From Hexactinellida sp. DTS-2022 (taxonomy: Eukaryota > Porifera > Hexactinellida): DNA of 64,000 nucleotides. The notes under the pieces were generated by a model. That model was given only the letters and a program-made list of their open reading frames with translations, was not told the DNA's origin and made no database searches. The stretch lies in assembly GCA_028753945.1 (NCBI GenBank), contig JAPNXP010000014.1, forward strand, positions 5,302,607-5,366,606, written 5' to 3'. Position 1 is the first letter of the stretch. Each line of letters starts with the position of its first letter. Both the position numbers and the translations under genes were made by a program. This document shows positions 1 to 64,000 of the stretch, piece by piece.

Positions 1-2
1 AA

Positions 3-440
3 GCCAGCGAGGAGGAGAATGCGAATGTTAAGGAAAAGTACTCCTATCTCAAGTCCCAGTGGAACGAGAAGGTTGGAGTGATTACTACGATAGAGAATGA
101 GATGGCCCAGACTAAGCAGAAGTTCTCGGACCGAGAAGCGGAGTTCTTACGGGAGAAGGAGCGCATGGAACAGATGCAGGCAGAGACCAACCGGTATCGA
201 GAGAAAATAGATTTCGAGAAGAAAGAAGCTCTACACGAGATGTCTGCCGAGTTCAATCGGAAGGTTTCAGAGGTGAGAGCAGAAGCGGAGACACGAATCG
301 CGGAAGCGCAGGAAAAGGAGAAAGAAGTGGAAGAGGAGATGAGAGCATTACTTTTCGAGATTTCGCAGGAACGTAAGCATACGCAGCTAAAGTTCCAAAA
401 GCTTACCTCCACAATTCAAGATATTCAGAACAACTTTTGA
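3..440 (+). CDS. Coiled-coil protein, C-terminal part (5' truncated by window edge)
   Basis: An open frame enters from the left edge and ends at a TGA at 438-440. The 145 visible residues are almost entirely charged and heptad-like, rich in Glu, Lys, Arg and Gln, which predicts one continuous alpha-helical coiled coil down to the C-terminus. No catalytic motif, zinc finger or membrane segment is seen. A Met at base 78 exists, but the same frame is open with the same composition back to base 3, so 78 is unlikely to be the true start. The next gene on the same strand begins 144 bases downstream. Centrosomal, ciliary and many trafficking proteins have tails like this, so composition alone does not allow a family name. 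Confidence 0.6.
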   Translation, partial: ASEEENANVKEKYSYLKSQWNEKVGVITTIENEMAQTKQKFSDREAEFLREKERMEQMQAETNRYREKIDFEKKEALHEMSAEFNRKVSEVRAEAETRIAEAQEKEKEVEEEMRALLFEISQERKHTQLKFQKLTSTIQDIQNNF

Positions 441-584
441 TGTCCTCGATTTCTACTTTTTATCCGCTATAAATCTGAAAATAGTATCCCATGTACTATT
501 ATGAACTTACATTTACTTATATAACGATTTATTGTACATCTAATAGTATTTATTTTGCTTTAGCTATCTCACCCATACGAGACG

Positions 585-1358
585 ATGTCCAGCACCACCC
601 TAGAAGGACTCATAAACTCAGAGAAGGAGCCTTACAGAGAGGACTCCCAGTCCAAGTACTCCATACCTGGAGACGACGATTATCTGGAGTCAGGAGTCCA
701 CACAGGCTCGAAGGTGTCGCAAGCGTCTATTCACGTGAGACTCGGGTTCCTACGCAAGGTATACTTCCTTCTAGCGATGCAACTCACGCTCACAACGATC
801 GTAAGCTTTGCCTTCATAAAGCACGAAGGGATACGAGGCTTCATTGCTGCTCACCCCGGCCTGTTGACGCTGGATATGATTATTCTGTTTCCTATTCTGT
901 TTGCTCTGGTGTTCCTCAAAGACTCACACCCCACCAACCTGGTTCTGCTGTTTACATTCACCCTAGGCGAGTCTGTGATGGTAGGCCATATCGTGACCAT
1001 GTACGAGCTGCACTCAGTCATCACTGCGTTCGTCCTTTCGCTCTCTGTGTTCTTTATCCTCACCATGTACACCCTGCAGTCCTCCTATGATTTCTCCACT
1101 TGGGGGGCCTGTCTGTTCACATTCCTTTGGATCCTGTTGGTAGGCAGCTTGGTGCATGTGTTATTCCCGACGGAAATAGGAGATTTCATGATCTCGATGG
1201 CTGGCGCTATTATATTCAGTGGCTTTATAATACTGGACACTCATATGATAATGCATAAAGTTAGCCCGGACGACTATATCTTGGCGACGATCAATCTCTA
1301 CCTGGACATGATCAATCTATTTCTTTACATCTTAAGGATGATGAAGAGAAGAGACTAA
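585..1358 (+). CDS. TMBIM4: TMBIM4/Lifeguard-4-like Bax inhibitor family membrane protein
   Basis: A 257-residue single-exon protein. After a polar N-terminus (about 1-50) come seven hydrophobic segments typical of the TMBIM/BI-1 fold, a Ca2+ leak channel of Golgi or ER membranes that dampens apoptosis. Family landmarks are visible: VRLGFLRKVY before the first segment, LYTLQS-like TMYTLQSSYDFS in the middle, and near the C-terminus FIILDTHMIMHK and INLYLDMINLFL, where the conserved Asp residues form the pH sensor in this family. These match TMBIM4 more closely than BI-1 (TMBIM6). The ATG at 585 lies 22 bases after an acceptor-like TTTTGCTTTAG (AG at 562-563), which could be a spliced-leader or 5'UTR splice site. 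The gene follows a coiled-coil gene by 144 bases. Confidence 0.92.
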   Translation: MSSTTLEGLINSEKEPYREDSQSKYSIPGDDDYLESGVHTGSKVSQASIHVRLGFLRKVYFLLAMQLTLTTIVSFAFIKHEGIRGFIAAHPGLLTLDMIILFPILFALVFLKDSHPTNLVLLFTFTLGESVMVGHIVTMYELHSVITAFVLSLSVFFILTMYTLQSSYDFSTWGACLFTFLWILLVGSLVHVLFPTEIGDFMISMAGAIIFSGFIILDTHMIMHKVSPDDYILATINLYLDMINLFLYILRMMKRRD

Positions 1359-1557
1359 TTAGCCACGTAGTTACTTACGCTCAAATGATTTTTTGTTATT
1401 TGTAATTACTGTTATCTCCCCTTCCTTGAACGGACTGTGATACTGATTGGTTTGTGTGGCTAGCTTATAATTATATGAATATTAACCCCAGACTATTCTA
1501 GTATATATTTTTAATACGTGTTAATATCTGTATCATGTTACGTAGTATACCCTACCG

Positions 1558-1565
1558 TATATAAG
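1558..1565 (+). promoter_or_regulatory. TATA box of the first ABCC gene
   Basis: TATATAAG lies about 44 bases before the ATG at 1602, a spacing that leaves room for only a very short 5'UTR. It is the only clear core-promoter motif in the 243-base gap after TMBIM4. GTAAGT and GTGAGT also occur between this box and the ATG; they look like splice donors but no use for them is visible. Confidence 0.4.
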
Positions 1566-1601
1566 GTATCAGAATGAGTACAGTGTAAGTTCGGGTGAGT
1601 T

Positions 1602-4600
1602 ATGGGTTCAAATTTCACTTTCCTTGACTCCTTGTGCGAGCCTGTGTCCTCCTTCTGGAGACCGCTGGACGACCCTACGAAGGGCTATGACGAGATAGAC
1701 TTCACGCTCTGCTTCCAGGACACAATTCTCCTGTCTCTGCCTTGCATTCTGTTTGTTCTGGCTTTTCTCTTTCAAATTTTGTACTACAACAAAACAAGCT
1801 TTCGCATTAGTGTTAACTACAAGAATGTGTCTAAGTTTCTGCTTGTCTGTCTCCTGGCTGGTGTTGCCTGTGCCGAGCTAGTCTACTCTATAGTGCGCCT
1901 TATACTCCTGCCGAACTCCGTGGCTCCATTCCAGATATACTCTCCCTTAATAGCAGTCGTAACTTTCCTGTTCTGTCTCTCTCTCATTCACTTCCATCGC
2001 ATTCGCGGCATTTACACTGCGGGCATATTCCACGTTCTGTGGCTAACGCTAATGCTTTATGACATAATCAGGATCCGTACCTATTCTCTGGAAATAGAAG
2101 GCACAACTGCTGCCAGTTCTGAGTATGTCTATTTGAGCATTGCTTGCGTGAATCTGTTGGTTCGTTCCACCTTGTTGTTCGTAACTCTGTTCCCTGACGC
2201 GATACCAGAGAGCTGGTTCAAAGGCATAGAAAAGCCCATCCCCGAAGAGAGAGCCACTTTCCTCTCCCAGATAACTTGGTGGTGGATGAATGGGCTCATA
2301 TGGAAAGGCTACAGACGGGCCCTAGATAGGACGGACCTCTGGTCCCTCCCTAGATCGGAAATGACTGCTACATGTGCTCCCGCCTTTCGGAATATTTGGG
2401 AGCATGAGTATCAGTCTAGATTGAAGAAGCTGGAAAAGAAACTCAAAGCGAATGGAGATGAGGATGTGTCGTTGAGAACAATGAAAGTTACTGAGAAGTC
2501 TCCTCTCATTCAGTCAGCGCCCGTCCATACGGACCCCCAACAAAATGCCAGTGATAAGAACTCCCTATTTATAAACTGTGTGTGGGTAATGGCTAAGGCA
2601 TACTGGCTGCCGTTCCTCATTAGCGCTGTGTTGAAGCTTTGCAATGATACACTCGTTTTTGTCAGCCCCCAGGTTCTGAAGCTGATGATCTCATTCATAC
2701 AGAACACTGACGAGCCGTACTGGCACGGGATCGTATATGCTCTGTTGCTCATCTCTGTTTCCATTATACAGTCTATCTTCTTTCAATACCATTTCGATGT
2801 TGTGTTCCGTCTCGGCATGAACATCCGATGCTCTCTCATTAGCATGATCTATAGGAAGTCTCTCAGGCTGAGTGCAGAGGGCAAGCAGAAGTGTGCGACC
2901 GGAGAAGTCGTAAATCTGATGTCCGTGGACGCGCAGCGGTTTATGGATTTAACCACGTTTATTAATTACCTTTGGTCGGCTCCTTATCAAGCGATTGTTT
3001 CAATCGTTTTCTTGTATTTCTCGATAAAATATGCAGTATTCTCTGGACTCATCGTCATGCTGATGCTAATTCCTATGAACAGTGTATTGGCCGCGATCAA
3101 TCGAAAGATACAGGCCAAACAAATGGCATTGAAGGATAAGCGAATTAAGATAATGACAGAGATACTGAGTGGCATCAAGGTAATCAAGCTGTACTCCTGG
3201 GAGTCCCCGCATACCGCTGAGATATTGTCCATTCGGGAGCAGGAAATGAGGATGCTCAAGTACTCTGCTATCCTAAGCGCTATTTCTAACTTCCTCTTCC
3301 AGACAGCGCCAGTGCTGGTGTCGCTTGTTTCGTTTGCAACTTTTGTTCTTACGGGTAACGAACTAACTGCAGAGATTGCTTTCGTTGCACTTTCTCTCTT
3401 CTCTATTCTTAGGATCCCTCTGGGAGTTCTGCCTTGGACGATATCAATGGTTGTAGAGTGCAGTGTGTCTGTCACGCGCCTGAACAAGTTCTTGAACCTC
3501 GAGGAACTTGATAAGAACTCTGTTAACTGGTCTCGGACAGATGTCATTGGCCAGCCAACAATTTCATTGAGAAATGTAACATATTCCTGGCTGAAGTCCG
3601 AACCACCCGTTTTGAAAAACTTGAATCTCAAAGTCACTCATGGTTCTCTATTATCGGTCATTGGCCAGGTTGGATCTGGCAAAACGTCCTTCCTAATGTC
3701 TCTGTTGGGAGAGATGGAGAAACTCAATGGGGAAGCTAGGATAGCAGGAACTGTTGCATTCGTTCCTCAAATCCCGTGGATGCAAAACGAGACCCTGAAG
3801 AACAACATTCTGTTCGGAGCGCCGGAAGACCGACACCGCTACCGAGACGTGCTGAGGGCCTGTGCGCTGGAGAGCGACATCAAGATCCTGCCCACCGGGG
3901 ACCAGACAGAGATAGGGGAGAAAGGCATCAACCTGAGCGGGGGTCAGAAGCAGCGGGTGAGCCTAGCCAGAGCCATCTATCAGGACTCGGATGTGTATTT
4001 CCTGGATGACACGCTGTCAGCTGTCGACGCACATGTCGGCCAGCACATCTACCAGGAGGTCATCGGCCCTAACGGTCTGTTGAAGAACAAAACCAGAATA
4101 TTCGTTACGCACAACCTGAACTATGTCTCGGACAGTGATTACATCGTTATGTTTGAGAATGGTGCCATAACTGATGAAGGTACCTATGATGCTATAATGC
4201 AATCAAACGGGCCGATAAGTCAACTAATAAGGCATTATGCGACAGTGGCGAAGCATGGCGAAGTTCCCATAGAGGCTGCTACGAATCTACCAATAGAAAC
4301 GGATGGGAAAGAGGGGGAGGATAAAGCTGATACGGTTGAGGAGAAAAAAGGAGAAATTATTTCGGAAGAGACGGTTGAATCAGGCGGCGTGCAACTCAAA
4401 GTGCTCCTTGCCTATCTACGGTCTATCGGCGTGATTCTTTCTGTGTGTATTCTTCTGGCTTACATCGTTACAAACGTCGCTAATGGCGGCACGTCTCTCT
4501 GGCTAGCAAACTGGAGTAACCAGTACGATGTAGGACCTAACACTACTGGCAACTCGACTAATGGGACTACTGTGGATGTGGCGTACTACCTCGGGGTTTA

Positions 4601-5724
4601 TGCAGGGCTGGGTTTCATTCAAGGGCTCTTCACATTAATATCTTCTTACCTGCTCGCAATAGGAGCAATATTCGCTTCCAGATACTTACATAAAATACTT
4701 TTATTGAACGTCCTTCGATGTCCACTTTCCTTCTTCGACAAGACTCCCATCGGAAGAATAATCAACAGGTTCTCGAAAGACATTTATCTCATCGATGAAA
4801 CAATCCCCAGATCGATCAGCTCTTTCCTAAACGCTCTCTTCGGCATTATTTTAGTGTTCTTTATCATTTGCTATGCCACTCCCCTCTTTATAACTGTCAT
4901 TATTCCAATGGCCATATTCTACTTTGTGGTGCAGAGGATTTACGTTGCTACCTCTCGGCAGTTGAAGCGATTAGAGTCCATCTCCCGGTCTCCCATTTAT
5001 TCTCATTTCCAGGAATCTCTGAGCGGCGCTAGCAGCATCAGAGCCTATAAGAGACAGAACGATTTTATTCTGCAGAACGAGTTTCAGTTGGATTACAACA
5101 ATGAGGCGTACTACCCGAGTCTCTGCGCTAATCGCTGGTTAGGATTGCGGCTGGAAATCGTTGGTCATTTCGTTGTCTTCTTTGCAGCGATTTTCGCAGT
5201 AATTTCCAGGCAGCTCTCAATAACAAATGCGGGGCTGATTGGACTGTCGATCAGCTATGCTCTTAGTGCTACAAGTGTTCTGAACTGGCTGGTACGAATG
5301 ACCTCTGAGCTAGAGACTAATATTGTGGCCGTGGAGAGAGTTAAGGAGTACGCGGAGCTGGAACGAGAGGCTTCTCCGGTGACAGACAAGATCAATCTCC
5401 CGGCCGACTGGCCGAAGCAGGGAGTGGTGCAGTTCAACAACTACAGTGTCCGTTACAGAAAGGACCTCGATCCGGTGATCGACAGGCTAGACCTGGAGAT
5501 CAAGGGCGGCCAGAAACTGGCCATCGTGGGCAGAACAGGAGCGGGCAAATCCTCCCTGACTCTTGCGCTGTTCCGGATCCTGGAGGCAGACGGGGGGAGT
5601 ATTGTTATTGACGGAGTTAACATAGCCGATGTGGGACTGGACGACTTGCGGTCCCGACTCACCATTATTCCCCAGGACCCGGTCCTGTTCTCTGGCACCC
5701 TCAGGTCCAATCTAGATCCCTTTG
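1602..5724 (+). CDS. ABCC1/MRP-like ABC transporter A, large exon without its own terminal exon
   Basis: A long MRP-type ABC exporter of organic anions and conjugates. The single exon encodes 1374 residues: TMD0 with about five membrane segments (1-190), the L0 linker (FLSQITWWW), TMD1, NBD1 (Walker A GQVGSGKT near 688, signature LSGGQKQR near 777, Walker B VYFLDD near 798 with the Asp usual in ABCC NBD1), TMD2, and the start of NBD2 (Walker A GRTGAGKS near 1310, Q-loop IIPQDP). Coding stops being homologous right after LDPF, at a GTGAGT donor (exon end 5724, phase 1). Read-through gives a 22-residue unrelated tail ending at 5792. The NBD2 signature, Walker B and H-loop are absent from 5725-6201. 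The next gene's last exon (10491-10912) has the same phase and could complete this protein to about 1514 residues. Whether that happens, or the gene is truncated, cannot be decided from sequence. Confidence 0.88.
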
Positions 5725-6201
5725 GTGAGTTAACTTTATGTATATATTTATTTATCAATCCAATGTTACATTGTTATGGTAAAGGTAGTTAGAAATTATA
5801 TACCAATTGAGTTGTAGTATTCACTTAGTGATAATAATTTATGCAGGTAGTCAGTTGAATTAATTGATACCACCAAAGGTCATTTCTTATTATAAAAACG
5901 CCCCAGGATATCAAGTAGCTATTTGGAGACGTAATAGTGTGTAACTCATGATTAATTCAAGAATAACACAATTCCCTAAATAGACTAATTAATGTTTCAG
6001 TCATTTGATTCCGATTGTAATTCACTTAGCACATAAATGTAAACTTGATATCAGATGCCCACTCATTAGGACCTATAAATACAGACATTTCTGACTCTAA
6101 AGAAGTTCCTAGTTCCCTTATATTATATCTTACAAATAACAATTGAGTTGTAACTTGCTGGGTTGCCACATTTCATTAGCACTTCGACATTTTAATCGCA
6201 A
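5725..6201 (+). other. Gap between the two ABCC genes; no terminal NBD2 exon
   Basis: This AT-rich stretch starts with the GTGAGT donor of ABCC A. Acceptor-like AGs (for example after TTTATGC at about 5846 and TGTTTC at about 6000) open onto in-frame stops in phase 1 within a few codons. No sequence resembling the ABCC signature or Walker B was found. The second half carries the promoter of ABCC B. Confidence 0.7.
6074..6081 (+). promoter_or_regulatory. TATA box of the second ABCC gene
   Basis: TATAAATA in a GGACC context, 128 bases before the ATG at 6202. It indicates that ABCC B has its own promoter and is not merely a downstream exon of ABCC A. Confidence 0.4.
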
Positions 6202-9200
6202 ATGGCTTCCAACTCCACATTTCTCTATTCCTACTGTCAGCCAGTCTCGCGGTTCTGGGGCGGGCTAGAGAACCCGAGCCGCGGCTACGACGAAATAGAC
6301 ATATCTCTCTGCTTTCAGGACACTGTTCTGCTGGCCGGAGTAAGCCTTGTGTTCTGTCTCGCGACTCTAACTCAAATCCTGTACTACCGTAAGACTAACT
6401 TCCGTATTCCCTTAACGCTGGTGAGTCTGCTAAAGGAGTTGTTCATCTCCTTAGACATCTTAGTGGTGGCAGCAGAAGCGATATTCGCAGTCTACATGTA
6501 CATTGTTAACCAGGACTCTATTGGAATCTTTCAAATCGTAACCCCTATCGTAGTATGCTGTACATTGTTCGTTGCATTGATATTGGTGCAGTATCACCGG
6601 TTCAGAGGCATATTCACTTCTGCGCTCTTTCACATATATTGGTTCGTACTGGTGCTGCATGATGGTATAAAGATCCGGACATACTCGCTAGACATTGAAG
6701 GTCACGTTTTAAAGCAGCCTTACAGCACAACTACCAGTCCTGTGTTCCTCTCTTTCACTTGTCTAAACTTGCTAATCAGGTTAATCCTGCTAATCGTAAC
6801 GCTATTTTCTGACAAAATACCCGAGAGCTGGTTCAAAGGGATAGAAAAACCAATCCCAGAAGAGAGAGCCACCTTTCTCTCCCAGATAACTTGGTGGTGG
6901 CTGAATGGGCTGATCATCACTGGGTTCAGACGGACCCTGGAGAGATCCGACCTCTGGTCCCTCAACAGGGCAGACACGACCGAGCATTGTGCGCCGCAAT
7001 TCAGGCACTCGTGGGAGAACGAACTTCGTAAGAAACAAGCGAAATTAGCAAACAGGCCGCATATTAATCAACATGAGTTGTTGTTGAATACGATTAAAAA
7101 GTCCAGCGAGAAAGACCCCCTCTTACAGTCTGCAGAAGGTAAGAGCGCTCGGAAGAAAGAACCTGAAAACCCACTCTTTGTTAGTACTCTCACAATCTTG
7201 GTAAAGAGCTACTGGTTCCCATTTCTGGTAACTGGTACGTTCAAACTTATACACGACTCGTTAATATTCGTCAGTCCCCAGATCCTGAGTCTCCTGATTG
7301 GGTTCGTACAGGACCCGAGTGAGCCTTACTGGCACGGGATCGTATACGCTCTAATACTCTTACTTGTGTCCATATTGCAGTCAGTTTTACTTCACCAGTA
7401 CTTCCAGAAGGGCTTCGTGCTCGGAATGAACATCCGTACAGCGTTGGTTAACGTTATTTATAGGAAGGCCCTCAGGCTTAGCCACGAGTCTCGCCAGAAG
7501 ACTACCATTGGAGAGATTGTGAACTTGATGTCCGTGGACGCTCAGAGGTTTATGGATTTAATGACGTACATTCACATGATTTGGTCAGCTCCTTTCCAAG
7601 TTATCCTCTCAGTTATATTCCTATATTTCACAATAGGGTATTCGGTTTGTGCCGGGCTATTTGTCATGGTCATGATGATTCCAATTAATGGTGTGATCGC
7701 AGCGATCAATCGAAAGTTGCAGAGAATTCAAATGGAGTTGAAAGATAAACGAATTAAGACCATAACAGAGATATTGAACGGTATAAAAGTAATCAAATTA
7801 TACGCTTGGGAAATTCCTAACCAGGAGGAAGTGTTGGAGATTCGAGAACAAGAAATGAAGGTTCTCAAGTACAGCGCGATTCTAGCGGCTGTGGCTACTT
7901 TCACCTGGATGACGGCTCCACTCCTGGTGGCCGTGGCATCATTTGCTACGTATGTCCTGGCGGGAAATCCTCTTACGCCCCAAGTCGCATTCGTAGCTCT
8001 GTCGCTCTTCAATATTTTGAGATTCCCCATGAGCATGCTGCCATTCCTAGTCTCCTTTCTCGTTGAATGCAGCGTGTCAATAACGAGGATGAACAAATTC
8101 CTAAATCACGAAGATTTGGATCCTAATAGCGTTAAGTGGTCGAAAAACCCTGCGATATTAGGGGAAGCTGCTATTCTGGTTCAACACGCCGACTTTGGCT
8201 GGACGAAGGGCGGAGAGCCGGTCCTGAAAAACATCAACATACGGGTTGACCCGGGTACACTGATCTCTATCGTCGGGCAAGTGGGCACGGGGAAGAGTTC
8301 CTTCCTGATGGCTCTGTTGGGAGAGATGGACAAACATCGCGGAGACGCTAGACTACAAGGATCCGTTGCATTTGTTCCTCAAATTCCGTGGATGCAAAAC
8401 GAGACCCTGAAGAACAACATTCTGTTCGGAGCGCCGGAAGACCGACACCGCTACCGAGACGTGCTGAGGGCCTGTGCGCTGGAGAGCGACATCAAGATCC
8501 TGCCCACCGGGGACCAGACAGAGATAGGGGAGAAAGGCATCAACCTGAGTGGGGGTCAGAAGCAGCGGGTGAACCTAGCCAGAGCCATCTATCAGGACTC
8601 GGATGTGTATTTCCTGGATGACACGCTGTCAGCTGTCGACGCGCATGTCGGCCAGCACATCTACCAGGAGGTCATCGGCCCTAACGGTCTGTTGAAGAAC
8701 AAAACCAGAATATTCGTTACGCACAACCTGAACTATGTCTCGGAAAGTGATTACATTGTTATGTTTGAGAACGGGACAATAGTAGAGCAGGGGGAGTACG
8801 GCGCTGTGCTCAGAGCTAACGGACAGATCGCTCAGCTGATCGAGACCTTCGCGACAACTGGCACCACTGCAGCTTCGCCAGGAGCAGACGGAGATGGAAA
8901 TGAAGAGGCGACTCCGATAAGTCCAACTGGGGTCGTGTCTCCCACTCAGTTACAGAGGCAGAAAAGCGAAATCGGGAAGCCTGCTGATACGAATGCCGGG
9001 ACTATCATTGATGAGGAAAAAGCAGATTCTGGCCGTGTGAGTATGCAGGTGGTATACGTCTACGTGAAGTCTATTGGCCTGATACTTTCAACCTGCATTA
9101 TGATATTCTACATTCTAACATATGTCGCTAGCGGGGGTACATCGATCTGGCTTGCCTTCTGGAGTAATCAGTATCTCCCGAATCCGAACTCTACCAACCA

Positions 9201-10912
9201 AACAAATGTCACCACAGCGGATCCAAATGTAGCTTTCTATTTGGGGGTATACGCTGGCCTTGGACTAGTACAGGGAATATTCACGTTTGCTTCCACTTAT
9301 TTCTTTGCCATAGGTGCTATTAATGCATCCCGCGATCTTCACAAAATGGTATTGTTGAACATCATCCGTCTTCCAATGTCGTTTTTTGACAGAACTCCCA
9401 TCGGAAGGATCGTGAATCGATTTTCTAAAGATATTTATTACATCGACGAAACCATCCCCAGGTCGATTAGAAGCTTTTTGAGCACATTTTTCGTGGTTAT
9501 CATGACCATCGCGATCATATCCTATGCCACACCTTTATTCTTGACTGTCGTTGTTCCACTTATGGTATTCTACCTGTTTGTACAGAGATTCTATGTCTGC
9601 ACATCTCGGCAGTTAAAGCGCATTGAGTCCGTGACGCGGTCCCCCATCTATTCGCACTTCCAAGAGTCGCTCAACGGCGTGAGCACTATCCGGGGGTACC
9701 GGCTGCAGGGCCACTTCATCAAAGAGAGCGAGAACAGAGTCGACCGCAATCAGGAGGTGTACTACCCCAGCATTTGTGCCAACAGGTGGCTAGCTATCAG
9801 GCTAGAGCTGGTGGGCCATTTCGTTGTCTTCTCTGCTGCTCTGTTCGCTGTTATATCGAGACAGTTGCACATAACTAACGCGGGCCTGATCGGCTTGTCC
9901 ATCAGCTACGCGCTGAGCGTAACACAGGTTCTGAACTGGCTGGTACGAATGACCTCGGAATTGGAAGCTAACATCGTTTCAGTGGAGAGAGTTAAGGAGT
10001 ACGCGGAGTTGGAAAGAGAGGCTTCTCCGGTGACAGATAAGATCAACCTCCCGGCTGACTGGCCGAAGCAGGGAGTGGTGCAGTTCAACAACTACAGTGT
10101 CCGCTACAGAAAGGACCTCGACCCGGTGATCGACAGGCTAGATCTGGAGATCAAGGGCGGCCAGAAACTGGCCATCGTGGGCAGAACAGGAGCTGGCAAA
10201 TCCTCCCTGACTCTTGCGCTGTTCCGGATCCTGGAGGCAGACGGGGGGAGTATTGTTATTGACGGAGTTAACATAGCCGATGTGGGACTGGACGACTTGC
10301 GGTCCCGACTCACCATTATTCCCCAGGACCCGGTCCTGTTCTCTGGCACACTCAGGTCCAATCTAGATCCCTTCAGTAAGTGCGGACAAATAGCAACGGA
10401 TAAAACAACTTCTACACTTTATTCTATTATGTTTACTAAATAGTTATTGCCCTTAGTTATAATTTAGTTTATAATTCTTTCGTCCTTTAGAAACTCTGCC
10501 GGACGCGCGTCTCTGGGAGGCTCTGGAGCACTCGCACCTGAAGCAGCACGTGGAGGGAATGCCGAAGGGCCTCGACTTCATTATTCAGGAGGGGGGAGAG
10601 AACCTGAGCGTGGGACAGCGACAAATGGTGTGTCTAGCCAGAGCTCTGCTCAGACGCACGAAGATCCTGGTTCTAGACGAAGCCACGGCCGCCATAGACA
10701 TGGAGACTGATGACCTTATCCAGAAGACTATTAGAGAGCGCTTCACTGAGTGCACTGTCATTACCATTGCTCACCGTCTTAAGACTATTCTCGACTACGA
10801 TCAGGTCGTGGTGCTCTCGTTCGGAAAGTCTATTGAGCACGATACCCCAAAGAACCTGATCGATAAGAAGGGCTCCTTCTACGACTTGGTTAAGGAGGCA
10901 GGACTCCTGTGA
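6202..10912 (+). CDS. ABCC1/MRP-like ABC transporter B
   Basis: Complete MRP-type transporter of about 1531 residues in two exons, 6202-10375 and 10491-10912, split by a 115-bp GTAAGT...TTTAG intron in phase 1. Order: TMD0, L0 linker, TMD1, NBD1 (Walker A GQVGTGKSS near 692, LSGGQKQR, YFLDD), TMD2, NBD2 (Walker A GRTGAGKSS near 1326). The second exon supplies the signature LSVGQRQ, Walker B ILVLDEA with the catalytic Glu, and the H-loop TIAHRL. As in the family, NBD1 is degenerate and NBD2 catalytic. It is a head-to-tail duplicate of the gene at 1602. Two tracts of about 400 bp (NBD1 and the start of NBD2) are nearly identical at the DNA level while the rest has diverged, which suggests gene conversion. 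The likely role is plasma-membrane efflux of glutathione or other anionic conjugates. Confidence 0.95.
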
Positions 10913-11705
10913 AGTCTCGTTTTACGCTTTGTAACTTAGAATGGGGAAATAAGGTGGTTTGGATTGTCAGTGTTTGTTTGTTTTTACCGTTGCTTTTAAC
11001 TTGTAATTACGTACCGTCATTCTTATTTACTTTTATTGAATGCTTTCCTTTTAATTCATTAACTTACATATGAGATAAAATAGAAATATCTCTCACTGTA
11101 TTTACACAACTGTAAAGCATTTTATTTGCTGTATGATATATTAACTTACCAGTTTTCTCTCTCATGATTGTTTTCAACGTTGATTAACTCATATAATTAG
11201 CTAATCCTATTGTGTTAGAGATTTTGTCTTTTTGGGCGGTTTTATTCTTACTGGGTTCTATAAATATGCAGCCCTCTCGAGATCTAATATTGTTTATTTG
11301 ATTCTAAACTACTTCTAATACATATTTCTGAATCTCTCTATATAACTGTTCTTCTACCTCAAGAATTATTACCCTGGGATGTTTGGTATAAAGTACAGTG
11401 GCTATTCAGATCTAAATCAGTATTTTGTTGATTAACAACTTGTTGTTTATCAGTAATAGTTTATTTTTACAGCAACAGGTTTCGTAATTTGGAGATTTCA
11501 TTGCAATTAATGGTGTACTTCTAAATATAGAATCCAAACTATGTTCTAAGCTATTTAAACTGATTACGTAGTAACTAGACGTGTGGCTTTGTATAGCGAA
11601 CCCAATGAATAGGCTAATATTTTATGTATATAGATAGGACCAGCTGTATCAGTAAAACTAACTTATAAGTAATTGGTCAATCAATTTATTAGTCCAAATA
11701 ACTAT
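10913..11705. other. AT-rich intergenic stretch, ABCC B to CNPPD1
   Basis: No coding potential is visible on either strand in these 793 bases. A TATA-like TATAAATA at 11259-11266 followed by GCAGCCCTCTCG could be the CNPPD1 promoter with a roughly 400-base leader, but this is weak. No repeats or RNA genes were recognised. Confidence 0.4.
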
Positions 11706-12749
11706 ATGGAGTCTGAGTATGTTGGTTGCGGCTGGCTGAGCCGTAAGAAAACGATTATCTGCCCTCTCTCGCAAGCCTGCGATCAGGAGGAATACGTAGA
11801 TGATTATTTCGAGGAGTATTCTTTCGAAGAAGCGTCTCTCTATCTGAACTCCTTCACAATTAACCAGATGGCCTCTATGGCGGGCGCTGCGCCCTCCCGC
11901 CGTATGCTCGATAGCGCCTCCACCATATGTCGCCGGGCCATGATATCTCCGTACTGCATGATCCTGGGACTAGCCTATGCCAAGCAGTACCACAGGCTCT
12001 GCATTGACAGACAGGTTGCAGTCAAGTTTAACACTTTAGAACTGTTCTTAGTCTCCATGATTCTCTCTAACAAATTCCTGATCGATAACGGCGAGTACGA
12101 AGCCATTGGCAACAGAGAGTGGGCCGTTCTCAGCAACAAGTCTCTGCAGGAAGTCAACACTCTGGAGACCCAGTTTCTCAGCGCGATTGAGTGGAAGCTG
12201 TACATGTCTCCGCAGGAGTTCAACGCATTCAGCAGAGAAGTGGAAGCTCAGATCGTAAGCGACCTGGTCAAGCGGAGAGGCTACTGCACTTATGGGGAAA
12301 TGCTCTCGCTATTCAAGTGCGAAAATTTCAACGCCAACTTTCACACCTCCGTAAGAAATATGGGCCTCGCATTTCTCTCTTCATTCGCGTTCTATTTGAC
12401 GGGAGTTTTAGCTCTCAGCGCAGCTGTCAAAGGTCTGAGTTATTTGTCACAAGCGTCAAATAGGAATAATGTACAGCAACATACACACAACCCAATTGAA
12501 GGAAAAGAAATGGTTTTGACGATTTTAAACACTTCGCCAGATATCAATCTACAGCGCAATTCCCCCCACTCTCCTGCAGCAGATCTCTCCGACCCATATC
12601 TCCTATCGAGTGTCAATCTGACTCGCAAGCCAAGCGAAATAGATTTTCTAGAGTATTCGTCTGTTTGTGACAGAGCTTGTAAACAGTTCCTCTCTCCTCT
12701 GAACCTGACTACCTCGCCGCCCTACTCCCTGGTCCAGGGGCTCTCCTAG
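11706..12749 (+). CDS. CNPPD1: CNPPD1-like cyclin Pas1/PHO80 domain protein
   Basis: A single exon of 347 residues from the first in-frame ATG (11706). An upstream TTG at 11673 keeps the frame open but is not a plausible eukaryotic start. A PHO80-type cyclin box covers about residues 50-200: ISPYCMILGLAYAKQY, then NTLELFLVSMILSNKFL, then the LETQFLSAIEWKLYMSP block. These blocks and their spacing match vertebrate CNPPD1, a poorly characterised member of the cyclin superfamily. A hydrophobic segment follows (about 220-245), as in CNPPD1, and the C-terminal third is low-complexity and Ser/Pro/Asn rich. RSPH9 starts 147 bases downstream on the same strand. CDK binding is inferred from the fold only. 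Confidence 0.88.
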   Translation: MESEYVGCGWLSRKKTIICPLSQACDQEEYVDDYFEEYSFEEASLYLNSFTINQMASMAGAAPSRRMLDSASTICRRAMISPYCMILGLAYAKQYHRLCIDRQVAVKFNTLELFLVSMILSNKFLIDNGEYEAIGNREWAVLSNKSLQEVNTLETQFLSAIEWKLYMSPQEFNAFSREVEAQIVSDLVKRRGYCTYGEMLSLFKCENFNANFHTSVRNMGLAFLSSFAFYLTGVLALSAAVKGLSYLSQASNRNNVQQHTHNPIEGKEMVLTILNTSPDINLQRNSPHSPAADLSDPYLLSSVNLTRKPSEIDFLEYSSVCDRACKQFLSPLNLTTSPPYSLVQGLS

Positions 12750-12896
12750 CACACCTATAACCTTAGCCATTCAGAGATTTAATTGTTGATTTTATCCTAT
12801 CATTTCTTAGGTTTTGAACTTGTGATTAGTACTCATTAATTAAATTCTGTCTTACTACTGCCCGTGTTAATGTCGCTTACGAATGCTAGGTGTCCG

Positions 12897-13712
12897 ATGG
12901 ATTCAGATAAGGTGCCGAGCGACCTGGGGTACCTCGAGGGGTGCGGGGTCATTCTCTCCCCGGAGGAGAAGGCCTGTCTGCAGACCAGTCTCATCCTGGA
13001 GCGGACCAAGAACAAGTTCTCTCGCGTGAGCTTCTGGGGGAAGATCCAGGGCGTGAAGCGCAACTACTACGTGGCGGTGGGGGTGGGCGCGGACCAGGTG
13101 CACAGCCGGAAGTACCTCTGCTCGCAGGACTGCCTCGAGTGGGGCCGCATGAACCACGTGACGCCCGACATGCTCCAGAAGGCGCAGAAGGTGAAGGGCC
13201 GCTTCACGGGGGACCCCGCGTTCGTGTACGAGCAGTCGGAGACGCTGTACACGCAGGAGGCCAGCGGCCAGCCGGACAGCAGCAGCAAGCTAGAGATGAA
13301 GGAGGAGGACAGACTCGCCGCCGTCGTCAAGCTGGTCGAGAAGGAATGCAGTCTGGCCCCCAGGGGCGCTCTCATGAAGACGCCGCTCGACCAGGTCATA
13401 ATGAATGGCTCCTTCGAGGGCCTGTCGGAGGGCCACTCGCGAAAGCTGTCCTCCTACCTCCACCTGAGGGAGCTCGCGAAACCTGACACGGACTCGAGTG
13501 CCGACCCCGCGTTCGACTTCCTGGAGCCGCTGGACAGGGACGTGCCGGTCGGCTGCTGGACGCTGCAGGCGGAGCGCGGGAGCGGACTGGTGGTGCTGCG
13601 GTCGCTGGGCTGGCCCGGCTTCTCGGCCTTCCACGTGCCGGGCACCAGCAAGCACGGGTACCTGTACTTCGGGACCGGCGAGAAGAACTACGATCTGCCC
13701 TTCATGCTGTAA
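12897..13712 (+). CDS. RSPH9: Radial spoke head protein 9
   Basis: A 271-residue intronless protein matching RSPH9 along its whole length; human RSPH9 is 276 residues. Landmarks are SFWGKIQGVKRNYYVAVG near 48, VKGRFTGDPAFVYE near 94, RGALMKTP, FEGLS, KLSSYLHLRE, and the C-terminal block VVLRSLGWPG ... YFGTGEKNYDLPFML. RSPH9 is a component of the radial spoke head of 9+2 motile cilia. The start at 12897 (MDSDK) is chosen because it aligns with the start of the family; an in-frame ATG at 12870 would add nine residues. The coding region is very GC-rich. The next gene is convergent, 164 bases away. This gene implies the organism builds motile cilia or flagella. Confidence 0.95.
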   Translation: MDSDKVPSDLGYLEGCGVILSPEEKACLQTSLILERTKNKFSRVSFWGKIQGVKRNYYVAVGVGADQVHSRKYLCSQDCLEWGRMNHVTPDMLQKAQKVKGRFTGDPAFVYEQSETLYTQEASGQPDSSSKLEMKEEDRLAAVVKLVEKECSLAPRGALMKTPLDQVIMNGSFEGLSEGHSRKLSSYLHLRELAKPDTDSSADPAFDFLEPLDRDVPVGCWTLQAERGSGLVVLRSLGWPGFSAFHVPGTSKHGYLYFGTGEKNYDLPFML

Positions 13713-13875
13713 TGCTTAGCCTATAGTAGGACTCTCTACCGTTACGTCACTTACTCTGTTATCTCATTATCTGTATTAAACTCGTGTTACTCACTTAATT
13801 AAATGCCCAGTAGTAAAATACACATCGAGTACGTATATAAAAATAAACAAACAATTCTTGAACCAGTATCGAGCG

Positions 13876-15933
13876 CTATTTAGTTGTGAAAGGCGGCACG
13901 AGCACGAGCGGCAGTGCCTCGTGCTGGTGCAGACAGCAGTAGCTGGCCAGCTCCGTCAGGTCCTGGCAGCTCGGCTGCGCGCCCGACAGAAGCGTGCCCC
14001 GGGAGGTGCACTCTATGAGGCACTCCCCGATCTGGGGGTCCGGGCCTAGCTCCAGCAGGAAGTATATCGTGAGGAAGGGAATGGAGTCGCTGCTGAAGAC
14101 TAGGAACGAACCTCTGGGCGCGAGAGGGGAGGAGAAGAGCCCCTTTACGTCTGCGGGGGGGTTGCAGTTCTGGTACCAGATGGAGCGGGTCTCTTTCAGG
14201 TGCGCCTTGAGACTCTCCTCCTTGTAAGAGATGTGACTCAGCAGCTTGTGCCGCTTGGCGTCGAACGAGAACGCGAATGGGTACGCCACGTCCCGCACCA
14301 CGACGGCACTCTCGCCTCTCTGCCTGAGCCGCACCAGCTGCAGACTGTTGGCCAGCAGCGCCGGCAGCGAGCTGTGCGTGTCCCGGAATGTCCCCAGCTT
14401 TATGGACAGCTCCGAGTTGTTCTTCAGCACCGGGAAGTGGAGAATGGACTGGAGCGAGTTCTTGATGGAGAGAGTGTAGTTGGCGCCCTCGCTGACGGTG
14501 AGAATGAAAGAGCCGACATGTCGGTAGCACAGCAGAGAAGTGATGGTGCCCTCGTCAGCCACCTCGTAATACCAGAAGTCCTTGTTGGTTGTCAGGTAGA
14601 ACTCGAGCTTGAGTCTGTCGAACAGGTTCTGCGCGTGCGAGTTGGACGGGTGGGCGGCCTCGGGGGGCTTGGGGTACCTTAGGTGGCAGGGCAGGTATCC
14701 GCCGGAAGTAAAGAGAGTCAGGTAGCTGAGGAGGGTAGACAGGGACGGGAATATGATCGGACACTCTTGTACCTCAAACCCGAAGCGGGAGCCTTTGAGT
14801 TTGCAATCGAATATGACATTTTGTTCGAAGTAGATGGAGAGGAACTTTATTCCCTTATCCCTGCACTCCCATATAAGGAAGTTAATGGCGTGGTCCGTGT
14901 TAAGCCGGGCGTGCACTTCCTCTGCGGAGCTGCCGGTCAGCAGCCAGCGCCTGTGTCCGCCCGCTATCTCCCTGGCGCGGGCGTAGATGCGCTCCTTCTC
15001 GAGGAGAGAGACGGGGTAGTCCTCCAACTTGACTCTGTCGCCGGGGCTGAGCGCCGCGGGCGGGAACAGCCGCGGGGATATGAGGTACAGGTCCGCGGAG
15101 AGGGTGCTCGAAAGCGCGCAGAAGTGCGTAAGCAGCGAGGAGAGCGAGAAGAAGTACTCGGGGGACTCCCGGATCTTGTAGCGCCGGTACAGAATGCCGA
15201 TCTTGTGCAGCTGTATGCTGGCGTTGTGGATGAGCGGGTCCACGCGCACGTAGAGACTTATGAACCCACTCGCGTCCGGGTCCGTGATGCAGAAGGTCCC
15301 CACGTCCGTCTCGTGCATGAGCTGCTCCACCTCCCACTGGCTGCAGACCGTGTCCAGGTACCAGCGGTCCAGGTTAAGCGCCATCTCCTGGCACAGCCCG
15401 GCCGACAGGTGCGAGGGGGACCGCAGGATCTCCGGCATGTCCCGACTCGGGACCGCCGCGGCCTGGTTAACCTCCCCCAGCACCAACTCGAAGTCGGACC
15501 AGCTCCTGAGGGTGCTCGTCTCGTCTATCCAGCCCCCCTTCTGCATCTTGTCCTCCCACTTGCGGAAAGCTCTGTCGAACACGGAGTCCGGAGGCAGGGC
15601 CTCGCGGCTGTCGCTGTCGCCTGCGAATTTGTGAGGTGTGAACTTCCGCGAGGAGGAGTATATGATATCGAGCTGCTCCTCGAGTGGATAGTCGTCTAGG
15701 TTGTGGAATATGTCCTCTACAGGGGCCGGGGAGCTGGCGAAGGGCAGCGGCGTCTCCTCCATGAGGCCCGGCGTGAGGGACGGGAGGGCGTGCGGCTCTT
15801 GGATCTGAAACTCGCTTTCGACAAACTTCTGAGAAGACTTCTTCTTGGAAATGGATTTCTTGTTAACAGTCGCGTATATGGCGGGCGGGTTGTTTGGGGA
15901 CGCTTTGAAGCCGGGGTTGCTGCTAGAAGCCAT
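13876..15933 (-). CDS. Protein with four tandem SH2-like domains, all lacking the FLVR arginine
   Basis: A 685-residue single-exon protein. The chosen start (MASSS, 15933) lies two bases after an acceptor-like CCTCCGTTCCTAG; an in-frame ATG six codons upstream precedes that site. Residues 1-185 are low-complexity. Four repeats then fit the SH2 pattern (WY, A-helix, G-S/T-F strand, B-helix with F-x-S-L-x-x-L): about 191-271 (RWYLDTV, GTFCIT, FFSLSSLLTH), 330-408 (RWLLTG, INFLIW, FPSLSTLLSYL), 453-531 (FWYYEV, GSFILT, HSSLPALLA) and 585-668 (IWYQNC, GSFLVF, DLTELASYC). The phosphotyrosine-contacting Arg of the FLVR motif is Thr, Trp, Thr and Phe respectively. Canonical pTyr binding is therefore unlikely, and a scaffold role is inferred. 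No kinase, SH3 or other domain is seen. I do not recognise a named orthologue; the SH2 assignment rests on motif spacing. Confidence 0.75.
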   Translation of the reverse strand: MASSSNPGFKASPNNPPAIYATVNKKSISKKKSSQKFVESEFQIQEPHALPSLTPGLMEETPLPFASSPAPVEDIFHNLDDYPLEEQLDIIYSSSRKFTPHKFAGDSDSREALPPDSVFDRAFRKWEDKMQKGGWIDETSTLRSWSDFELVLGEVNQAAAVPSRDMPEILRSPSHLSAGLCQEMALNLDRWYLDTVCSQWEVEQLMHETDVGTFCITDPDASGFISLYVRVDPLIHNASIQLHKIGILYRRYKIRESPEYFFSLSSLLTHFCALSSTLSADLYLISPRLFPPAALSPGDRVKLEDYPVSLLEKERIYARAREIAGGHRRWLLTGSSAEEVHARLNTDHAINFLIWECRDKGIKFLSIYFEQNVIFDCKLKGSRFGFEVQECPIIFPSLSTLLSYLTLFTSGGYLPCHLRYPKPPEAAHPSNSHAQNLFDRLKLEFYLTTNKDFWYYEVADEGTITSLLCYRHVGSFILTVSEGANYTLSIKNSLQSILHFPVLKNNSELSIKLGTFRDTHSSLPALLANSLQLVRLRQRGESAVVVRDVAYPFAFSFDAKRHKLLSHISYKEESLKAHLKETRSIWYQNCNPPADVKGLFSSPLAPRGSFLVFSSDSIPFLTIYFLLELGPDPQIGECLIECTSRGTLLSGAQPSCQDLTELASYCCLHQHEALPLVLVPPFTTK

Positions 15934-16027
15934 AACTAGGAACGGAGGCATTAATTACATAATTAACTAAGTTAGAATCAGGTTGATAATTGTGTATTCA
16001 ATAGAGGTGTCATAAAGCAGTTATCAA

Positions 16028-17029
16028 TCAGTCGCAGGTCGCGGGTCGCGGCTTCGCCTTCCGCGCGTGGGCCTTTGAGTCCTGCTTGAGGAGACTCAGC
16101 ATCGGCTCCCAGAGCTCCTTCTCGCCCACGCGGCTGCGCGCCGTGCGCAGCAGCAGCGGGCACCACCCGAAGTGGCAGTGCTCCAGCAGCTTGACCCGGA
16201 CCCCGTGCGCCAGCGAGAGGCACCGGATCACTCGCAGACCGAACTTGTCGATGCGCGTGGAGATGGCCAGCTGGTTCTGGTCGCTCTGCACGAACTGAGT
16301 TATGATGGAGTTGACCAGCTCCGGGTCGCGGAGCAGGTTCCGCTTGTCCTTGGCCCGGTTCCCCGCGGGCAGGTCCCGCATGACCGCGTCCGTCTGCCCC
16401 GGCTTGCACAGGATGCTCTCGAAGGTGCTCTCCTCGTCGTCTGCGTCCAGGTTGGTGACGTCACTAGCTCGCTTGTGGCTGGACACGGCGGGGGCGGGGC
16501 GGGGAGGGAGCTTGTCGGAGGGCAGATGCCTGCTAGCGGGGGGAGTGGACTGCCGGTCTGTTTCTATGCCGACGTACTCCTCGTTGCTGTCGGTGTCGCT
16601 GGGCACCAGACTGTCGCTAACCGTCTTGCGCTTGTTCATGATGCGCTTCCGCTTGCTGGACTTGCCGCGGCAGAGCTCTTCGTCCAGACAGCCCAGCTCC
16701 TCGTGTTCCGACTCGTTCTTATGAGAGAGGAAGCTCTTGTCTACGAACTTGAGTTCCTCCAGGCGACTGACCACGTCTTTGGATGCGGTCACCTGAGTGA
16801 CGCACAATCTCGAGAGGAAGTTGGGAGGCAGCGCGGTTTCTCTCGCCCCCTGGCAGCTGAGACTCTGCGGCAGTTCGAACAGGGGACAGTCAATGCTGAC
16901 GTCAGTCTCGCTCCCCACTTCGTAGTACTGCTCTATTATCTTTCCGTCGATCAGCTTCTGCTTCCGCTTCCGGTAGGTGATCCGTCCTTTCCTCAGGCGC
17001 TTGCGCTTTTGCAGCTGTTTCACTGACAT
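16028..17029 (-). CDS. Basic, probably nuclear protein of unknown family
   Basis: A 333-residue single-exon protein not recognised. The N-terminus is strongly basic (KRKRLRKGRITYRKRKQK), with another Lys/Arg cluster near 125 (KSSKRKRIMNKRK). Both look like nuclear or nucleolar localisation signals. The middle is Ser/Asp/Pro rich and probably disordered. Residues about 215-310 seem folded and contain a hydrophobic helical stretch (NSIITQFVQSDQN ... IRCLSLAHGVRVKLLEH). No catalytic motif is apparent. It lies in a minus-strand cluster, with the SH2-like gene starting 94 bases after its stop. An acceptor-like TGTTGTAG lies about 9 bases before the ATG. High GC with a regular frame, and strong nuclear-signal-like features, argue that it is a real gene. 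Confidence 0.65.
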   Translation of the reverse strand: MSVKQLQKRKRLRKGRITYRKRKQKLIDGKIIEQYYEVGSETDVSIDCPLFELPQSLSCQGARETALPPNFLSRLCVTQVTASKDVVSRLEELKFVDKSFLSHKNESEHEELGCLDEELCRGKSSKRKRIMNKRKTVSDSLVPSDTDSNEEYVGIETDRQSTPPASRHLPSDKLPPRPAPAVSSHKRASDVTNLDADDEESTFESILCKPGQTDAVMRDLPAGNRAKDKRNLLRDPELVNSIITQFVQSDQNQLAISTRIDKFGLRVIRCLSLAHGVRVKLLEHCHFGWCPLLLRTARSRVGEKELWEPMLSLLKQDSKAHARKAKPRPATCD

Positions 17030-17292
17030 ACTTATTCTCTACAACAGTTATGTTGTGTGCTAAATTACTGTAAGGAACGACTGGTATTGGTGGACAGCTG
17101 AATTTCGCAAATATGGCCTGGATTTGTGAAGACAGTTGCAATGACCTTTGATCGTTACAAGGCCTTTGTAAAGGATTTATAAGTACAGTATGAATAAATG
17201 GGATTATTAGTTATCCATTTTGTTTCTATTTACAATCCGGACTCAGGGGCTATACAGGAGATATAAAATAACAATCTACTGACAGGTGGAGT

Positions 17293-19809
17293 TCAATTAG
17301 ACTTGGTAGCCTCGCCACCAGTGGTGGAGGTTCGCTTCTTCTTACTGAGAGAGGAAACAAGGGTGGGAGAGCCCAGCAGCTGGGAGCAGGCCTCGCAGAC
17401 GCGCGTCTCCTTGCTCTGCTGGTTGTCAGCTGTCCACTGGGAACACTCGTGACAGAAGAGTCTGCAGCAGTGCCTGCACCTGTGCTTGCGCCGCGTCATG
17501 TTGAACTGGTTCCGACAGACGGGGCACTGGAGCGCGTCCTCCTCGTACTCCCAGCGGAGCAGCTTCCGCTCGTCCTCCAGCTCCGCCACCTGCTTCTGCA
17601 GCCGCTGCGAGAGCCGCACGAAGTCCCGCTGCACCTCCTCGCTCGTGTTCAGCTCCTTCTTCAGCAGCAGCAGCACGCACCCCTTCTCCTCCAGCTCTGA
17701 TCCCAGCTGGGAGTTAGACTCACCCAGGCGCCCTGTCTCTGCCTCGCTCTTCTGCGTGATGGCAGCCAGCTCCGCCTCCAGACGCTGGTTCTCGCAGAGG
17801 AGCTCCTCTTTCGTCTTCTGCACAATCTCCAGCTGGGTCCTCAGCTGGCTCACCTCGCTAGCCTGCTTCTTCTGGACCACAATCTCCTCTGCAAAGGAGG
17901 TCTCCACGCTCTCCTTCTCTCTCACGAGCCGCTCTATCTCCTCCGCCCGGTCCGTGAGTCTGCTGCCCAGCTCGCTGCCCTGCTTGCTCTTGGCGTCCTG
18001 CAGGAAGTCCAGCTGCTGCTGCAGCGCCGCCACGTTGCTCTCGGCCTCGGACTTCCGGTACTTCTCCTCGTTGAGCTGCGCGCTGTAGTCCTTAAGCTCG
18101 CCCACGCGCTGCGACTCGAGGGAGGAGTAGCCGCCCTCTATCTGTCGGATGCGCAGCAGCAGTTTCTCCCTGTCGTTCATGAGCGCCGCTATCTGCTGCT
18201 GCGCGTCCGTCTTGGCTATGCTCAGTTCCTGCCGCATCTCTCCCAGCAGCTCCGCCAGGGCCGTCTCCTTCTCCGAGTACGCGTCCTGGATCGGCTTAAG
18301 TCCGGACAGCTGCTGTGCGGCCTCCTTACGCATCTCAAGTTTAACCTTCCTCTCCTTGCTCAGCGCCAGCTTCTGCTGGTCGACTGTAACCTTAAGGAAT
18401 GTCATCTGCTTCTGCGTCTGGCTGGTCTCCATGGGCCCAGAGGACCGACTGGTCTGCAGAGCGGCCACCTCCTCCTCCAGGCCCCGCTTCTCGCCCTCCA
18501 GCTGCTCCAGGCGCCCCCGCGCCTTAGAGAGCTCCTCCCTTAACAGACCGGCCCCGCCCTCCTCCGACAGCTCCGCCAGCCGCCCGCTCAGCTCGGGCGT
18601 GCTGCACAGCGGCTCCCCGGGACCCAGTCTAAACCTGACCGGGGACTCCGTCAGGAGGGAGACCTCTGCCTTGGGCGGGCCCGGGGGGAAGAGGGGGTGT
18701 CTGAGGTACTCCTGCACTATGTCCCAGTCCAGCTGCGAGAACTCCGCCGGCCGCTCCGAGAGAGACACCTGGCAGACCGTCAGCAGCTGCTGCAGCTTGC
18801 TGGCTGTGGTTTTGAGTTTGTTCAGCTCCTTGTTGATCCTGGAGAGGTGTCCGGTCAGAGACGCGTTCTTGTCCATCAGTTCGTAGTTGTCGGCTCTCAG
18901 CTCGTCCAGCAGACCTTCGTACTTAGTGCAGCGCAGCTGGCAGTCCCTGGCGGCGCCCTCCAGGCTCCGAATGCGCTCCTCCGTCTCGCGACGCGTGTCC
19001 AGCTCGCTGCGCGCCTGGCTGATGTCCAGCACCTGTTGCACCACCCCGATGGAGGAGCTCTCGAACAAAGGGTCGAACATCTGCACGTGGCTCCCAGGCG
19101 CGACGTCTGCGCTGGACAGGATTGTGCTCATAAAGGCGTCGGACTCCTGAGTGGGAGGGACCGGCGTGTCCGCTCCCAAGTTGATGAGGTCTCCCGGCTT
19201 GGCAAGGGCTGCCTGCTCCCTTGTCTCCAGCTGCCGGCGGAGACTGGCTATCTCTCTCTCGAGCGGGAGAACCACGTTCTTGAGCTTGGAGCTCTCCTCC
19301 TGGGCTCTGCTCATCTGGTCCTCTAGAGATGGGTTGGGCTTGGGGGCCTCCTGGGAGGCCTTGAGTTTGGAGAGCTCCTCTATCAGGTTGTTCCTCTCGC
19401 TGACCCACTTCCCCTTCTGCATGGACACGATCTGCAGCTGCGCCTGGTACTCCTGCAGCTGCAGGTGGTAGCTCTGGCGCAGCGAGACCTGCTCCTGCTC
19501 CAGTCGCCCCCGCAGACCCTCGTACTCCTGCTCGTCCATGGTCTGCGAGAGCTTCAGCATCTCCATGGCCTCGCTGTGCTCGCTGCCCAGCGCCTCCAGC
19601 TGCTCTCTATAAGCGCTGTTCTCAGCTGAGAGCGAGTCGATCTTATCCTGCTGCAACTTCAGCTCGGACTCCTGCGTTAGCAGAATGTCTTTGAACTTGG
19701 AGCGCTGCTTGTTGAAGTCCGACTGGAAGGTCTCCAGCTTGAGCTCCGCCTCCAGCAGCTGCGTCCGGACCTCTGTCTCTGTCGCTGTCGCTGTCTCTCC
19801 TTGCGACAT
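17293..19809 (-). CDS. Rabaptin (RABEP)-like Rab effector with C-terminal FYVE zinc finger
   Basis: An 838-residue single-exon coiled-coil protein. Three blocks match vertebrate Rabaptin-5: FNKQRSKFKDILLTQESELK near 33, SRAQEESSKLKNVVLPLERE near 167, and ELNTSEEVQRDFVRLSQRLQ near 715, the last in the Rab5-binding region. Directly after it, residues 762-811 form a complete eight-cysteine FYVE finger (CPVC, RCRHC, CHEC, RVCEAC), with spacing CX2C-X12-CX2C-X4-CX2C-X15-CX2C and the basic RRKHRC motif that binds PI3P. Vertebrate Rabaptins lack this finger, so the protein combines Rab5 and PI3P binding as EEA1 does. It should act in early-endosome tethering or fusion. It lies 133 bases downstream of NDUFS8 on the same strand. 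Confidence 0.85.
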   Translation of the reverse strand: MSQGETATATETEVRTQLLEAELKLETFQSDFNKQRSKFKDILLTQESELKLQQDKIDSLSAENSAYREQLEALGSEHSEAMEMLKLSQTMDEQEYEGLRGRLEQEQVSLRQSYHLQLQEYQAQLQIVSMQKGKWVSERNNLIEELSKLKASQEAPKPNPSLEDQMSRAQEESSKLKNVVLPLEREIASLRRQLETREQAALAKPGDLINLGADTPVPPTQESDAFMSTILSSADVAPGSHVQMFDPLFESSSIGVVQQVLDISQARSELDTRRETEERIRSLEGAARDCQLRCTKYEGLLDELRADNYELMDKNASLTGHLSRINKELNKLKTTASKLQQLLTVCQVSLSERPAEFSQLDWDIVQEYLRHPLFPPGPPKAEVSLLTESPVRFRLGPGEPLCSTPELSGRLAELSEEGGAGLLREELSKARGRLEQLEGEKRGLEEEVAALQTSRSSGPMETSQTQKQMTFLKVTVDQQKLALSKERKVKLEMRKEAAQQLSGLKPIQDAYSEKETALAELLGEMRQELSIAKTDAQQQIAALMNDREKLLLRIRQIEGGYSSLESQRVGELKDYSAQLNEEKYRKSEAESNVAALQQQLDFLQDAKSKQGSELGSRLTDRAEEIERLVREKESVETSFAEEIVVQKKQASEVSQLRTQLEIVQKTKEELLCENQRLEAELAAITQKSEAETGRLGESNSQLGSELEEKGCVLLLLKKELNTSEEVQRDFVRLSQRLQKQVAELEDERKLLRWEYEEDALQCPVCRNQFNMTRRKHRCRHCCRLFCHECSQWTADNQQSKETRVCEACSQLLGSPTLVSSLSKKKRTSTTGGEATKSN

Positions 19810-19942
19810 CTAGTCAGCTGCTAATAACTACCTGCTAAGAACTATATCGGTTACAAGCATGCTACTACCAATTATAGCAGTAATTTCGGAACAATCGCTT
19901 ATAGAAGTGGCATACAGAGTGACAAAGGTAATCAATTAAATT

Positions 19943-20584
19943 CTAGCGATATAGAAAGTCGGCATCTATGTTGGCCGCTATTTCCTTCTCCCAGCGGTCT
20001 CCGTTGTTGAGCAGCTTCTCCTTGTTGTACAGCAGCTCCTCGTGGGTCTCAGTCGAGTACTCAAAGTTGGGTCCCTCCACAATCGCGTCCACTGGACACG
20101 CCTCCTGGCAGAATCCGCAGTAAATGCACTTGGTCATGTCTATGTCGTAGCGCGTGGTCCTCCTGCTCCCGTCCGCCCGCTCCTCCGCCTCTATCGTGAT
20201 GGCCTGGGCCGGACAGATGGCCTCGCAGAGCTTGCAGGCGATGCAGCGCTCCTCGCCGTTGGGGTACCTCCGCAGGGCGTGTTCCCCTCGGAACCTGGGG
20301 CTGAGAGGGCCTTTCTCGAAGGGGTAGTTGATAGTCACCGGCTCCTTGAACATAGATCCGATTACTATCATTAGTCCGGTGATCAGCTCGGTGAGGAGCA
20401 GCGTTTGGGCGTTTCTGTCCACGACGGACTTCCAATCGAAGGGAATATCGTCCGGCTGTCCGGCCACGTAGATGTAGCGGTGAGCAGGTTGCTGCTGGGA
20501 GGAAAAAAACCTCTGGGGGAATATATTCGGTCGGTAAATTAGCGATCTGAACAACTTTGAGGCCAAACTGTGGAGGCGAAACAT
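19943..20584 (-). CDS. NDUFS8: NADH dehydrogenase (complex I) iron-sulfur subunit 8
   Basis: A 213-residue intronless protein. It has an N-terminal amphipathic basic presequence ([18 protein letters not shown]), as expected for mitochondrial import, then the TYKY fold with two 4Fe-4S motifs: [12 protein letters not shown] near 115 and [12 protein letters not shown] near 154, each CX2CX2CX3CP. These bind clusters N6a and N6b, which carry electrons through the hydrophilic arm of complex I. The C-terminus has the conserved [18 protein letters not shown] block. Two bases before the ATG is an acceptor-like TTTTATAATTAG. The gene is divergent from CNOT7/8, and a palindromic NRF1-like site lies in the 305-base gap between them. 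Confidence 0.97.
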
Positions 20585-20889
20585 GACTAATTATAAAATA
20601 TAAACCGCTCTAATCTATAAATTATAATTAGACGCTGGCTAGTTACATAAAATAGGTTATTTTGATCGAGTCTAAACCATTAATAAATAGTGTTGATGGA
20701 TTTGGTTCAAATCCAGTTGTCTTCTTGTCGGGTATTAGAAAGTTCTAGGCGCATGCGCCCAGTACTTTCTAATATATGGTCATCAAGTGGTTGAATTGAC
20801 TATGCTAATGATTTGCTTGCATCTAGAAACTCTGAATCTACGATTATTGTTACTGTTTGTAAATATAAGCAGTCAATAGCTCAGAGATA
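20585..20889. promoter_or_regulatory. Bidirectional promoter region, NDUFS8 / CNOT7-8
   Basis: This is the whole space between two divergent starts. It is AT-rich except for a GC-rich palindromic core at 20749-20758. No TATA box at a convincing distance was found on either side, which fits a shared, NRF1-type housekeeping promoter. Confidence 0.5.
20733..20774. promoter_or_regulatory. 42-bp near-perfect palindrome with NRF1-like core GCGCATGCGC
   Basis: Two 21-base arms match as inverted repeats with two mismatches, with no spacer. The centre, GGCGCATGCGCC, contains GCGCATGCGC, the known consensus core bound by NRF1 dimers in animals. NRF1 is a classical regulator of nuclear genes for respiratory-chain subunits, and NDUFS8 is the gene on the left. 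The outer arms (TATTAGAAAGT and its complement) extend the symmetry well beyond the NRF1 core and have no assigned function. Confidence 0.6.
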
Positions 20890-21920
20890 ATGCAAGCCCC
20901 TGGTGTGCACCCCCAGGCTCCCGAGGAGGACGAGATTGTCAACATTTGGAAGCACAACTTGGAGGACGAGTTCTCCAGGATCCGTCTTATTGTGCAGAAG
21001 TACCATTGGATAGCGATGGACACGGAGTTCCCGGGGGTGGTGGCGAGGCCGCGGGGCGAGTTTCGGTCCGCTGCCGAGTACCAGTACCAGATGCTGAGAT
21101 GCAATGTGGACATGCTGAAGATTATACAGCTGGGGATCACGTTTTTCGATGCGGATGGAAATAAAGTAACCTCTATACTACGATTAGTTTGTAGGATGGT
21201 ATAATAACATTGTTTCTTCAGCCGGAGAAAGGCCCTTGCACCTGGCAGTTCAACTTCCGGTTCAACCTGGGCGTAGACATGTACGCACAGGACTCCATCG
21301 AGCTGCTGAATAACTCCGGAATGGATTTCAAGCGACACGAGGAGGAGGGGATAGAGATCCCGGAAATCGCGGAGCTGCTTATCTCCTCCGGGCTGGTGCT
21401 GTGCGACAACGTAGGGTGGATAACGTTCCATTCGGGGTACGACTTCGGATACCTGCTGAAGCTGCTGACCTGCCAGAACCTCCCAGTGGAGGAGTCAGAG
21501 TTCTTCGATCTGCTGCGTCTCTACTTCCCCAAGGTGTACGACGTGAAGTACATCATGAAGTCCTGCAAGAACCTGAAGGGGGGCCTGCAGGAGGTTTGTT
21601 ACCAGAGTTGCGTTATTAGCGGAGCTGTGACGCTGTGGTAGGTGGCAGACACGCTGGTGATAGAGCGCATCGGAGAGAAGCACCAGGCTGGGTCCGACAG
21701 CAATCTGACGGGCGCCGCCTTCTTCAGAATGAAACAAATGTTCTTCGAAGGAGAGATAGACGACGAGAAGTATAACGGGTACCTGTACGGGCTGGGACCT
21801 TCCTTCACAAGTGGAAACACCATGGCCAACCCCCCGGGCCTGGCGCCGGTGACGCAGGCCGCGCCGCTCCCCCCTGCCCCCGCTGCGGCTAGTAGCGCCG
21901 CGAGCGGACAGACTGACTAA
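20890..21920 (+). CDS. CNOT7: CCR4-NOT deadenylase catalytic subunit CNOT7/8 (CAF1)
   Basis: Three exons (20890-21165, 21222-21593, 21642-21920) with introns of 56 and 48 bp, both phase 0, give 308 residues. The protein is a DEDD-type 3'-5' exonuclease that shortens mRNA poly(A) tails in the CCR4-NOT complex. Catalytic residues are visible: Asp44 and Glu46 in MDTEFPG, the third Asp in [10 protein letters not shown], and the fourth in AGSDSNLTG. Conserved blocks [10 protein letters not shown]-like ([10 protein letters not shown]), NFRFNL and [14 protein letters not shown] are intact. The C-terminal 45 residues are Ala/Pro rich and resemble the variable tail of CNOT7/8. CNOT7 and CNOT8 are vertebrate duplicates, so the symbol is approximate. 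The stop is only 74 bases before the next ATG on the same strand. Confidence 0.96.
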
Positions 21921-21994
21921 TAGCTATTCTGAGATTCTATCGGTTTATGATTATCTGTAATTAATTAAACGTGCTGCTTGTGTATTAGCATTGA

Positions 21995-24569
21995 ATGGCA
22001 GAGAAGTCAGCTGACTCCTCTCCCACCTCCCCGCTGTCCCTGCTCCTAGGCGAGCAGACCCCCGGGTCCCCGGCTCGCTCGCTCAAGCCACGCTACCTAA
22101 AGTCCTGCTCCTCCAAGTCCATAGACCTGGGCACCGACTGGCACCCGCTCAACAGACTCAAGAAGCTGTCCAGCTTCGGGTCGGACAGTCTCGGGGAGAT
22201 TTCCGCGCAGACCGCTCAGGGCGACGAGAAGAAGCTCGCTCAGCTCTACGAGGCTAAGCTCAAGCGGCTCCAGCAAAAGGTAATTCCCCACCTACCCATC
22301 CAGTGTGTTATGCTATCTGCAGGTGACAGACCTGACGAGACTGTACAGAGAGAGCGAGAGAGACGCACAGCAGAAGCTGCAGTTCTGGCAGAGCAAGTTC
22401 CTGTCCACTTTCCAGGCGCTGAAGAGCTCCCAGAGCTCGGAGCTGTCGGCGGAGGCGCTGCAGCAGCTCAACGGGAAGATCGGCAGTCTCGAGCAGCAGA
22501 TTGATGAAAGCCTGGGACAGGGAGGTGAGCTAATTCGGATATTCTTATTCCATTGACGAACAAACCAAGTTCTACTGTATTCGCATATTGTAACACGTTA
22601 TGTCCAGGGGAAGAGGAGCTACGCGCGCACAGATTCAATAAAGAAATGCTCTCCAAGCTAAAAAGCTCACACCAAGAGAAGAAACAGCTGATTGATCAGC
22701 TGACCCAGTTTAACGACAAGTTCTCCACAATATCCACAAGCATGGATGCCTACACCCACAAGCTGGACTCTCTCCTCATAGAGTTAGTTTTATAGCACAC
22801 ATGTATAGCGTGTTTAGCTGAGTGCTGTTTAGCGGAGATGCAGACAGCAGCGTGAAGCGGGAGCTGGAGAACGCGCGCAGCACGATAGAGCGCCTGGTGC
22901 GCGAGCGCGCGCAGCTGGAGGAGGTGCTCTCCCGTCTGCAGACCGGAAGCGGGGAGCTGAGGGGAGAGCTGCTGGCGGCCGGCGGGCGGGAGGATCAGCT
23001 GATGAGCGAGAGAGACAGGGCCAGGGACCAGCTGTCCGAGATAAACAGACAGCTGCAGGGCAGAGAGAACGAGCTCGGGGAGCGCGAGAGAGACAACCTG
23101 TCTCTGGTGGGGCGCCTGGAGGCAATGAATGGAGAGGTGGCGCAGCTGCGGAGAGAAGTGGAGGCCAGGGGCAGGCACTGCGAAGAGAACAAGTTAGTAT
23201 ACTGTAGCTATACCTTATATATGGTGTGTTATACGTGGAATCTAGACAGAGATACTCGATTCAGTCAGATGACGCCATGAACACAGAGCAAGGTAATTAC
23301 CTCTCAGATTGTATTAGCTATCTTGTGTTGATATAAGGTTGTTAGCTGAGCTGGCAGAGAGCAGGGATCAGCTGATACAGCTGCAGGATCAGCTGTCAGC
23401 CGCGAGGGAGAAGATACACAAGCAAGAGGAGGCCCTATTCTCTCTGAGAGTTAGTAGGCACTGTCTATAACACTATACTGGTTATGCTATGTCTCGTTAG
23501 GATAACGGGAGAGCCGAGGAGTCAGCTGACCTCGCTATGGAGGTGGCGGGGCTGCAGGAGAGACTGACTGCCGGACAGATAGCGCTGGAGGAGCAGAGGG
23601 CGCAGTCGGAGGAGGCCCTCAGGAAGTGAGAGCTCTCTCCTGTGACGAGTTATGTAGTTATTCTCTGCTATTAGGAAGAGGCTAGAAGTGGAGGTGTGCC
23701 AGAAGAAGTCTCTGGAGAGGAACCAGGAGCAGACGGAGCTGCTGGAGCAGCAGTCGCGTCTGCAGCAGCTGCTCAGGGACCGGGGCCGGGGCTGCGAACA
23801 GCTGGAGAGACAGGTCACCGATCTGAGCAAGGCGCTGCAGGCCTGTCTGGAGATGCAGGAGCAACTGGTCGAGTCCTTCCACGTAAAGCAGCAGGACATC
23901 GACAAGCTGACGGGGCAGGCCAGCACGCTGCAGCGAGAGCTCTCCAAGTCCACCGACAACCACATTCTAACCAAGTCCCAGCTGCAGGCGCTCAACCAGC
24001 GGCTCCAGCTGGAGACCGATCAGGCAAGTATAATAGCTTTATACGGAGCTGTGTGTTATGTGTGTTGTGTGCAGGCGAGGAGCTTCGAGAAGAAGCTGAG
24101 AGACTCGACGCGCGAGAAGAGTCTGCTGCAGCAGGAGATAAGCCAGCTGCAGCAGTCGCACGAGAGGAGCAGGTCCATGACGTCACCGCCCGGCTCGGAC
24201 CCAGAGGGGGTCCCCACGCGGCACTCGTATCCGTACCTGAGCGAGGAGCCGCTGGCGGAGGGCCTGCAGCGACAGACGGCCAGCTCGATGCCCGCCGTGC
24301 TGCCCGCGCCCGAGAGCAAGGGCTCCCCCAACTTCTCGCAGCACTACCGACGAGCGCTGCAGAAGGGGCTCAGCCGCGTGGAGCTGGGAGAGAGCGCCTC
24401 CAAGGTGCGGGAGGACCCCGACAGCTCGCCCGACTGCAAGCTGTACTGGGTGCGCCGCGTCTCCGAGATGAGTCTGCAGATGAAGGAGAGCAGCGAGTAC
24501 TGGAGCGCGCAGGTCAAGGAGCTCACGCTGCAGCTGGAGGAAGCCAAGCACTCCGACTCGGACCAATGA
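21995..24569 (+). CDS. Nine-exon coiled-coil protein of unknown family
   Basis: Exons inferred from GT/GC-AG sites and frame: 21995-22279, 22323-22524, 22608-22782, 22833-23192, 23246-23292, 23346-23449, 23501-23625, 23675-24023, 24075-24569, about 713 residues. Introns are 43-83 bp; the last is a GC-AG intron. Exon 5 is only 47 bp. The protein begins with a Ser/Pro-rich segment, then alternates long Glu/Arg/Gln-rich coiled coils from about residue 75 to 545. A Ser/Pro-rich linker follows, and a short conserved-looking C-terminal helix (CKLYWVRRVSEMSLQMKES). This layout suits a Golgi, endosomal or centrosomal tether, but I could not match a named family. The ATG is six bases after an acceptor-like CTTGTGTATTAG and 74 bases after the CNOT7/8 stop. 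Confidence 0.75.
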
Positions 24570-24835
24570 GCCGTCTGGCGCTATTAAGATCGGACCGGTG
24601 CACTTAGTAATCTATTTTTATATTTCTTAAAGTTATTAATCAGCAATCCCCCATTTGTTATGTGAGTATCACCTTTCAGTGCGTGGGGAATTAGTATATC
24701 GGCCTTAGTTATAATAGGCTTGCTATGATGATCAAGTTACTCTGGAAATATCTGAAGAAGTTAGTCCTTATTTCCATAGTCTTCTGCTGGTTATGTTAAT
24801 CAACTTGATTGTACAATTCTAATATTTATCCACAG

Positions 24836-27580
24836 ATGGATTTGTGCCCGGTTTTCCAGGGCCTGGCCACTAGTCTCTCTCTCTACAGGAAGGAACCTAC
24901 CAAACAGAATCAGAGAGAAACCGAGCATCAGCTCGATTTGGTTCTAACACTTTCCAGCAATGGGAGACAGTTAGGTGTGAAATCTAAATCTATCATTATT
25001 GGGAATGACGTCATCCTGTCCGGCTTAACTGATCTTATAGAGAAGCGGTCCCACGCCCCCCATCTGATCCACAAGGCGCTAATGATACTCAGCTACTTGA
25101 TTCTGGACAAAGACGTATTGGAGCACTTGCTGACTCATTCAACACTAATTTTACGACTAGCTCGTTTTCTAGAATATTCCACCGACCCCCTACACCAGTC
25201 CAGTCTCCTCCAGTGCATCAAGCTCCTACAGGCGCTCACGTACAAACTGACGGTCGTATGTCCCAACGGACACATTGAGGATGTCCTGGACTACTGCGTG
25301 CACGGGGTAGTGTCCGTTAGCCGCGAAGAGGACAGGACTGCTTCTCTCGAAATACTCTCTAATCTGTCTTTCGCGAATGTGAGTGTGCAGGCGTATCTGA
25401 AGGGCCTGTCCACCGCCAGCGCTCTCAACCGGATGCTGATCTCCAACATGAAGGACGAGTCTCTCGTTGTTATAATCCTCTCGCTGAGCATCCTCTCCAG
25501 CCTCTGGCTGAACGAGGATCTGGGAATGAGGATATTCAATGGGAAGAATATTGAGCAGACTTTCCAGCTGATCTTTAAACTGATCTGCCAGTCGCCCGAT
25601 AAGACGGAGGACTCCCATTTAGTGGTCAGGTCAGCTGTCGATCTGTTCCGCAGCATCACCCAGGCCCCCAGGATACAGAGTGCCCTAGAAGAGTACCAGC
25701 TGTTGCCTAAATACCTACAGTCAGTGTGCAGACTGTTCTCTATCGCAGACGGACAGCGCGCCTGCTTGCTGCTGGAGCTGCTGCTGTCCATGTGTAAGAT
25801 CGAGGTTCCAACCAATCTGTTGGTTAGAATTGTGTTCTTCGAAGGAGACCGCTCTCCCCCCGCCGCCTTCCTCGACATACTCGCTTGGGTTTCGCAGCCG
25901 CTGCAGCATAGCCAGGCAGCCACGTTCCTAGCAGTAGATCTGCTGATGGAACTGTTTGAGATAGACCCAGGCCCCTCCAACGTAATCTCCCACCTCGCGC
26001 CCGCTCTCTCCAAGCAGCTGACAGTAGCGATCAGCTGTCTCCGGGCCGAGCGGAACGAGCTGCCTTGCGGGAGTCTCTATTTGACCAAACTAACCAAACT
26101 GCTGCATCTCACTAGCACGGTGTCCAAACATAGCGCCCATTTGCAGTCCCTCTCCGAGGCAGTTTCAGAGCAGCCACTGATTGAGCTGTACACGTTTATC
26201 CTCGCGAGTTCTCACTCCCTGTTCGCGGCTGAGGACCAGTCAGAAGAGGCTCCAGAGAGGAAGGCAGCCACTATCCAGCTCCTGTTGGCTACGATTAAAA
26301 TACTATCCACACTCAAGGCCGCTAAGCCGTTGTACCGAGAAGCCTACCAGTCGGTTCTCGAGGACCCCCGGCTCCTGCCGTACCTCTCGCACGCCCTCAC
26401 GCACAGCGGCCGCAGGGAGACTCTGCTGGCGCTGGAGCTGCTCAGAGAGGCGCTGCAGACGCCCAACTTCCACATTTCCAACTTCGGCAGTCTCCTGGCC
26501 TCCACTGCCTTTAACCAGCGCGAGCAGGTGCGACAGCTGAGTGTGCAGCTGAGCTCTAAGCTTCCTAGCAAGCCCAGCGAGGAGAGAGCGCCGCCCGGGC
26601 CCCCGCTCAAGCTGGACTCCGTCTCTGTGGATGACTCCATTAAGCGGATGCGGAGCGGGCTTTCTCTGGCTGATATGCGGAACTCTGACATTATCGACAT
26701 TTACGAGTACAAGCTGTCCACGCTAGACACTAAGGTGAATCAGCTGGAGGCGCTGCTTGAAGCCAAGTCGCTCTCCCTGCAGCAGTCCGAGAGACTGGTG
26801 GCCCAGCTGAGATGCAAGCTGGCGGACAGCGAGAGCGAGTGCCAGAACCTGAGCACCGCCCACTCGCAGCTGCAGACCCGCCTCGTGCGAGAGGAAGGCA
26901 GGGCCAAGAGTCTGGACGAGCGGGAAAAGGAGCTAAGCTTCGAGAACGAATCCTTGCAGAGAGATGTCTGCAGCTTGAAGGAGATAGAAGCAAAGTACAT
27001 ACAGGCCCGAGACGACTTGGTGGATAGGAACGAGATCTGTGAACATCTGGAGAGTGAACTGAAGCGGGAAGTCGCTCTGTCTCGAGGTCTGCAGAAAGAG
27101 AGAGAAGTCCTGGAGGTTAATGTGCACACTCTCCGGGCCCAGCAGGAGAGGCTATTTGAGCAGCTCAAGGAGACAGAGACCGACAAGCAGCGGTACAAAC
27201 AGAGACTGATCGAGGAGCAGAAAGCTCTCAAGAAGCTGGAGGTTGACGCGGCGCAGCAGAACACTAAGTACGCACAGATCGAGCGACAGCTAGCAGAGAT
27301 GAGCGCCGAGAGAGACGCGCTGGGTAAGCAGATGGCCGGGGCGCTGAAGGCCCGAGAGTCTCTGCAGGAGAGAGTGAATGCACTGCAGTCAGAGAACATC
27401 CAGATGAACAGCGAGCTGCAAATCGAGAGAGAGGGACAGAAGCTGACCAGAGCTCAGCTGGACAAGATGCAGCAGCTGACAGCAATGATACACAACCTCA
27501 GCGCCACCTCAGGCAACCCGCAACCTCCAAACTTAATGAAAACTGCTCCCAATGAGTATCCTCAAATCAATCACACTTAA
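24836..27580 (+). CDS. CIP2A: CIP2A-like protein (PP2A inhibitor, KIAA1524 family)
   Basis: A 914-residue single-exon protein. Residues 1-560 form an armadillo/HEAT-like helical repeat domain and about 605-895 a long coiled coil, the architecture of CIP2A (human about 905 residues). Matching blocks include LLQCIKLLQALTY near 125, ALSILSSL-like LSLSILSSLWLNED near 219, and NIEQTFQLIFKL near 242, all in family order. In vertebrates CIP2A inhibits PP2A-B56 and acts with TOPBP1 in mitosis. The Met at 24836 is chosen because it directly follows an acceptor-like TTTATCCACAG; an ATG at 24809 in the same frame would lie within that putative intron or outron. A candidate GTGAGT donor lies at about 24662, so a 5'UTR intron is also possible. 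Confidence 0.9.
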   Translation: MDLCPVFQGLATSLSLYRKEPTKQNQRETEHQLDLVLTLSSNGRQLGVKSKSIIIGNDVILSGLTDLIEKRSHAPHLIHKALMILSYLILDKDVLEHLLTHSTLILRLARFLEYSTDPLHQSSLLQCIKLLQALTYKLTVVCPNGHIEDVLDYCVHGVVSVSREEDRTASLEILSNLSFANVSVQAYLKGLSTASALNRMLISNMKDESLVVIILSLSILSSLWLNEDLGMRIFNGKNIEQTFQLIFKLICQSPDKTEDSHLVVRSAVDLFRSITQAPRIQSALEEYQLLPKYLQSVCRLFSIADGQRACLLLELLLSMCKIEVPTNLLVRIVFFEGDRSPPAAFLDILAWVSQPLQHSQAATFLAVDLLMELFEIDPGPSNVISHLAPALSKQLTVAISCLRAERNELPCGSLYLTKLTKLLHLTSTVSKHSAHLQSLSEAVSEQPLIELYTFILASSHSLFAAEDQSEEAPERKAATIQLLLATIKILSTLKAAKPLYREAYQSVLEDPRLLPYLSHALTHSGRRETLLALELLREALQTPNFHISNFGSLLASTAFNQREQVRQLSVQLSSKLPSKPSEERAPPGPPLKLDSVSVDDSIKRMRSGLSLADMRNSDIIDIYEYKLSTLDTKVNQLEALLEAKSLSLQQSERLVAQLRCKLADSESECQNLSTAHSQLQTRLVREEGRAKSLDEREKELSFENESLQRDVCSLKEIEAKYIQARDDLVDRNEICEHLESELKREVALSRGLQKEREVLEVNVHTLRAQQERLFEQLKETETDKQRYKQRLIEEQKALKKLEVDAAQQNTKYAQIERQLAEMSAERDALGKQMAGALKARESLQERVNALQSENIQMNSELQIEREGQKLTRAQLDKMQQLTAMIHNLSATSGNPQPPNLMKTAPNEYPQINHT

Positions 27581-27989
27581 CACTAGCAGTGAACAATCCT
27601 GCTTGCGATCTTTATTTTATGCTGCATTAAACTAACGGCCTTGATAGCCAAACGGTCCATAGCATACCTGGGAGTAGAGTACAGTAATTAATTGAACATT
27701 CTCTTAGCTTGCCACTTAGAATTGTTTATTCTAACTTCTTGCAAGCAACAACATTTAATTAAGTACAAGCTAGTATAGGATTACACATAAACAATAGCAG
27801 CGAGATAGAATATTGCTTTTAAGAATGACTAATATTTGAAATATTAATTCTTTATTGAGATGTAAAGTGCAATGCAAACAAGCGGCAAATTAATTTGAAT
27901 GACAGTATTAAATATACAATAACTAAGATTTAAAATTTATAAATAATCACAGAAAACACGTAAATCAGGATGTTCTGCTGGCAGCGAGA
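27581..27989. other. AT-rich gap, CIP2A to first bZIP-like gene
   Basis: No coding potential. The last 60 bases hold the TATA box of the bZIP-like gene. An out-of-frame ATG at 27970 starts a 30-codon upstream frame that overlaps the start of that gene. Confidence 0.5.
27938..27945 (+). promoter_or_regulatory. TATA box of first bZIP-like gene
   Basis: TATAAATA lies 45 bases before the ATG at 27990. The other two members of the family have a TATA box at nearly the same distance. Confidence 0.45.
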
Positions 27990-28379
27990 ATGTCTGAAGA
28001 AAATCTCAAGAGACTCGGGATTATTCAGAATATTCTCCAAGACGATTGGAAGAAGATTCTAACGAGTTCTAGCCGCAACTGGCAAATGCCCCGCTTAGAG
28101 GAGCTGCTGGACAATAGAAAGCTGCACTCAGTTAGGACGGAGAGCATCAAGAGACACACGAGCCACTTATTCAGCGAGTCTGAACAAGCCAGGATACTCA
28201 ATATGAAAACGCGGATAGGAAAGAGGGTTTACTACCAGGCCTTCATAGACCGACAGAATAGCATTACGAAGGAGTTGTCAGAGCTGGTGGGTATCCGCGA
28301 TGCGCTGCTGGCAGAGAAGGAGTGTCTGAAGAGAGAAATCAGAAATCTAGAGTCCAATGTCCGTTCTATTGAGGACTAG
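27990..28379 (+). CDS. Small bZIP-like (Maf-like) protein, copy 1
   Basis: A 129-residue intronless protein, related to the ones at 28731 and 39067. It has a shared N-terminal block (NILQDDWKKI, then LEELLDNRKL and SIKRH), a basic region FSESEQARILNMKTRIGKRVY-like stretch at 61-81, and a coiled coil with hydrophobics every seventh residue at I92, L99, L106, L113, L120 and I127. Aligned without gaps to the Maf extended homology and basic regions, the invariant bZIP Asn is Lys78 and the following Arg is Ile86, while L96 falls at the expected +10 position. DNA binding may thus be altered; dimerisation seems likely. The neighbour copy is convergent, 351 bases away. Confidence 0.65.
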   Translation: MSEENLKRLGIIQNILQDDWKKILTSSSRNWQMPRLEELLDNRKLHSVRTESIKRHTSHLFSESEQARILNMKTRIGKRVYYQAFIDRQNSITKELSELVGIRDALLAEKECLKREIRNLESNVRSIED

Positions 28380-28730
28380 AGAGGACTTATTGATTGCAAA
28401 GCATACGCGATTTAACCGTAGCAAGCGAACGCTGCAAGCCTGTACTTCCTTATAAGGGCAATAAGCTTATGTTTAAAAGTTAAATTAAATTAACTTCTTA
28501 TTTACTCTAGTGATTAGTGGTTGGAGTACTGTGGGATTAGCTTGGGCCTTCTCACATTAGCTGTGAGAGCTGCAGAGTTTAATCTGAGTTGAGTCGTGCT
28601 CAACTAGCAAATATAGCAAATGGCTCAATTTATACAAACAGGCTGGGTATATGAAGGCATGCAATATACATTTACAATAATAAAGCGCGTGCGTGTAACA
28701 AGGCATCCTTAGCGTTTTAGTCGCAAGCCA
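28380..28730. other. Gap between two convergent bZIP-like genes
   Basis: AT-rich 3' flanks of both genes. No gene, RNA or repeat was recognised. Confidence 0.5.
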
Positions 28731-29108
28731 CTATTGCTGAGTATAAGCTCCATAACTTGTGTATTCATAGTACAGCAGTATCTCGTTAATTAGGGTTGAT
28801 CTCTGTTCAAGAAGACTCTTCTTTTCCGAATGGAGGCAACTAATTTCTTTCGAGAGTTTGGAATCTTCCTGTGTCTCTCTCAGCTTGTAATTTCTATAGG
28901 ATGTCTTGTTGCACCGTTTAGTTTTCATGTTTAACACACCGGCTAGCTCTGCATCAGAATAGCTTGCCATGAGCTCCTTTATTCTCTTTGTTGACGCCTT
29001 AGATAACTTAGCCGAGTCGACTAGCTGCGGGAGGGGTAGAGCGCTGTCTAGCTTTCTCCAGTCGTCTCTGAGAATTTCAATTAAATCCTCAAAGTTTCGA
29101 GATCCCAT
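28731..29108 (-). CDS. Small bZIP-like (Maf-like) protein, copy 2
   Basis: A 125-residue intronless protein and the best-preserved member of the family. The N-terminal block EILRDDWRKL is followed by LPQLVDSAKLSKASTKRIKE, which resembles the Maf extended homology region. The bZIP signature is exact in spacing: Asn67-x7-Lys75-x9-Leu85, then Leu92, Leu99 and Leu106, giving four zipper leucines. The gap-free match to Maf runs from Ser51 to Asn67 (SDAELAGVLNMKTKRCN). The usual Arg is Lys75, a conservative change. It is predicted to be a nuclear, dimeric DNA-binding protein. It lacks any large activation domain, so it may act as a small Maf-type partner or inhibitor; this is inference. Confidence 0.7.
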   Translation of the reverse strand: MGSRNFEDLIEILRDDWRKLDSALPLPQLVDSAKLSKASTKRIKELMASYSDAELAGVLNMKTKRCNKTSYRNYKLRETQEDSKLSKEISCLHSEKKSLLEQRSTLINEILLYYEYTSYGAYTQQ

Positions 29109-30295
29109 GCCGATAATGATTTGCTAACCCACCATCTTATACTTTCCATTTATACTTTGCATGCCAGGGAGACTGACTGTTTTGAGCTGATCTGATAATT
29201 AATATGACGAAATAATTTGGTGATGGGAATGAAATTGGGATTTAACTTTAAAGTAGTTTATAATATTTCGTCGAACAGCAAAAATATACTTTTCATGAGC
29301 ATGTCATTCGAATTTCGAATGGCTTTCCATTAGTGTTTGCTTGGGATTTAATGGAAACTAGTGTGGCTTACATACCAGCAATATGGATGATTGAGATAGT
29401 CGATAAATATTATCTCAAATTTAATTCGACACAACGTTGCGTTAAAACAGCTCTACTTAACGGATACTATACAGGATATACGTTAGTTTCAAGCAAAAGC
29501 ATCAATTAGTTACTTTGCAAACAAAACTTTTTAATTAAACTTTTCAATAAACTTATAGAACATCTTAATGACTGGCATAGGGAAGACCCGCAGTTCTTAT
29601 CTATAAATTCAGTTATAAATTATATAGTGTACCCGGGGGAGAATCCTTACTCGCTTCTTATCCGAAATGAACTGAATCTTCCAAATACTGAGAGTCCTCA
29701 CTAATACTAATTAGTGTTGTTAGAGATTCTCTACCAATTGTACTCTGTAAATAAATCTCCTGAGATATTGTTACAGAAACAGATTCAATTAATAAGTCGT
29801 ATGTTTTAATACTGAAATACATTCGGGACTCTAAATTGGAAACTAATTGTAATCGACACTCTGAATTGCCCACATAGTTACACTCAGCCCACCAGGTAGA
29901 TTAGTTTACTCTATCAATTACAGGCAAGAATAGTTTTATCTAAACATTTGGTGATACAATGGGATGGCCTCACTACAAATGTTTAGCCACTCCTCCTAGA
30001 ACTAAACTAGTGTACTCGTCTCGGTTTCATGCAACAGCTCACTTCCAGTTTACTCGTTATCTATACGGGATTGCATGTTATCCACTAGAACTGTTTTATG
30101 ATAACAGAAGGAGTTTCTAAGCACTTTCATAGCATTATAGAATCCGCTAGGTGGACTCAGAGATTGATCAGCTATTTTATCTGCAGTAAAGTCACTTAGC
30201 AGCTGGGATGGTGCAATTTAATTAATTCTAAAATTATATACTCCGTTGCAGAAATTAGTAGTATTAGTTTGTTTATAGATTATACATACGGCGCA
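29109..30295. other. 1.2-kb AT-rich intergenic stretch
   Basis: It separates the divergent bZIP-like copy 2 and UTP23. Besides the TATA box at 29149 it holds a 17-base palindrome, CATTCGAATTTCGAATG, at 29305-29321. A 71-codon minus-strand frame at 29658-29873 has no recognisable features. An acceptor-like CTCCGTTGCAG ends about 46 bases before the UTP23 ATG. No transposon ends were identified. Confidence 0.5.
29149..29154 (-). promoter_or_regulatory. TATA box of second bZIP-like gene
   Basis: On the minus strand, GTATAAATGG lies about 41 bases upstream of the ATG at 29108, the same arrangement as in the two other family members. Confidence 0.45.
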
Positions 30296-31045
30296 ATGAA
30301 GTATAAACGAAAGAAGCAAGCTAAGCGAATATTGCGACTTCTCAAAACTACTTTTAAATTCCATGAACCTTTGCAAATATTAATTGATGGAACTTTCTGT
30401 CAATCTGCTCTCGAGCACAAAATAAATATCAGGGACCAATTGTCAAACTACCTGTCTGCTTCAGTCAAACTATTCACCACCAAATGCGCTGTCAATGAAA
30501 TTAGCTCTCTCGGGGATTCCTTCCGAGGAGGGTTATTGATAATCAAGCAATATAAATACCTTAAGTGCACCCATGACAACAAAGATATAGCTTCGGAATG
30601 CTTTATGAGCCTGATTGGGGCTGAGAATAAGAAGCGGTATATGGTAGCCACTTTGGATCGGAGCTTAAAGTTGAAAGCTCGGGAAATTCCTGGTACGCCA
30701 ATACTAACTTTAGCGAATAACGCTTTGGTGCTGGAAGCGCCTTCCCTGCAGACCAAACTGCAGACACAGGAAATAGAGCACTCCAAGGTGTCTCCCTCTA
30801 AACAGGAAAAGTCTCTCATCGCGGGACTTAAAGCACAGCTGCCCGACGCAGGTTCAGGGGTAAAACGACACAAAAGGAAAATACCCAAAGGACCAAACCC
30901 TCTCTCCCGAAAATCAAGCAAGCAGTTGAATGGTAGGATTGCAGCGAAGAAGGGCACATCGGTGGTTAGGAATAAGCAGAGGCGGGGGCGGAAAATCAGA
31001 CAGAAAGCTAATCGCATTGTGAGCCCGATTGAACCTTCTATGTAG
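30296..31045 (+). CDS. UTP23: rRNA-processing protein UTP23 (PIN domain)
   Basis: A 249-residue intronless protein. The start MKYKRKKQAKRIL is chosen because it aligns with the UTP23 start; an ATG nine codons upstream adds unrelated residues. The PIN-like domain shows QILIDGTFCQSAL near 30, the LFTTKCAVNEISSLG block, the Cys/His segment CTHDNKDIASECFMSL (the family's zinc site region), and YMVATLDRSLKLKAREIPGTP. The C-terminal 90 residues are very basic (RGRKIRQKANR), as in nucleolar proteins. UTP23 is a small-subunit processome component needed for early 18S rRNA cleavage and snR30/U17 release. The two stretches flanking it are noncoding. Confidence 0.93.
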   Translation: MKYKRKKQAKRILRLLKTTFKFHEPLQILIDGTFCQSALEHKINIRDQLSNYLSASVKLFTTKCAVNEISSLGDSFRGGLLIIKQYKYLKCTHDNKDIASECFMSLIGAENKKRYMVATLDRSLKLKAREIPGTPILTLANNALVLEAPSLQTKLQTQEIEHSKVSPSKQEKSLIAGLKAQLPDAGSGVKRHKRKIPKGPNPLSRKSSKQLNGRIAAKKGTSVVRNKQRRGRKIRQKANRIVSPIEPSM

Positions 31046-31798
31046 TCCTATCTGCAATGCGTCCTATATAGCGATGATGTTTCTACAAATGTTATTATAA
31101 TCTCTTTATTATATCAGTTATTTAATTGTGTAGATTTCTACACAAGCTGACGTGTAGGAGTCATCGCTCTAATATTGGGTTTCGTGTGAGCAAGTTGCCG
31201 TATTTTACGCAGTAATCTTAATTTACTATCACATACATCATCCTTTCATCATTTAATTAAAACTTTTTTAACTAAAATACAGAGATCATTATAATATATT
31301 TCTAAATACGTCAGGTCTAACTAGGTTGAGTTTAGTTATTATTAAGTCTCTCTATCTCTATCAGGAAACAATTTTTTGCCTTGTCGACATGAAAAACATG
31401 ACTGACCAGTGAGGTAACATGTAGGAACACCTTGAAATTATAAATAAAATAATTTGTACCAGTCCGTACAAATAAATTTGTGTGAAATGTTGAATTTGTA
31501 AACAATTTGTTGTGGACACTATGTTTTGCTCCTTCATACTTTCAACTCACGAGCCGAAAATATGATCTACTAAGTTTCTTACATCATCACCTTATCAGTC
31601 AATAAATTTACACATAATATTTATCTTACGTAACTTAATCGTCAATACTTTCTCTTTCCAAAAATTGCTCCTCAGCTCACCAGATTGTAGCACGATCGGG
31701 CAGTATAAATAGGGAGATAGACTCCCAGTCTGCAGCTACAAATATATTCATACGATATTACCGTCCATTATAATAATCTGAAAATACAACTAGGCCGA
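31046..31798. other. AT-rich gap, UTP23 to sestrin
   Basis: No gene was seen. A 20-base inverted repeat (TTGTGTAGAT/TTCTACACAA, 31126-31145) lies 80 bases after the UTP23 stop and could form a hairpin in its 3'UTR. The right end carries the sestrin promoter. Confidence 0.5.
31704..31711 (+). promoter_or_regulatory. TATA box of sestrin gene
   Basis: CAGTATAAATAGGG is a strong TATA match, 95 bases before the ATG at 31799. A TATA promoter fits the stress-inducible expression known for sestrins. Confidence 0.5.
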
Positions 31799-33370
31799 AT
31801 GAATCAAGAACAAATCACTTGTTTATTGTCCTCAATGGAGTCCACTCGCAACTCTAAATTGGATTCTCTCCTAACTCTGATCCAATCCTTGTCGGGCATG
31901 AATGCCAGTGAGAAAGCAAAACTGTTTGCAGAAGCACACGACAAGTTCCTCCCCGAGCTGAGCACCATGCTGTACCGACTCCGGAACTCGGACCTGGAGC
32001 AGAGCCTAGAGGAAATCAGGACAGTCTTAGAAACCAAATACGATATTCCAACTCGGGAACTGGACCAGCCGTCCAGCTTCTACCACGACACGAAGCACGA
32101 CAAACTGACCCAGGAGAGACAGGCCTCGGAGACACTGGATCCCTACGAGTGCTACCTCGACGCATTCGAGATGGAGTCCCGCGTCTCTAACCTGGTCTAC
32201 ATCCTGGGCTACCACCCCAAGTTCCTGAACGTATTCCTGCAGGCGCACAGACAGATCATGTACGACAACTGCGTGCTGCCCAAGTTCTGGAGGCACTACA
32301 TCGCCATTATGGCTGCGGCCTCCCAAGGCTGTCTATACCTCGTCACTCTGGAAGAAATTAATTTCCTGAACTGCAAGGGCCCTGCCCACTGGCTGGAAGG
32401 GCTCGACAGAATTCCCACCAAACTGAAGAAGCTGCAGGAAATAAACCGGATCCTGGTGAGCGCTCCCTGGAAGCTTGAGAAGAAGCACATCGGCCAACTC
32501 GTGAACGACCCTGTTGCCGAGAACCGCTGGAGCTTCCAGCAGATAGTGCACGCCTTCCTGATCCTCTCGCGCTACCACTCGCTCTCGCAGCTGGCGCTCG
32601 GCTGCGGCATAAAGATCGAGAGCGACCATCCGCTCTGCAAGGAGTCCGTCCTCTGTTCCAAGTCCGTCTGCATTTCCAAAGCTTTCCCCGAGAATAAAGT
32701 GGCCGAGCAAATGGTAGAGAATCTCAAGACTATTGACTCGGAGATCAACTGCCACGAGACCGACGTGGATAGAGAGTTCATTAACCTGGCCACCCGCGAC
32801 CCCATTAACCCGCCCCTGTACCTCCTAGCGCCGCACCCCTACCTGCGCCGCTACCTGAGCGCGGACTACATAACTCGAGAGGAGTTCAAGCCCGAAGAGG
32901 GGATACACGACGAGCTGATTTGCCGCGCCTCCGAGTACAACTGGCTGGAGCACGGATACACGCTGCTGCAACTCATGTGCCAGGACCACACCGAGAAGAT
33001 CGTAGACGACGAGTTCAAAATGGGGGACACGCTCACGTACGGGAAGGTCGGGTCTGTGGACTGCGACAACACGCAGGAGATCCGCGTGGGGCTGAAGCGG
33101 TACACGCAGTGCCTGCTGGGACACTTCTACGAGGACTACAAGTACAAGAACATAACCGAGCTCCTCAAGGACTTCCGACTCCCGATTAAGCTCATCACCT
33201 ACTACCCATTCCTCTTCACGCGCGCGGACTTCGACCGACTGAACCCCTTCGAGTACACAGAGAAGATACACATCAACATTATCCTTATGGAGGGTCGGCA
33301 GAAGGCAGAGCTGCTGTACGCGCTAAGGGCCTACCGCGAGTACAGGAACGATCCGAACAGGCTGCACTGA
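31799..33370 (+). CDS. SESN: Sestrin
   Basis: A 523-residue intronless protein. The N-terminal half has the alkylhydroperoxidase-like helical domain: FLQAHRQIMYDNCVLPKFWRHYIAIMAAASQGCLYLV, with the conserved redox Cys at 178, then LEGLDRIPTKLKKLQEINRIL and FLILSRYHSLSQLALGCG. The C-terminal half keeps the leucine-binding/GATOR2-interacting domain: WLEHGYTLLQLM and the terminal block YPFLFTRADFDRLNPFEYTEKIHINIILMEGRQKAELLYALRAY. Length is close to that of animal sestrins (about 480-550). Sestrins sense leucine and stress, inhibit mTORC1 through GATOR2 and activate AMPK signalling. Animals other than vertebrates usually have one gene, so no paralogue number is assigned. It has its own TATA promoter and is convergent with the GST gene. 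Confidence 0.96.
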   Translation: MNQEQITCLLSSMESTRNSKLDSLLTLIQSLSGMNASEKAKLFAEAHDKFLPELSTMLYRLRNSDLEQSLEEIRTVLETKYDIPTRELDQPSSFYHDTKHDKLTQERQASETLDPYECYLDAFEMESRVSNLVYILGYHPKFLNVFLQAHRQIMYDNCVLPKFWRHYIAIMAAASQGCLYLVTLEEINFLNCKGPAHWLEGLDRIPTKLKKLQEINRILVSAPWKLEKKHIGQLVNDPVAENRWSFQQIVHAFLILSRYHSLSQLALGCGIKIESDHPLCKESVLCSKSVCISKAFPENKVAEQMVENLKTIDSEINCHETDVDREFINLATRDPINPPLYLLAPHPYLRRYLSADYITREEFKPEEGIHDELICRASEYNWLEHGYTLLQLMCQDHTEKIVDDEFKMGDTLTYGKVGSVDCDNTQEIRVGLKRYTQCLLGHFYEDYKYKNITELLKDFRLPIKLITYYPFLFTRADFDRLNPFEYTEKIHINIILMEGRQKAELLYALRAYREYRNDPNRLH

Positions 33371-33728
33371 ATAGGCTACGGAATACGTCAGAGGAGGCGG
33401 GAACATGTCCGAACAGCATCCGACTGAGTGCCAACTTTTAGAGTTTGTATATTTTGAGTATCTTTCTCATTTTAATAGTTTTTCTTTACATTACGACTAT
33501 ACAAGCAGTTTTATTGTATTTGTATGGACAACTTTCACCAGCTTGTCAGAGCGGCACACTTCTGTTGTTTTATTGTACTGTTATTAAACTTAGGAATTCA
33601 CTACACCTTTGCCAATTTATAACTATGCACAAAAGGGATACAAAATAAAATTACATGAGACTTAATAATTAACGAAACAACCGGCCTGTCTATACCTCGC
33701 ATACCTAATCGCCCAAAGCGCTGCTGGG
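33371..33728. other. 3' flanks of sestrin and GST (convergent)
   Basis: AT-rich, with AATAAA-like signals on both strands. Short frames at 33405-33648 have no coding character. Nothing else was seen. Confidence 0.5.
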
Positions 33729-34423
33729 CTATAGCTTCGACTTGAGGGGCTCCGTGTCGGTCCCGAACAGACCCAGACTCTTGATTTTGTAGATCATAGC
33801 GTGCGTCTTGTCGAAGTGCGGCTGCAGCTCCTGAATGCAGGCTGCCACCCACCGCTCCACGTTGGGGTACCCGGCCCACAGGTCCCGTCCCACCATCCAG
33901 TGCTGCGTGAGCTCGCACACGGCCTGCAGGTCCGCGATGGAGATCTCCTCTCCGATCAGGAACTTGTTCTCTCGCAGGGTGGAGTCGTTGAGGACGTCAA
34001 ACGTCTTGAGCAGCAGCTGTTTGCTTTCTAGCACCTTGGGGTGAGTGGCGGGTTTCTTCGCCATATACTGAGTGAAGAACCAGCCGGATGAGCCTATCCT
34101 GAGGTTCAGGTGGTGCCAGTCGAGGTACTGGTCCACCAGCGCCGCTTCCGCAGGTCCCGCGGGTACCAGTGGTCCGGCAGCTGTCGCGAGGCGCACAGGT
34201 ACCGGAGAATGGCCCCGCTCTCGTAGAGACAGAAGCCGCCCTCCTGCATAGCCGGGACCTTAGTGTTGGGGTTAGCGGCCCGCAGCTCGGGGTGGGAGAG
34301 GTGCTCCCCCTTCCCGAGGTTGACAACAACTTTGGTGTAAGGAATGTTGTTAATCTCTAGGAGTAGAGCGACGGCTCTTGACGGCTGAGACACCAAGTCG
34401 AGGAATACTTTGAGTCCGGACAT
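33729..34423 (-). pseudogene. Theta-class glutathione S-transferase, frame broken once
   Basis: Two adjacent minus-strand frames together encode one theta-type GST of about 231 residues. The first (from ATG 34423) has the thioredoxin-like N-terminal domain with the catalytic-Ser region SQPSRAVAL, the cis-Pro motif TKVPAM and ESGAILRYL. The second (to the stop at 33729) has the helical domain, with LVDQYLDWHHLNLR, FLIGEEISIADL and the terminal helices. They join at about 34141-34145, after RDLRKR, where one base appears to be missing from a G/C run. Everything else is intact and well conserved. The break may therefore be a sequencing or assembly error or a very young mutation. Theta GSTs conjugate glutathione to small electrophiles. 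It lies 46 bases after the glomulin stop on the same strand. Confidence 0.75.
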
Positions 34424-34469
34424 GGGGGTCTAATTAATTAAATCTATTGAGTTACAATACAATGGGTAC

Positions 34470-36181
34470 TCAGTTGCTATCTGCTATTATCTCTGTGAGA
34501 CGAGCGTTAACATCTAGAATTAAAGATAGGTTTGTTATCGCCTGATTGATAGATAATTCCCTTTGTATCTCTGAGTCGCTAGGAGCACGAGAGTTGCTCT
34601 CTGCAGCACAAACTTCTATCTCTCTGTGATAGTCTGCTATTGCTCTTGTGGCCAGGTGTCTAATCTCAGAGCAGTAGGACTCTACTTTCAGTATCAAGTT
34701 CCAGACGTGCGTTCTGTTGTCCCCCCTGCTGTCCCTCAGCAGCAGGTAGCGCAGCAGATTCAGACTGCTCAGCACCGCCTCGCTCTCCGCGGATATCTGT
34801 TCGCTGCGCACTCTCAGCACGCGTCTCAGCAGCGCCAGAAGCCGCGGGCCCGAGAAGAAGAGCCGCAGATCCGCGGGGGCCGCGTCGGAGAGCGCGAGGG
34901 CGACCTGCTCCTTGAGGAGCGTAGTTAGGAAGCCGGTGGCTGCGGAGTGGGAGACTCTCCAAAACAGATATTTGAACAGCCAGTGCAGCAGCGGAGGGCA
35001 GTAGAGACGGAACAGTTTCTCGAAAATGCGAACAGCTGATTTCCTGTGGGCCTCCTCGTCGCTGTAGATCATCACTTGAGTGAGCGCGTGGCTTATCTCC
35101 CCGTATGTCTCCCACTCGCAGTGCGTGCCCAGCTGACCGCGCGCCTGAGTCAGCTGATCCAGCAGACGCAGCCCCATGGCGGTGAGGCGCGGCGCGGAGA
35201 ACGAGAGGAACGCCGCGGCCGGGAAACAGCTGGACTCCAGCAGGTAGAGACGCGAGTAGCAGAGCGGGAGGGCCCCCATGAGCAGGCCCTGGTGAATGGC
35301 CAGATATGTATAGTGAGCTATGCCGAGTCTAACGAACTTATTGAAAGATTCCTGCTCCTCTCCTTCGAACCCAGACTCGACAGTTATGAACAATTGGTAC
35401 AAACCCTCGCTGTTGGTGAGTAGGAAGCTGGGCCTGAGTCCGCTGCCTATCAGTTTGTTGAATAGGAAATGGTAGCAGAAGTCCTGTGCGGTGAAGTCCA
35501 GAAATGAGATGTAGAACCCAAGCAACCAGAGCTGGAACGAAACTATGGTAGGAATGTCTATGTGCGTGTAGTGCATGGGCTGGTGAAGAGATGTGAGAGA
35601 GGAAAGGAAGAGAGAAATAGAAATGCAAATGTAGTTTAATCGGAATCTGTTAGTTGTGTTTGAGTTGATGAGTTTCAGCGCCTGGGACTGGAGATCTAAC
35701 TCGAACACTGAGTTTAGCGACAATAACCATTCTATTTCTCCTCCCAGCTGTTCCGAATCGGTTTCTCTCTCGCACTCTTCGCTCCACTGGCTCACCAGCT
35801 CCAGCAGTCTCCTATTCTGCGTGCAGACACAGTAGGTCTGGAGATCAGCTGGGAGAGAGTTAGCTACCTGGGCTAGCAACCGGAGTTGCACAAGGAACGC
35901 GATCATGTTGAACGTGTCCTGGCACTGGCAAGAGAGCTCCAGCAGTGCGATAACAGCCTCCTTGGGGCTGCAGGCAGACACAACGTACTCCAGCGTAGGC
36001 AGAGAGGCGAGCCGCGCGTCTCCCAGCAGCCTGGAGAAGAGATGCGGGATTAAATCGAGAGACTTATCCCTCAGCTCTTCTGCCGGGAGGCCGTATATCT
36101 CCTGGTGCACCAGAGAAAGCTCGCTAGCGTCGCTGTCCCGCAGACGAGACAGGAGGCTCTCAGTCGCTGGATCCAGGCTAG
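34470..36181 (-). CDS. GLMN: Glomulin (FAP68/GLMN), N-terminus not located
   Basis: One exon gives about 570 residues. It matches glomulin in many places: CSPKEAVIALLELS near the start, FFSGPRLLALLRRVL, LSSLNLLRYLLLRDSRGDNRTHVWNLI, and the C-terminal helix INQAITNLSLILDVNARLTEIIAD. Glomulin binds RBX1 and inhibits cullin-RING ligases, and its C-terminal HEAT-like domain is the RBX1-binding part; that part is complete here. The frame is open upstream to an acceptor-like TTTGTAAGCAG ending at 36182, and there is no in-frame ATG before about residue 90. The first 50-60 residues of the family must then lie on an upstream exon that I could not find. The TTAA-flanked element lies just upstream, possibly inside that first intron. 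Confidence 0.88.
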
Positions 36182-37193
36182 CTGCTTACAAATAGGGATA
36201 CTATTGGTATAATTCGAGTTATGTCCCCATTGCTAATCCATTTGTTACACAGCATTAACGGTGTCCGGACAGGGCTAATTACAGAAATTCTATTATTCCA
36301 CCGGAATTTTTTTTTTAAATAAATATACACTCAATGACATAAATATTTGTCCTCCAATCTTAATTTTGATTTTGTCATTCATAAGTGTCACAATACGACG
36401 TTGCAACACCTCCATATATGGTAAAGATTACAAATTTTGCCGATATCATTGAAATTTTACAGTAGAGTATGAGTAATTGTAGACATTATCTTGTTTTTTC
36501 TAGAAGTAATATATTGGGGGGGAATACTAAGACACTTTAGAATCAAAATGAAATGTTAGTAAGTGACTATATTGAGAAATTAGAACAAATAAACACTTAA
36601 TTTTCAAATGCTTGTTTCAAAGAATAATAAAATTGATTTAGAAAGCTTAGTTTTGATGAAATGGATTGAGTTATCTTTACAAACTCAACTGCATTGTCAA
36701 TAACATAACTATATCGAAAAGAAATAGGAAGTAGAATGAGTAATTTATGATTTGGGATTGAATATAGGAACAGAATGTGTGAAATTTCCCAATAAATTGA
36801 AGAAATGTGGACTTTGAATCGAAAACTGTAAAAAAATCGAGGAGAAAAAATTAAATTCATTGTTATCGCTAGTTCGATAGGTTTCTAAGAAACTCAATTT
36901 CTTATACAACAACTAGTTAGAAGTTGGGAAGTGCTTCTACAAAAGATTATAGACTATTAGACTATGTTACGGTCAATTAGAAGCCATTTTTAGAAATTCT
37001 ATTTATAATTTCCTACATTTTGAAATTTGAATTTTTAAAAGTGCAGTTATTCTTAGAAATGCCTTCGAAGATACTTGTTATGAATCACAAGTAGTTATGA
37101 AGAAGCAATACAAATTTACCATTGTAATTTGTCTGAATCCCTATCCGGACACCGTTAAACATAATGGTTAAGGTATCATTTATAATAAGGTAA
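36182..37193. other. Gap between NDUFA3-like and glomulin genes, mostly a mobile element
   Basis: Apart from the inverted-repeat element described separately, only about 70 bases next to glomulin and 35 bases next to the NDUFA3-like stop remain. No first exon for glomulin could be recognised in them. Confidence 0.5.
36255..37158. mobile_element. ~0.9-kb nonautonomous DNA transposon with TTAA flanks
   Basis: Left end CGGTGTCCGGACAGGGC (36259-36275) is repeated inverted at the right end as CGGTGTCCGGATAGGGA (minus strand, 37154-37138), 15 of 17 identical. Both ends are flanked outward by TTAA (36255-36258, 37155-37158), the target duplication of piggyBac-type elements. The 896-bp body is very AT-rich, with no transposase; an 87-codon frame inside is of chance composition. 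The TTAA duplication suggests a piggyBac-like superfamily, but the TIR does not begin with the usual CCC, so the family is uncertain. Confidence 0.65.
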
Positions 37194-37472
37194 CTAGAAG
37201 AGATCGTCCTCGAACTTCTTCCTGAACCAGGTGCGGCCCGGGTCCTCTATGTCCTCCTCCACGGTTACCTCCAGCACGGGCCTGCGTCTCTCCTTGGCAG
37301 TCTCTGGCCACGGGTACTCGATTGGGAAGTCTCTGTTCGCCTGGAATTGTCTCTGCGCGGACGGCAGTAGTATGACCCCAATGGGGCCGATAAGACCGCC
37401 CACGATTGAGATAAGAATGATGGGTTCTCTCTGCCAAGCAGTCTTCGTCATGTGAGCTAATTCCGCTCCCAT
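37194..37472 (-). CDS. NDUFA3: Complex I subunit NDUFA3-like (B9)
   Basis: A 92-residue intronless protein. It has one membrane segment at about 18-38 (IILISIVGGLIGPIGVILLP), preceded by AWQREPI and followed by a proline-rich PIEYPWPET segment. NDUFA3 is a small single-pass accessory subunit of complex I with the same order (W-x-K-E-P, hydrophobic segment, YNYPVP). The acidic and basic C-terminal tail is longer than in NDUFA3. Small proteins give limited evidence, so the assignment is likely but not certain. The ATG is two bases after a strong acceptor-like GCTTTTGCTCTAG, and the gene starts only 66 bases after the cyclin H stop. This suggests a trans-spliced downstream cistron. Confidence 0.65.
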   Translation of the reverse strand: MGAELAHMTKTAWQREPIILISIVGGLIGPIGVILLPSAQRQFQANRDFPIEYPWPETAKERRRPVLEVTVEEDIEDPGRTWFRKKFEDDLF

Positions 37473-37538
37473 TACTAGAGCAAAAGCGGTAACTTATTTC
37501 GCATTGCAATCCTAATTAAAGTTCCTACATACAAAGCA

Positions 37539-38408
37539 TTAATCCGGTATTTTAATTCTGAACATAAACTGGGGGTCTCTGGGGTCATATTCAGGGTTCC
37601 TGCACTTTGCCAATTTCCCCTCCACTTTCTTCCACTCCGAGTCTCTGTGCGCTATATCGCTGTGTCGCCGCAGTATTTGCTGCTGCGCCCGGACTATGCG
37701 ACTGGCCTGCCGCATTCCGTCCGGCTGGTCCGAGAAGAGACACTCGGAGAGGTACTGCTCTATGTCCAGCCCCATCTCCTCGCAGGAGACGCAGATCGCG
37801 CACAGGGCCAGCTGGCTGGGCGGGTACAGGAACACCACGTCCGTAAGGATCGACAGAGACAGGTACTTCTCGCTCTTCTCCTTCAGGAGGTCTATCTCCT
37901 CCGAGTGTCGCACCTTCATGTCCGTCAGCAGTCCGTGCAGCGGCCTGTACGGGCTGTGCACCGCCAGCTCGCAGTCGAGAGCGCTCATTACCGTCAGCTC
38001 GAAGGAGATCACGGTCTTCCCCACAATAGACTGCATCTCCTTGGGTAGCACCTTCAGGAACTGGTCGATGGACAGGTGGTACTCGTCCACCTTGAAAGCG
38101 AGGTAGGCACACGAGAACATCATGTCTCTGGGCTGCAGCTGCAGCGCGGCCTCGCGCAGGTACAGTCGGTTGTAGTACGTAAGCGCGGTGTATATGGTGC
38201 TGGGAGGGACGGGGGGGTGGTACACGGAGCAGAACTTGATGAGCTCTCTGGAGTAGTGTCTGATGAGCAGCGACTGCTCCTCCAGAGTTATGGGCTCAGT
38301 CGGCTTGTGGGACTCCAGGTGCCGCTCGTAGGCCTCTCGGCGCTGGCGCTCTACGTGGGACTGGTCCGGGAACAGCCAGTGCTTCTTCTGAGTGCTCTCA
38401 TTGAACAT
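37539..38408 (-). CDS. CCNH: Cyclin H
   Basis: A 289-residue intronless protein. It starts with MFNESTQKKHWLF, equivalent to the N-terminal helix of cyclin H. The first cyclin box includes LIKFCSVYHPPVPPSTIYTA, YYNRLYLREA and CAYLAFKVDEYHLS, and VHSPYRPLHGLLTDMK begins the second half. The block DVVFLYPPSQLALCAI in the second cyclin fold is also conserved. Human cyclin H is 323 residues; the acidic C-terminal tail is shorter here. With CDK7 and MAT1 it forms the CDK-activating kinase, which is also part of TFIIH, so it acts in both cell-cycle control and RNA polymerase II CTD phosphorylation. Confidence 0.93.
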   Translation of the reverse strand: MFNESTQKKHWLFPDQSHVERQRREAYERHLESHKPTEPITLEEQSLLIRHYSRELIKFCSVYHPPVPPSTIYTALTYYNRLYLREAALQLQPRDMMFSCAYLAFKVDEYHLSIDQFLKVLPKEMQSIVGKTVISFELTVMSALDCELAVHSPYRPLHGLLTDMKVRHSEEIDLLKEKSEKYLSLSILTDVVFLYPPSQLALCAICVSCEEMGLDIEQYLSECLFSDQPDGMRQASRIVRAQQQILRRHSDIAHRDSEWKKVEGKLAKCRNPEYDPRDPQFMFRIKIPD

Positions 38409-39066
38409 TATGCATAGCAGACTAACCTAGCTAGATATACAAATGTATTCTGTGTAACGCTAATTGCTGTTCTCGGGGAAATGTTCCTAACTATTTAGAC
38501 ATTTCCATTTCATTTATTCATATCGACCTGACTGAACTGCGTAATACAATGAGTTGATTTGTCCTGTGCATAATGGCAATCCTCTACCTGGTGTGTTCTT
38601 CCACTCCGTAACATGTGTTCACATATTCAGTACAGCGAATCTGAGGTAGGGCCTTTCTTCTTCTACAAAATGATTCATAAATATTCGACTCAAGAAGATT
38701 GTGTTCACATTTTGGAGACAAAATTATTCCTCCGACCTTAAATGACCCAATGGTGTACACCATGCATAGGTGGGCAATCACTTGGGAAAACTAGCTGCAA
38801 GAGTACCACCCATAGCGCACTTATTCCTCGCAGGGATTGTACCCAATTATAGTATATTATTAGATCATTTATTTCGGATTTCTTAAACAAAACAAAATCT
38901 CATTAAACTATATCATCTTGGTAATTAAAACTAAATCCCGATGATATACGAATAAACGCTTGCTAATACAGATAGTAAGGGAATCCATCAAATTATCCAA
39001 TTCGTGACTGATGATACATTGAATCGGCTATAAAACTCCGCGCAGTGAGAAGAGAGCCACAATGCA
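38409..39066. other. AT-rich gap, cyclin H to third bZIP-like gene
   Basis: Divergent promoters. A 65-codon minus-strand frame at 38584-38781 contains several Cys but no recognisable domain. The TATA box of the bZIP-like gene is at the right end. Nothing else was recognised. Confidence 0.5.
39029..39035 (+). promoter_or_regulatory. TATA box of third bZIP-like gene
   Basis: CGGCTATAAAACTCC, a strong TATA match, lies 32 bases before a minimal upstream frame ATGCAATGA (39062-39070), whose stop overlaps the true ATG at 39067. The predicted leader is only a few bases long. Confidence 0.5.
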
Positions 39067-39414
39067 ATGAACAATTTCAATTTAATTGAGGCCATCCTAA
39101 TACCTGGATGGACACAAATGATAGAACATACTCCGCTAGAACAGCTGTTAGATGATACTAAACTGAGGCGCACACCCAACGCAGTAATAAAGAGATTAAT
39201 GGGCAATTATTTTAGCCAAAGAGAGGAATCTACAATTCTTAACAAGCGAATTGATGCCATAAAAAGACACTCTATGGCGAATGGGAGAAACCCGGATATT
39301 ATAAAGGAAAGACTAGCAAGGACTCTTATAAAGCTGCAACAAGAGAAAAGGCAGCTAGTCATCTTGAAGAAGCTCTTACAAAGAGAAATTCTAGACTTGA
39401 AACAGAGGATGTAA
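39067..39414 (+). CDS. Small bZIP-like (Maf-like) protein, copy 3
   Basis: A 115-residue intronless member of the family at 27990 and 28731. It has the block AILIPGWTQMI, then PLEQLLDDTKLRR and VIKRLM, the basic stretch SQREESTILNKRIDAIKRH, and five zipper leucines exactly seven apart: L83, L90, L97, L104 and L111. In the gap-free Maf alignment the invariant Asn is Lys66 and the Arg is Arg74; the first zipper leucine is at +9 rather than +10, as if one residue had been lost. It lies about 10 kb from the other two copies, between cyclin H and vigilin. The start-stop frame ATGCAATGA overlapping its ATG may lower translation. Confidence 0.65.
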   Translation: MNNFNLIEAILIPGWTQMIEHTPLEQLLDDTKLRRTPNAVIKRLMGNYFSQREESTILNKRIDAIKRHSMANGRNPDIIKERLARTLIKLQQEKRQLVILKKLLQREILDLKQRM

Positions 39415-39760
39415 GATTAATTCCTACTCAGTTAATCTTTGAATTTCGCGATTTAGCATTGACATTCCAGTTCAGCTTCTCAAATAATGCCTGCAATATC
39501 CAAGCAAACTTCTCCGCGCCCAAGAGTATAGGATTATGCAATATAATATAAATCAAGAAATACCCACTAACATTAAATATCGCCTTTCTTCTAACCATAT
39601 AATCAAAGATAGATGGGCTAATTTATACCATTTAATCAGTTACTTACCAAACATTTAAATAGAGTATTGTTCTAGATACTAATAGGAGATGGGTACAATA
39701 GAATGTCAGGCCTATCACTAATTCTCATTGAGCAAATACAGCTGAGAGCAGTAGCGAGCC
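39415..39760. other. 3' flanks of bZIP copy 3 and vigilin (convergent)
   Basis: AT-rich, no coding potential, no repeat recognised. Confidence 0.5.
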
Positions 39761-42700
39761 TCAGTGCTTCACCTTGGCCGCCCAGTTGTCGGATCGCGTC
39801 TGCGGCTGCAGGGCCTGCAGGGTCGGGAACTCTGAGTCGTCCTGTGCGTAGAAGTCTGGCCCGGAGCGCTCCTTCCAGGGGGCGTCCTGCACGGAGAACC
39901 CGGCCGACTGTCGGGGCGCGGCCGGCTGCTGGGGGTACGCGCGCTTGTGCGTCTCTGCGGGCGCGGTCTCCTCCCACTCGGCGACCTGGTCCAGCAGGAA
40001 CTCGCGACAGCGCTCCACGCTCTCCTCAGAGCCCGTGAGGCGCACCGTGTTCTGGTTGGGCAGAGAGGGGTTCTTAGGGAAGTCTATAGAGAGAATCCCG
40101 AAATCCTCTTTCAGTTTGTTAATGGATCTGCCTTTCGCCCCGATTATCCGTCCGTGGAACTTTTGTGGCACGTTGACTGGTATTGTCACCTGGGACGCCC
40201 AGTTGGCTATCTATTGGCAATAAGCATAAACAGCCACTAACTTATAGCAATGCAGTAACTAACTAACTAACCTGGCTCCTGATGAAGTCCTCCGCTTGTT
40301 CTGCGTTCTCTTTAATCCCCATTATGTGCACTAGCGTGTCGTCTGACGATTGGCTGGGGAACCTTATAGTAACTCCGAAGTCCGACTCGATTTGCTTCTT
40401 GAACATGCTGCCCCTGCCGTTAATGCGTGCATGGAACTCCCGGTCGATGTCCATGCTCAGAGAGAACTTCCTGCTCAGCTCCAGGTCCTCCTCCCCGAAC
40501 AGTCGCTCCACGTGAGCGCGCAGCTCGCTCGTCGCCAGCTCCACGCCCTCCGCCAGCCCGCAGAGACTCGTCTTGCCAGTAGAGCCGCGGCGAGGGAAGT
40601 TTATCTTCACGGAGTGTTTCTGCTCCAGCGAGTACGTGTCTCCGCTCTTTATGATGGTTGCTATGAACCTGGAAGGAATGTCGATTTCAGATTCCACCGG
40701 GACGTAGCTCAGCAGCGCCTCCATCGCCTGGTCCACCTGCGACTGCGATCCTATCACGTGCACCACTGGCTGCTCGTTGGACACGCTAATCACTTTGATT
40801 TGTACGTTGAACTTGTCCTCCAGAGCTAGTATGTTTTGGTTCTTAGGCCCCCTAACTCGGGGCAGATGGGCGGGGTCTATGAGCTCCTCTCGGGTGACCT
40901 CGTCCTCCCACGCCTGCACCAGGTCCCGGATCTCCTGGTAGCAGGGGTCCACGAATATCTTGGGTCCGTCGAGCGTGACGTCACAGGTCTCCTCGGCCCC
41001 CTTCCCGAGAGAGATGGACACGTCATAGTCCTCCTCCAGATCTATGAGCAGCTCCGCTTGCCGCTTTAAGAAGTTCCGCCGGTACTTGCTGGGCATCGGC
41101 AGCACCTCCTTAACCTCCTCCTCCAGACCGGAGATTATCTGCTTCAGCTCTTTCTTAGACTCGTTCACACTCTTCACATTCCCGATTAGGGTTATGACTT
41201 TCTTCTCGTCTTCAGAGAGGGACTTGTCGTACCTGGCAGGCATGAATATTCTGACATTGAATCTCTCCCGCAGGTCGTCCAGCATGCCCCCGGCCCGTCG
41301 GTAGCGCCGGAAGTAGGACATGTACTGGGGGGATATCTTAACCTCCTCGAAGCAGTTCTCCGGATTAGAAGCGATCTCCTTCACCTTCTCCACTGCCCTT
41401 AGCACCGACTTGCTGGGCCCTGTCACTGTCACGGCGTCCGGATTGAAGTTCTCGTCTGCGGTCTGTCTCTGCTCCTGCGAGGGCAAGTGGATCCTAACGC
41501 CTCCGAACTCCGCCTCCAGGGCCTGCACCTGTTTGCCCTTCTGTCCGATTATAATCCTGTGCAGCTGGCTGGGGATTATAAGCACCTCTGTGACGGTGTC
41601 TAGGAACTTGTCTTGCGCTTGGATAATCAGATTCTCTGCCTTCAGGATGTCCCTCTCAGTGCCGACCAAGTTAGTCACGCAGTTCTCGGCGAATAGTACG
41701 ATTCTCGAGTGCGTCTCCACTTCTATCAGCGCCCGAGTCCTCCTGCCCTGGCGAGTCTCCAGGTGCTCGAAGAACTCCTTATACAGCTTCACATTAGCGG
41801 TGACCGTGTCCTCCTGCAGGCGCTTGACTTTCCGCTTGAGCTCATCGTAGGCCCCGTCCACGCTTGCCATATCGCCGGAGATGCGAATCACCTCGGAGGG
41901 GTCGTCCTCCACGCCGAAGAACTTAATCCTGACGCTGTGCTTGTTCTCCAGAGAGCGCGTGGAGTCCGGCGCGTGCGGCTCTCCGCGCACCAGCGGGTGC
42001 AGGTAGTGCTCCACCACCAGGTCCCGCACCTTGGAGTTCCCGATAACGGCGATCTTCTTCTGCAGGTCCTCTTTCGTCTGCGAAACTCTCTCGATGTCTC
42101 CGTCAAGGAACAGCTGCTTCTTGTCGGGCACAAACCTGACAGAAATCCCGTTGGCCCTTGCTTTGGAAACTGCGCTCTTGATGAGGAAAGCCAGTGAGGG
42201 TTTGTTGTTGAATCCGGTGACGATGCACTTGTTGTTCAGCTTGATTTCTTCGTGCGTCAGAGTAAGGAGGATGTCCTTGAGAGTGCGCTCTATGTTCTCC
42301 TTCACCATTATGACCTCCTCGGGGGGCCCGCGGATCTTAATCTCGTCCTCTCGAGACGCGTCGCTCTCGTTAAGTCCCAGCTCCGTCTTGAGCCGCGGGA
42401 AGTCTATGTTGACTCTCGAGTATCCGAGGTTGAGGTGCGTGAGCTCCTTTCGGGTGTAGCCGATGAGGTAGCGGTGGGACCAGGGCGGCGCCTTGAGCAC
42501 CGTCTCCAGGAACGAGTTCATCTTCTTCTCGATCTCTTCCAGGGCCTGCTGGATGTTCTTGTCGACTCCACGCAGCACTACGTGGTCGTCTCCGTCGTCC
42601 TTGGCAGGGATTTCCACAGACACTTGATAGTTGTTCATTATTTCCCTCAGATTCTTACCGTCCTTCCCGATTATATACTTGTACTTTGCTTTGGGGATGC

Positions 42701-43493
42701 GGGCTTTCACAGTGGAGATGGTCCCTTGCAGGTGTTGCGCGAAACTCTGGATCCATTCCTTGGCTGAGTCCAGCTGGGAGATCTCCCCCATTAGTCGCAC
42801 CTCGGAGCTCTTCATGACAGAGACCGTGACACTGAACTTCTCGCGAATCTCCGGCTCCTTTTGCTGCAGGAAGGGAATCAGCTCCTTCGGGAAAGGAATA
42901 GACACTGCGTTCTTATTCGCGCGATCTTTTATAATGTCGTTTAGACGTTGTTGTGCCTTTACGAGATACTCCTTAGGACCAGAAATGTTTATATTCTCGG
43001 AGTCGATGTCTGCTCGAGGGACAGTTATTTTAGTCCCGGTTTCCTTCTGGATGTCGATCAGTTTCTGGCCCTTCTTGCCCAGGATGTGTTTGTGCAGATC
43101 CTTGGGCACCTGCATCTGAATGGTCTCCTTGGACTCCAACTCGTACGTGAGTCGCTGCTTGGCGGTCTTTACGTTCTCCGCCAGCCCCGTTATCATGATG
43201 CAGATCTCGTCCCGGTCCGAGTTGACCTCCAGCTGGCAGTTCGTCTCTGTGCGCACCAGTTTGCAAGCGTCGCTCATCGTCTGGTCGCGCGTGCCGAAGT
43301 TGGTGAAGCTACACTTCTGAATGGGGATGGTGAGGCTCTGAGTTATGTTCTTAGACTTTAGCTTAGCGCCGGCCGGCTTGCTTGCGCTGGGCTTGGCTTG
43401 TAGGGAAGAGGCGGCAGAGGTGAGGTCGGTCGAGAGAGGCGGGAACAGCTCGCCGTAGCTGTTCGGATTCACTTCTCCACTTGAACTCGTCAT
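39761..43493 (-). CDS. HDLBP: Vigilin (HDLBP), multi-KH RNA-binding protein
   Basis: Two exons, 43493-40272 and 40189-39761, with an 82-bp intron (GTTAGT...CCCAG), give about 1216 residues. The protein is a chain of about fifteen KH-type repeats, close to the 14 of vertebrate vigilin (1268 residues). Only some keep a canonical GxxG loop: IIGKDG, ILGKKG, IIGQKG and the last, IIGAKG. Many others have a changed or charged loop, and these are probably structural. The N-terminal 50 residues are Ser/Ala rich. Vigilin binds mRNAs and tRNAs on ER-associated ribosomes and supports translation of secretory mRNAs. The ATG follows an acceptor-like CATACTAG by five bases. Confidence 0.94.
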
Positions 43494-43888
43494 GCAGGCT
43501 AGTATGAGTAGTAATATTACAATTGCCTTTATAGGAGTCGTATGCGATACTCTACCAACAGCAGCTCTATTGTCTATTTGTGTGGTTTTATTTACAACTT
43601 AGACTATCTTGGAAGCTGTATATTGTTACTCAGGCTAATTACAACAAAAGTATCTATAACTAAGAATGGCATTTTGATAGTTTGAGATAGACAAGCAGTG
43701 TAGATTGTTGGCTAGTTACTAGCCACTTAGCGGCATTCTTATAGATCCGAAATGGCCAAAATAAGCTACGAAACACCAAAATAACATTGCTGATATTAGA
43801 TATTTACAAATTCTGAAAAATAATTCACAACTCAGGGAGTTAGCATAAAACAAAAATTAAATGCCAGAAATTAGAAGCTGGATAGTGC
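43494..43888. other. Gap between bHLH-PAS and vigilin genes
   Basis: AT-rich, 3' flank of the bHLH-PAS gene and 5' flank of vigilin. No gene or repeat was seen. Confidence 0.5.
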
Positions 43889-44926
43889 CTACGAGGAAAC
43901 CGGTGCTTCGGGCAGAACTGAGTCTCGAGGGGCAGACAGGAATGTTATGACGTCACCATAGTCCAGAGCCTTGCAGCTGAAGATGAGCGAGTCGATTCGC
44001 GAATTCCACACATTCTGAGACACATGGATGTTAGCCTGAATCCAAATCCAGGACTTGGACTTACAGCAGAACTGTAGACAGCCAGTGGCACTAGTGCCCT
44101 GGGTAAGGGCCTTGCTCATGCTCTCGATCAGCTCCTCGATTTGCCCGCAGTTCACGAAGTCCCAGAGGCAGCGACCCAGCAGGTCTGCAGAAGTGTGGCC
44201 AGTGCACCTCTCCGTCGCCTCGTCTGTCTTCGTGAATTTGCTATCCAGTGAGACTTTGAATTCGAAAGTGAGAGCATTTTCTCCGCAGAAAATGGGCAGG
44301 TTATAAATGGAGAGTTTGTCGATGCTGCTGCAAGCTAGAATAAGCGCCCCCGTCTCATCGGACTCTGCGGGCGCAAGGAATTTGTGCCAGAACGCTCGGC
44401 AGATGAATGTTCGACCAATGTTAGGAGAGTTCATGTTGAATCGTATCAAGAAAGGCTCAGTTTCGCCCTTCCTCTGGGCGATGAGAGACAGAATATAGTC
44501 GCTGTCGGCGCTAGTGAGTAAGCAGGGCAGTTTGCTGCTCACGATCTCGGTGCTCTCCAGGAAGCCCATCGTGGAGCTAGAACAACACACAACCTGGCCC
44601 GTGCTGTCCACTGCCATAACAAACCCTCTCTGCGAGTAGACTAACAAGTCCTGCAGCTCACTCGGGGGAATAAAAGAGTCACAAAGATCGCTATCTTCGA
44701 TAGCCTGAATAAGTTTCTTGTGGAATCGAATTAAATTACAGGTTTTATGTAAAATTTGGATGTTCCCTACCTTTTTCGGAGGTAGACTGGTGTGTTTTGA
44801 GGCGTAAACCAATCTTTCAATCTCGTTTAGCAATACATTCATATCATTTCTGCGCTTTTTCTCACATTCACTGCGGTCCTTACCATTGATTCCAGACTCC
44901 TCAGATGTCTGTGTCTGTGTGGTCAT
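43889..44926 (-). CDS. bHLH-PAS transcription factor, subclass unclear
   Basis: A 345-residue intronless protein. A bHLH domain covers about 17-70: basic region RSECEKKRRNDMN, helix 1 VLLNEIERLV, a long loop, and helix 2 KVGNIQILHKTCNLIRFHK. The Glu-x-x-Arg-Arg pattern (E22, R25, R26) indicates E-box type DNA contact. PAS-A begins near 91 (LQDLLVYSQRGFVMAVDSTGQ) and PAS-B lies at about 220-330, with TGHTSADLLGRCLWDFV. It is short compared with ARNT, BMAL or CLOCK and has no C-terminal activation domain. The bHLH loop also resembles that of NCOA-type proteins. The ATG immediately follows an acceptor-like CCCCAATTTCGTAG. ARNT/BMAL-like or CLOCK-like placement needs a tree. Confidence 0.8.
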   Translation of the reverse strand: MTTQTQTSEESGINGKDRSECEKKRRNDMNVLLNEIERLVYASKHTSLPPKKVGNIQILHKTCNLIRFHKKLIQAIEDSDLCDSFIPPSELQDLLVYSQRGFVMAVDSTGQVVCCSSSTMGFLESTEIVSSKLPCLLTSADSDYILSLIAQRKGETEPFLIRFNMNSPNIGRTFICRAFWHKFLAPAESDETGALILACSSIDKLSIYNLPIFCGENALTFEFKVSLDSKFTKTDEATERCTGHTSADLLGRCLWDFVNCGQIEELIESMSKALTQGTSATGCLQFCCKSKSWIWIQANIHVSQNVWNSRIDSLIFSCKALDYGDVITFLSAPRDSVLPEAPVSS

Positions 44927-45228
44927 CTACGAAATTGGGGAGTGTAGGAATGATGAATAATAAATGTAAAATGTAAATCGTAAAATCGACTAGTTCAGCA
45001 TTTCTGTAAGCTCCAATGGCACGTAAATAAATAATATAATCACAATTAATTAAGAAATATAATTAGATAGGAATGTAAACAACATAATTCTGCTTAAAAG
45101 AAATGTTACAGCAATCTGAATATATCAGTGAAAAAAAATATTGGGAATATTAGGTCTAAGTCAGTTGAAAGCAGCTTGTACATAAGAAAATAAACACCTG
45201 TGAAAATATGGGAACTAAATATATACAA
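44927..45228. other. Gap between RhoGEF and bHLH-PAS genes
   Basis: AT-rich, nothing recognised beyond the likely outron/leader of the bHLH-PAS gene next to 44927. Confidence 0.4.
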
Positions 45229-48200
45229 TCATATTAAAAGTTTGTTGGCGGGGGAAATTGAGGGGTTCAGGACTTCCTGAGGGAGCCAGCCCTCGACCAT
45301 GGGAGAGGGGGGCAGCGTGCGGACCCACCAGAGTCCGTTGGGTCTCAAACCTAGAACCATAACAGACTGCCCTGCCTTCACTTTGATGCCGTGTGGGTTT
45401 GCGGCATTAGGCTTGTAATCCTTTTGGATTCTGTAAGTGCGGAGCGAGCCAACAAGCAGGTTTTCGTCCTCAGCGAAGAGCGGCTTCTGCAGGCCCTCCG
45501 TGAAGCTGAGTCTGCCTTCGTCTCCAGAGCTGGACCCACCCGAGCCCGGGTCCAAGGAGTCGTCCGTCTGCGACGAGTTATTCGCAGGCGTCACCACGAG
45601 ACCGATTGAGGGAGGCCTGCTCTGCTCTAGCGCCGACACGACTGACTTTGTTTTGCGATGAATGGCGGACTTGTGCTTAATGGTTGTGTGGACGAGGGAA
45701 TCGTCCCAAATAGTCGCGTCTACGCTCGTAACGGAAGTGGTAGGAGATGCGGGTACGTCACTGGTTGTGGATTCCAGCCGGACAATGCCGTGCTCCACGA
45801 CTGCCTTGGAAAGTCCCTGGGGGCCTGAGATGCCGGTCTCGTGGATAACTCGCTCCCGCATCTTACTGAACTGGAGCTGCAACAGAACGTTCAGTGACTG
45901 CAACCATTTCGTTTTTGTCTCAGTGTCACTCACTACAATGAAATAAGAGCAGTTCTGCTTGTGAACTATTATTTCGAAAGATAGTGCATTTCCTGGAATG
46001 TTTTCACGCAATATTATCTCTGACGTCATTATGTGGGACTTATACAAGTATATATTATCTTGTGTAAGGTCATTGAGATTCTGTGAAAGTTTTTGCTTTT
46101 TGGTAAAAACAATGGACTTTTCAAAAAGAAAGACCTGTTGGTTGCTGAACCTAACCTTGCTGATGGCCAGCTTAGTCTTGTTATTGAATAACAGTTTAAT
46201 TCGGAGCACGTCCTGGTGCAGCAACTGTCCCTGCTCCAGGATGTTGCAGGGAAAGTGTTTTATCGCATTTATGTACAGGGTATCGTTAAGGTTCTTAAGG
46301 ATTTTCAGCATACACTCAATTGCCTCTCGGAGATACAGGTGAGCATCTGGGGCCTTGGCAGAGTTCTTCGTCATATCCCGAAGCAACAGCTGGTATTTCG
46401 TAATGCGTTGAATGGGTTTAATAAGATAAGATAGGAACGGAAGTCTGTTATTGAAGGATAGCTGCTTCTTCTGAAAATAGTCTAGCAATTCTGGGTGTTG
46501 AGAAAGGAAGTTCTCACATTGTGGCCTATTCTTACAGTAGGTAGAATAGAGCTGAAAGTTGTACTTCTGTTTGACGAATATTAGACCAATATTTTGAGGC
46601 GTATCCATGAATTTCCTCAACTCTTCCAGGAACACATCATTGTGAAATGAAAACAGTTCCTCAATATTACTGAATATTATGTCCTTGTGTGTCACCACGG
46701 TGTCGGGGCATTTGTCACTAACATCATTGACAAAGTTGTCGATAACGTACTTGAGATCGTTGCAGTAAGTTCGCTCAGTTTCCAGAATCTCTTTGAAAAT
46801 GTACTGTCGTTGCACGATAACTTTTTTGTCGGTCTCATCGTCGTTGGAAAGCAGAGATAAAGTAGAAATAGACTCGAAGGGATTGATTCCAGCAAACGGA
46901 CCACTAGGCTCGATGTTGCTATTGTTGGTGTTGGCGATTTGTTTATCATGCTTGCGACTAGAAGGTTTTAATATTTTGTCTAGGAAGTTGGTCGAAGCGG
47001 CAGACCTCGACTTGAGCGCCGCCTCGATGCCGGTCTTCCTCTGTTCTAGCTCCGACAGCAGCATGTCCACGTCTCCTCTGAGGATCTTGTAGTGCTCCTT
47101 CACGTGCGTCCCGGGTAGCAAGCTGGCCTGCTTACTCACCTTCTCACCCATCATGCTGTGTGTATCATGGATCCACTTGTTGAGCTTCTTAACGTAGCCT
47201 TTGGGATTGTTCTCCGCCAAAGAAGAGGACGCCAGGGTTCCTTTCAAGTGTTGACACCATTCTTGTATCACCTGCGCGCGGTAGAAATAATCGGTGAACT
47301 CCATAAAGTTGGAAGAAATATTCTGAATCAGGGAATAAAGTTTAGAAAAGTTTTCTTTGAGAATCTGGAAGTATTCCAAATAATACTCGCTATGCAAATT
47401 TCGTGTAGTCAGGTATTCTACTTCTCTCTCTATGGCTAGAATCTCGTGTTCGACTTTCTCGAACAATCCTGGCGAAACTCTCTCAAATTCCTCTCCAAGT
47501 TCGCGCGCATTATCGAAAGAATCAGGGAATTTCAATTGGAAACGCTGCAACTCCTCCAAGCCATTTTCTGCCTCTTTGTTAACTGAAATAACCATTAGTT
47601 TCAGCTCGCAAGCCTTGACACAGTTTCTCATTTTGTCCTGATGCACTCTGAACACTTCTTGAATATAAGAGTCCTTTTTCTTCACCGACCTTCTTAAGCC
47701 CTCCATCTTGCAATAAAGATCCCAGAGCCCGGGAGTGCAGGAAATGGGGGATTGGTCTAGGGTAATCTTCTCAAGAAGATTAGAGAATTCTGTCAGTCCA
47801 TAAGTTACGTCCATGAACCCATGTGTCAGCTCCTGTCCTTGGGCGAAATGCGCAGTCATTAATGTCGGACATTTGTTAATAGTTGCTGGGTTGTTGTAGT
47901 CTAAATTTTGTATATCTGACAATAGAGAATTCATTGAGTTTAGCAAATTAGAAGTTTTCTGTATATTGTCTTGAAATAACTGGAGTATCAAAAGCCAATG
48001 GTCATAATCAAATTTTAGAGTCCCTCCTAAGGAGACAGTAAGGTTGTTTGGAATCACAACGGAAGTGAGTGTAATAATGTCTTTAACATATTTAACTTTA
48101 ATAATTCCGACCAGAGCGGGCGTTGCAGAAAAAGCTGAAATTTTGGGTTTAATAACAATAATATCGTGAACAGGGAAGAGGGCATCGTTTTTCAGAAGAT

Positions 48201-48588
48201 TCATAAACGTCTTGGCTGCATTAGTGCCCCCGATTCTCAGGTCCAAAATTACAGTTATTCCCACATCGATATACTCCTGAGAACATAAACGAATGAACGA
48301 AGAAAGGAACGATTTAAAACTAGGATGCGAATGCAATCCGGAAGATTTGAGAATATTGGCATCGACAATAAGTACTGGATGCCCGCAATCCCTAGCTCCC
48401 GTCAAATATAGAAAACGAGCTTGGAGAAAATCTTTAAATTTAATGAGAGGCCGCGAAGTGAAAAATTCCAAATAAGGAGAGAGCGTAAAACCAGACGAAA
48501 CAGAATCAGACACACTCAAAGGGTCCTCGAAAATATCTTTAGTATCAGAAGAATGAGCCATCACTTCGCCATTAGTTTTATGCGCCAT
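45229..48588 (-). CDS. MCF2L: Dbl-family RhoGEF of the DBS/MCF2L type (SEC14-spectrin-DH-PH-SH3)
   Basis: An 1119-residue single-exon protein. Order: CRAL-TRIO/SEC14-like domain at about 45-190 (HPVLIVDANIL ... VIPNNLTVSLGGTLKFDYDHW), a spectrin-repeat-like helical region at about 200-480, the catalytic DH domain from about 597 (YIFKEILETERTYCNDLKYVI, and LPFLSYLIKPIQRITKYQLLL, the conserved CR3 helix), a PH domain at about 800-920 (RFSNQQVFLFEKSIVFTK ... WLQSLNVLL), and a C-terminal SH3 domain at about 1045-1105 (GLWWVRTL and EGWLPQEVL). One DH-PH unit separates it from Trio and kalirin. The family activates RhoA and Cdc42 at membranes, and the SEC14 domain mediates lipid binding and autoinhibition. 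A long coding exon without introns is unusual for this family in other animals. Confidence 0.9.
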   Translation of the reverse strand: MAHKTNGEVMAHSSDTKDIFEDPLSVSDSVSSGFTLSPYLEFFTSRPLIKFKDFLQARFLYLTGARDCGHPVLIVDANILKSSGLHSHPSFKSFLSSFIRLCSQEYIDVGITVILDLRIGGTNAAKTFMNLLKNDALFPVHDIIVIKPKISAFSATPALVGIIKVKYVKDIITLTSVVIPNNLTVSLGGTLKFDYDHWLLILQLFQDNIQKTSNLLNSMNSLLSDIQNLDYNNPATINKCPTLMTAHFAQGQELTHGFMDVTYGLTEFSNLLEKITLDQSPISCTPGLWDLYCKMEGLRRSVKKKDSYIQEVFRVHQDKMRNCVKACELKLMVISVNKEAENGLEELQRFQLKFPDSFDNARELGEEFERVSPGLFEKVEHEILAIEREVEYLTTRNLHSEYYLEYFQILKENFSKLYSLIQNISSNFMEFTDYFYRAQVIQEWCQHLKGTLASSSLAENNPKGYVKKLNKWIHDTHSMMGEKVSKQASLLPGTHVKEHYKILRGDVDMLLSELEQRKTGIEAALKSRSAASTNFLDKILKPSSRKHDKQIANTNNSNIEPSGPFAGINPFESISTLSLLSNDDETDKKVIVQRQYIFKEILETERTYCNDLKYVIDNFVNDVSDKCPDTVVTHKDIIFSNIEELFSFHNDVFLEELRKFMDTPQNIGLIFVKQKYNFQLYSTYCKNRPQCENFLSQHPELLDYFQKKQLSFNNRLPFLSYLIKPIQRITKYQLLLRDMTKNSAKAPDAHLYLREAIECMLKILKNLNDTLYINAIKHFPCNILEQGQLLHQDVLRIKLLFNNKTKLAISKVRFSNQQVFLFEKSIVFTKKQKLSQNLNDLTQDNIYLYKSHIMTSEIILRENIPGNALSFEIIVHKQNCSYFIVVSDTETKTKWLQSLNVLLQLQFSKMRERVIHETGISGPQGLSKAVVEHGIVRLESTTSDVPASPTTSVTSVDATIWDDSLVHTTIKHKSAIHRKTKSVVSALEQSRPPSIGLVVTPANNSSQTDDSLDPGSGGSSSGDEGRLSFTEGLQKPLFAEDENLLVGSLRTYRIQKDYKPNAANPHGIKVKAGQSVMVLGLRPNGLWWVRTLPPSPMVEGWLPQEVLNPSISPANKLLI

Positions 48589-48924
48589 ATTAGGACAACT
48601 AATAAGTATACTACAAAGTTGGTAAATAAAAGCGAAAATAATAAATGTCAGTGATGGTGAAAAAAAATATCTAAACGGCGGAGTGTTATTGCAGAGTATT
48701 TCTGGCAGGCATGCGCGGCGCCAGAGGGGGGTCAGAATTTCAGGGTATTCTCAAGTTAAAGGAGATACCATGGGGCGAATATATTAGTAGGATAAGAGGT
48801 TAAATGCTAGAAATGTGAAATAAGTACATAGTTAATTAAATAAATCACGAGCCAGTTGATTTTACAAGTATCCCTGGAGTGAGATATTAAAGTATTTATT
48901 GTGTTCATGAGTGTCAATGAAATC
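48589..48924. other. Upstream flank of the RhoGEF gene
   Basis: AT-rich with one short GC-rich patch (GGCATGCGCGGCGCC, about 48708-48722) that contains an NRF1-like half site, and which probably marks the promoter. No gene was seen. Confidence 0.4.
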
Positions 48925-48927
48925 TCT

Positions 48928-49020
48928 ACAGTGGAGTCTCCGAATAACGGACACGTTGGGAGAGATGTCCGTTGTTTAGAGATGTCCGTTGTTTAGAGAT
49001 GTCCGCTTCTCGGCTACTAG
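48928..49020. mobile_element. Decayed pogo/Tigger-like terminal sequence with 17-bp tandem repeats
   Basis: CTCTACAGTGGAGTCTCCG followed by AATAACGGACAC resembles pogo/Tigger terminal inverted repeats (CAGT..AACCTC...TAACGGACA). Just downstream, AGAGATGTCCGTTGTTT occurs twice and a third copy ends differently (AGAGATGTCCGCTTCTC), at about 48959-49011. Such TGTCCGTT repeats are also typical of pogo ends. No transposase and no opposite end were found. Confidence 0.45.
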
Positions 49021-49202
49021 TCCTTATTCATATTAATTATATTTTTGTGCCAATTATACGGATACTGATTAGAAGATTTGAGCTAATGGTTTCTCTTGGC
49101 AAGAACTACACACCTTACATGTAATGAAATGCTTCAAGTTTAATTAAACCTGGGGAAATTATTCAAGGGGGAATAAAGGAATTATACTGGGGCAATATAC
49201 AA

Positions 49203-49440
49203 CAGTAGAACCTAGTTACGATTGGAAATTCATTATATCCACCCATAACATATTGAAAGCATTTTCGTATCTACCTATACATATAGCACATTACAGTAAG
49301 CTTCGTTAGGATCAGAATTTCATTTATATCCACCAATAATATATTTAAAGAACTATGCTTATCTATATATAGCACATTCTACTAAAGAAGAACCTCGTTA
49401 GCATTCGCAATTCATTATACATATTGGATTATAGTGATAA
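49203..49440. repeat. Three diverged tandem copies of a ~91-bp unit
   Basis: Copies begin at about 49203, 49294 and 49385. Each starts with a CAGTAGAACCTCGTTA-like block, then AAATTCATTATATCCACC, and a run of AT ending in TATAGCACATT. The start block again resembles a pogo-like TIR, so the unit may derive from a transposon end. Divergence is high. Confidence 0.45.
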
Positions 49441-49493
49441 TGGTGGGGACATCTGATTTGTGGCGTGGTCAGGGTACTATAATCCCTTAAAAA

Positions 49494-50492
49494 GGTAGAT
49501 TTTAGAATTATTGAAATAGACCATCTCCAAGTCAATTTTGTTACTAAAAATAGTCCAGGATTAGAATTGGCTAATCTTTACACCAGATTACCCAGAAGTC
49601 ACTTTGAATGGCGAGAGCTTTCAGTAGGAGCCATACATTCACACTTTCATTGCACTGGTTTTACCCTCGATTCCATTGAACACAATTTAGAAAAAGATAC
49701 ATTTATAATTGAACCATTTGGACCCCATGGAAGGCGATTTTGTTATCAAAAAAAATAGTCTCGATTCAGAATTGGCTAATCTTTACACCAGATGACCCAG
49801 AACTCACTTGAATGGAGAGAGCTTGACTAGGAGCAATACAAACACACTTTAATAATCGCACTGGATTACCCCGGAAAGTCGCATTATAATCCCTTGGCAA
49901 GGTAGATTTTAGCATTCATAAAATGGGACATTTAGAAGTCGATTTGGTTTCTAAAAATAATAGTCCAGATTTAGACAAGGCTATTCTTGACACCAGTTAT
50001 CCGAGAACTCACTTAACTATGGGAGAGCTTTACTAGGAGCCATACATTCACACTTCAATTGCACTGGTTTTACACCTGATCCCTACTAGAAAGTTAGTAA
50101 AGTGATGATTTCCAGTATATCTGATGAACACTTTATAAGACGATTTTGTCACTCTAAAAAAGACATGACGAACCGGAAACTGTTCATTTTCACGATTCTA
50201 CATATAACTGACATTGAATAGAGACTGTTTTCACAAGGCAACCGTTCAAAGTCAATACAATTAGCAGTCAATGCTTTACCCCGGAAACTCGCATTAGAAT
50301 CCATTAAAAACATAGATTTTAAATTTAAGCAAATGGACCAGTTAGAAGACGCTTTGGTGATCAAAAAAAATAGTTTCGATTTAGAATTGGCTATTCTTGA
50401 CACTGGAATACACCAAAGTCACTTAACTATGCGAGACTTTTCTCTAGGTGCCATATATACACAATTTATATCACTGGTTTTACCCATAAAAA
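49494..50492. repeat. Degenerate satellite, ~205-bp period, ancestral-looking edge of the 212-bp array
   Basis: About five diverged units. The motif GATTTAGAATTGGCTAAT recurs at about 49560, 49764, 49969 and 50376 (steps of 204-206, one double step), and GGAGCCATACATTCACACTT recurs with it. The units also align with the 212-bp monomer, for example TAGATTTTA..., ...CCAGG... and TTTACACCAGA versus TTTACTTTCCACCAGA. Units differ from each other by many substitutions. A 63-codon frame at 49567-49758 lies inside the repeat and is not a gene. Confidence 0.7.
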
Positions 50493-53400
50493 CATAGATT
50501 TTGAGAATGCTATAAAAGTACATTTGGAAGGTGACTGTTTGACAATAAACAATCCAGGTCACTTTAAAAAGAGATTTACTTTTCACCAGACATCCCAAAC
50601 ATCACATAAAGATAGCCAGTCCTTTCACTATACCCCATCAAACACAATAAAAAAGAAGAATTCTATCACTCCCTTCGTTCCCAGCCAATTTTTAACCAAC
50701 CAAAGATAGATTTTAAGAATGCTATAAAAGTACATTTGGAAGGTGACTGTTTGACAATAAACAATCCAGGTCACTTTAAAAAGAGATTTACTTTCCACCA
50801 GACATCCCAAACATCACATAAAGATAGCCAGTCCTTTCACTATACCCCATCAAACACAATATAAAAGAAGAATTCTATCACTCCCTTCGTTCCCAGCCAA
50901 TTTTTAACCAACCAAAGATAGATTTTAAGAATGCTATAAAAGTACATTTGGAAGGTGACTGTTTGACAATAAACAATCCAGGTCACTTTAAAAAGAGATT
51001 TACTTTCCACCAGACATCCCAAACATCACATAAAGATAGCCAGTCCTTTCACTATACCCCATCAAACACAATATAAAAGAAGAATTCTATCACTCCCTTC
51101 GTTCCCAGCCAATTTTTAACCAACCAAAGATAGATTTTAAGAATGCTATAAAAGTACATTTGGAAGGTGACTGTTTGACAATAAACAATCCAGGTCACTT
51201 TAAAAAGAGATTTACTTTCCACCAGACATCCCAAACATCACATAAAGATAGCCAGTCCTTTCACTATACCCCATCAAACACAATATAAAAGAAGAATTCT
51301 ATCACTCCCTTCGTTCCCAGCCAATTTTTAACCAACCAAAGATAGATTTTAAGAATGCTATAAAAGTACATTTGGAAGGTGACTGTTTGACAATAAACAA
51401 TCCAGGTCACTTTAAAAAGAGATTTACTTTCCACCAGACATCCCAAACATCACATAAAGATAGCCAGTCCTTTCACTATACCCCATCAAACACAATATAA
51501 AAGAAGAATTCTATCACTCCCTTCGTTCCCAGCCAATTTTTAACCAACCAAAGATAGATTTTAAGAATGCTATAAAAGTACATTTGGAAGGTGACTGTTT
51601 GACAATAAACAATCCAGGTCACTTTAAAAAGAGATTTACTTTCCACCAGACATCCCAAACATCACATAAAGATAGCCAGTCCTTTCACTATACCCCATCA
51701 AACACAATATAAAAGAAGAATTCTATCACTCCCTTCGTTCCCAGCCAATTTTTAACCAACCAAAGATAGATTTTAAGAATGCTATAAAAGTACATTTGGA
51801 AGGTGACTGTTTGACAATAAACAATCCAGGTCACTTTAAAAAGAGATTTACTTTCCACCAGACATCCCAAACATCACATAAAGATAGCCAGTCCTTTCAC
51901 TATACCCCATCAAACACAATATAAAAGAAGAATTCTATCACTCCCTTCGTTCCCAGCCAATTTTTAACCAACCAAAGATAGATTTTAAGAATGCTATAAA
52001 AGTACATTTGGAAGGTGACTGTTTGACAATAAACAATCCAGGTCACTTTAAAAAGAGATTTACTTTCCACCAGACATCCCAAACATCACATAAAGATAGC
52101 CAGTCCTTTCACTATACCCCATCAAACACAATATAAAAGAAGAATTCTATCACTCCCTTCGTTCCCAGCCAATTTTTAACCAACCAAAGATAGATTTTAA
52201 GAATGCTATAAAAGTACATTTGGAAGGTGACTGTTTGACAATAAACAATCCAGGTCACTTTAAAAAGAGATTTACTTTCCACCAGACATCCCAAACATCA
52301 CATAAAGATAGCCAGTCCTTTCACTATACCCCATCAAACACAATATAAAAGAAGAATTCTATCACTCCCTTCGTTCCCAGCCAATTTTTAACCAACCAAA
52401 GATAGATTTTAAGAATGCTATAAAAGTACATTTGGAAGGTGACTGTTTGACAATAAACAATCCAGGTCACTTTAAAAAGAGATTTACTTTCCACCAGACA
52501 TCCCAAACATCACATAAAGATAGCCAGTCCTTTCACTATACCCCATCAAACACAATATAAAAGAAGAATTCTATCACTCCCTTCGTTCCCAGCCAATTTT
52601 TAACCAACCAAAGATAGATTTTAAGAATGCTATAAAAGTACATTTGGAAGGTGACTGTTTGACAATAAACAATCCAGGTCACTTTAAAAAGAGATTTACT
52701 TTCCACCAGACATCCCAAACATCACATAAAGATAGCCAGTCCTTTCACTATACCCCATCAAACACAATATAAAAGAAGAATTCTATCACTCCCTTCGTTC
52801 CCAGCCAATTTTTAACCAACCAAAGATAGATTTTAAGAATGCTATAAAAGTACATTTGGAAGGTGACTGTTTGACAATAAACAATCCAGGTCACTTTAAA
52901 AAGAGATTTACTTTCCACCAGACATCCCAAACATCACATAAAGATAGCCAGTCCTTTCACTATACCCCATCAAACACAATATAAAAGAAGAATTCTATCA
53001 CTCCCTTCGTTCCCAGCCAATTTTTAACCAACCAAAGATAGATTTTAAGAATGCTATAAAAGTACATTTGGAAGGTGACTGTTTGACAATAAACAATCCA
53101 GGTCACTTTAAAAAGAGATTTACTTTCCACCAGACATCCCAAACATCACATAAAGATAGCCAGTCCTTTCACTATACCCCATCAAACACAATATAAAAGA
53201 AGAATTCTATCACTCCCTTCGTTCCCAGCCAATTTTTAACCAACCAAAGATAGATTTTAAGAATGCTATAAAAGTACATTTGGAAGGTGACTGTTTGACA
53301 ATAAACAATCCAGGTCACTTTAAAAAGAGATTTACTTTCCACCAGACATCCCAAACATCACATAAAGATAGCCAGTCCTTTCACTATACCCCATCAAACA

Positions 53401-56400
53401 CAATATAAAAGAAGAATTCTATCACTCCCTTCGTTCCCAGCCAATTTTTAACCAACCAAAGATAGATTTTAAGAATGCTATAAAAGTACATTTGGAAGGT
53501 GACTGTTTGACAATAAACAATCCAGGTCACTTTAAAAAGAGATTTACTTTCCACCAGACATCCCAAACATCACATAAAGATAGCCAGTCCTTTCACTATA
53601 CCCCATCAAACACAATATAAAAGAAGAATTCTATCACTCCCTTCGTTCCCAGCCAATTTTTAACCAACCAAAGATAGATTTTAAGAATGCTATAAAAGTA
53701 CATTTGGAAGGTGACTGTTTGACAATAAACAATCCAGGTCACTTTAAAAAGAGATTTACTTTCCACCAGACATCCCAAACATCACATAAAGATAGCCAGT
53801 CCTTTCACTATACCCCATCAAACACAATATAAAAGAAGAATTCTATCACTCCCTTCGTTCCCAGCCAATTTTTAACCAACCAAAGATAGATTTTAAGAAT
53901 GCTATAAAAGTACATTTGGAAGGTGACTGTTTGACAATAAACAATCCAGGTCACTTTAAAAAGAGATTTACTTTCCACCAGACATCCCAAACATCACATA
54001 AAGATAGCCAGTCCTTTCACTATACCCCATCAAACACAATATAAAAGAAGAATTCTATCACTCCCTTCGTTCCCAGCCAATTTTTAACCAACCAAAGATA
54101 GATTTTAAGAATGCTATAAAAGTACATTTGGAAGGTGACTGTTTGACAATAAACAATCCAGGTCACTTTAAAAAGAGATTTACTTTCCACCAGACATCCC
54201 AAACATCACATAAAGATAGCCAGTCCTTTCACTATACCCCATCAAACACAATATAAAAGAAGAATTCTATCACTCCCTTCGTTCCCAGCCAATTTTTAAC
54301 CAACCAAAGATAGATTTTAAGAATGCTATAAAAGTACATTTGGAAGGTGACTGTTTGACAATAAACAATCCAGGTCACTTTAAAAAGAGATTTACTTTCC
54401 ACCAGACATCCCAAACATCACATAAAGATAGCCAGTCCTTTCACTATACCCCATCAAACACAATATAAAAGAAGAATTCTATCACTCCCTTCGTTCCCAG
54501 CCAATTTTTAACCAACCAAAGATAGATTTTAAGAATGCTATAAAAGTACATTTGGAAGGTGACTGTTTGACAATAAACAATCCAGGTCACTTTAAAAAGA
54601 GATTTACTTTCCACCAGACATCCCAAACATCACATAAAGATAGCCAGTCCTTTCACTATACCCCATCAAACACAATATAAAAGAAGAATTCTATCACTCC
54701 CTTCGTTCCCAGCCAATTTTTAACCAACCAAAGATAGATTTTAAGAATGCTATAAAAGTACATTTGGAAGGTGACTGTTTGACAATAAACAATCCAGGTC
54801 ACTTTAAAAAGAGATTTACTTTCCACCAGACATCCCAAACATCACATAAAGATAGCCAGTCCTTTCACTATACCCCATCAAACACAATATAAAAGAAGAA
54901 TTCTATCACTCCCTTCGTTCCCAGCCAATTTTTAACCAACCAAAGATAGATTTTAAGAATGCTATAAAAGTACATTTGGAAGGTGACTGTTTGACAATAA
55001 ACAATCCAGGTCACTTTAAAAAGAGATTTACTTTCCACCAGACATCCCAAACATCACATAAAGATAGCCAGTCCTTTCACTATACCCCATCAAACACAAT
55101 ATAAAAGAAGAATTCTATCACTCCCTTCGTTCCCAGCCAATTTTTAACCAACCAAAGATAGATTTTAAGAATGCTATAAAAGTACATTTGGAAGGTGACT
55201 GTTTGACAATAAACAATCCAGGTCACTTTAAAAAGAGATTTACTTTCCACCAGACATCCCAAACATCACATAAAGATAGCCAGTCCTTTCACTATACCCC
55301 ATCAAACACAATATAAAAGAAGAATTCTATCACTCCCTTCGTTCCCAGCCAATTTTTAACCAACCAAAGATAGATTTTAAGAATGCTATAAAAGTACATT
55401 TGGAAGGTGACTGTTTGACAATAAACAATCCAGGTCACTTTAAAAAGAGATTTACTTTCCACCAGACATCCCAAACATCACATAAAGATAGCCAGTCCTT
55501 TCACTATACCCCATCAAACACAATATAAAAGAAGAATTCTATCACTCCCTTCGTTCCCAGCCAATTTTTAACCAACCAAAGATAGATTTTAAGAATGCTA
55601 TAAAAGTACATTTGGAAGGTGACTGTTTGACAATAAACAATCCAGGTCACTTTAAAAAGAGATTTACTTTCCACCAGACATCCCAAACATCACATAAAGA
55701 TAGCCAGTCCTTTCACTATACCCCATCAAACACAATATAAAAGAAGAATTCTATCACTCCCTTCGTTCCCAGCCAATTTTTAACCAACCAAAGATAGATT
55801 TTAAGAATGCTATAAAAGTACATTTGGAAGGTGACTGTTTGACAATAAACAATCCAGGTCACTTTAAAAAGAGATTTACTTTCCACCAGACATCCCAAAC
55901 ATCACATAAAGATAGCCAGTCCTTTCACTATACCCCATCAAACACAATATAAAAGAAGAATTCTATCACTCCCTTCGTTCCCAGCCAATTTTTAACCAAC
56001 CAAAGATAGATTTTAAGAATGCTATAAAAGTACATTTGGAAGGTGACTGTTTGACAATAAACAATCCAGGTCACTTTAAAAAGAGATTTACTTTCCACCA
56101 GACATCCCAAACATCACATAAAGATAGCCAGTCCTTTCACTATACCCCATCAAACACAATATAAAAGAAGAATTCTATCACTCCCTTCGTTCCCAGCCAA
56201 TTTTTAACCAACCAAAGATAGATTTTAAGAATGCTATAAAAGTACATTTGGAAGGTGACTGTTTGACAATAAACAATCCAGGTCACTTTAAAAAGAGATT
56301 TACTTTCCACCAGACATCCCAAACATCACATAAAGATAGCCAGTCCTTTCACTATACCCCATCAAACACAATATAAAAGAAGAATTCTATCACTCCCTTC

Positions 56401-59400
56401 GTTCCCAGCCAATTTTTAACCAACCAAAGATAGATTTTAAGAATGCTATAAAAGTACATTTGGAAGGTGACTGTTTGACAATAAACAATCCAGGTCACTT
56501 TAAAAAGAGATTTACTTTCCACCAGACATCCCAAACATCACATAAAGATAGCCAGTCCTTTCACTATACCCCATCAAACACAATATAAAAGAAGAATTCT
56601 ATCACTCCCTTCGTTCCCAGCCAATTTTTAACCAACCAAAGATAGATTTTAAGAATGCTATAAAAGTACATTTGGAAGGTGACTGTTTGACAATAAACAA
56701 TCCAGGTCACTTTAAAAAGAGATTTACTTTCCACCAGACATCCCAAACATCACATAAAGATAGCCAGTCCTTTCACTATACCCCATCAAACACAATATAA
56801 AAGAAGAATTCTATCACTCCCTTCGTTCCCAGCCAATTTTTAACCAACCAAAGATAGATTTTAAGAATGCTATAAAAGTACATTTGGAAGGTGACTGTTT
56901 GACAATAAACAATCCAGGTCACTTTAAAAAGAGATTTACTTTCCACCAGACATCCCAAACATCACATAAAGATAGCCAGTCCTTTCACTATACCCCATCA
57001 AACACAATATAAAAGAAGAATTCTATCACTCCCTTCGTTCCCAGCCAATTTTTAACCAACCAAAGATAGATTTTAAGAATGCTATAAAAGTACATTTGGA
57101 AGGTGACTGTTTGACAATAAACAATCCAGGTCACTTTAAAAAGAGATTTACTTTCCACCAGACATCCCAAACATCACATAAAGATAGCCAGTCCTTTCAC
57201 TATACCCCATCAAACACAATATAAAAGAAGAATTCTATCACTCCCTTCGTTCCCAGCCAATTTTTAACCAACCAAAGATAGATTTTAAGAATGCTATAAA
57301 AGTACATTTGGAAGGTGACTGTTTGACAATAAACAATCCAGGTCACTTTAAAAAGAGATTTACTTTCCACCAGACATCCCAAACATCACATAAAGATAGC
57401 CAGTCCTTTCACTATACCCCATCAAACACAATATAAAAGAAGAATTCTATCACTCCCTTCGTTCCCAGCCAATTTTTAACCAACCAAAGATAGATTTTAA
57501 GAATGCTATAAAAGTACATTTGGAAGGTGACTGTTTGACAATAAACAATCCAGGTCACTTTAAAAAGAGATTTACTTTCCACCAGACATCCCAAACATCA
57601 CATAAAGATAGCCAGTCCTTTCACTATACCCCATCAAACACAATATAAAAGAAGAATTCTATCACTCCCTTCGTTCCCAGCCAATTTTTAACCAACCAAA
57701 GATAGATTTTAAGAATGCTATAAAAGTACATTTGGAAGGTGACTGTTTGACAATAAACAATCCAGGTCACTTTAAAAAGAGATTTACTTTCCACCAGACA
57801 TCCCAAACATCACATAAAGATAGCCAGTCCTTTCACTATACCCCATCAAACACAATATAAAAGAAGAATTCTATCACTCCCTTCGTTCCCAGCCAATTTT
57901 TAACCAACCAAAGATAGATTTTAAGAATGCTATAAAAGTACATTTGGAAGGTGACTGTTTGACAATAAACAATCCAGGTCACTTTAAAAAGAGATTTACT
58001 TTCCACCAGACATCCCAAACATCACATAAAGATAGCCAGTCCTTTCACTATACCCCATCAAACACAATATAAAAGAAGAATTCTATCACTCCCTTCGTTC
58101 CCAGCCAATTTTTAACCAACCAAAGATAGATTTTAAGAATGCTATAAAAGTACATTTGGAAGGTGACTGTTTGACAATAAACAATCCAGGTCACTTTAAA
58201 AAGAGATTTACTTTCCACCAGACATCCCAAACATCACATAAAGATAGCCAGTCCTTTCACTATACCCCATCAAACACAATATAAAAGAAGAATTCTATCA
58301 CTCCCTTCGTTCCCAGCCAATTTTTAACCAACCAAAGATAGATTTTAAGAATGCTATAAAAGTACATTTGGAAGGTGACTGTTTGACAATAAACAATCCA
58401 GGTCACTTTAAAAAGAGATTTACTTTCCACCAGACATCCCAAACATCACATAAAGATAGCCAGTCCTTTCACTATACCCCATCAAACACAATATAAAAGA
58501 AGAATTCTATCACTCCCTTCGTTCCCAGCCAATTTTTAACCAACCAAAGATAGATTTTAAGAATGCTATAAAAGTACATTTGGAAGGTGACTGTTTGACA
58601 ATAAACAATCCAGGTCACTTTAAAAAGAGATTTACTTTCCACCAGACATCCCAAACATCACATAAAGATAGCCAGTCCTTTCACTATACCCCATCAAACA
58701 CAATATAAAAGAAGAATTCTATCACTCCCTTCGTTCCCAGCCAATTTTTAACCAACCAAAGATAGATTTTAAGAATGCTATAAAAGTACATTTGGAAGGT
58801 GACTGTTTGACAATAAACAATCCAGGTCACTTTAAAAAGAGATTTACTTTCCACCAGACATCCCAAACATCACATAAAGATAGCCAGTCCTTTCACTATA
58901 CCCCATCAAACACAATATAAAAGAAGAATTCTATCACTCCCTTCGTTCCCAGCCAATTTTTAACCAACCAAAGATAGATTTTAAGAATGCTATAAAAGTA
59001 CATTTGGAAGGTGACTGTTTGACAATAAACAATCCAGGTCACTTTAAAAAGAGATTTACTTTCCACCAGACATCCCAAACATCACATAAAGATAGCCAGT
59101 CCTTTCACTATACCCCATCAAACACAATATAAAAGAAGAATTCTATCACTCCCTTCGTTCCCAGCCAATTTTTAACCAACCAAAGATAGATTTTAAGAAT
59201 GCTATAAAAGTACATTTGGAAGGTGACTGTTTGACAATAAACAATCCAGGTCACTTTAAAAAGAGATTTACTTTCCACCAGACATCCCAAACATCACATA
59301 AAGATAGCCAGTCCTTTCACTATACCCCATCAAACACAATATAAAAGAAGAATTCTATCACTCCCTTCGTTCCCAGCCAATTTTTAACCAACCAAAGATA

Positions 59401-62400
59401 GATTTTAAGAATGCTATAAAAGTACATTTGGAAGGTGACTGTTTGACAATAAACAATCCAGGTCACTTTAAAAAGAGATTTACTTTCCACCAGACATCCC
59501 AAACATCACATAAAGATAGCCAGTCCTTTCACTATACCCCATCAAACACAATATAAAAGAAGAATTCTATCACTCCCTTCGTTCCCAGCCAATTTTTAAC
59601 CAACCAAAGATAGATTTTAAGAATGCTATAAAAGTACATTTGGAAGGTGACTGTTTGACAATAAACAATCCAGGTCACTTTAAAAAGAGATTTACTTTCC
59701 ACCAGACATCCCAAACATCACATAAAGATAGCCAGTCCTTTCACTATACCCCATCAAACACAATATAAAAGAAGAATTCTATCACTCCCTTCGTTCCCAG
59801 CCAATTTTTAACCAACCAAAGATAGATTTTAAGAATGCTATAAAAGTACATTTGGAAGGTGACTGTTTGACAATAAACAATCCAGGTCACTTTAAAAAGA
59901 GATTTACTTTCCACCAGACATCCCAAACATCACATAAAGATAGCCAGTCCTTTCACTATACCCCATCAAACACAATATAAAAGAAGAATTCTATCACTCC
60001 CTTCGTTCCCAGCCAATTTTTAACCAACCAAAGATAGATTTTAAGAATGCTATAAAAGTACATTTGGAAGGTGACTGTTTGACAATAAACAATCCAGGTC
60101 ACTTTAAAAAGAGATTTACTTTCCACCAGACATCCCAAACATCACATAAAGATAGCCAGTCCTTTCACTATACCCCATCAAACACAATATAAAAGAAGAA
60201 TTCTATCACTCCCTTCGTTCCCAGCCAATTTTTAACCAACCAAAGATAGATTTTAAGAATGCTATAAAAGTACATTTGGAAGGTGACTGTTTGACAATAA
60301 ACAATCCAGGTCACTTTAAAAAGAGATTTACTTTCCACCAGACATCCCAAACATCACATAAAGATAGCCAGTCCTTTCACTATACCCCATCAAACACAAT
60401 ATAAAAGAAGAATTCTATCACTCCCTTCGTTCCCAGCCAATTTTTAACCAACCAAAGATAGATTTTAAGAATGCTATAAAAGTACATTTGGAAGGTGACT
60501 GTTTGACAATAAACAATCCAGGTCACTTTAAAAAGAGATTTACTTTCCACCAGACATCCCAAACATCACATAAAGATAGCCAGTCCTTTCACTATACCCC
60601 ATCAAACACAATATAAAAGAAGAATTCTATCACTCCCTTCGTTCCCAGCCAATTTTTAACCAACCAAAGATAGATTTTAAGAATGCTATAAAAGTACATT
60701 TGGAAGGTGACTGTTTGACAATAAACAATCCAGGTCACTTTAAAAAGAGATTTACTTTCCACCAGACATCCCAAACATCACATAAAGATAGCCAGTCCTT
60801 TCACTATACCCCATCAAACACAATATAAAAGAAGAATTCTATCACTCCCTTCGTTCCCAGCCAATTTTTAACCAACCAAAGATAGATTTTAAGAATGCTA
60901 TAAAAGTACATTTGGAAGGTGACTGTTTGACAATAAACAATCCAGGTCACTTTAAAAAGAGATTTACTTTCCACCAGACATCCCAAACATCACATAAAGA
61001 TAGCCAGTCCTTTCACTATACCCCATCAAACACAATATAAAAGAAGAATTCTATCACTCCCTTCGTTCCCAGCCAATTTTTAACCAACCAAAGATAGATT
61101 TTAAGAATGCTATAAAAGTACATTTGGAAGGTGACTGTTTGACAATAAACAATCCAGGTCACTTTAAAAAGAGATTTACTTTCCACCAGACATCCCAAAC
61201 ATCACATAAAGATAGCCAGTCCTTTCACTATACCCCATCAAACACAATATAAAAGAAGAATTCTATCACTCCCTTCGTTCCCAGCCAATTTTTAACCAAC
61301 CAAAGATAGATTTTAAGAATGCTATAAAAGTACATTTGGAAGGTGACTGTTTGACAATAAACAATCCAGGTCACTTTAAAAAGAGATTTACTTTCCACCA
61401 GACATCCCAAACATCACATAAAGATAGCCAGTCCTTTCACTATACCCCATCAAACACAATATAAAAGAAGAATTCTATCACTCCCTTCGTTCCCAGCCAA
61501 TTTTTAACCAACCAAAGATAGATTTTAAGAATGCTATAAAAGTACATTTGGAAGGTGACTGTTTGACAATAAACAATCCAGGTCACTTTAAAAAGAGATT
61601 TACTTTCCACCAGACATCCCAAACATCACATAAAGATAGCCAGTCCTTTCACTATACCCCATCAAACACAATATAAAAGAAGAATTCTATCACTCCCTTC
61701 GTTCCCAGCCAATTTTTAACCAACCAAAGATAGATTTTAAGAATGCTATAAAAGTACATTTGGAAGGTGACTGTTTGACAATAAACAATCCAGGTCACTT
61801 TAAAAAGAGATTTACTTTCCACCAGACATCCCAAACATCACATAAAGATAGCCAGTCCTTTCACTATACCCCATCAAACACAATATAAAAGAAGAATTCT
61901 ATCACTCCCTTCGTTCCCAGCCAATTTTTAACCAACCAAAGATAGATTTTAAGAATGCTATAAAAGTACATTTGGAAGGTGACTGTTTGACAATAAACAA
62001 TCCAGGTCACTTTAAAAAGAGATTTACTTTCCACCAGACATCCCAAACATCACATAAAGATAGCCAGTCCTTTCACTATACCCCATCAAACACAATATAA
62101 AAGAAGAATTCTATCACTCCCTTCGTTCCCAGCCAATTTTTAACCAACCAAAGATAGATTTTAAGAATGCTATAAAAGTACATTTGGAAGGTGACTGTTT
62201 GACAATAAACAATCCAGGTCACTTTAAAAAGAGATTTACTTTCCACCAGACATCCCAAACATCACATAAAGATAGCCAGTCCTTTCACTATACCCCATCA
62301 AACACAATATAAAAGAAGAATTCTATCACTCCCTTCGTTCCCAGCCAATTTTTAACCAACCAAAGATAGATTTTAAGAATGCTATAAAAGTACATTTGGA

Positions 62401-64000
62401 AGGTGACTGTTTGACAATAAACAATCCAGGTCACTTTAAAAAGAGATTTACTTTCCACCAGACATCCCAAACATCACATAAAGATAGCCAGTCCTTTCAC
62501 TATACCCCATCAAACACAATATAAAAGAAGAATTCTATCACTCCCTTCGTTCCCAGCCAATTTTTAACCAACCAAAGATAGATTTTAAGAATGCTATAAA
62601 AGTACATTTGGAAGGTGACTGTTTGACAATAAACAATCCAGGTCACTTTAAAAAGAGATTTACTTTCCACCAGACATCCCAAACATCACATAAAGATAGC
62701 CAGTCCTTTCACTATACCCCATCAAACACAATATAAAAGAAGAATTCTATCACTCCCTTCGTTCCCAGCCAATTTTTAACCAACCAAAGATAGATTTTAA
62801 GAATGCTATAAAAGTACATTTGGAAGGTGACTGTTTGACAATAAACAATCCAGGTCACTTTAAAAAGAGATTTACTTTCCACCAGACATCCCAAACATCA
62901 CATAAAGATAGCCAGTCCTTTCACTATACCCCATCAAACACAATATAAAAGAAGAATTCTATCACTCCCTTCGTTCCCAGCCAATTTTTAACCAACCAAA
63001 GATAGATTTTAAGAATGCTATAAAAGTACATTTGGAAGGTGACTGTTTGACAATAAACAATCCAGGTCACTTTAAAAAGAGATTTACTTTCCACCAGACA
63101 TCCCAAACATCACATAAAGATAGCCAGTCCTTTCACTATACCCCATCAAACACAATATAAAAGAAGAATTCTATCACTCCCTTCGTTCCCAGCCAATTTT
63201 TAACCAACCAAAGATAGATTTTAAGAATGCTATAAAAGTACATTTGGAAGGTGACTGTTTGACAATAAACAATCCAGGTCACTTTAAAAAGAGATTTACT
63301 TTCCACCAGACATCCCAAACATCACATAAAGATAGCCAGTCCTTTCACTATACCCCATCAAACACAATATAAAAGAAGAATTCTATCACTCCCTTCGTTC
63401 CCAGCCAATTTTTAACCAACCAAAGATAGATTTTAAGAATGCTATAAAAGTACATTTGGAAGGTGACTGTTTGACAATAAACAATCCAGGTCACTTTAAA
63501 AAGAGATTTACTTTCCACCAGACATCCCAAACATCACATAAAGATAGCCAGTCCTTTCACTATACCCCATCAAACACAATATAAAAGAAGAATTCTATCA
63601 CTCCCTTCGTTCCAGCCAATTTTTAACCAACCAAAGATAGATTTTAAGAATGCTATAAAAGTACATTTGGAAGGTGACTGTTTGACAATAAACAATCCAG
63701 GTCACTTTAAAAAGAGATTTACTTTCCACCAGACATCCCAAACATCACATAAAGATAGCCAGTCCTTTCACTATACCCCATCAAACACAATATAAAAGAA
63801 GAATTCTATCACTCCCTTCGTTCCCAGCCAATTTTTAACCAACCAAAGATAGATTTTAAGAATGCTATAAAAGTACATTTGGAAGGTGACTGTTTGACAA
63901 TAAACAATCCAGGTCACTTTAAAAAGAGATTTACTTTCCACCAGACATCCCAAACATCACATAAAGATAGCCAGTCCTTTCACTATACCCCATCAAACAC
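50493..64000. repeat. 212-bp satellite array, about 63.7 nearly identical copies, continues past the window
   Basis: Head-to-tail tandem repeat with an exact 212-bp step from 50493 to about 63600. The monomer is about 64% AT, and can be taken to start TAGATTTTAAGAATGCTAT and end CCAATTTTTAACCAACCAAA. The first copy, next to the degenerate satellite, differs at three places (GATTTTGAG for GATTTTAAG, ACTTTTCACC for ACTTTCCACC, AATAAAAAAG for AATATAAAAG). Later copies look identical to each other except the one near 63612, which lacks one C in TTCCCAG. Each copy has the same 60-codon minus-strand frame, which is a consequence of repetition. Organisation fits a centromeric, pericentromeric or subtelomeric satellite. 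Confidence 0.98.

Follow-up and report, generated by a model that had tools for sequence, protein, structure and literature searches.

A hexactinellid protein with four tandem SH2-like domains lacking the FLVR arginine, and its diverged paralogue

A single open reading frame in the window (the whole stretch of 64,000 nucleotides that was analysed, which sits at the end of contig C6) encodes a 691-aa protein with four SH2-like repeats in tandem, none of which has the FLVR arginine. Based on this protein and on a diverged paralogue found in the same genome, we consider it most likely to be an SH2-repeat scaffold that acts independently of phosphotyrosine.

The four-SH2 gene and its repeats

The open reading frame lies at 13876..15951 on the minus strand. 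A preliminary description of this DNA had begun the protein at 15933, which corresponds to Met7 of the 691-aa frame; upstream of the first ATG, the second codon is an in-frame TAA, and the frame itself contains no internal stops. Its fit to the codon use of the other genes in the window was −3.88 per codon, as against −4.10 to −4.58 for the other five frames. GC3 is 0.83 for the four-SH2 gene, with values of 0.85 and 0.86 for its neighbours at 16028-17029 and 17293-19809, respectively. With an open frame of 691 aa and codon use like that of the other window genes, the earlier remark that the gene bears no sign of decay was borne out.

On the same strand, an ORF of 333 aa (16028-17029, minus strand) lies upstream, with 76 bases between its end and the start of the four-SH2 gene; none of the Pfam families matched it above cut-off. 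A fusion of the two was considered and rejected: the GC-rich coding sequence of the upstream ORF halts at its TGA and is followed by 76 AT-rich bases, and for this reason the two are treated as separate genes. A CTAAC...TTAG stretch between them is a possible splice or trans-splice acceptor, and the four-SH2 gene may have a spliced link to the upstream ORF, or a 5' intron.

Elsewhere in the window, Pfam matches were obtained for Bax1-I, CIP2A N-terminal, sestrin, bHLH-PAS, RhoGEF and radial-spoke families, a set of genes that looks animal-like. Two tandem ORFs at 1602-10913 are ABCC/MRP-like, the family being named by eye. The first of these runs as far as a GTGAGT donor, short of its last nucleotide-binding part, and the only matching last exon seen for it lies after the second copy (about 10491-10913). 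Identity is 95% over a stretch of 474 bp and 91% over one of 565 bp, with the other three long matches at about 71-83%; the high-identity stretches look as though they arose by gene conversion or belong to a last exon that is shared. From 50490 to 64000, a tandem array of a 212-bp unit (~64 copies, 99% matches, strong C-over-G skew) reaches the end of contig C6 and is perhaps a subtelomeric or other satellite.

The four repeats of the 691-aa protein were placed, all on the minus strand, at 15070..15375 (R1, residues 193-294), 14668..14955 (R2, residues 333-428), 14275..14589 (R3, residues 455-559) and 13888..14190 (R4, residues 588-688), the last being the weakest of the four. In the N-terminal region that precedes them, the SH2 HMM described below gave no signal for a fifth repeat (−1.6 bits). 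This region also holds a motif of 30 aa (15508..15597, minus strand; residues 119-148) that matches residues 69-98 of the paralogue with 40% identity (E 0.004).

Against Pfam PF00017, the whole four-SH2 protein scored 24.5 bits (E 2.9e-5) with a cut-off of 21, and by profile both it and the whole paralogue belong to this family. The four tandem SH2-like domains proposed in the preliminary description are upheld; for the repeats taken singly, the match to PF00017 held only in part. When four pieces of 109-120 aa were scanned, R1 was the only one to show SH2 (12.3 bits, E 0.19), under the cut-off and behind a chance match to PuR_N (E 0.1), and R2, R3 and R4 gave no Pfam matches. With three larger pieces, only R3-R4 gave SH2, at 19.0 bits and again under the cut-off. 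The weak scores of the separate pieces indicate that the Pfam evidence arises from the repeats jointly.

A search of the PDB with the whole protein returned one match, GRB2 (E 0.086). R3 alone gave 16 matches, 15 of them SH2; the best was the GRB2 SH2 domain (E 0.0082), and the one exception, a 2-oxoisovalerate dehydrogenase chain, ranked last (E 1.7). With R1 alone, only a stretch of p85 was matched (E 0.38), which we take to lie outside the p85 SH2 domains. When a profile of the four repeats was run against 177,635 distinct PDB sequences, all 29 matches at E ≤ 10 were SH2 by name (best E 0.034), again in keeping with the tandem SH2-like domains first proposed.

A hand-entered set of 15 canonical SH2 domains served for further comparison; the Pfam and PDB results are independent of it. 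By hhalign, the four repeats matched 16 hand-entered canonical SH2 sequences (one a near-duplicate) with 95% probability and E 3.7e-8. The profile-profile score of the four repeats against the 15 domains was 44.2, where 200 column shuffles reached 17.4 at most and the reversed alignment 9.4; omitting any one repeat left the score at 35 to 53. An SH2 HMM built from the 15 domains gave 19.7, 5.2, 12.3 and 4.2 bits for R1, R2, R3 and R4, scores that were matched or exceeded by 0, 1, 0 and 1 of 2000 shuffles, respectively.

A leave-one-out test was also employed, in which a three-repeat profile scored the omitted repeat against the reported shuffles. R1, R2 and R3 beat all of these (0 of 1970, 0 of 1810 and 0 of 1930, respectively), the margin for R3 being narrow (11.8 vs 11.0), and R4 was exceeded by 3 of 1831. 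With the profiles for R2, R3 and R4, some canonical SH2 domains outscored the omitted repeat, which was not so for R1; the repeats may have arisen either by internal duplication or by the joining of different SH2 domains. A four-repeat alignment with longer ends (A2) was left out because R3 was misaligned in it. On these scores R1 and R3 are clear predicted SH2 domains, with R2 and R4 weak alone.

Phosphotyrosine pocket and the paralogue

In both the MAFFT and the HMM alignments, the position of the FLVR arginine is occupied by T223 in R1, W361 in R2, T485 in R3 and F619 in R4. The betaB5 arginine of canonical phosphotyrosine-binding SH2 domains is therefore absent from every repeat, as the preliminary description had reported. 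For the rest of the pocket, the MAFFT alignment gave Q, A, E and P at alphaA2 for R1 to R4, respectively, and, with less certain placements, N, D, H and E at betaD4 and S, K, P and L at betaD6. The usual residue is retained at 2 of these 12 positions, short of a canonical pocket, and betaD4 is acidic in two repeats. The absent pocket residues suggest a protein that would not bind phosphotyrosine in the canonical manner; alternative basic residues in the repeats could hold a phosphate.

The genome (112.4 Mb in 18 contigs) was searched with either four-SH2 protein, and among the best candidates scored, each recovered only the other. The paralogue (L002; C10:1043504-1046011) is a protein of 836 aa, encoded in a single open frame, with four SH2-like repeats, Q1-Q4. 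It scored 21.3 bits against Pfam SH2, for which the cut-off is 21, and none of its stretches passed by itself; with SH2_1 it scored 24.3 bits, under the cut-off of 27. A PDB search gave four SH2 matches at E 0.33 to 1.8, with SLAP2/HCK at E 0.33 and weaker. With the SH2 HMM, Q1, Q2 and Q3 exceeded all 2000 shuffles, and the 0.6 bits of Q4 were reached by 89 of 2000. No relatives were confirmed among the viral contigs and prokaryote genome contigs searched.

By blastp, the two proteins aligned over 449 columns with 23% identity (E 4e-10), in a register that pairs R1-R2-R3 with Q2-Q3-Q4; their overall likeness is 23-25%. Repeat by repeat, the best pairs were R1-Q2 (E 1.6e-8) and R3-Q4 (E 0.004), and R2 matched none of the paralogue repeats at E ≤ 1. 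A profile of all eight repeats (R1-R4 and Q1-Q4), built without any known SH2 sequence, gave 227 matches in the PDB (best E 1.2e-9), the best 60 of the 227 being SH2 proteins by name; one of the eight repeats also matches PuR_N (E 0.11). The eight repeats scored 65.6 against canonical SH2 by hhalign, and none of 200 shuffles went above 17.6 (the highest value); the R and Q rows alone scored 58.3 and 47.6, respectively.

A W, the F of betaB and the L..L of alphaB are invariant in all eight repeats. The eight-repeat alignment has no arginine in its FLVR column, the residues there being Y, T, W, T, F, A, V and V; for the paralogue, the residues read from it are Ala, Tyr, Val and Val, the fourth repeat being uncertain. 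When aligned to canonical SH2 by hmmalign, Q1 and Q3 were unaligned at the FLVR column, and the arginine of the Q4 segment 'LLLVRDD' was placed there. From its position after the conserved F, we judge that this segment would be strand betaC. Relatives without the SH2 landmarks had been named in the preliminary description as what would speak against its assignment; the opposite was found, in that the paralogue keeps four SH2-like repeats and has no arginine where it can be aligned, Q4 being uncertain. Loss of the FLVR arginine looks like a property of the family rather than the decay of a single gene. At such divergence, an invariant SH2 core combined with a varying arginine position suggests that the fold is selected and phosphate binding is not.

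SH2 domains elsewhere in the genome and in known systems

Genome-wide, PF00017 gave 71 matches at E ≤ 1, of which 65 were above the cut-off. Neither four-SH2 protein is among the 71, which shows how strongly both have diverged. The FLVR column is reached by 67 of the matches, and 62 of these 67 keep the arginine; the five without it have H, W, Y, T and T, the two T matches being two copies with the same sequence across the stretch shown. With a tyrosine/serine-threonine kinase model, 143 of 391 candidates were scored, and at least 102 matched at E ≤ 1e-30 (kinase kinds pooled). Taken together with the retained arginines, these matches indicate that phosphotyrosine signalling does not look lost in this genome. 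A second Pfam SH2 model, PF21990, matched two other loci. When the eight-repeat profile was applied to the Pfam SH2 matches of the genome, the top score (39.1 bits) belonged to L027, which retains the arginine.

As in the four-SH2 pair, multiple SH2 domains per gene were seen at L046, L033 and L034. L046 (G000:C5:4688500-4695500) has three SH2 domains in a row, apparently in one gene with introns, L033 (G000:C18:3581500-3587000) combines a caspase-like domain with three SH2 domains in one protein frame, and L034 (G000:C16:5307500-5312500) combines a caspase-like domain with two. The FLVR arginine is kept in three of three domains of L046, two of three of L033 (R, W, R) and two of two of L034, whereas the alignable repeats of the four-SH2 pair have none. 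With three SH2 domains each in L033 and L046, multi-SH2 chains are not unique to the four-SH2 gene. That chains with three or more SH2 domains are unusual is supported for human proteins only, for which at most two per protein are given (PMC10320075).

The caspase-like domains of L033 and L034 scored 17.6 and 22.2 bits, respectively, against a Pfam cut-off of 21.4, and by eye their usual catalytic motifs look lost. At C5:973686-977247, caspase matches lie ~2 kb from an SH2 match. In L038 (G000:C18:1348500-1354000, ORF 267-2939, minus strand), an AMP-binding (acyl-CoA synthetase-like) enzyme carries a fused SH2-like domain whose FLVR position is Tyr.

Among known proteins, TYK2, RIN2 and SH2D5 each carry a single SH2 domain, accompanied by FERM, kinase, VPS9 or PTB domains. 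The four-SH2 pair differs in having four, and Pfam recognises nothing else in it; in particular, the FERM and kinase domains of JAK kinases are not matched, only SH2 models being so. What is shared with TYK2, RIN2 and SH2D5, which are named as human SH2 proteins without the FLVR arginine, is the replacement of this residue, by His or Trp in those domains (PMC7530234). The human complement is given as 120 SH2 domains in 110 proteins, ten of which have two (PMC10320075), and the SH2 domains of the JAK family are described as belonging to a larger module that binds receptors (PMC7530234, PMC3507883).

SPT6 is described as having two tandem SH2 domains packed together, the C-terminal one without the pocket arginine (PMC3507883, PMC7530234) and binding pSer via another surface (PMC7530234). 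The tandem arrangement and the missing arginine of that C-terminal copy recall the four-SH2 protein, but SPT6 is a transcription factor with two SH2 domains rather than four. No match to SH2_2 (PF14633) was obtained with the four-SH2 protein (E ≤ 10) or the paralogue (E ≤ 1), whereas SPT6 of the same genome (L042) scored 203.8 bits with this model.

Proposed function and alternative readings

As a scaffold, the four-SH2 protein would be a non-catalytic adaptor, with an N-terminal region followed by four SH2 domains in a row; no catalytic domain was found in either four-SH2 protein by Pfam. The SH2 fold would have been retained and the phosphotyrosine pocket abandoned in each copy, and the four domains would pack against each other or grip partners via other surfaces. 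The packed SPT6 tandem, with the alternative surface of its C-terminal copy, and the JAK-family SH2 domains within their larger module offer partial parallels. The sequence shows SH2 homology of the set, the four copies, the absence of the arginine from all four repeats of this protein and the plan shared with the paralogue, and from these we infer the scaffold role and any partner. More tentatively, it is possible that this lineage has made its SH2 domain structural, with four arginine-less copies packed as a continuous rod or platform and the phosphotyrosine system otherwise intact.

The main rival to a scaffold is that the repeats read altered ligands, the old pocket binding unphosphorylated Tyr, Glu/Asp, hydrophobic residues, or pSer/pThr, which would make the protein a four-site reader rather than a passive scaffold. 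Occupation of the pocket position by Thr, Trp, Thr and Phe is consistent with this, as are the arginine-less SH2 domains of human RIN2, TYK2 and SH2D5, described as recognising Glu/Asp (PMC10320075), and the SH2 domains of SPT6, described as binding pThr and pSer (PMC7530234). However, the substituted residues vary from repeat to repeat and between the paralogues (T, W, T and F against A, Y, V and V) and do not resemble a single new specificity that has been conserved, and we regard altered-ligand reading as rather unlikely.

Less probable again is a former multi-SH2 phosphotyrosine adaptor that is diverging fast or decaying and is now weakly constrained. The low scores of single repeats and a likeness of merely 23-25% between the paralogues would fit such a history, for which L046, with its arginines kept, and L033, with R, W, R, show a possible ancestor form; it is harder to reconcile with the long uninterrupted frames of both copies (691 and 836 aa), with codon use in the 691-aa copy that matches the other window genes, and with invariant core positions common to both. 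That the repeats are not SH2 at all, and that a different alpha/beta repeat resembles SH2 by chance, we hold to be very improbable. Such a reading could draw on the lack of Pfam matches for R2 to R4 cut singly and on isolated other matches (PuR_N at E 0.1 and 0.11, the dehydrogenase chain at E 1.7 and the p85 stretch at E 0.38), but the repeat profiles agree on SH2 when set beside shuffled controls and with E-values far better than those of the isolated matches, and each of the two proteins, scored whole, lies above the cut-off of Pfam SH2.

Among the open-access titles and abstract openings listed, no four-SH2 protein is named; full texts do contain the phrase 'four SH2 domains', and 'three SH2 domains' with architecture terms was not found in open-access full texts. 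A relative of the four-SH2 family elsewhere is quite possible. SH2 domains are the textbook readers of phosphotyrosine. A family that has four such arginine-less domains per chain, and that persists as two diverged copies alongside SH2 domains that mostly keep the arginine, would offer a natural test of the roles that the SH2 fold can take once freed from phosphate binding.
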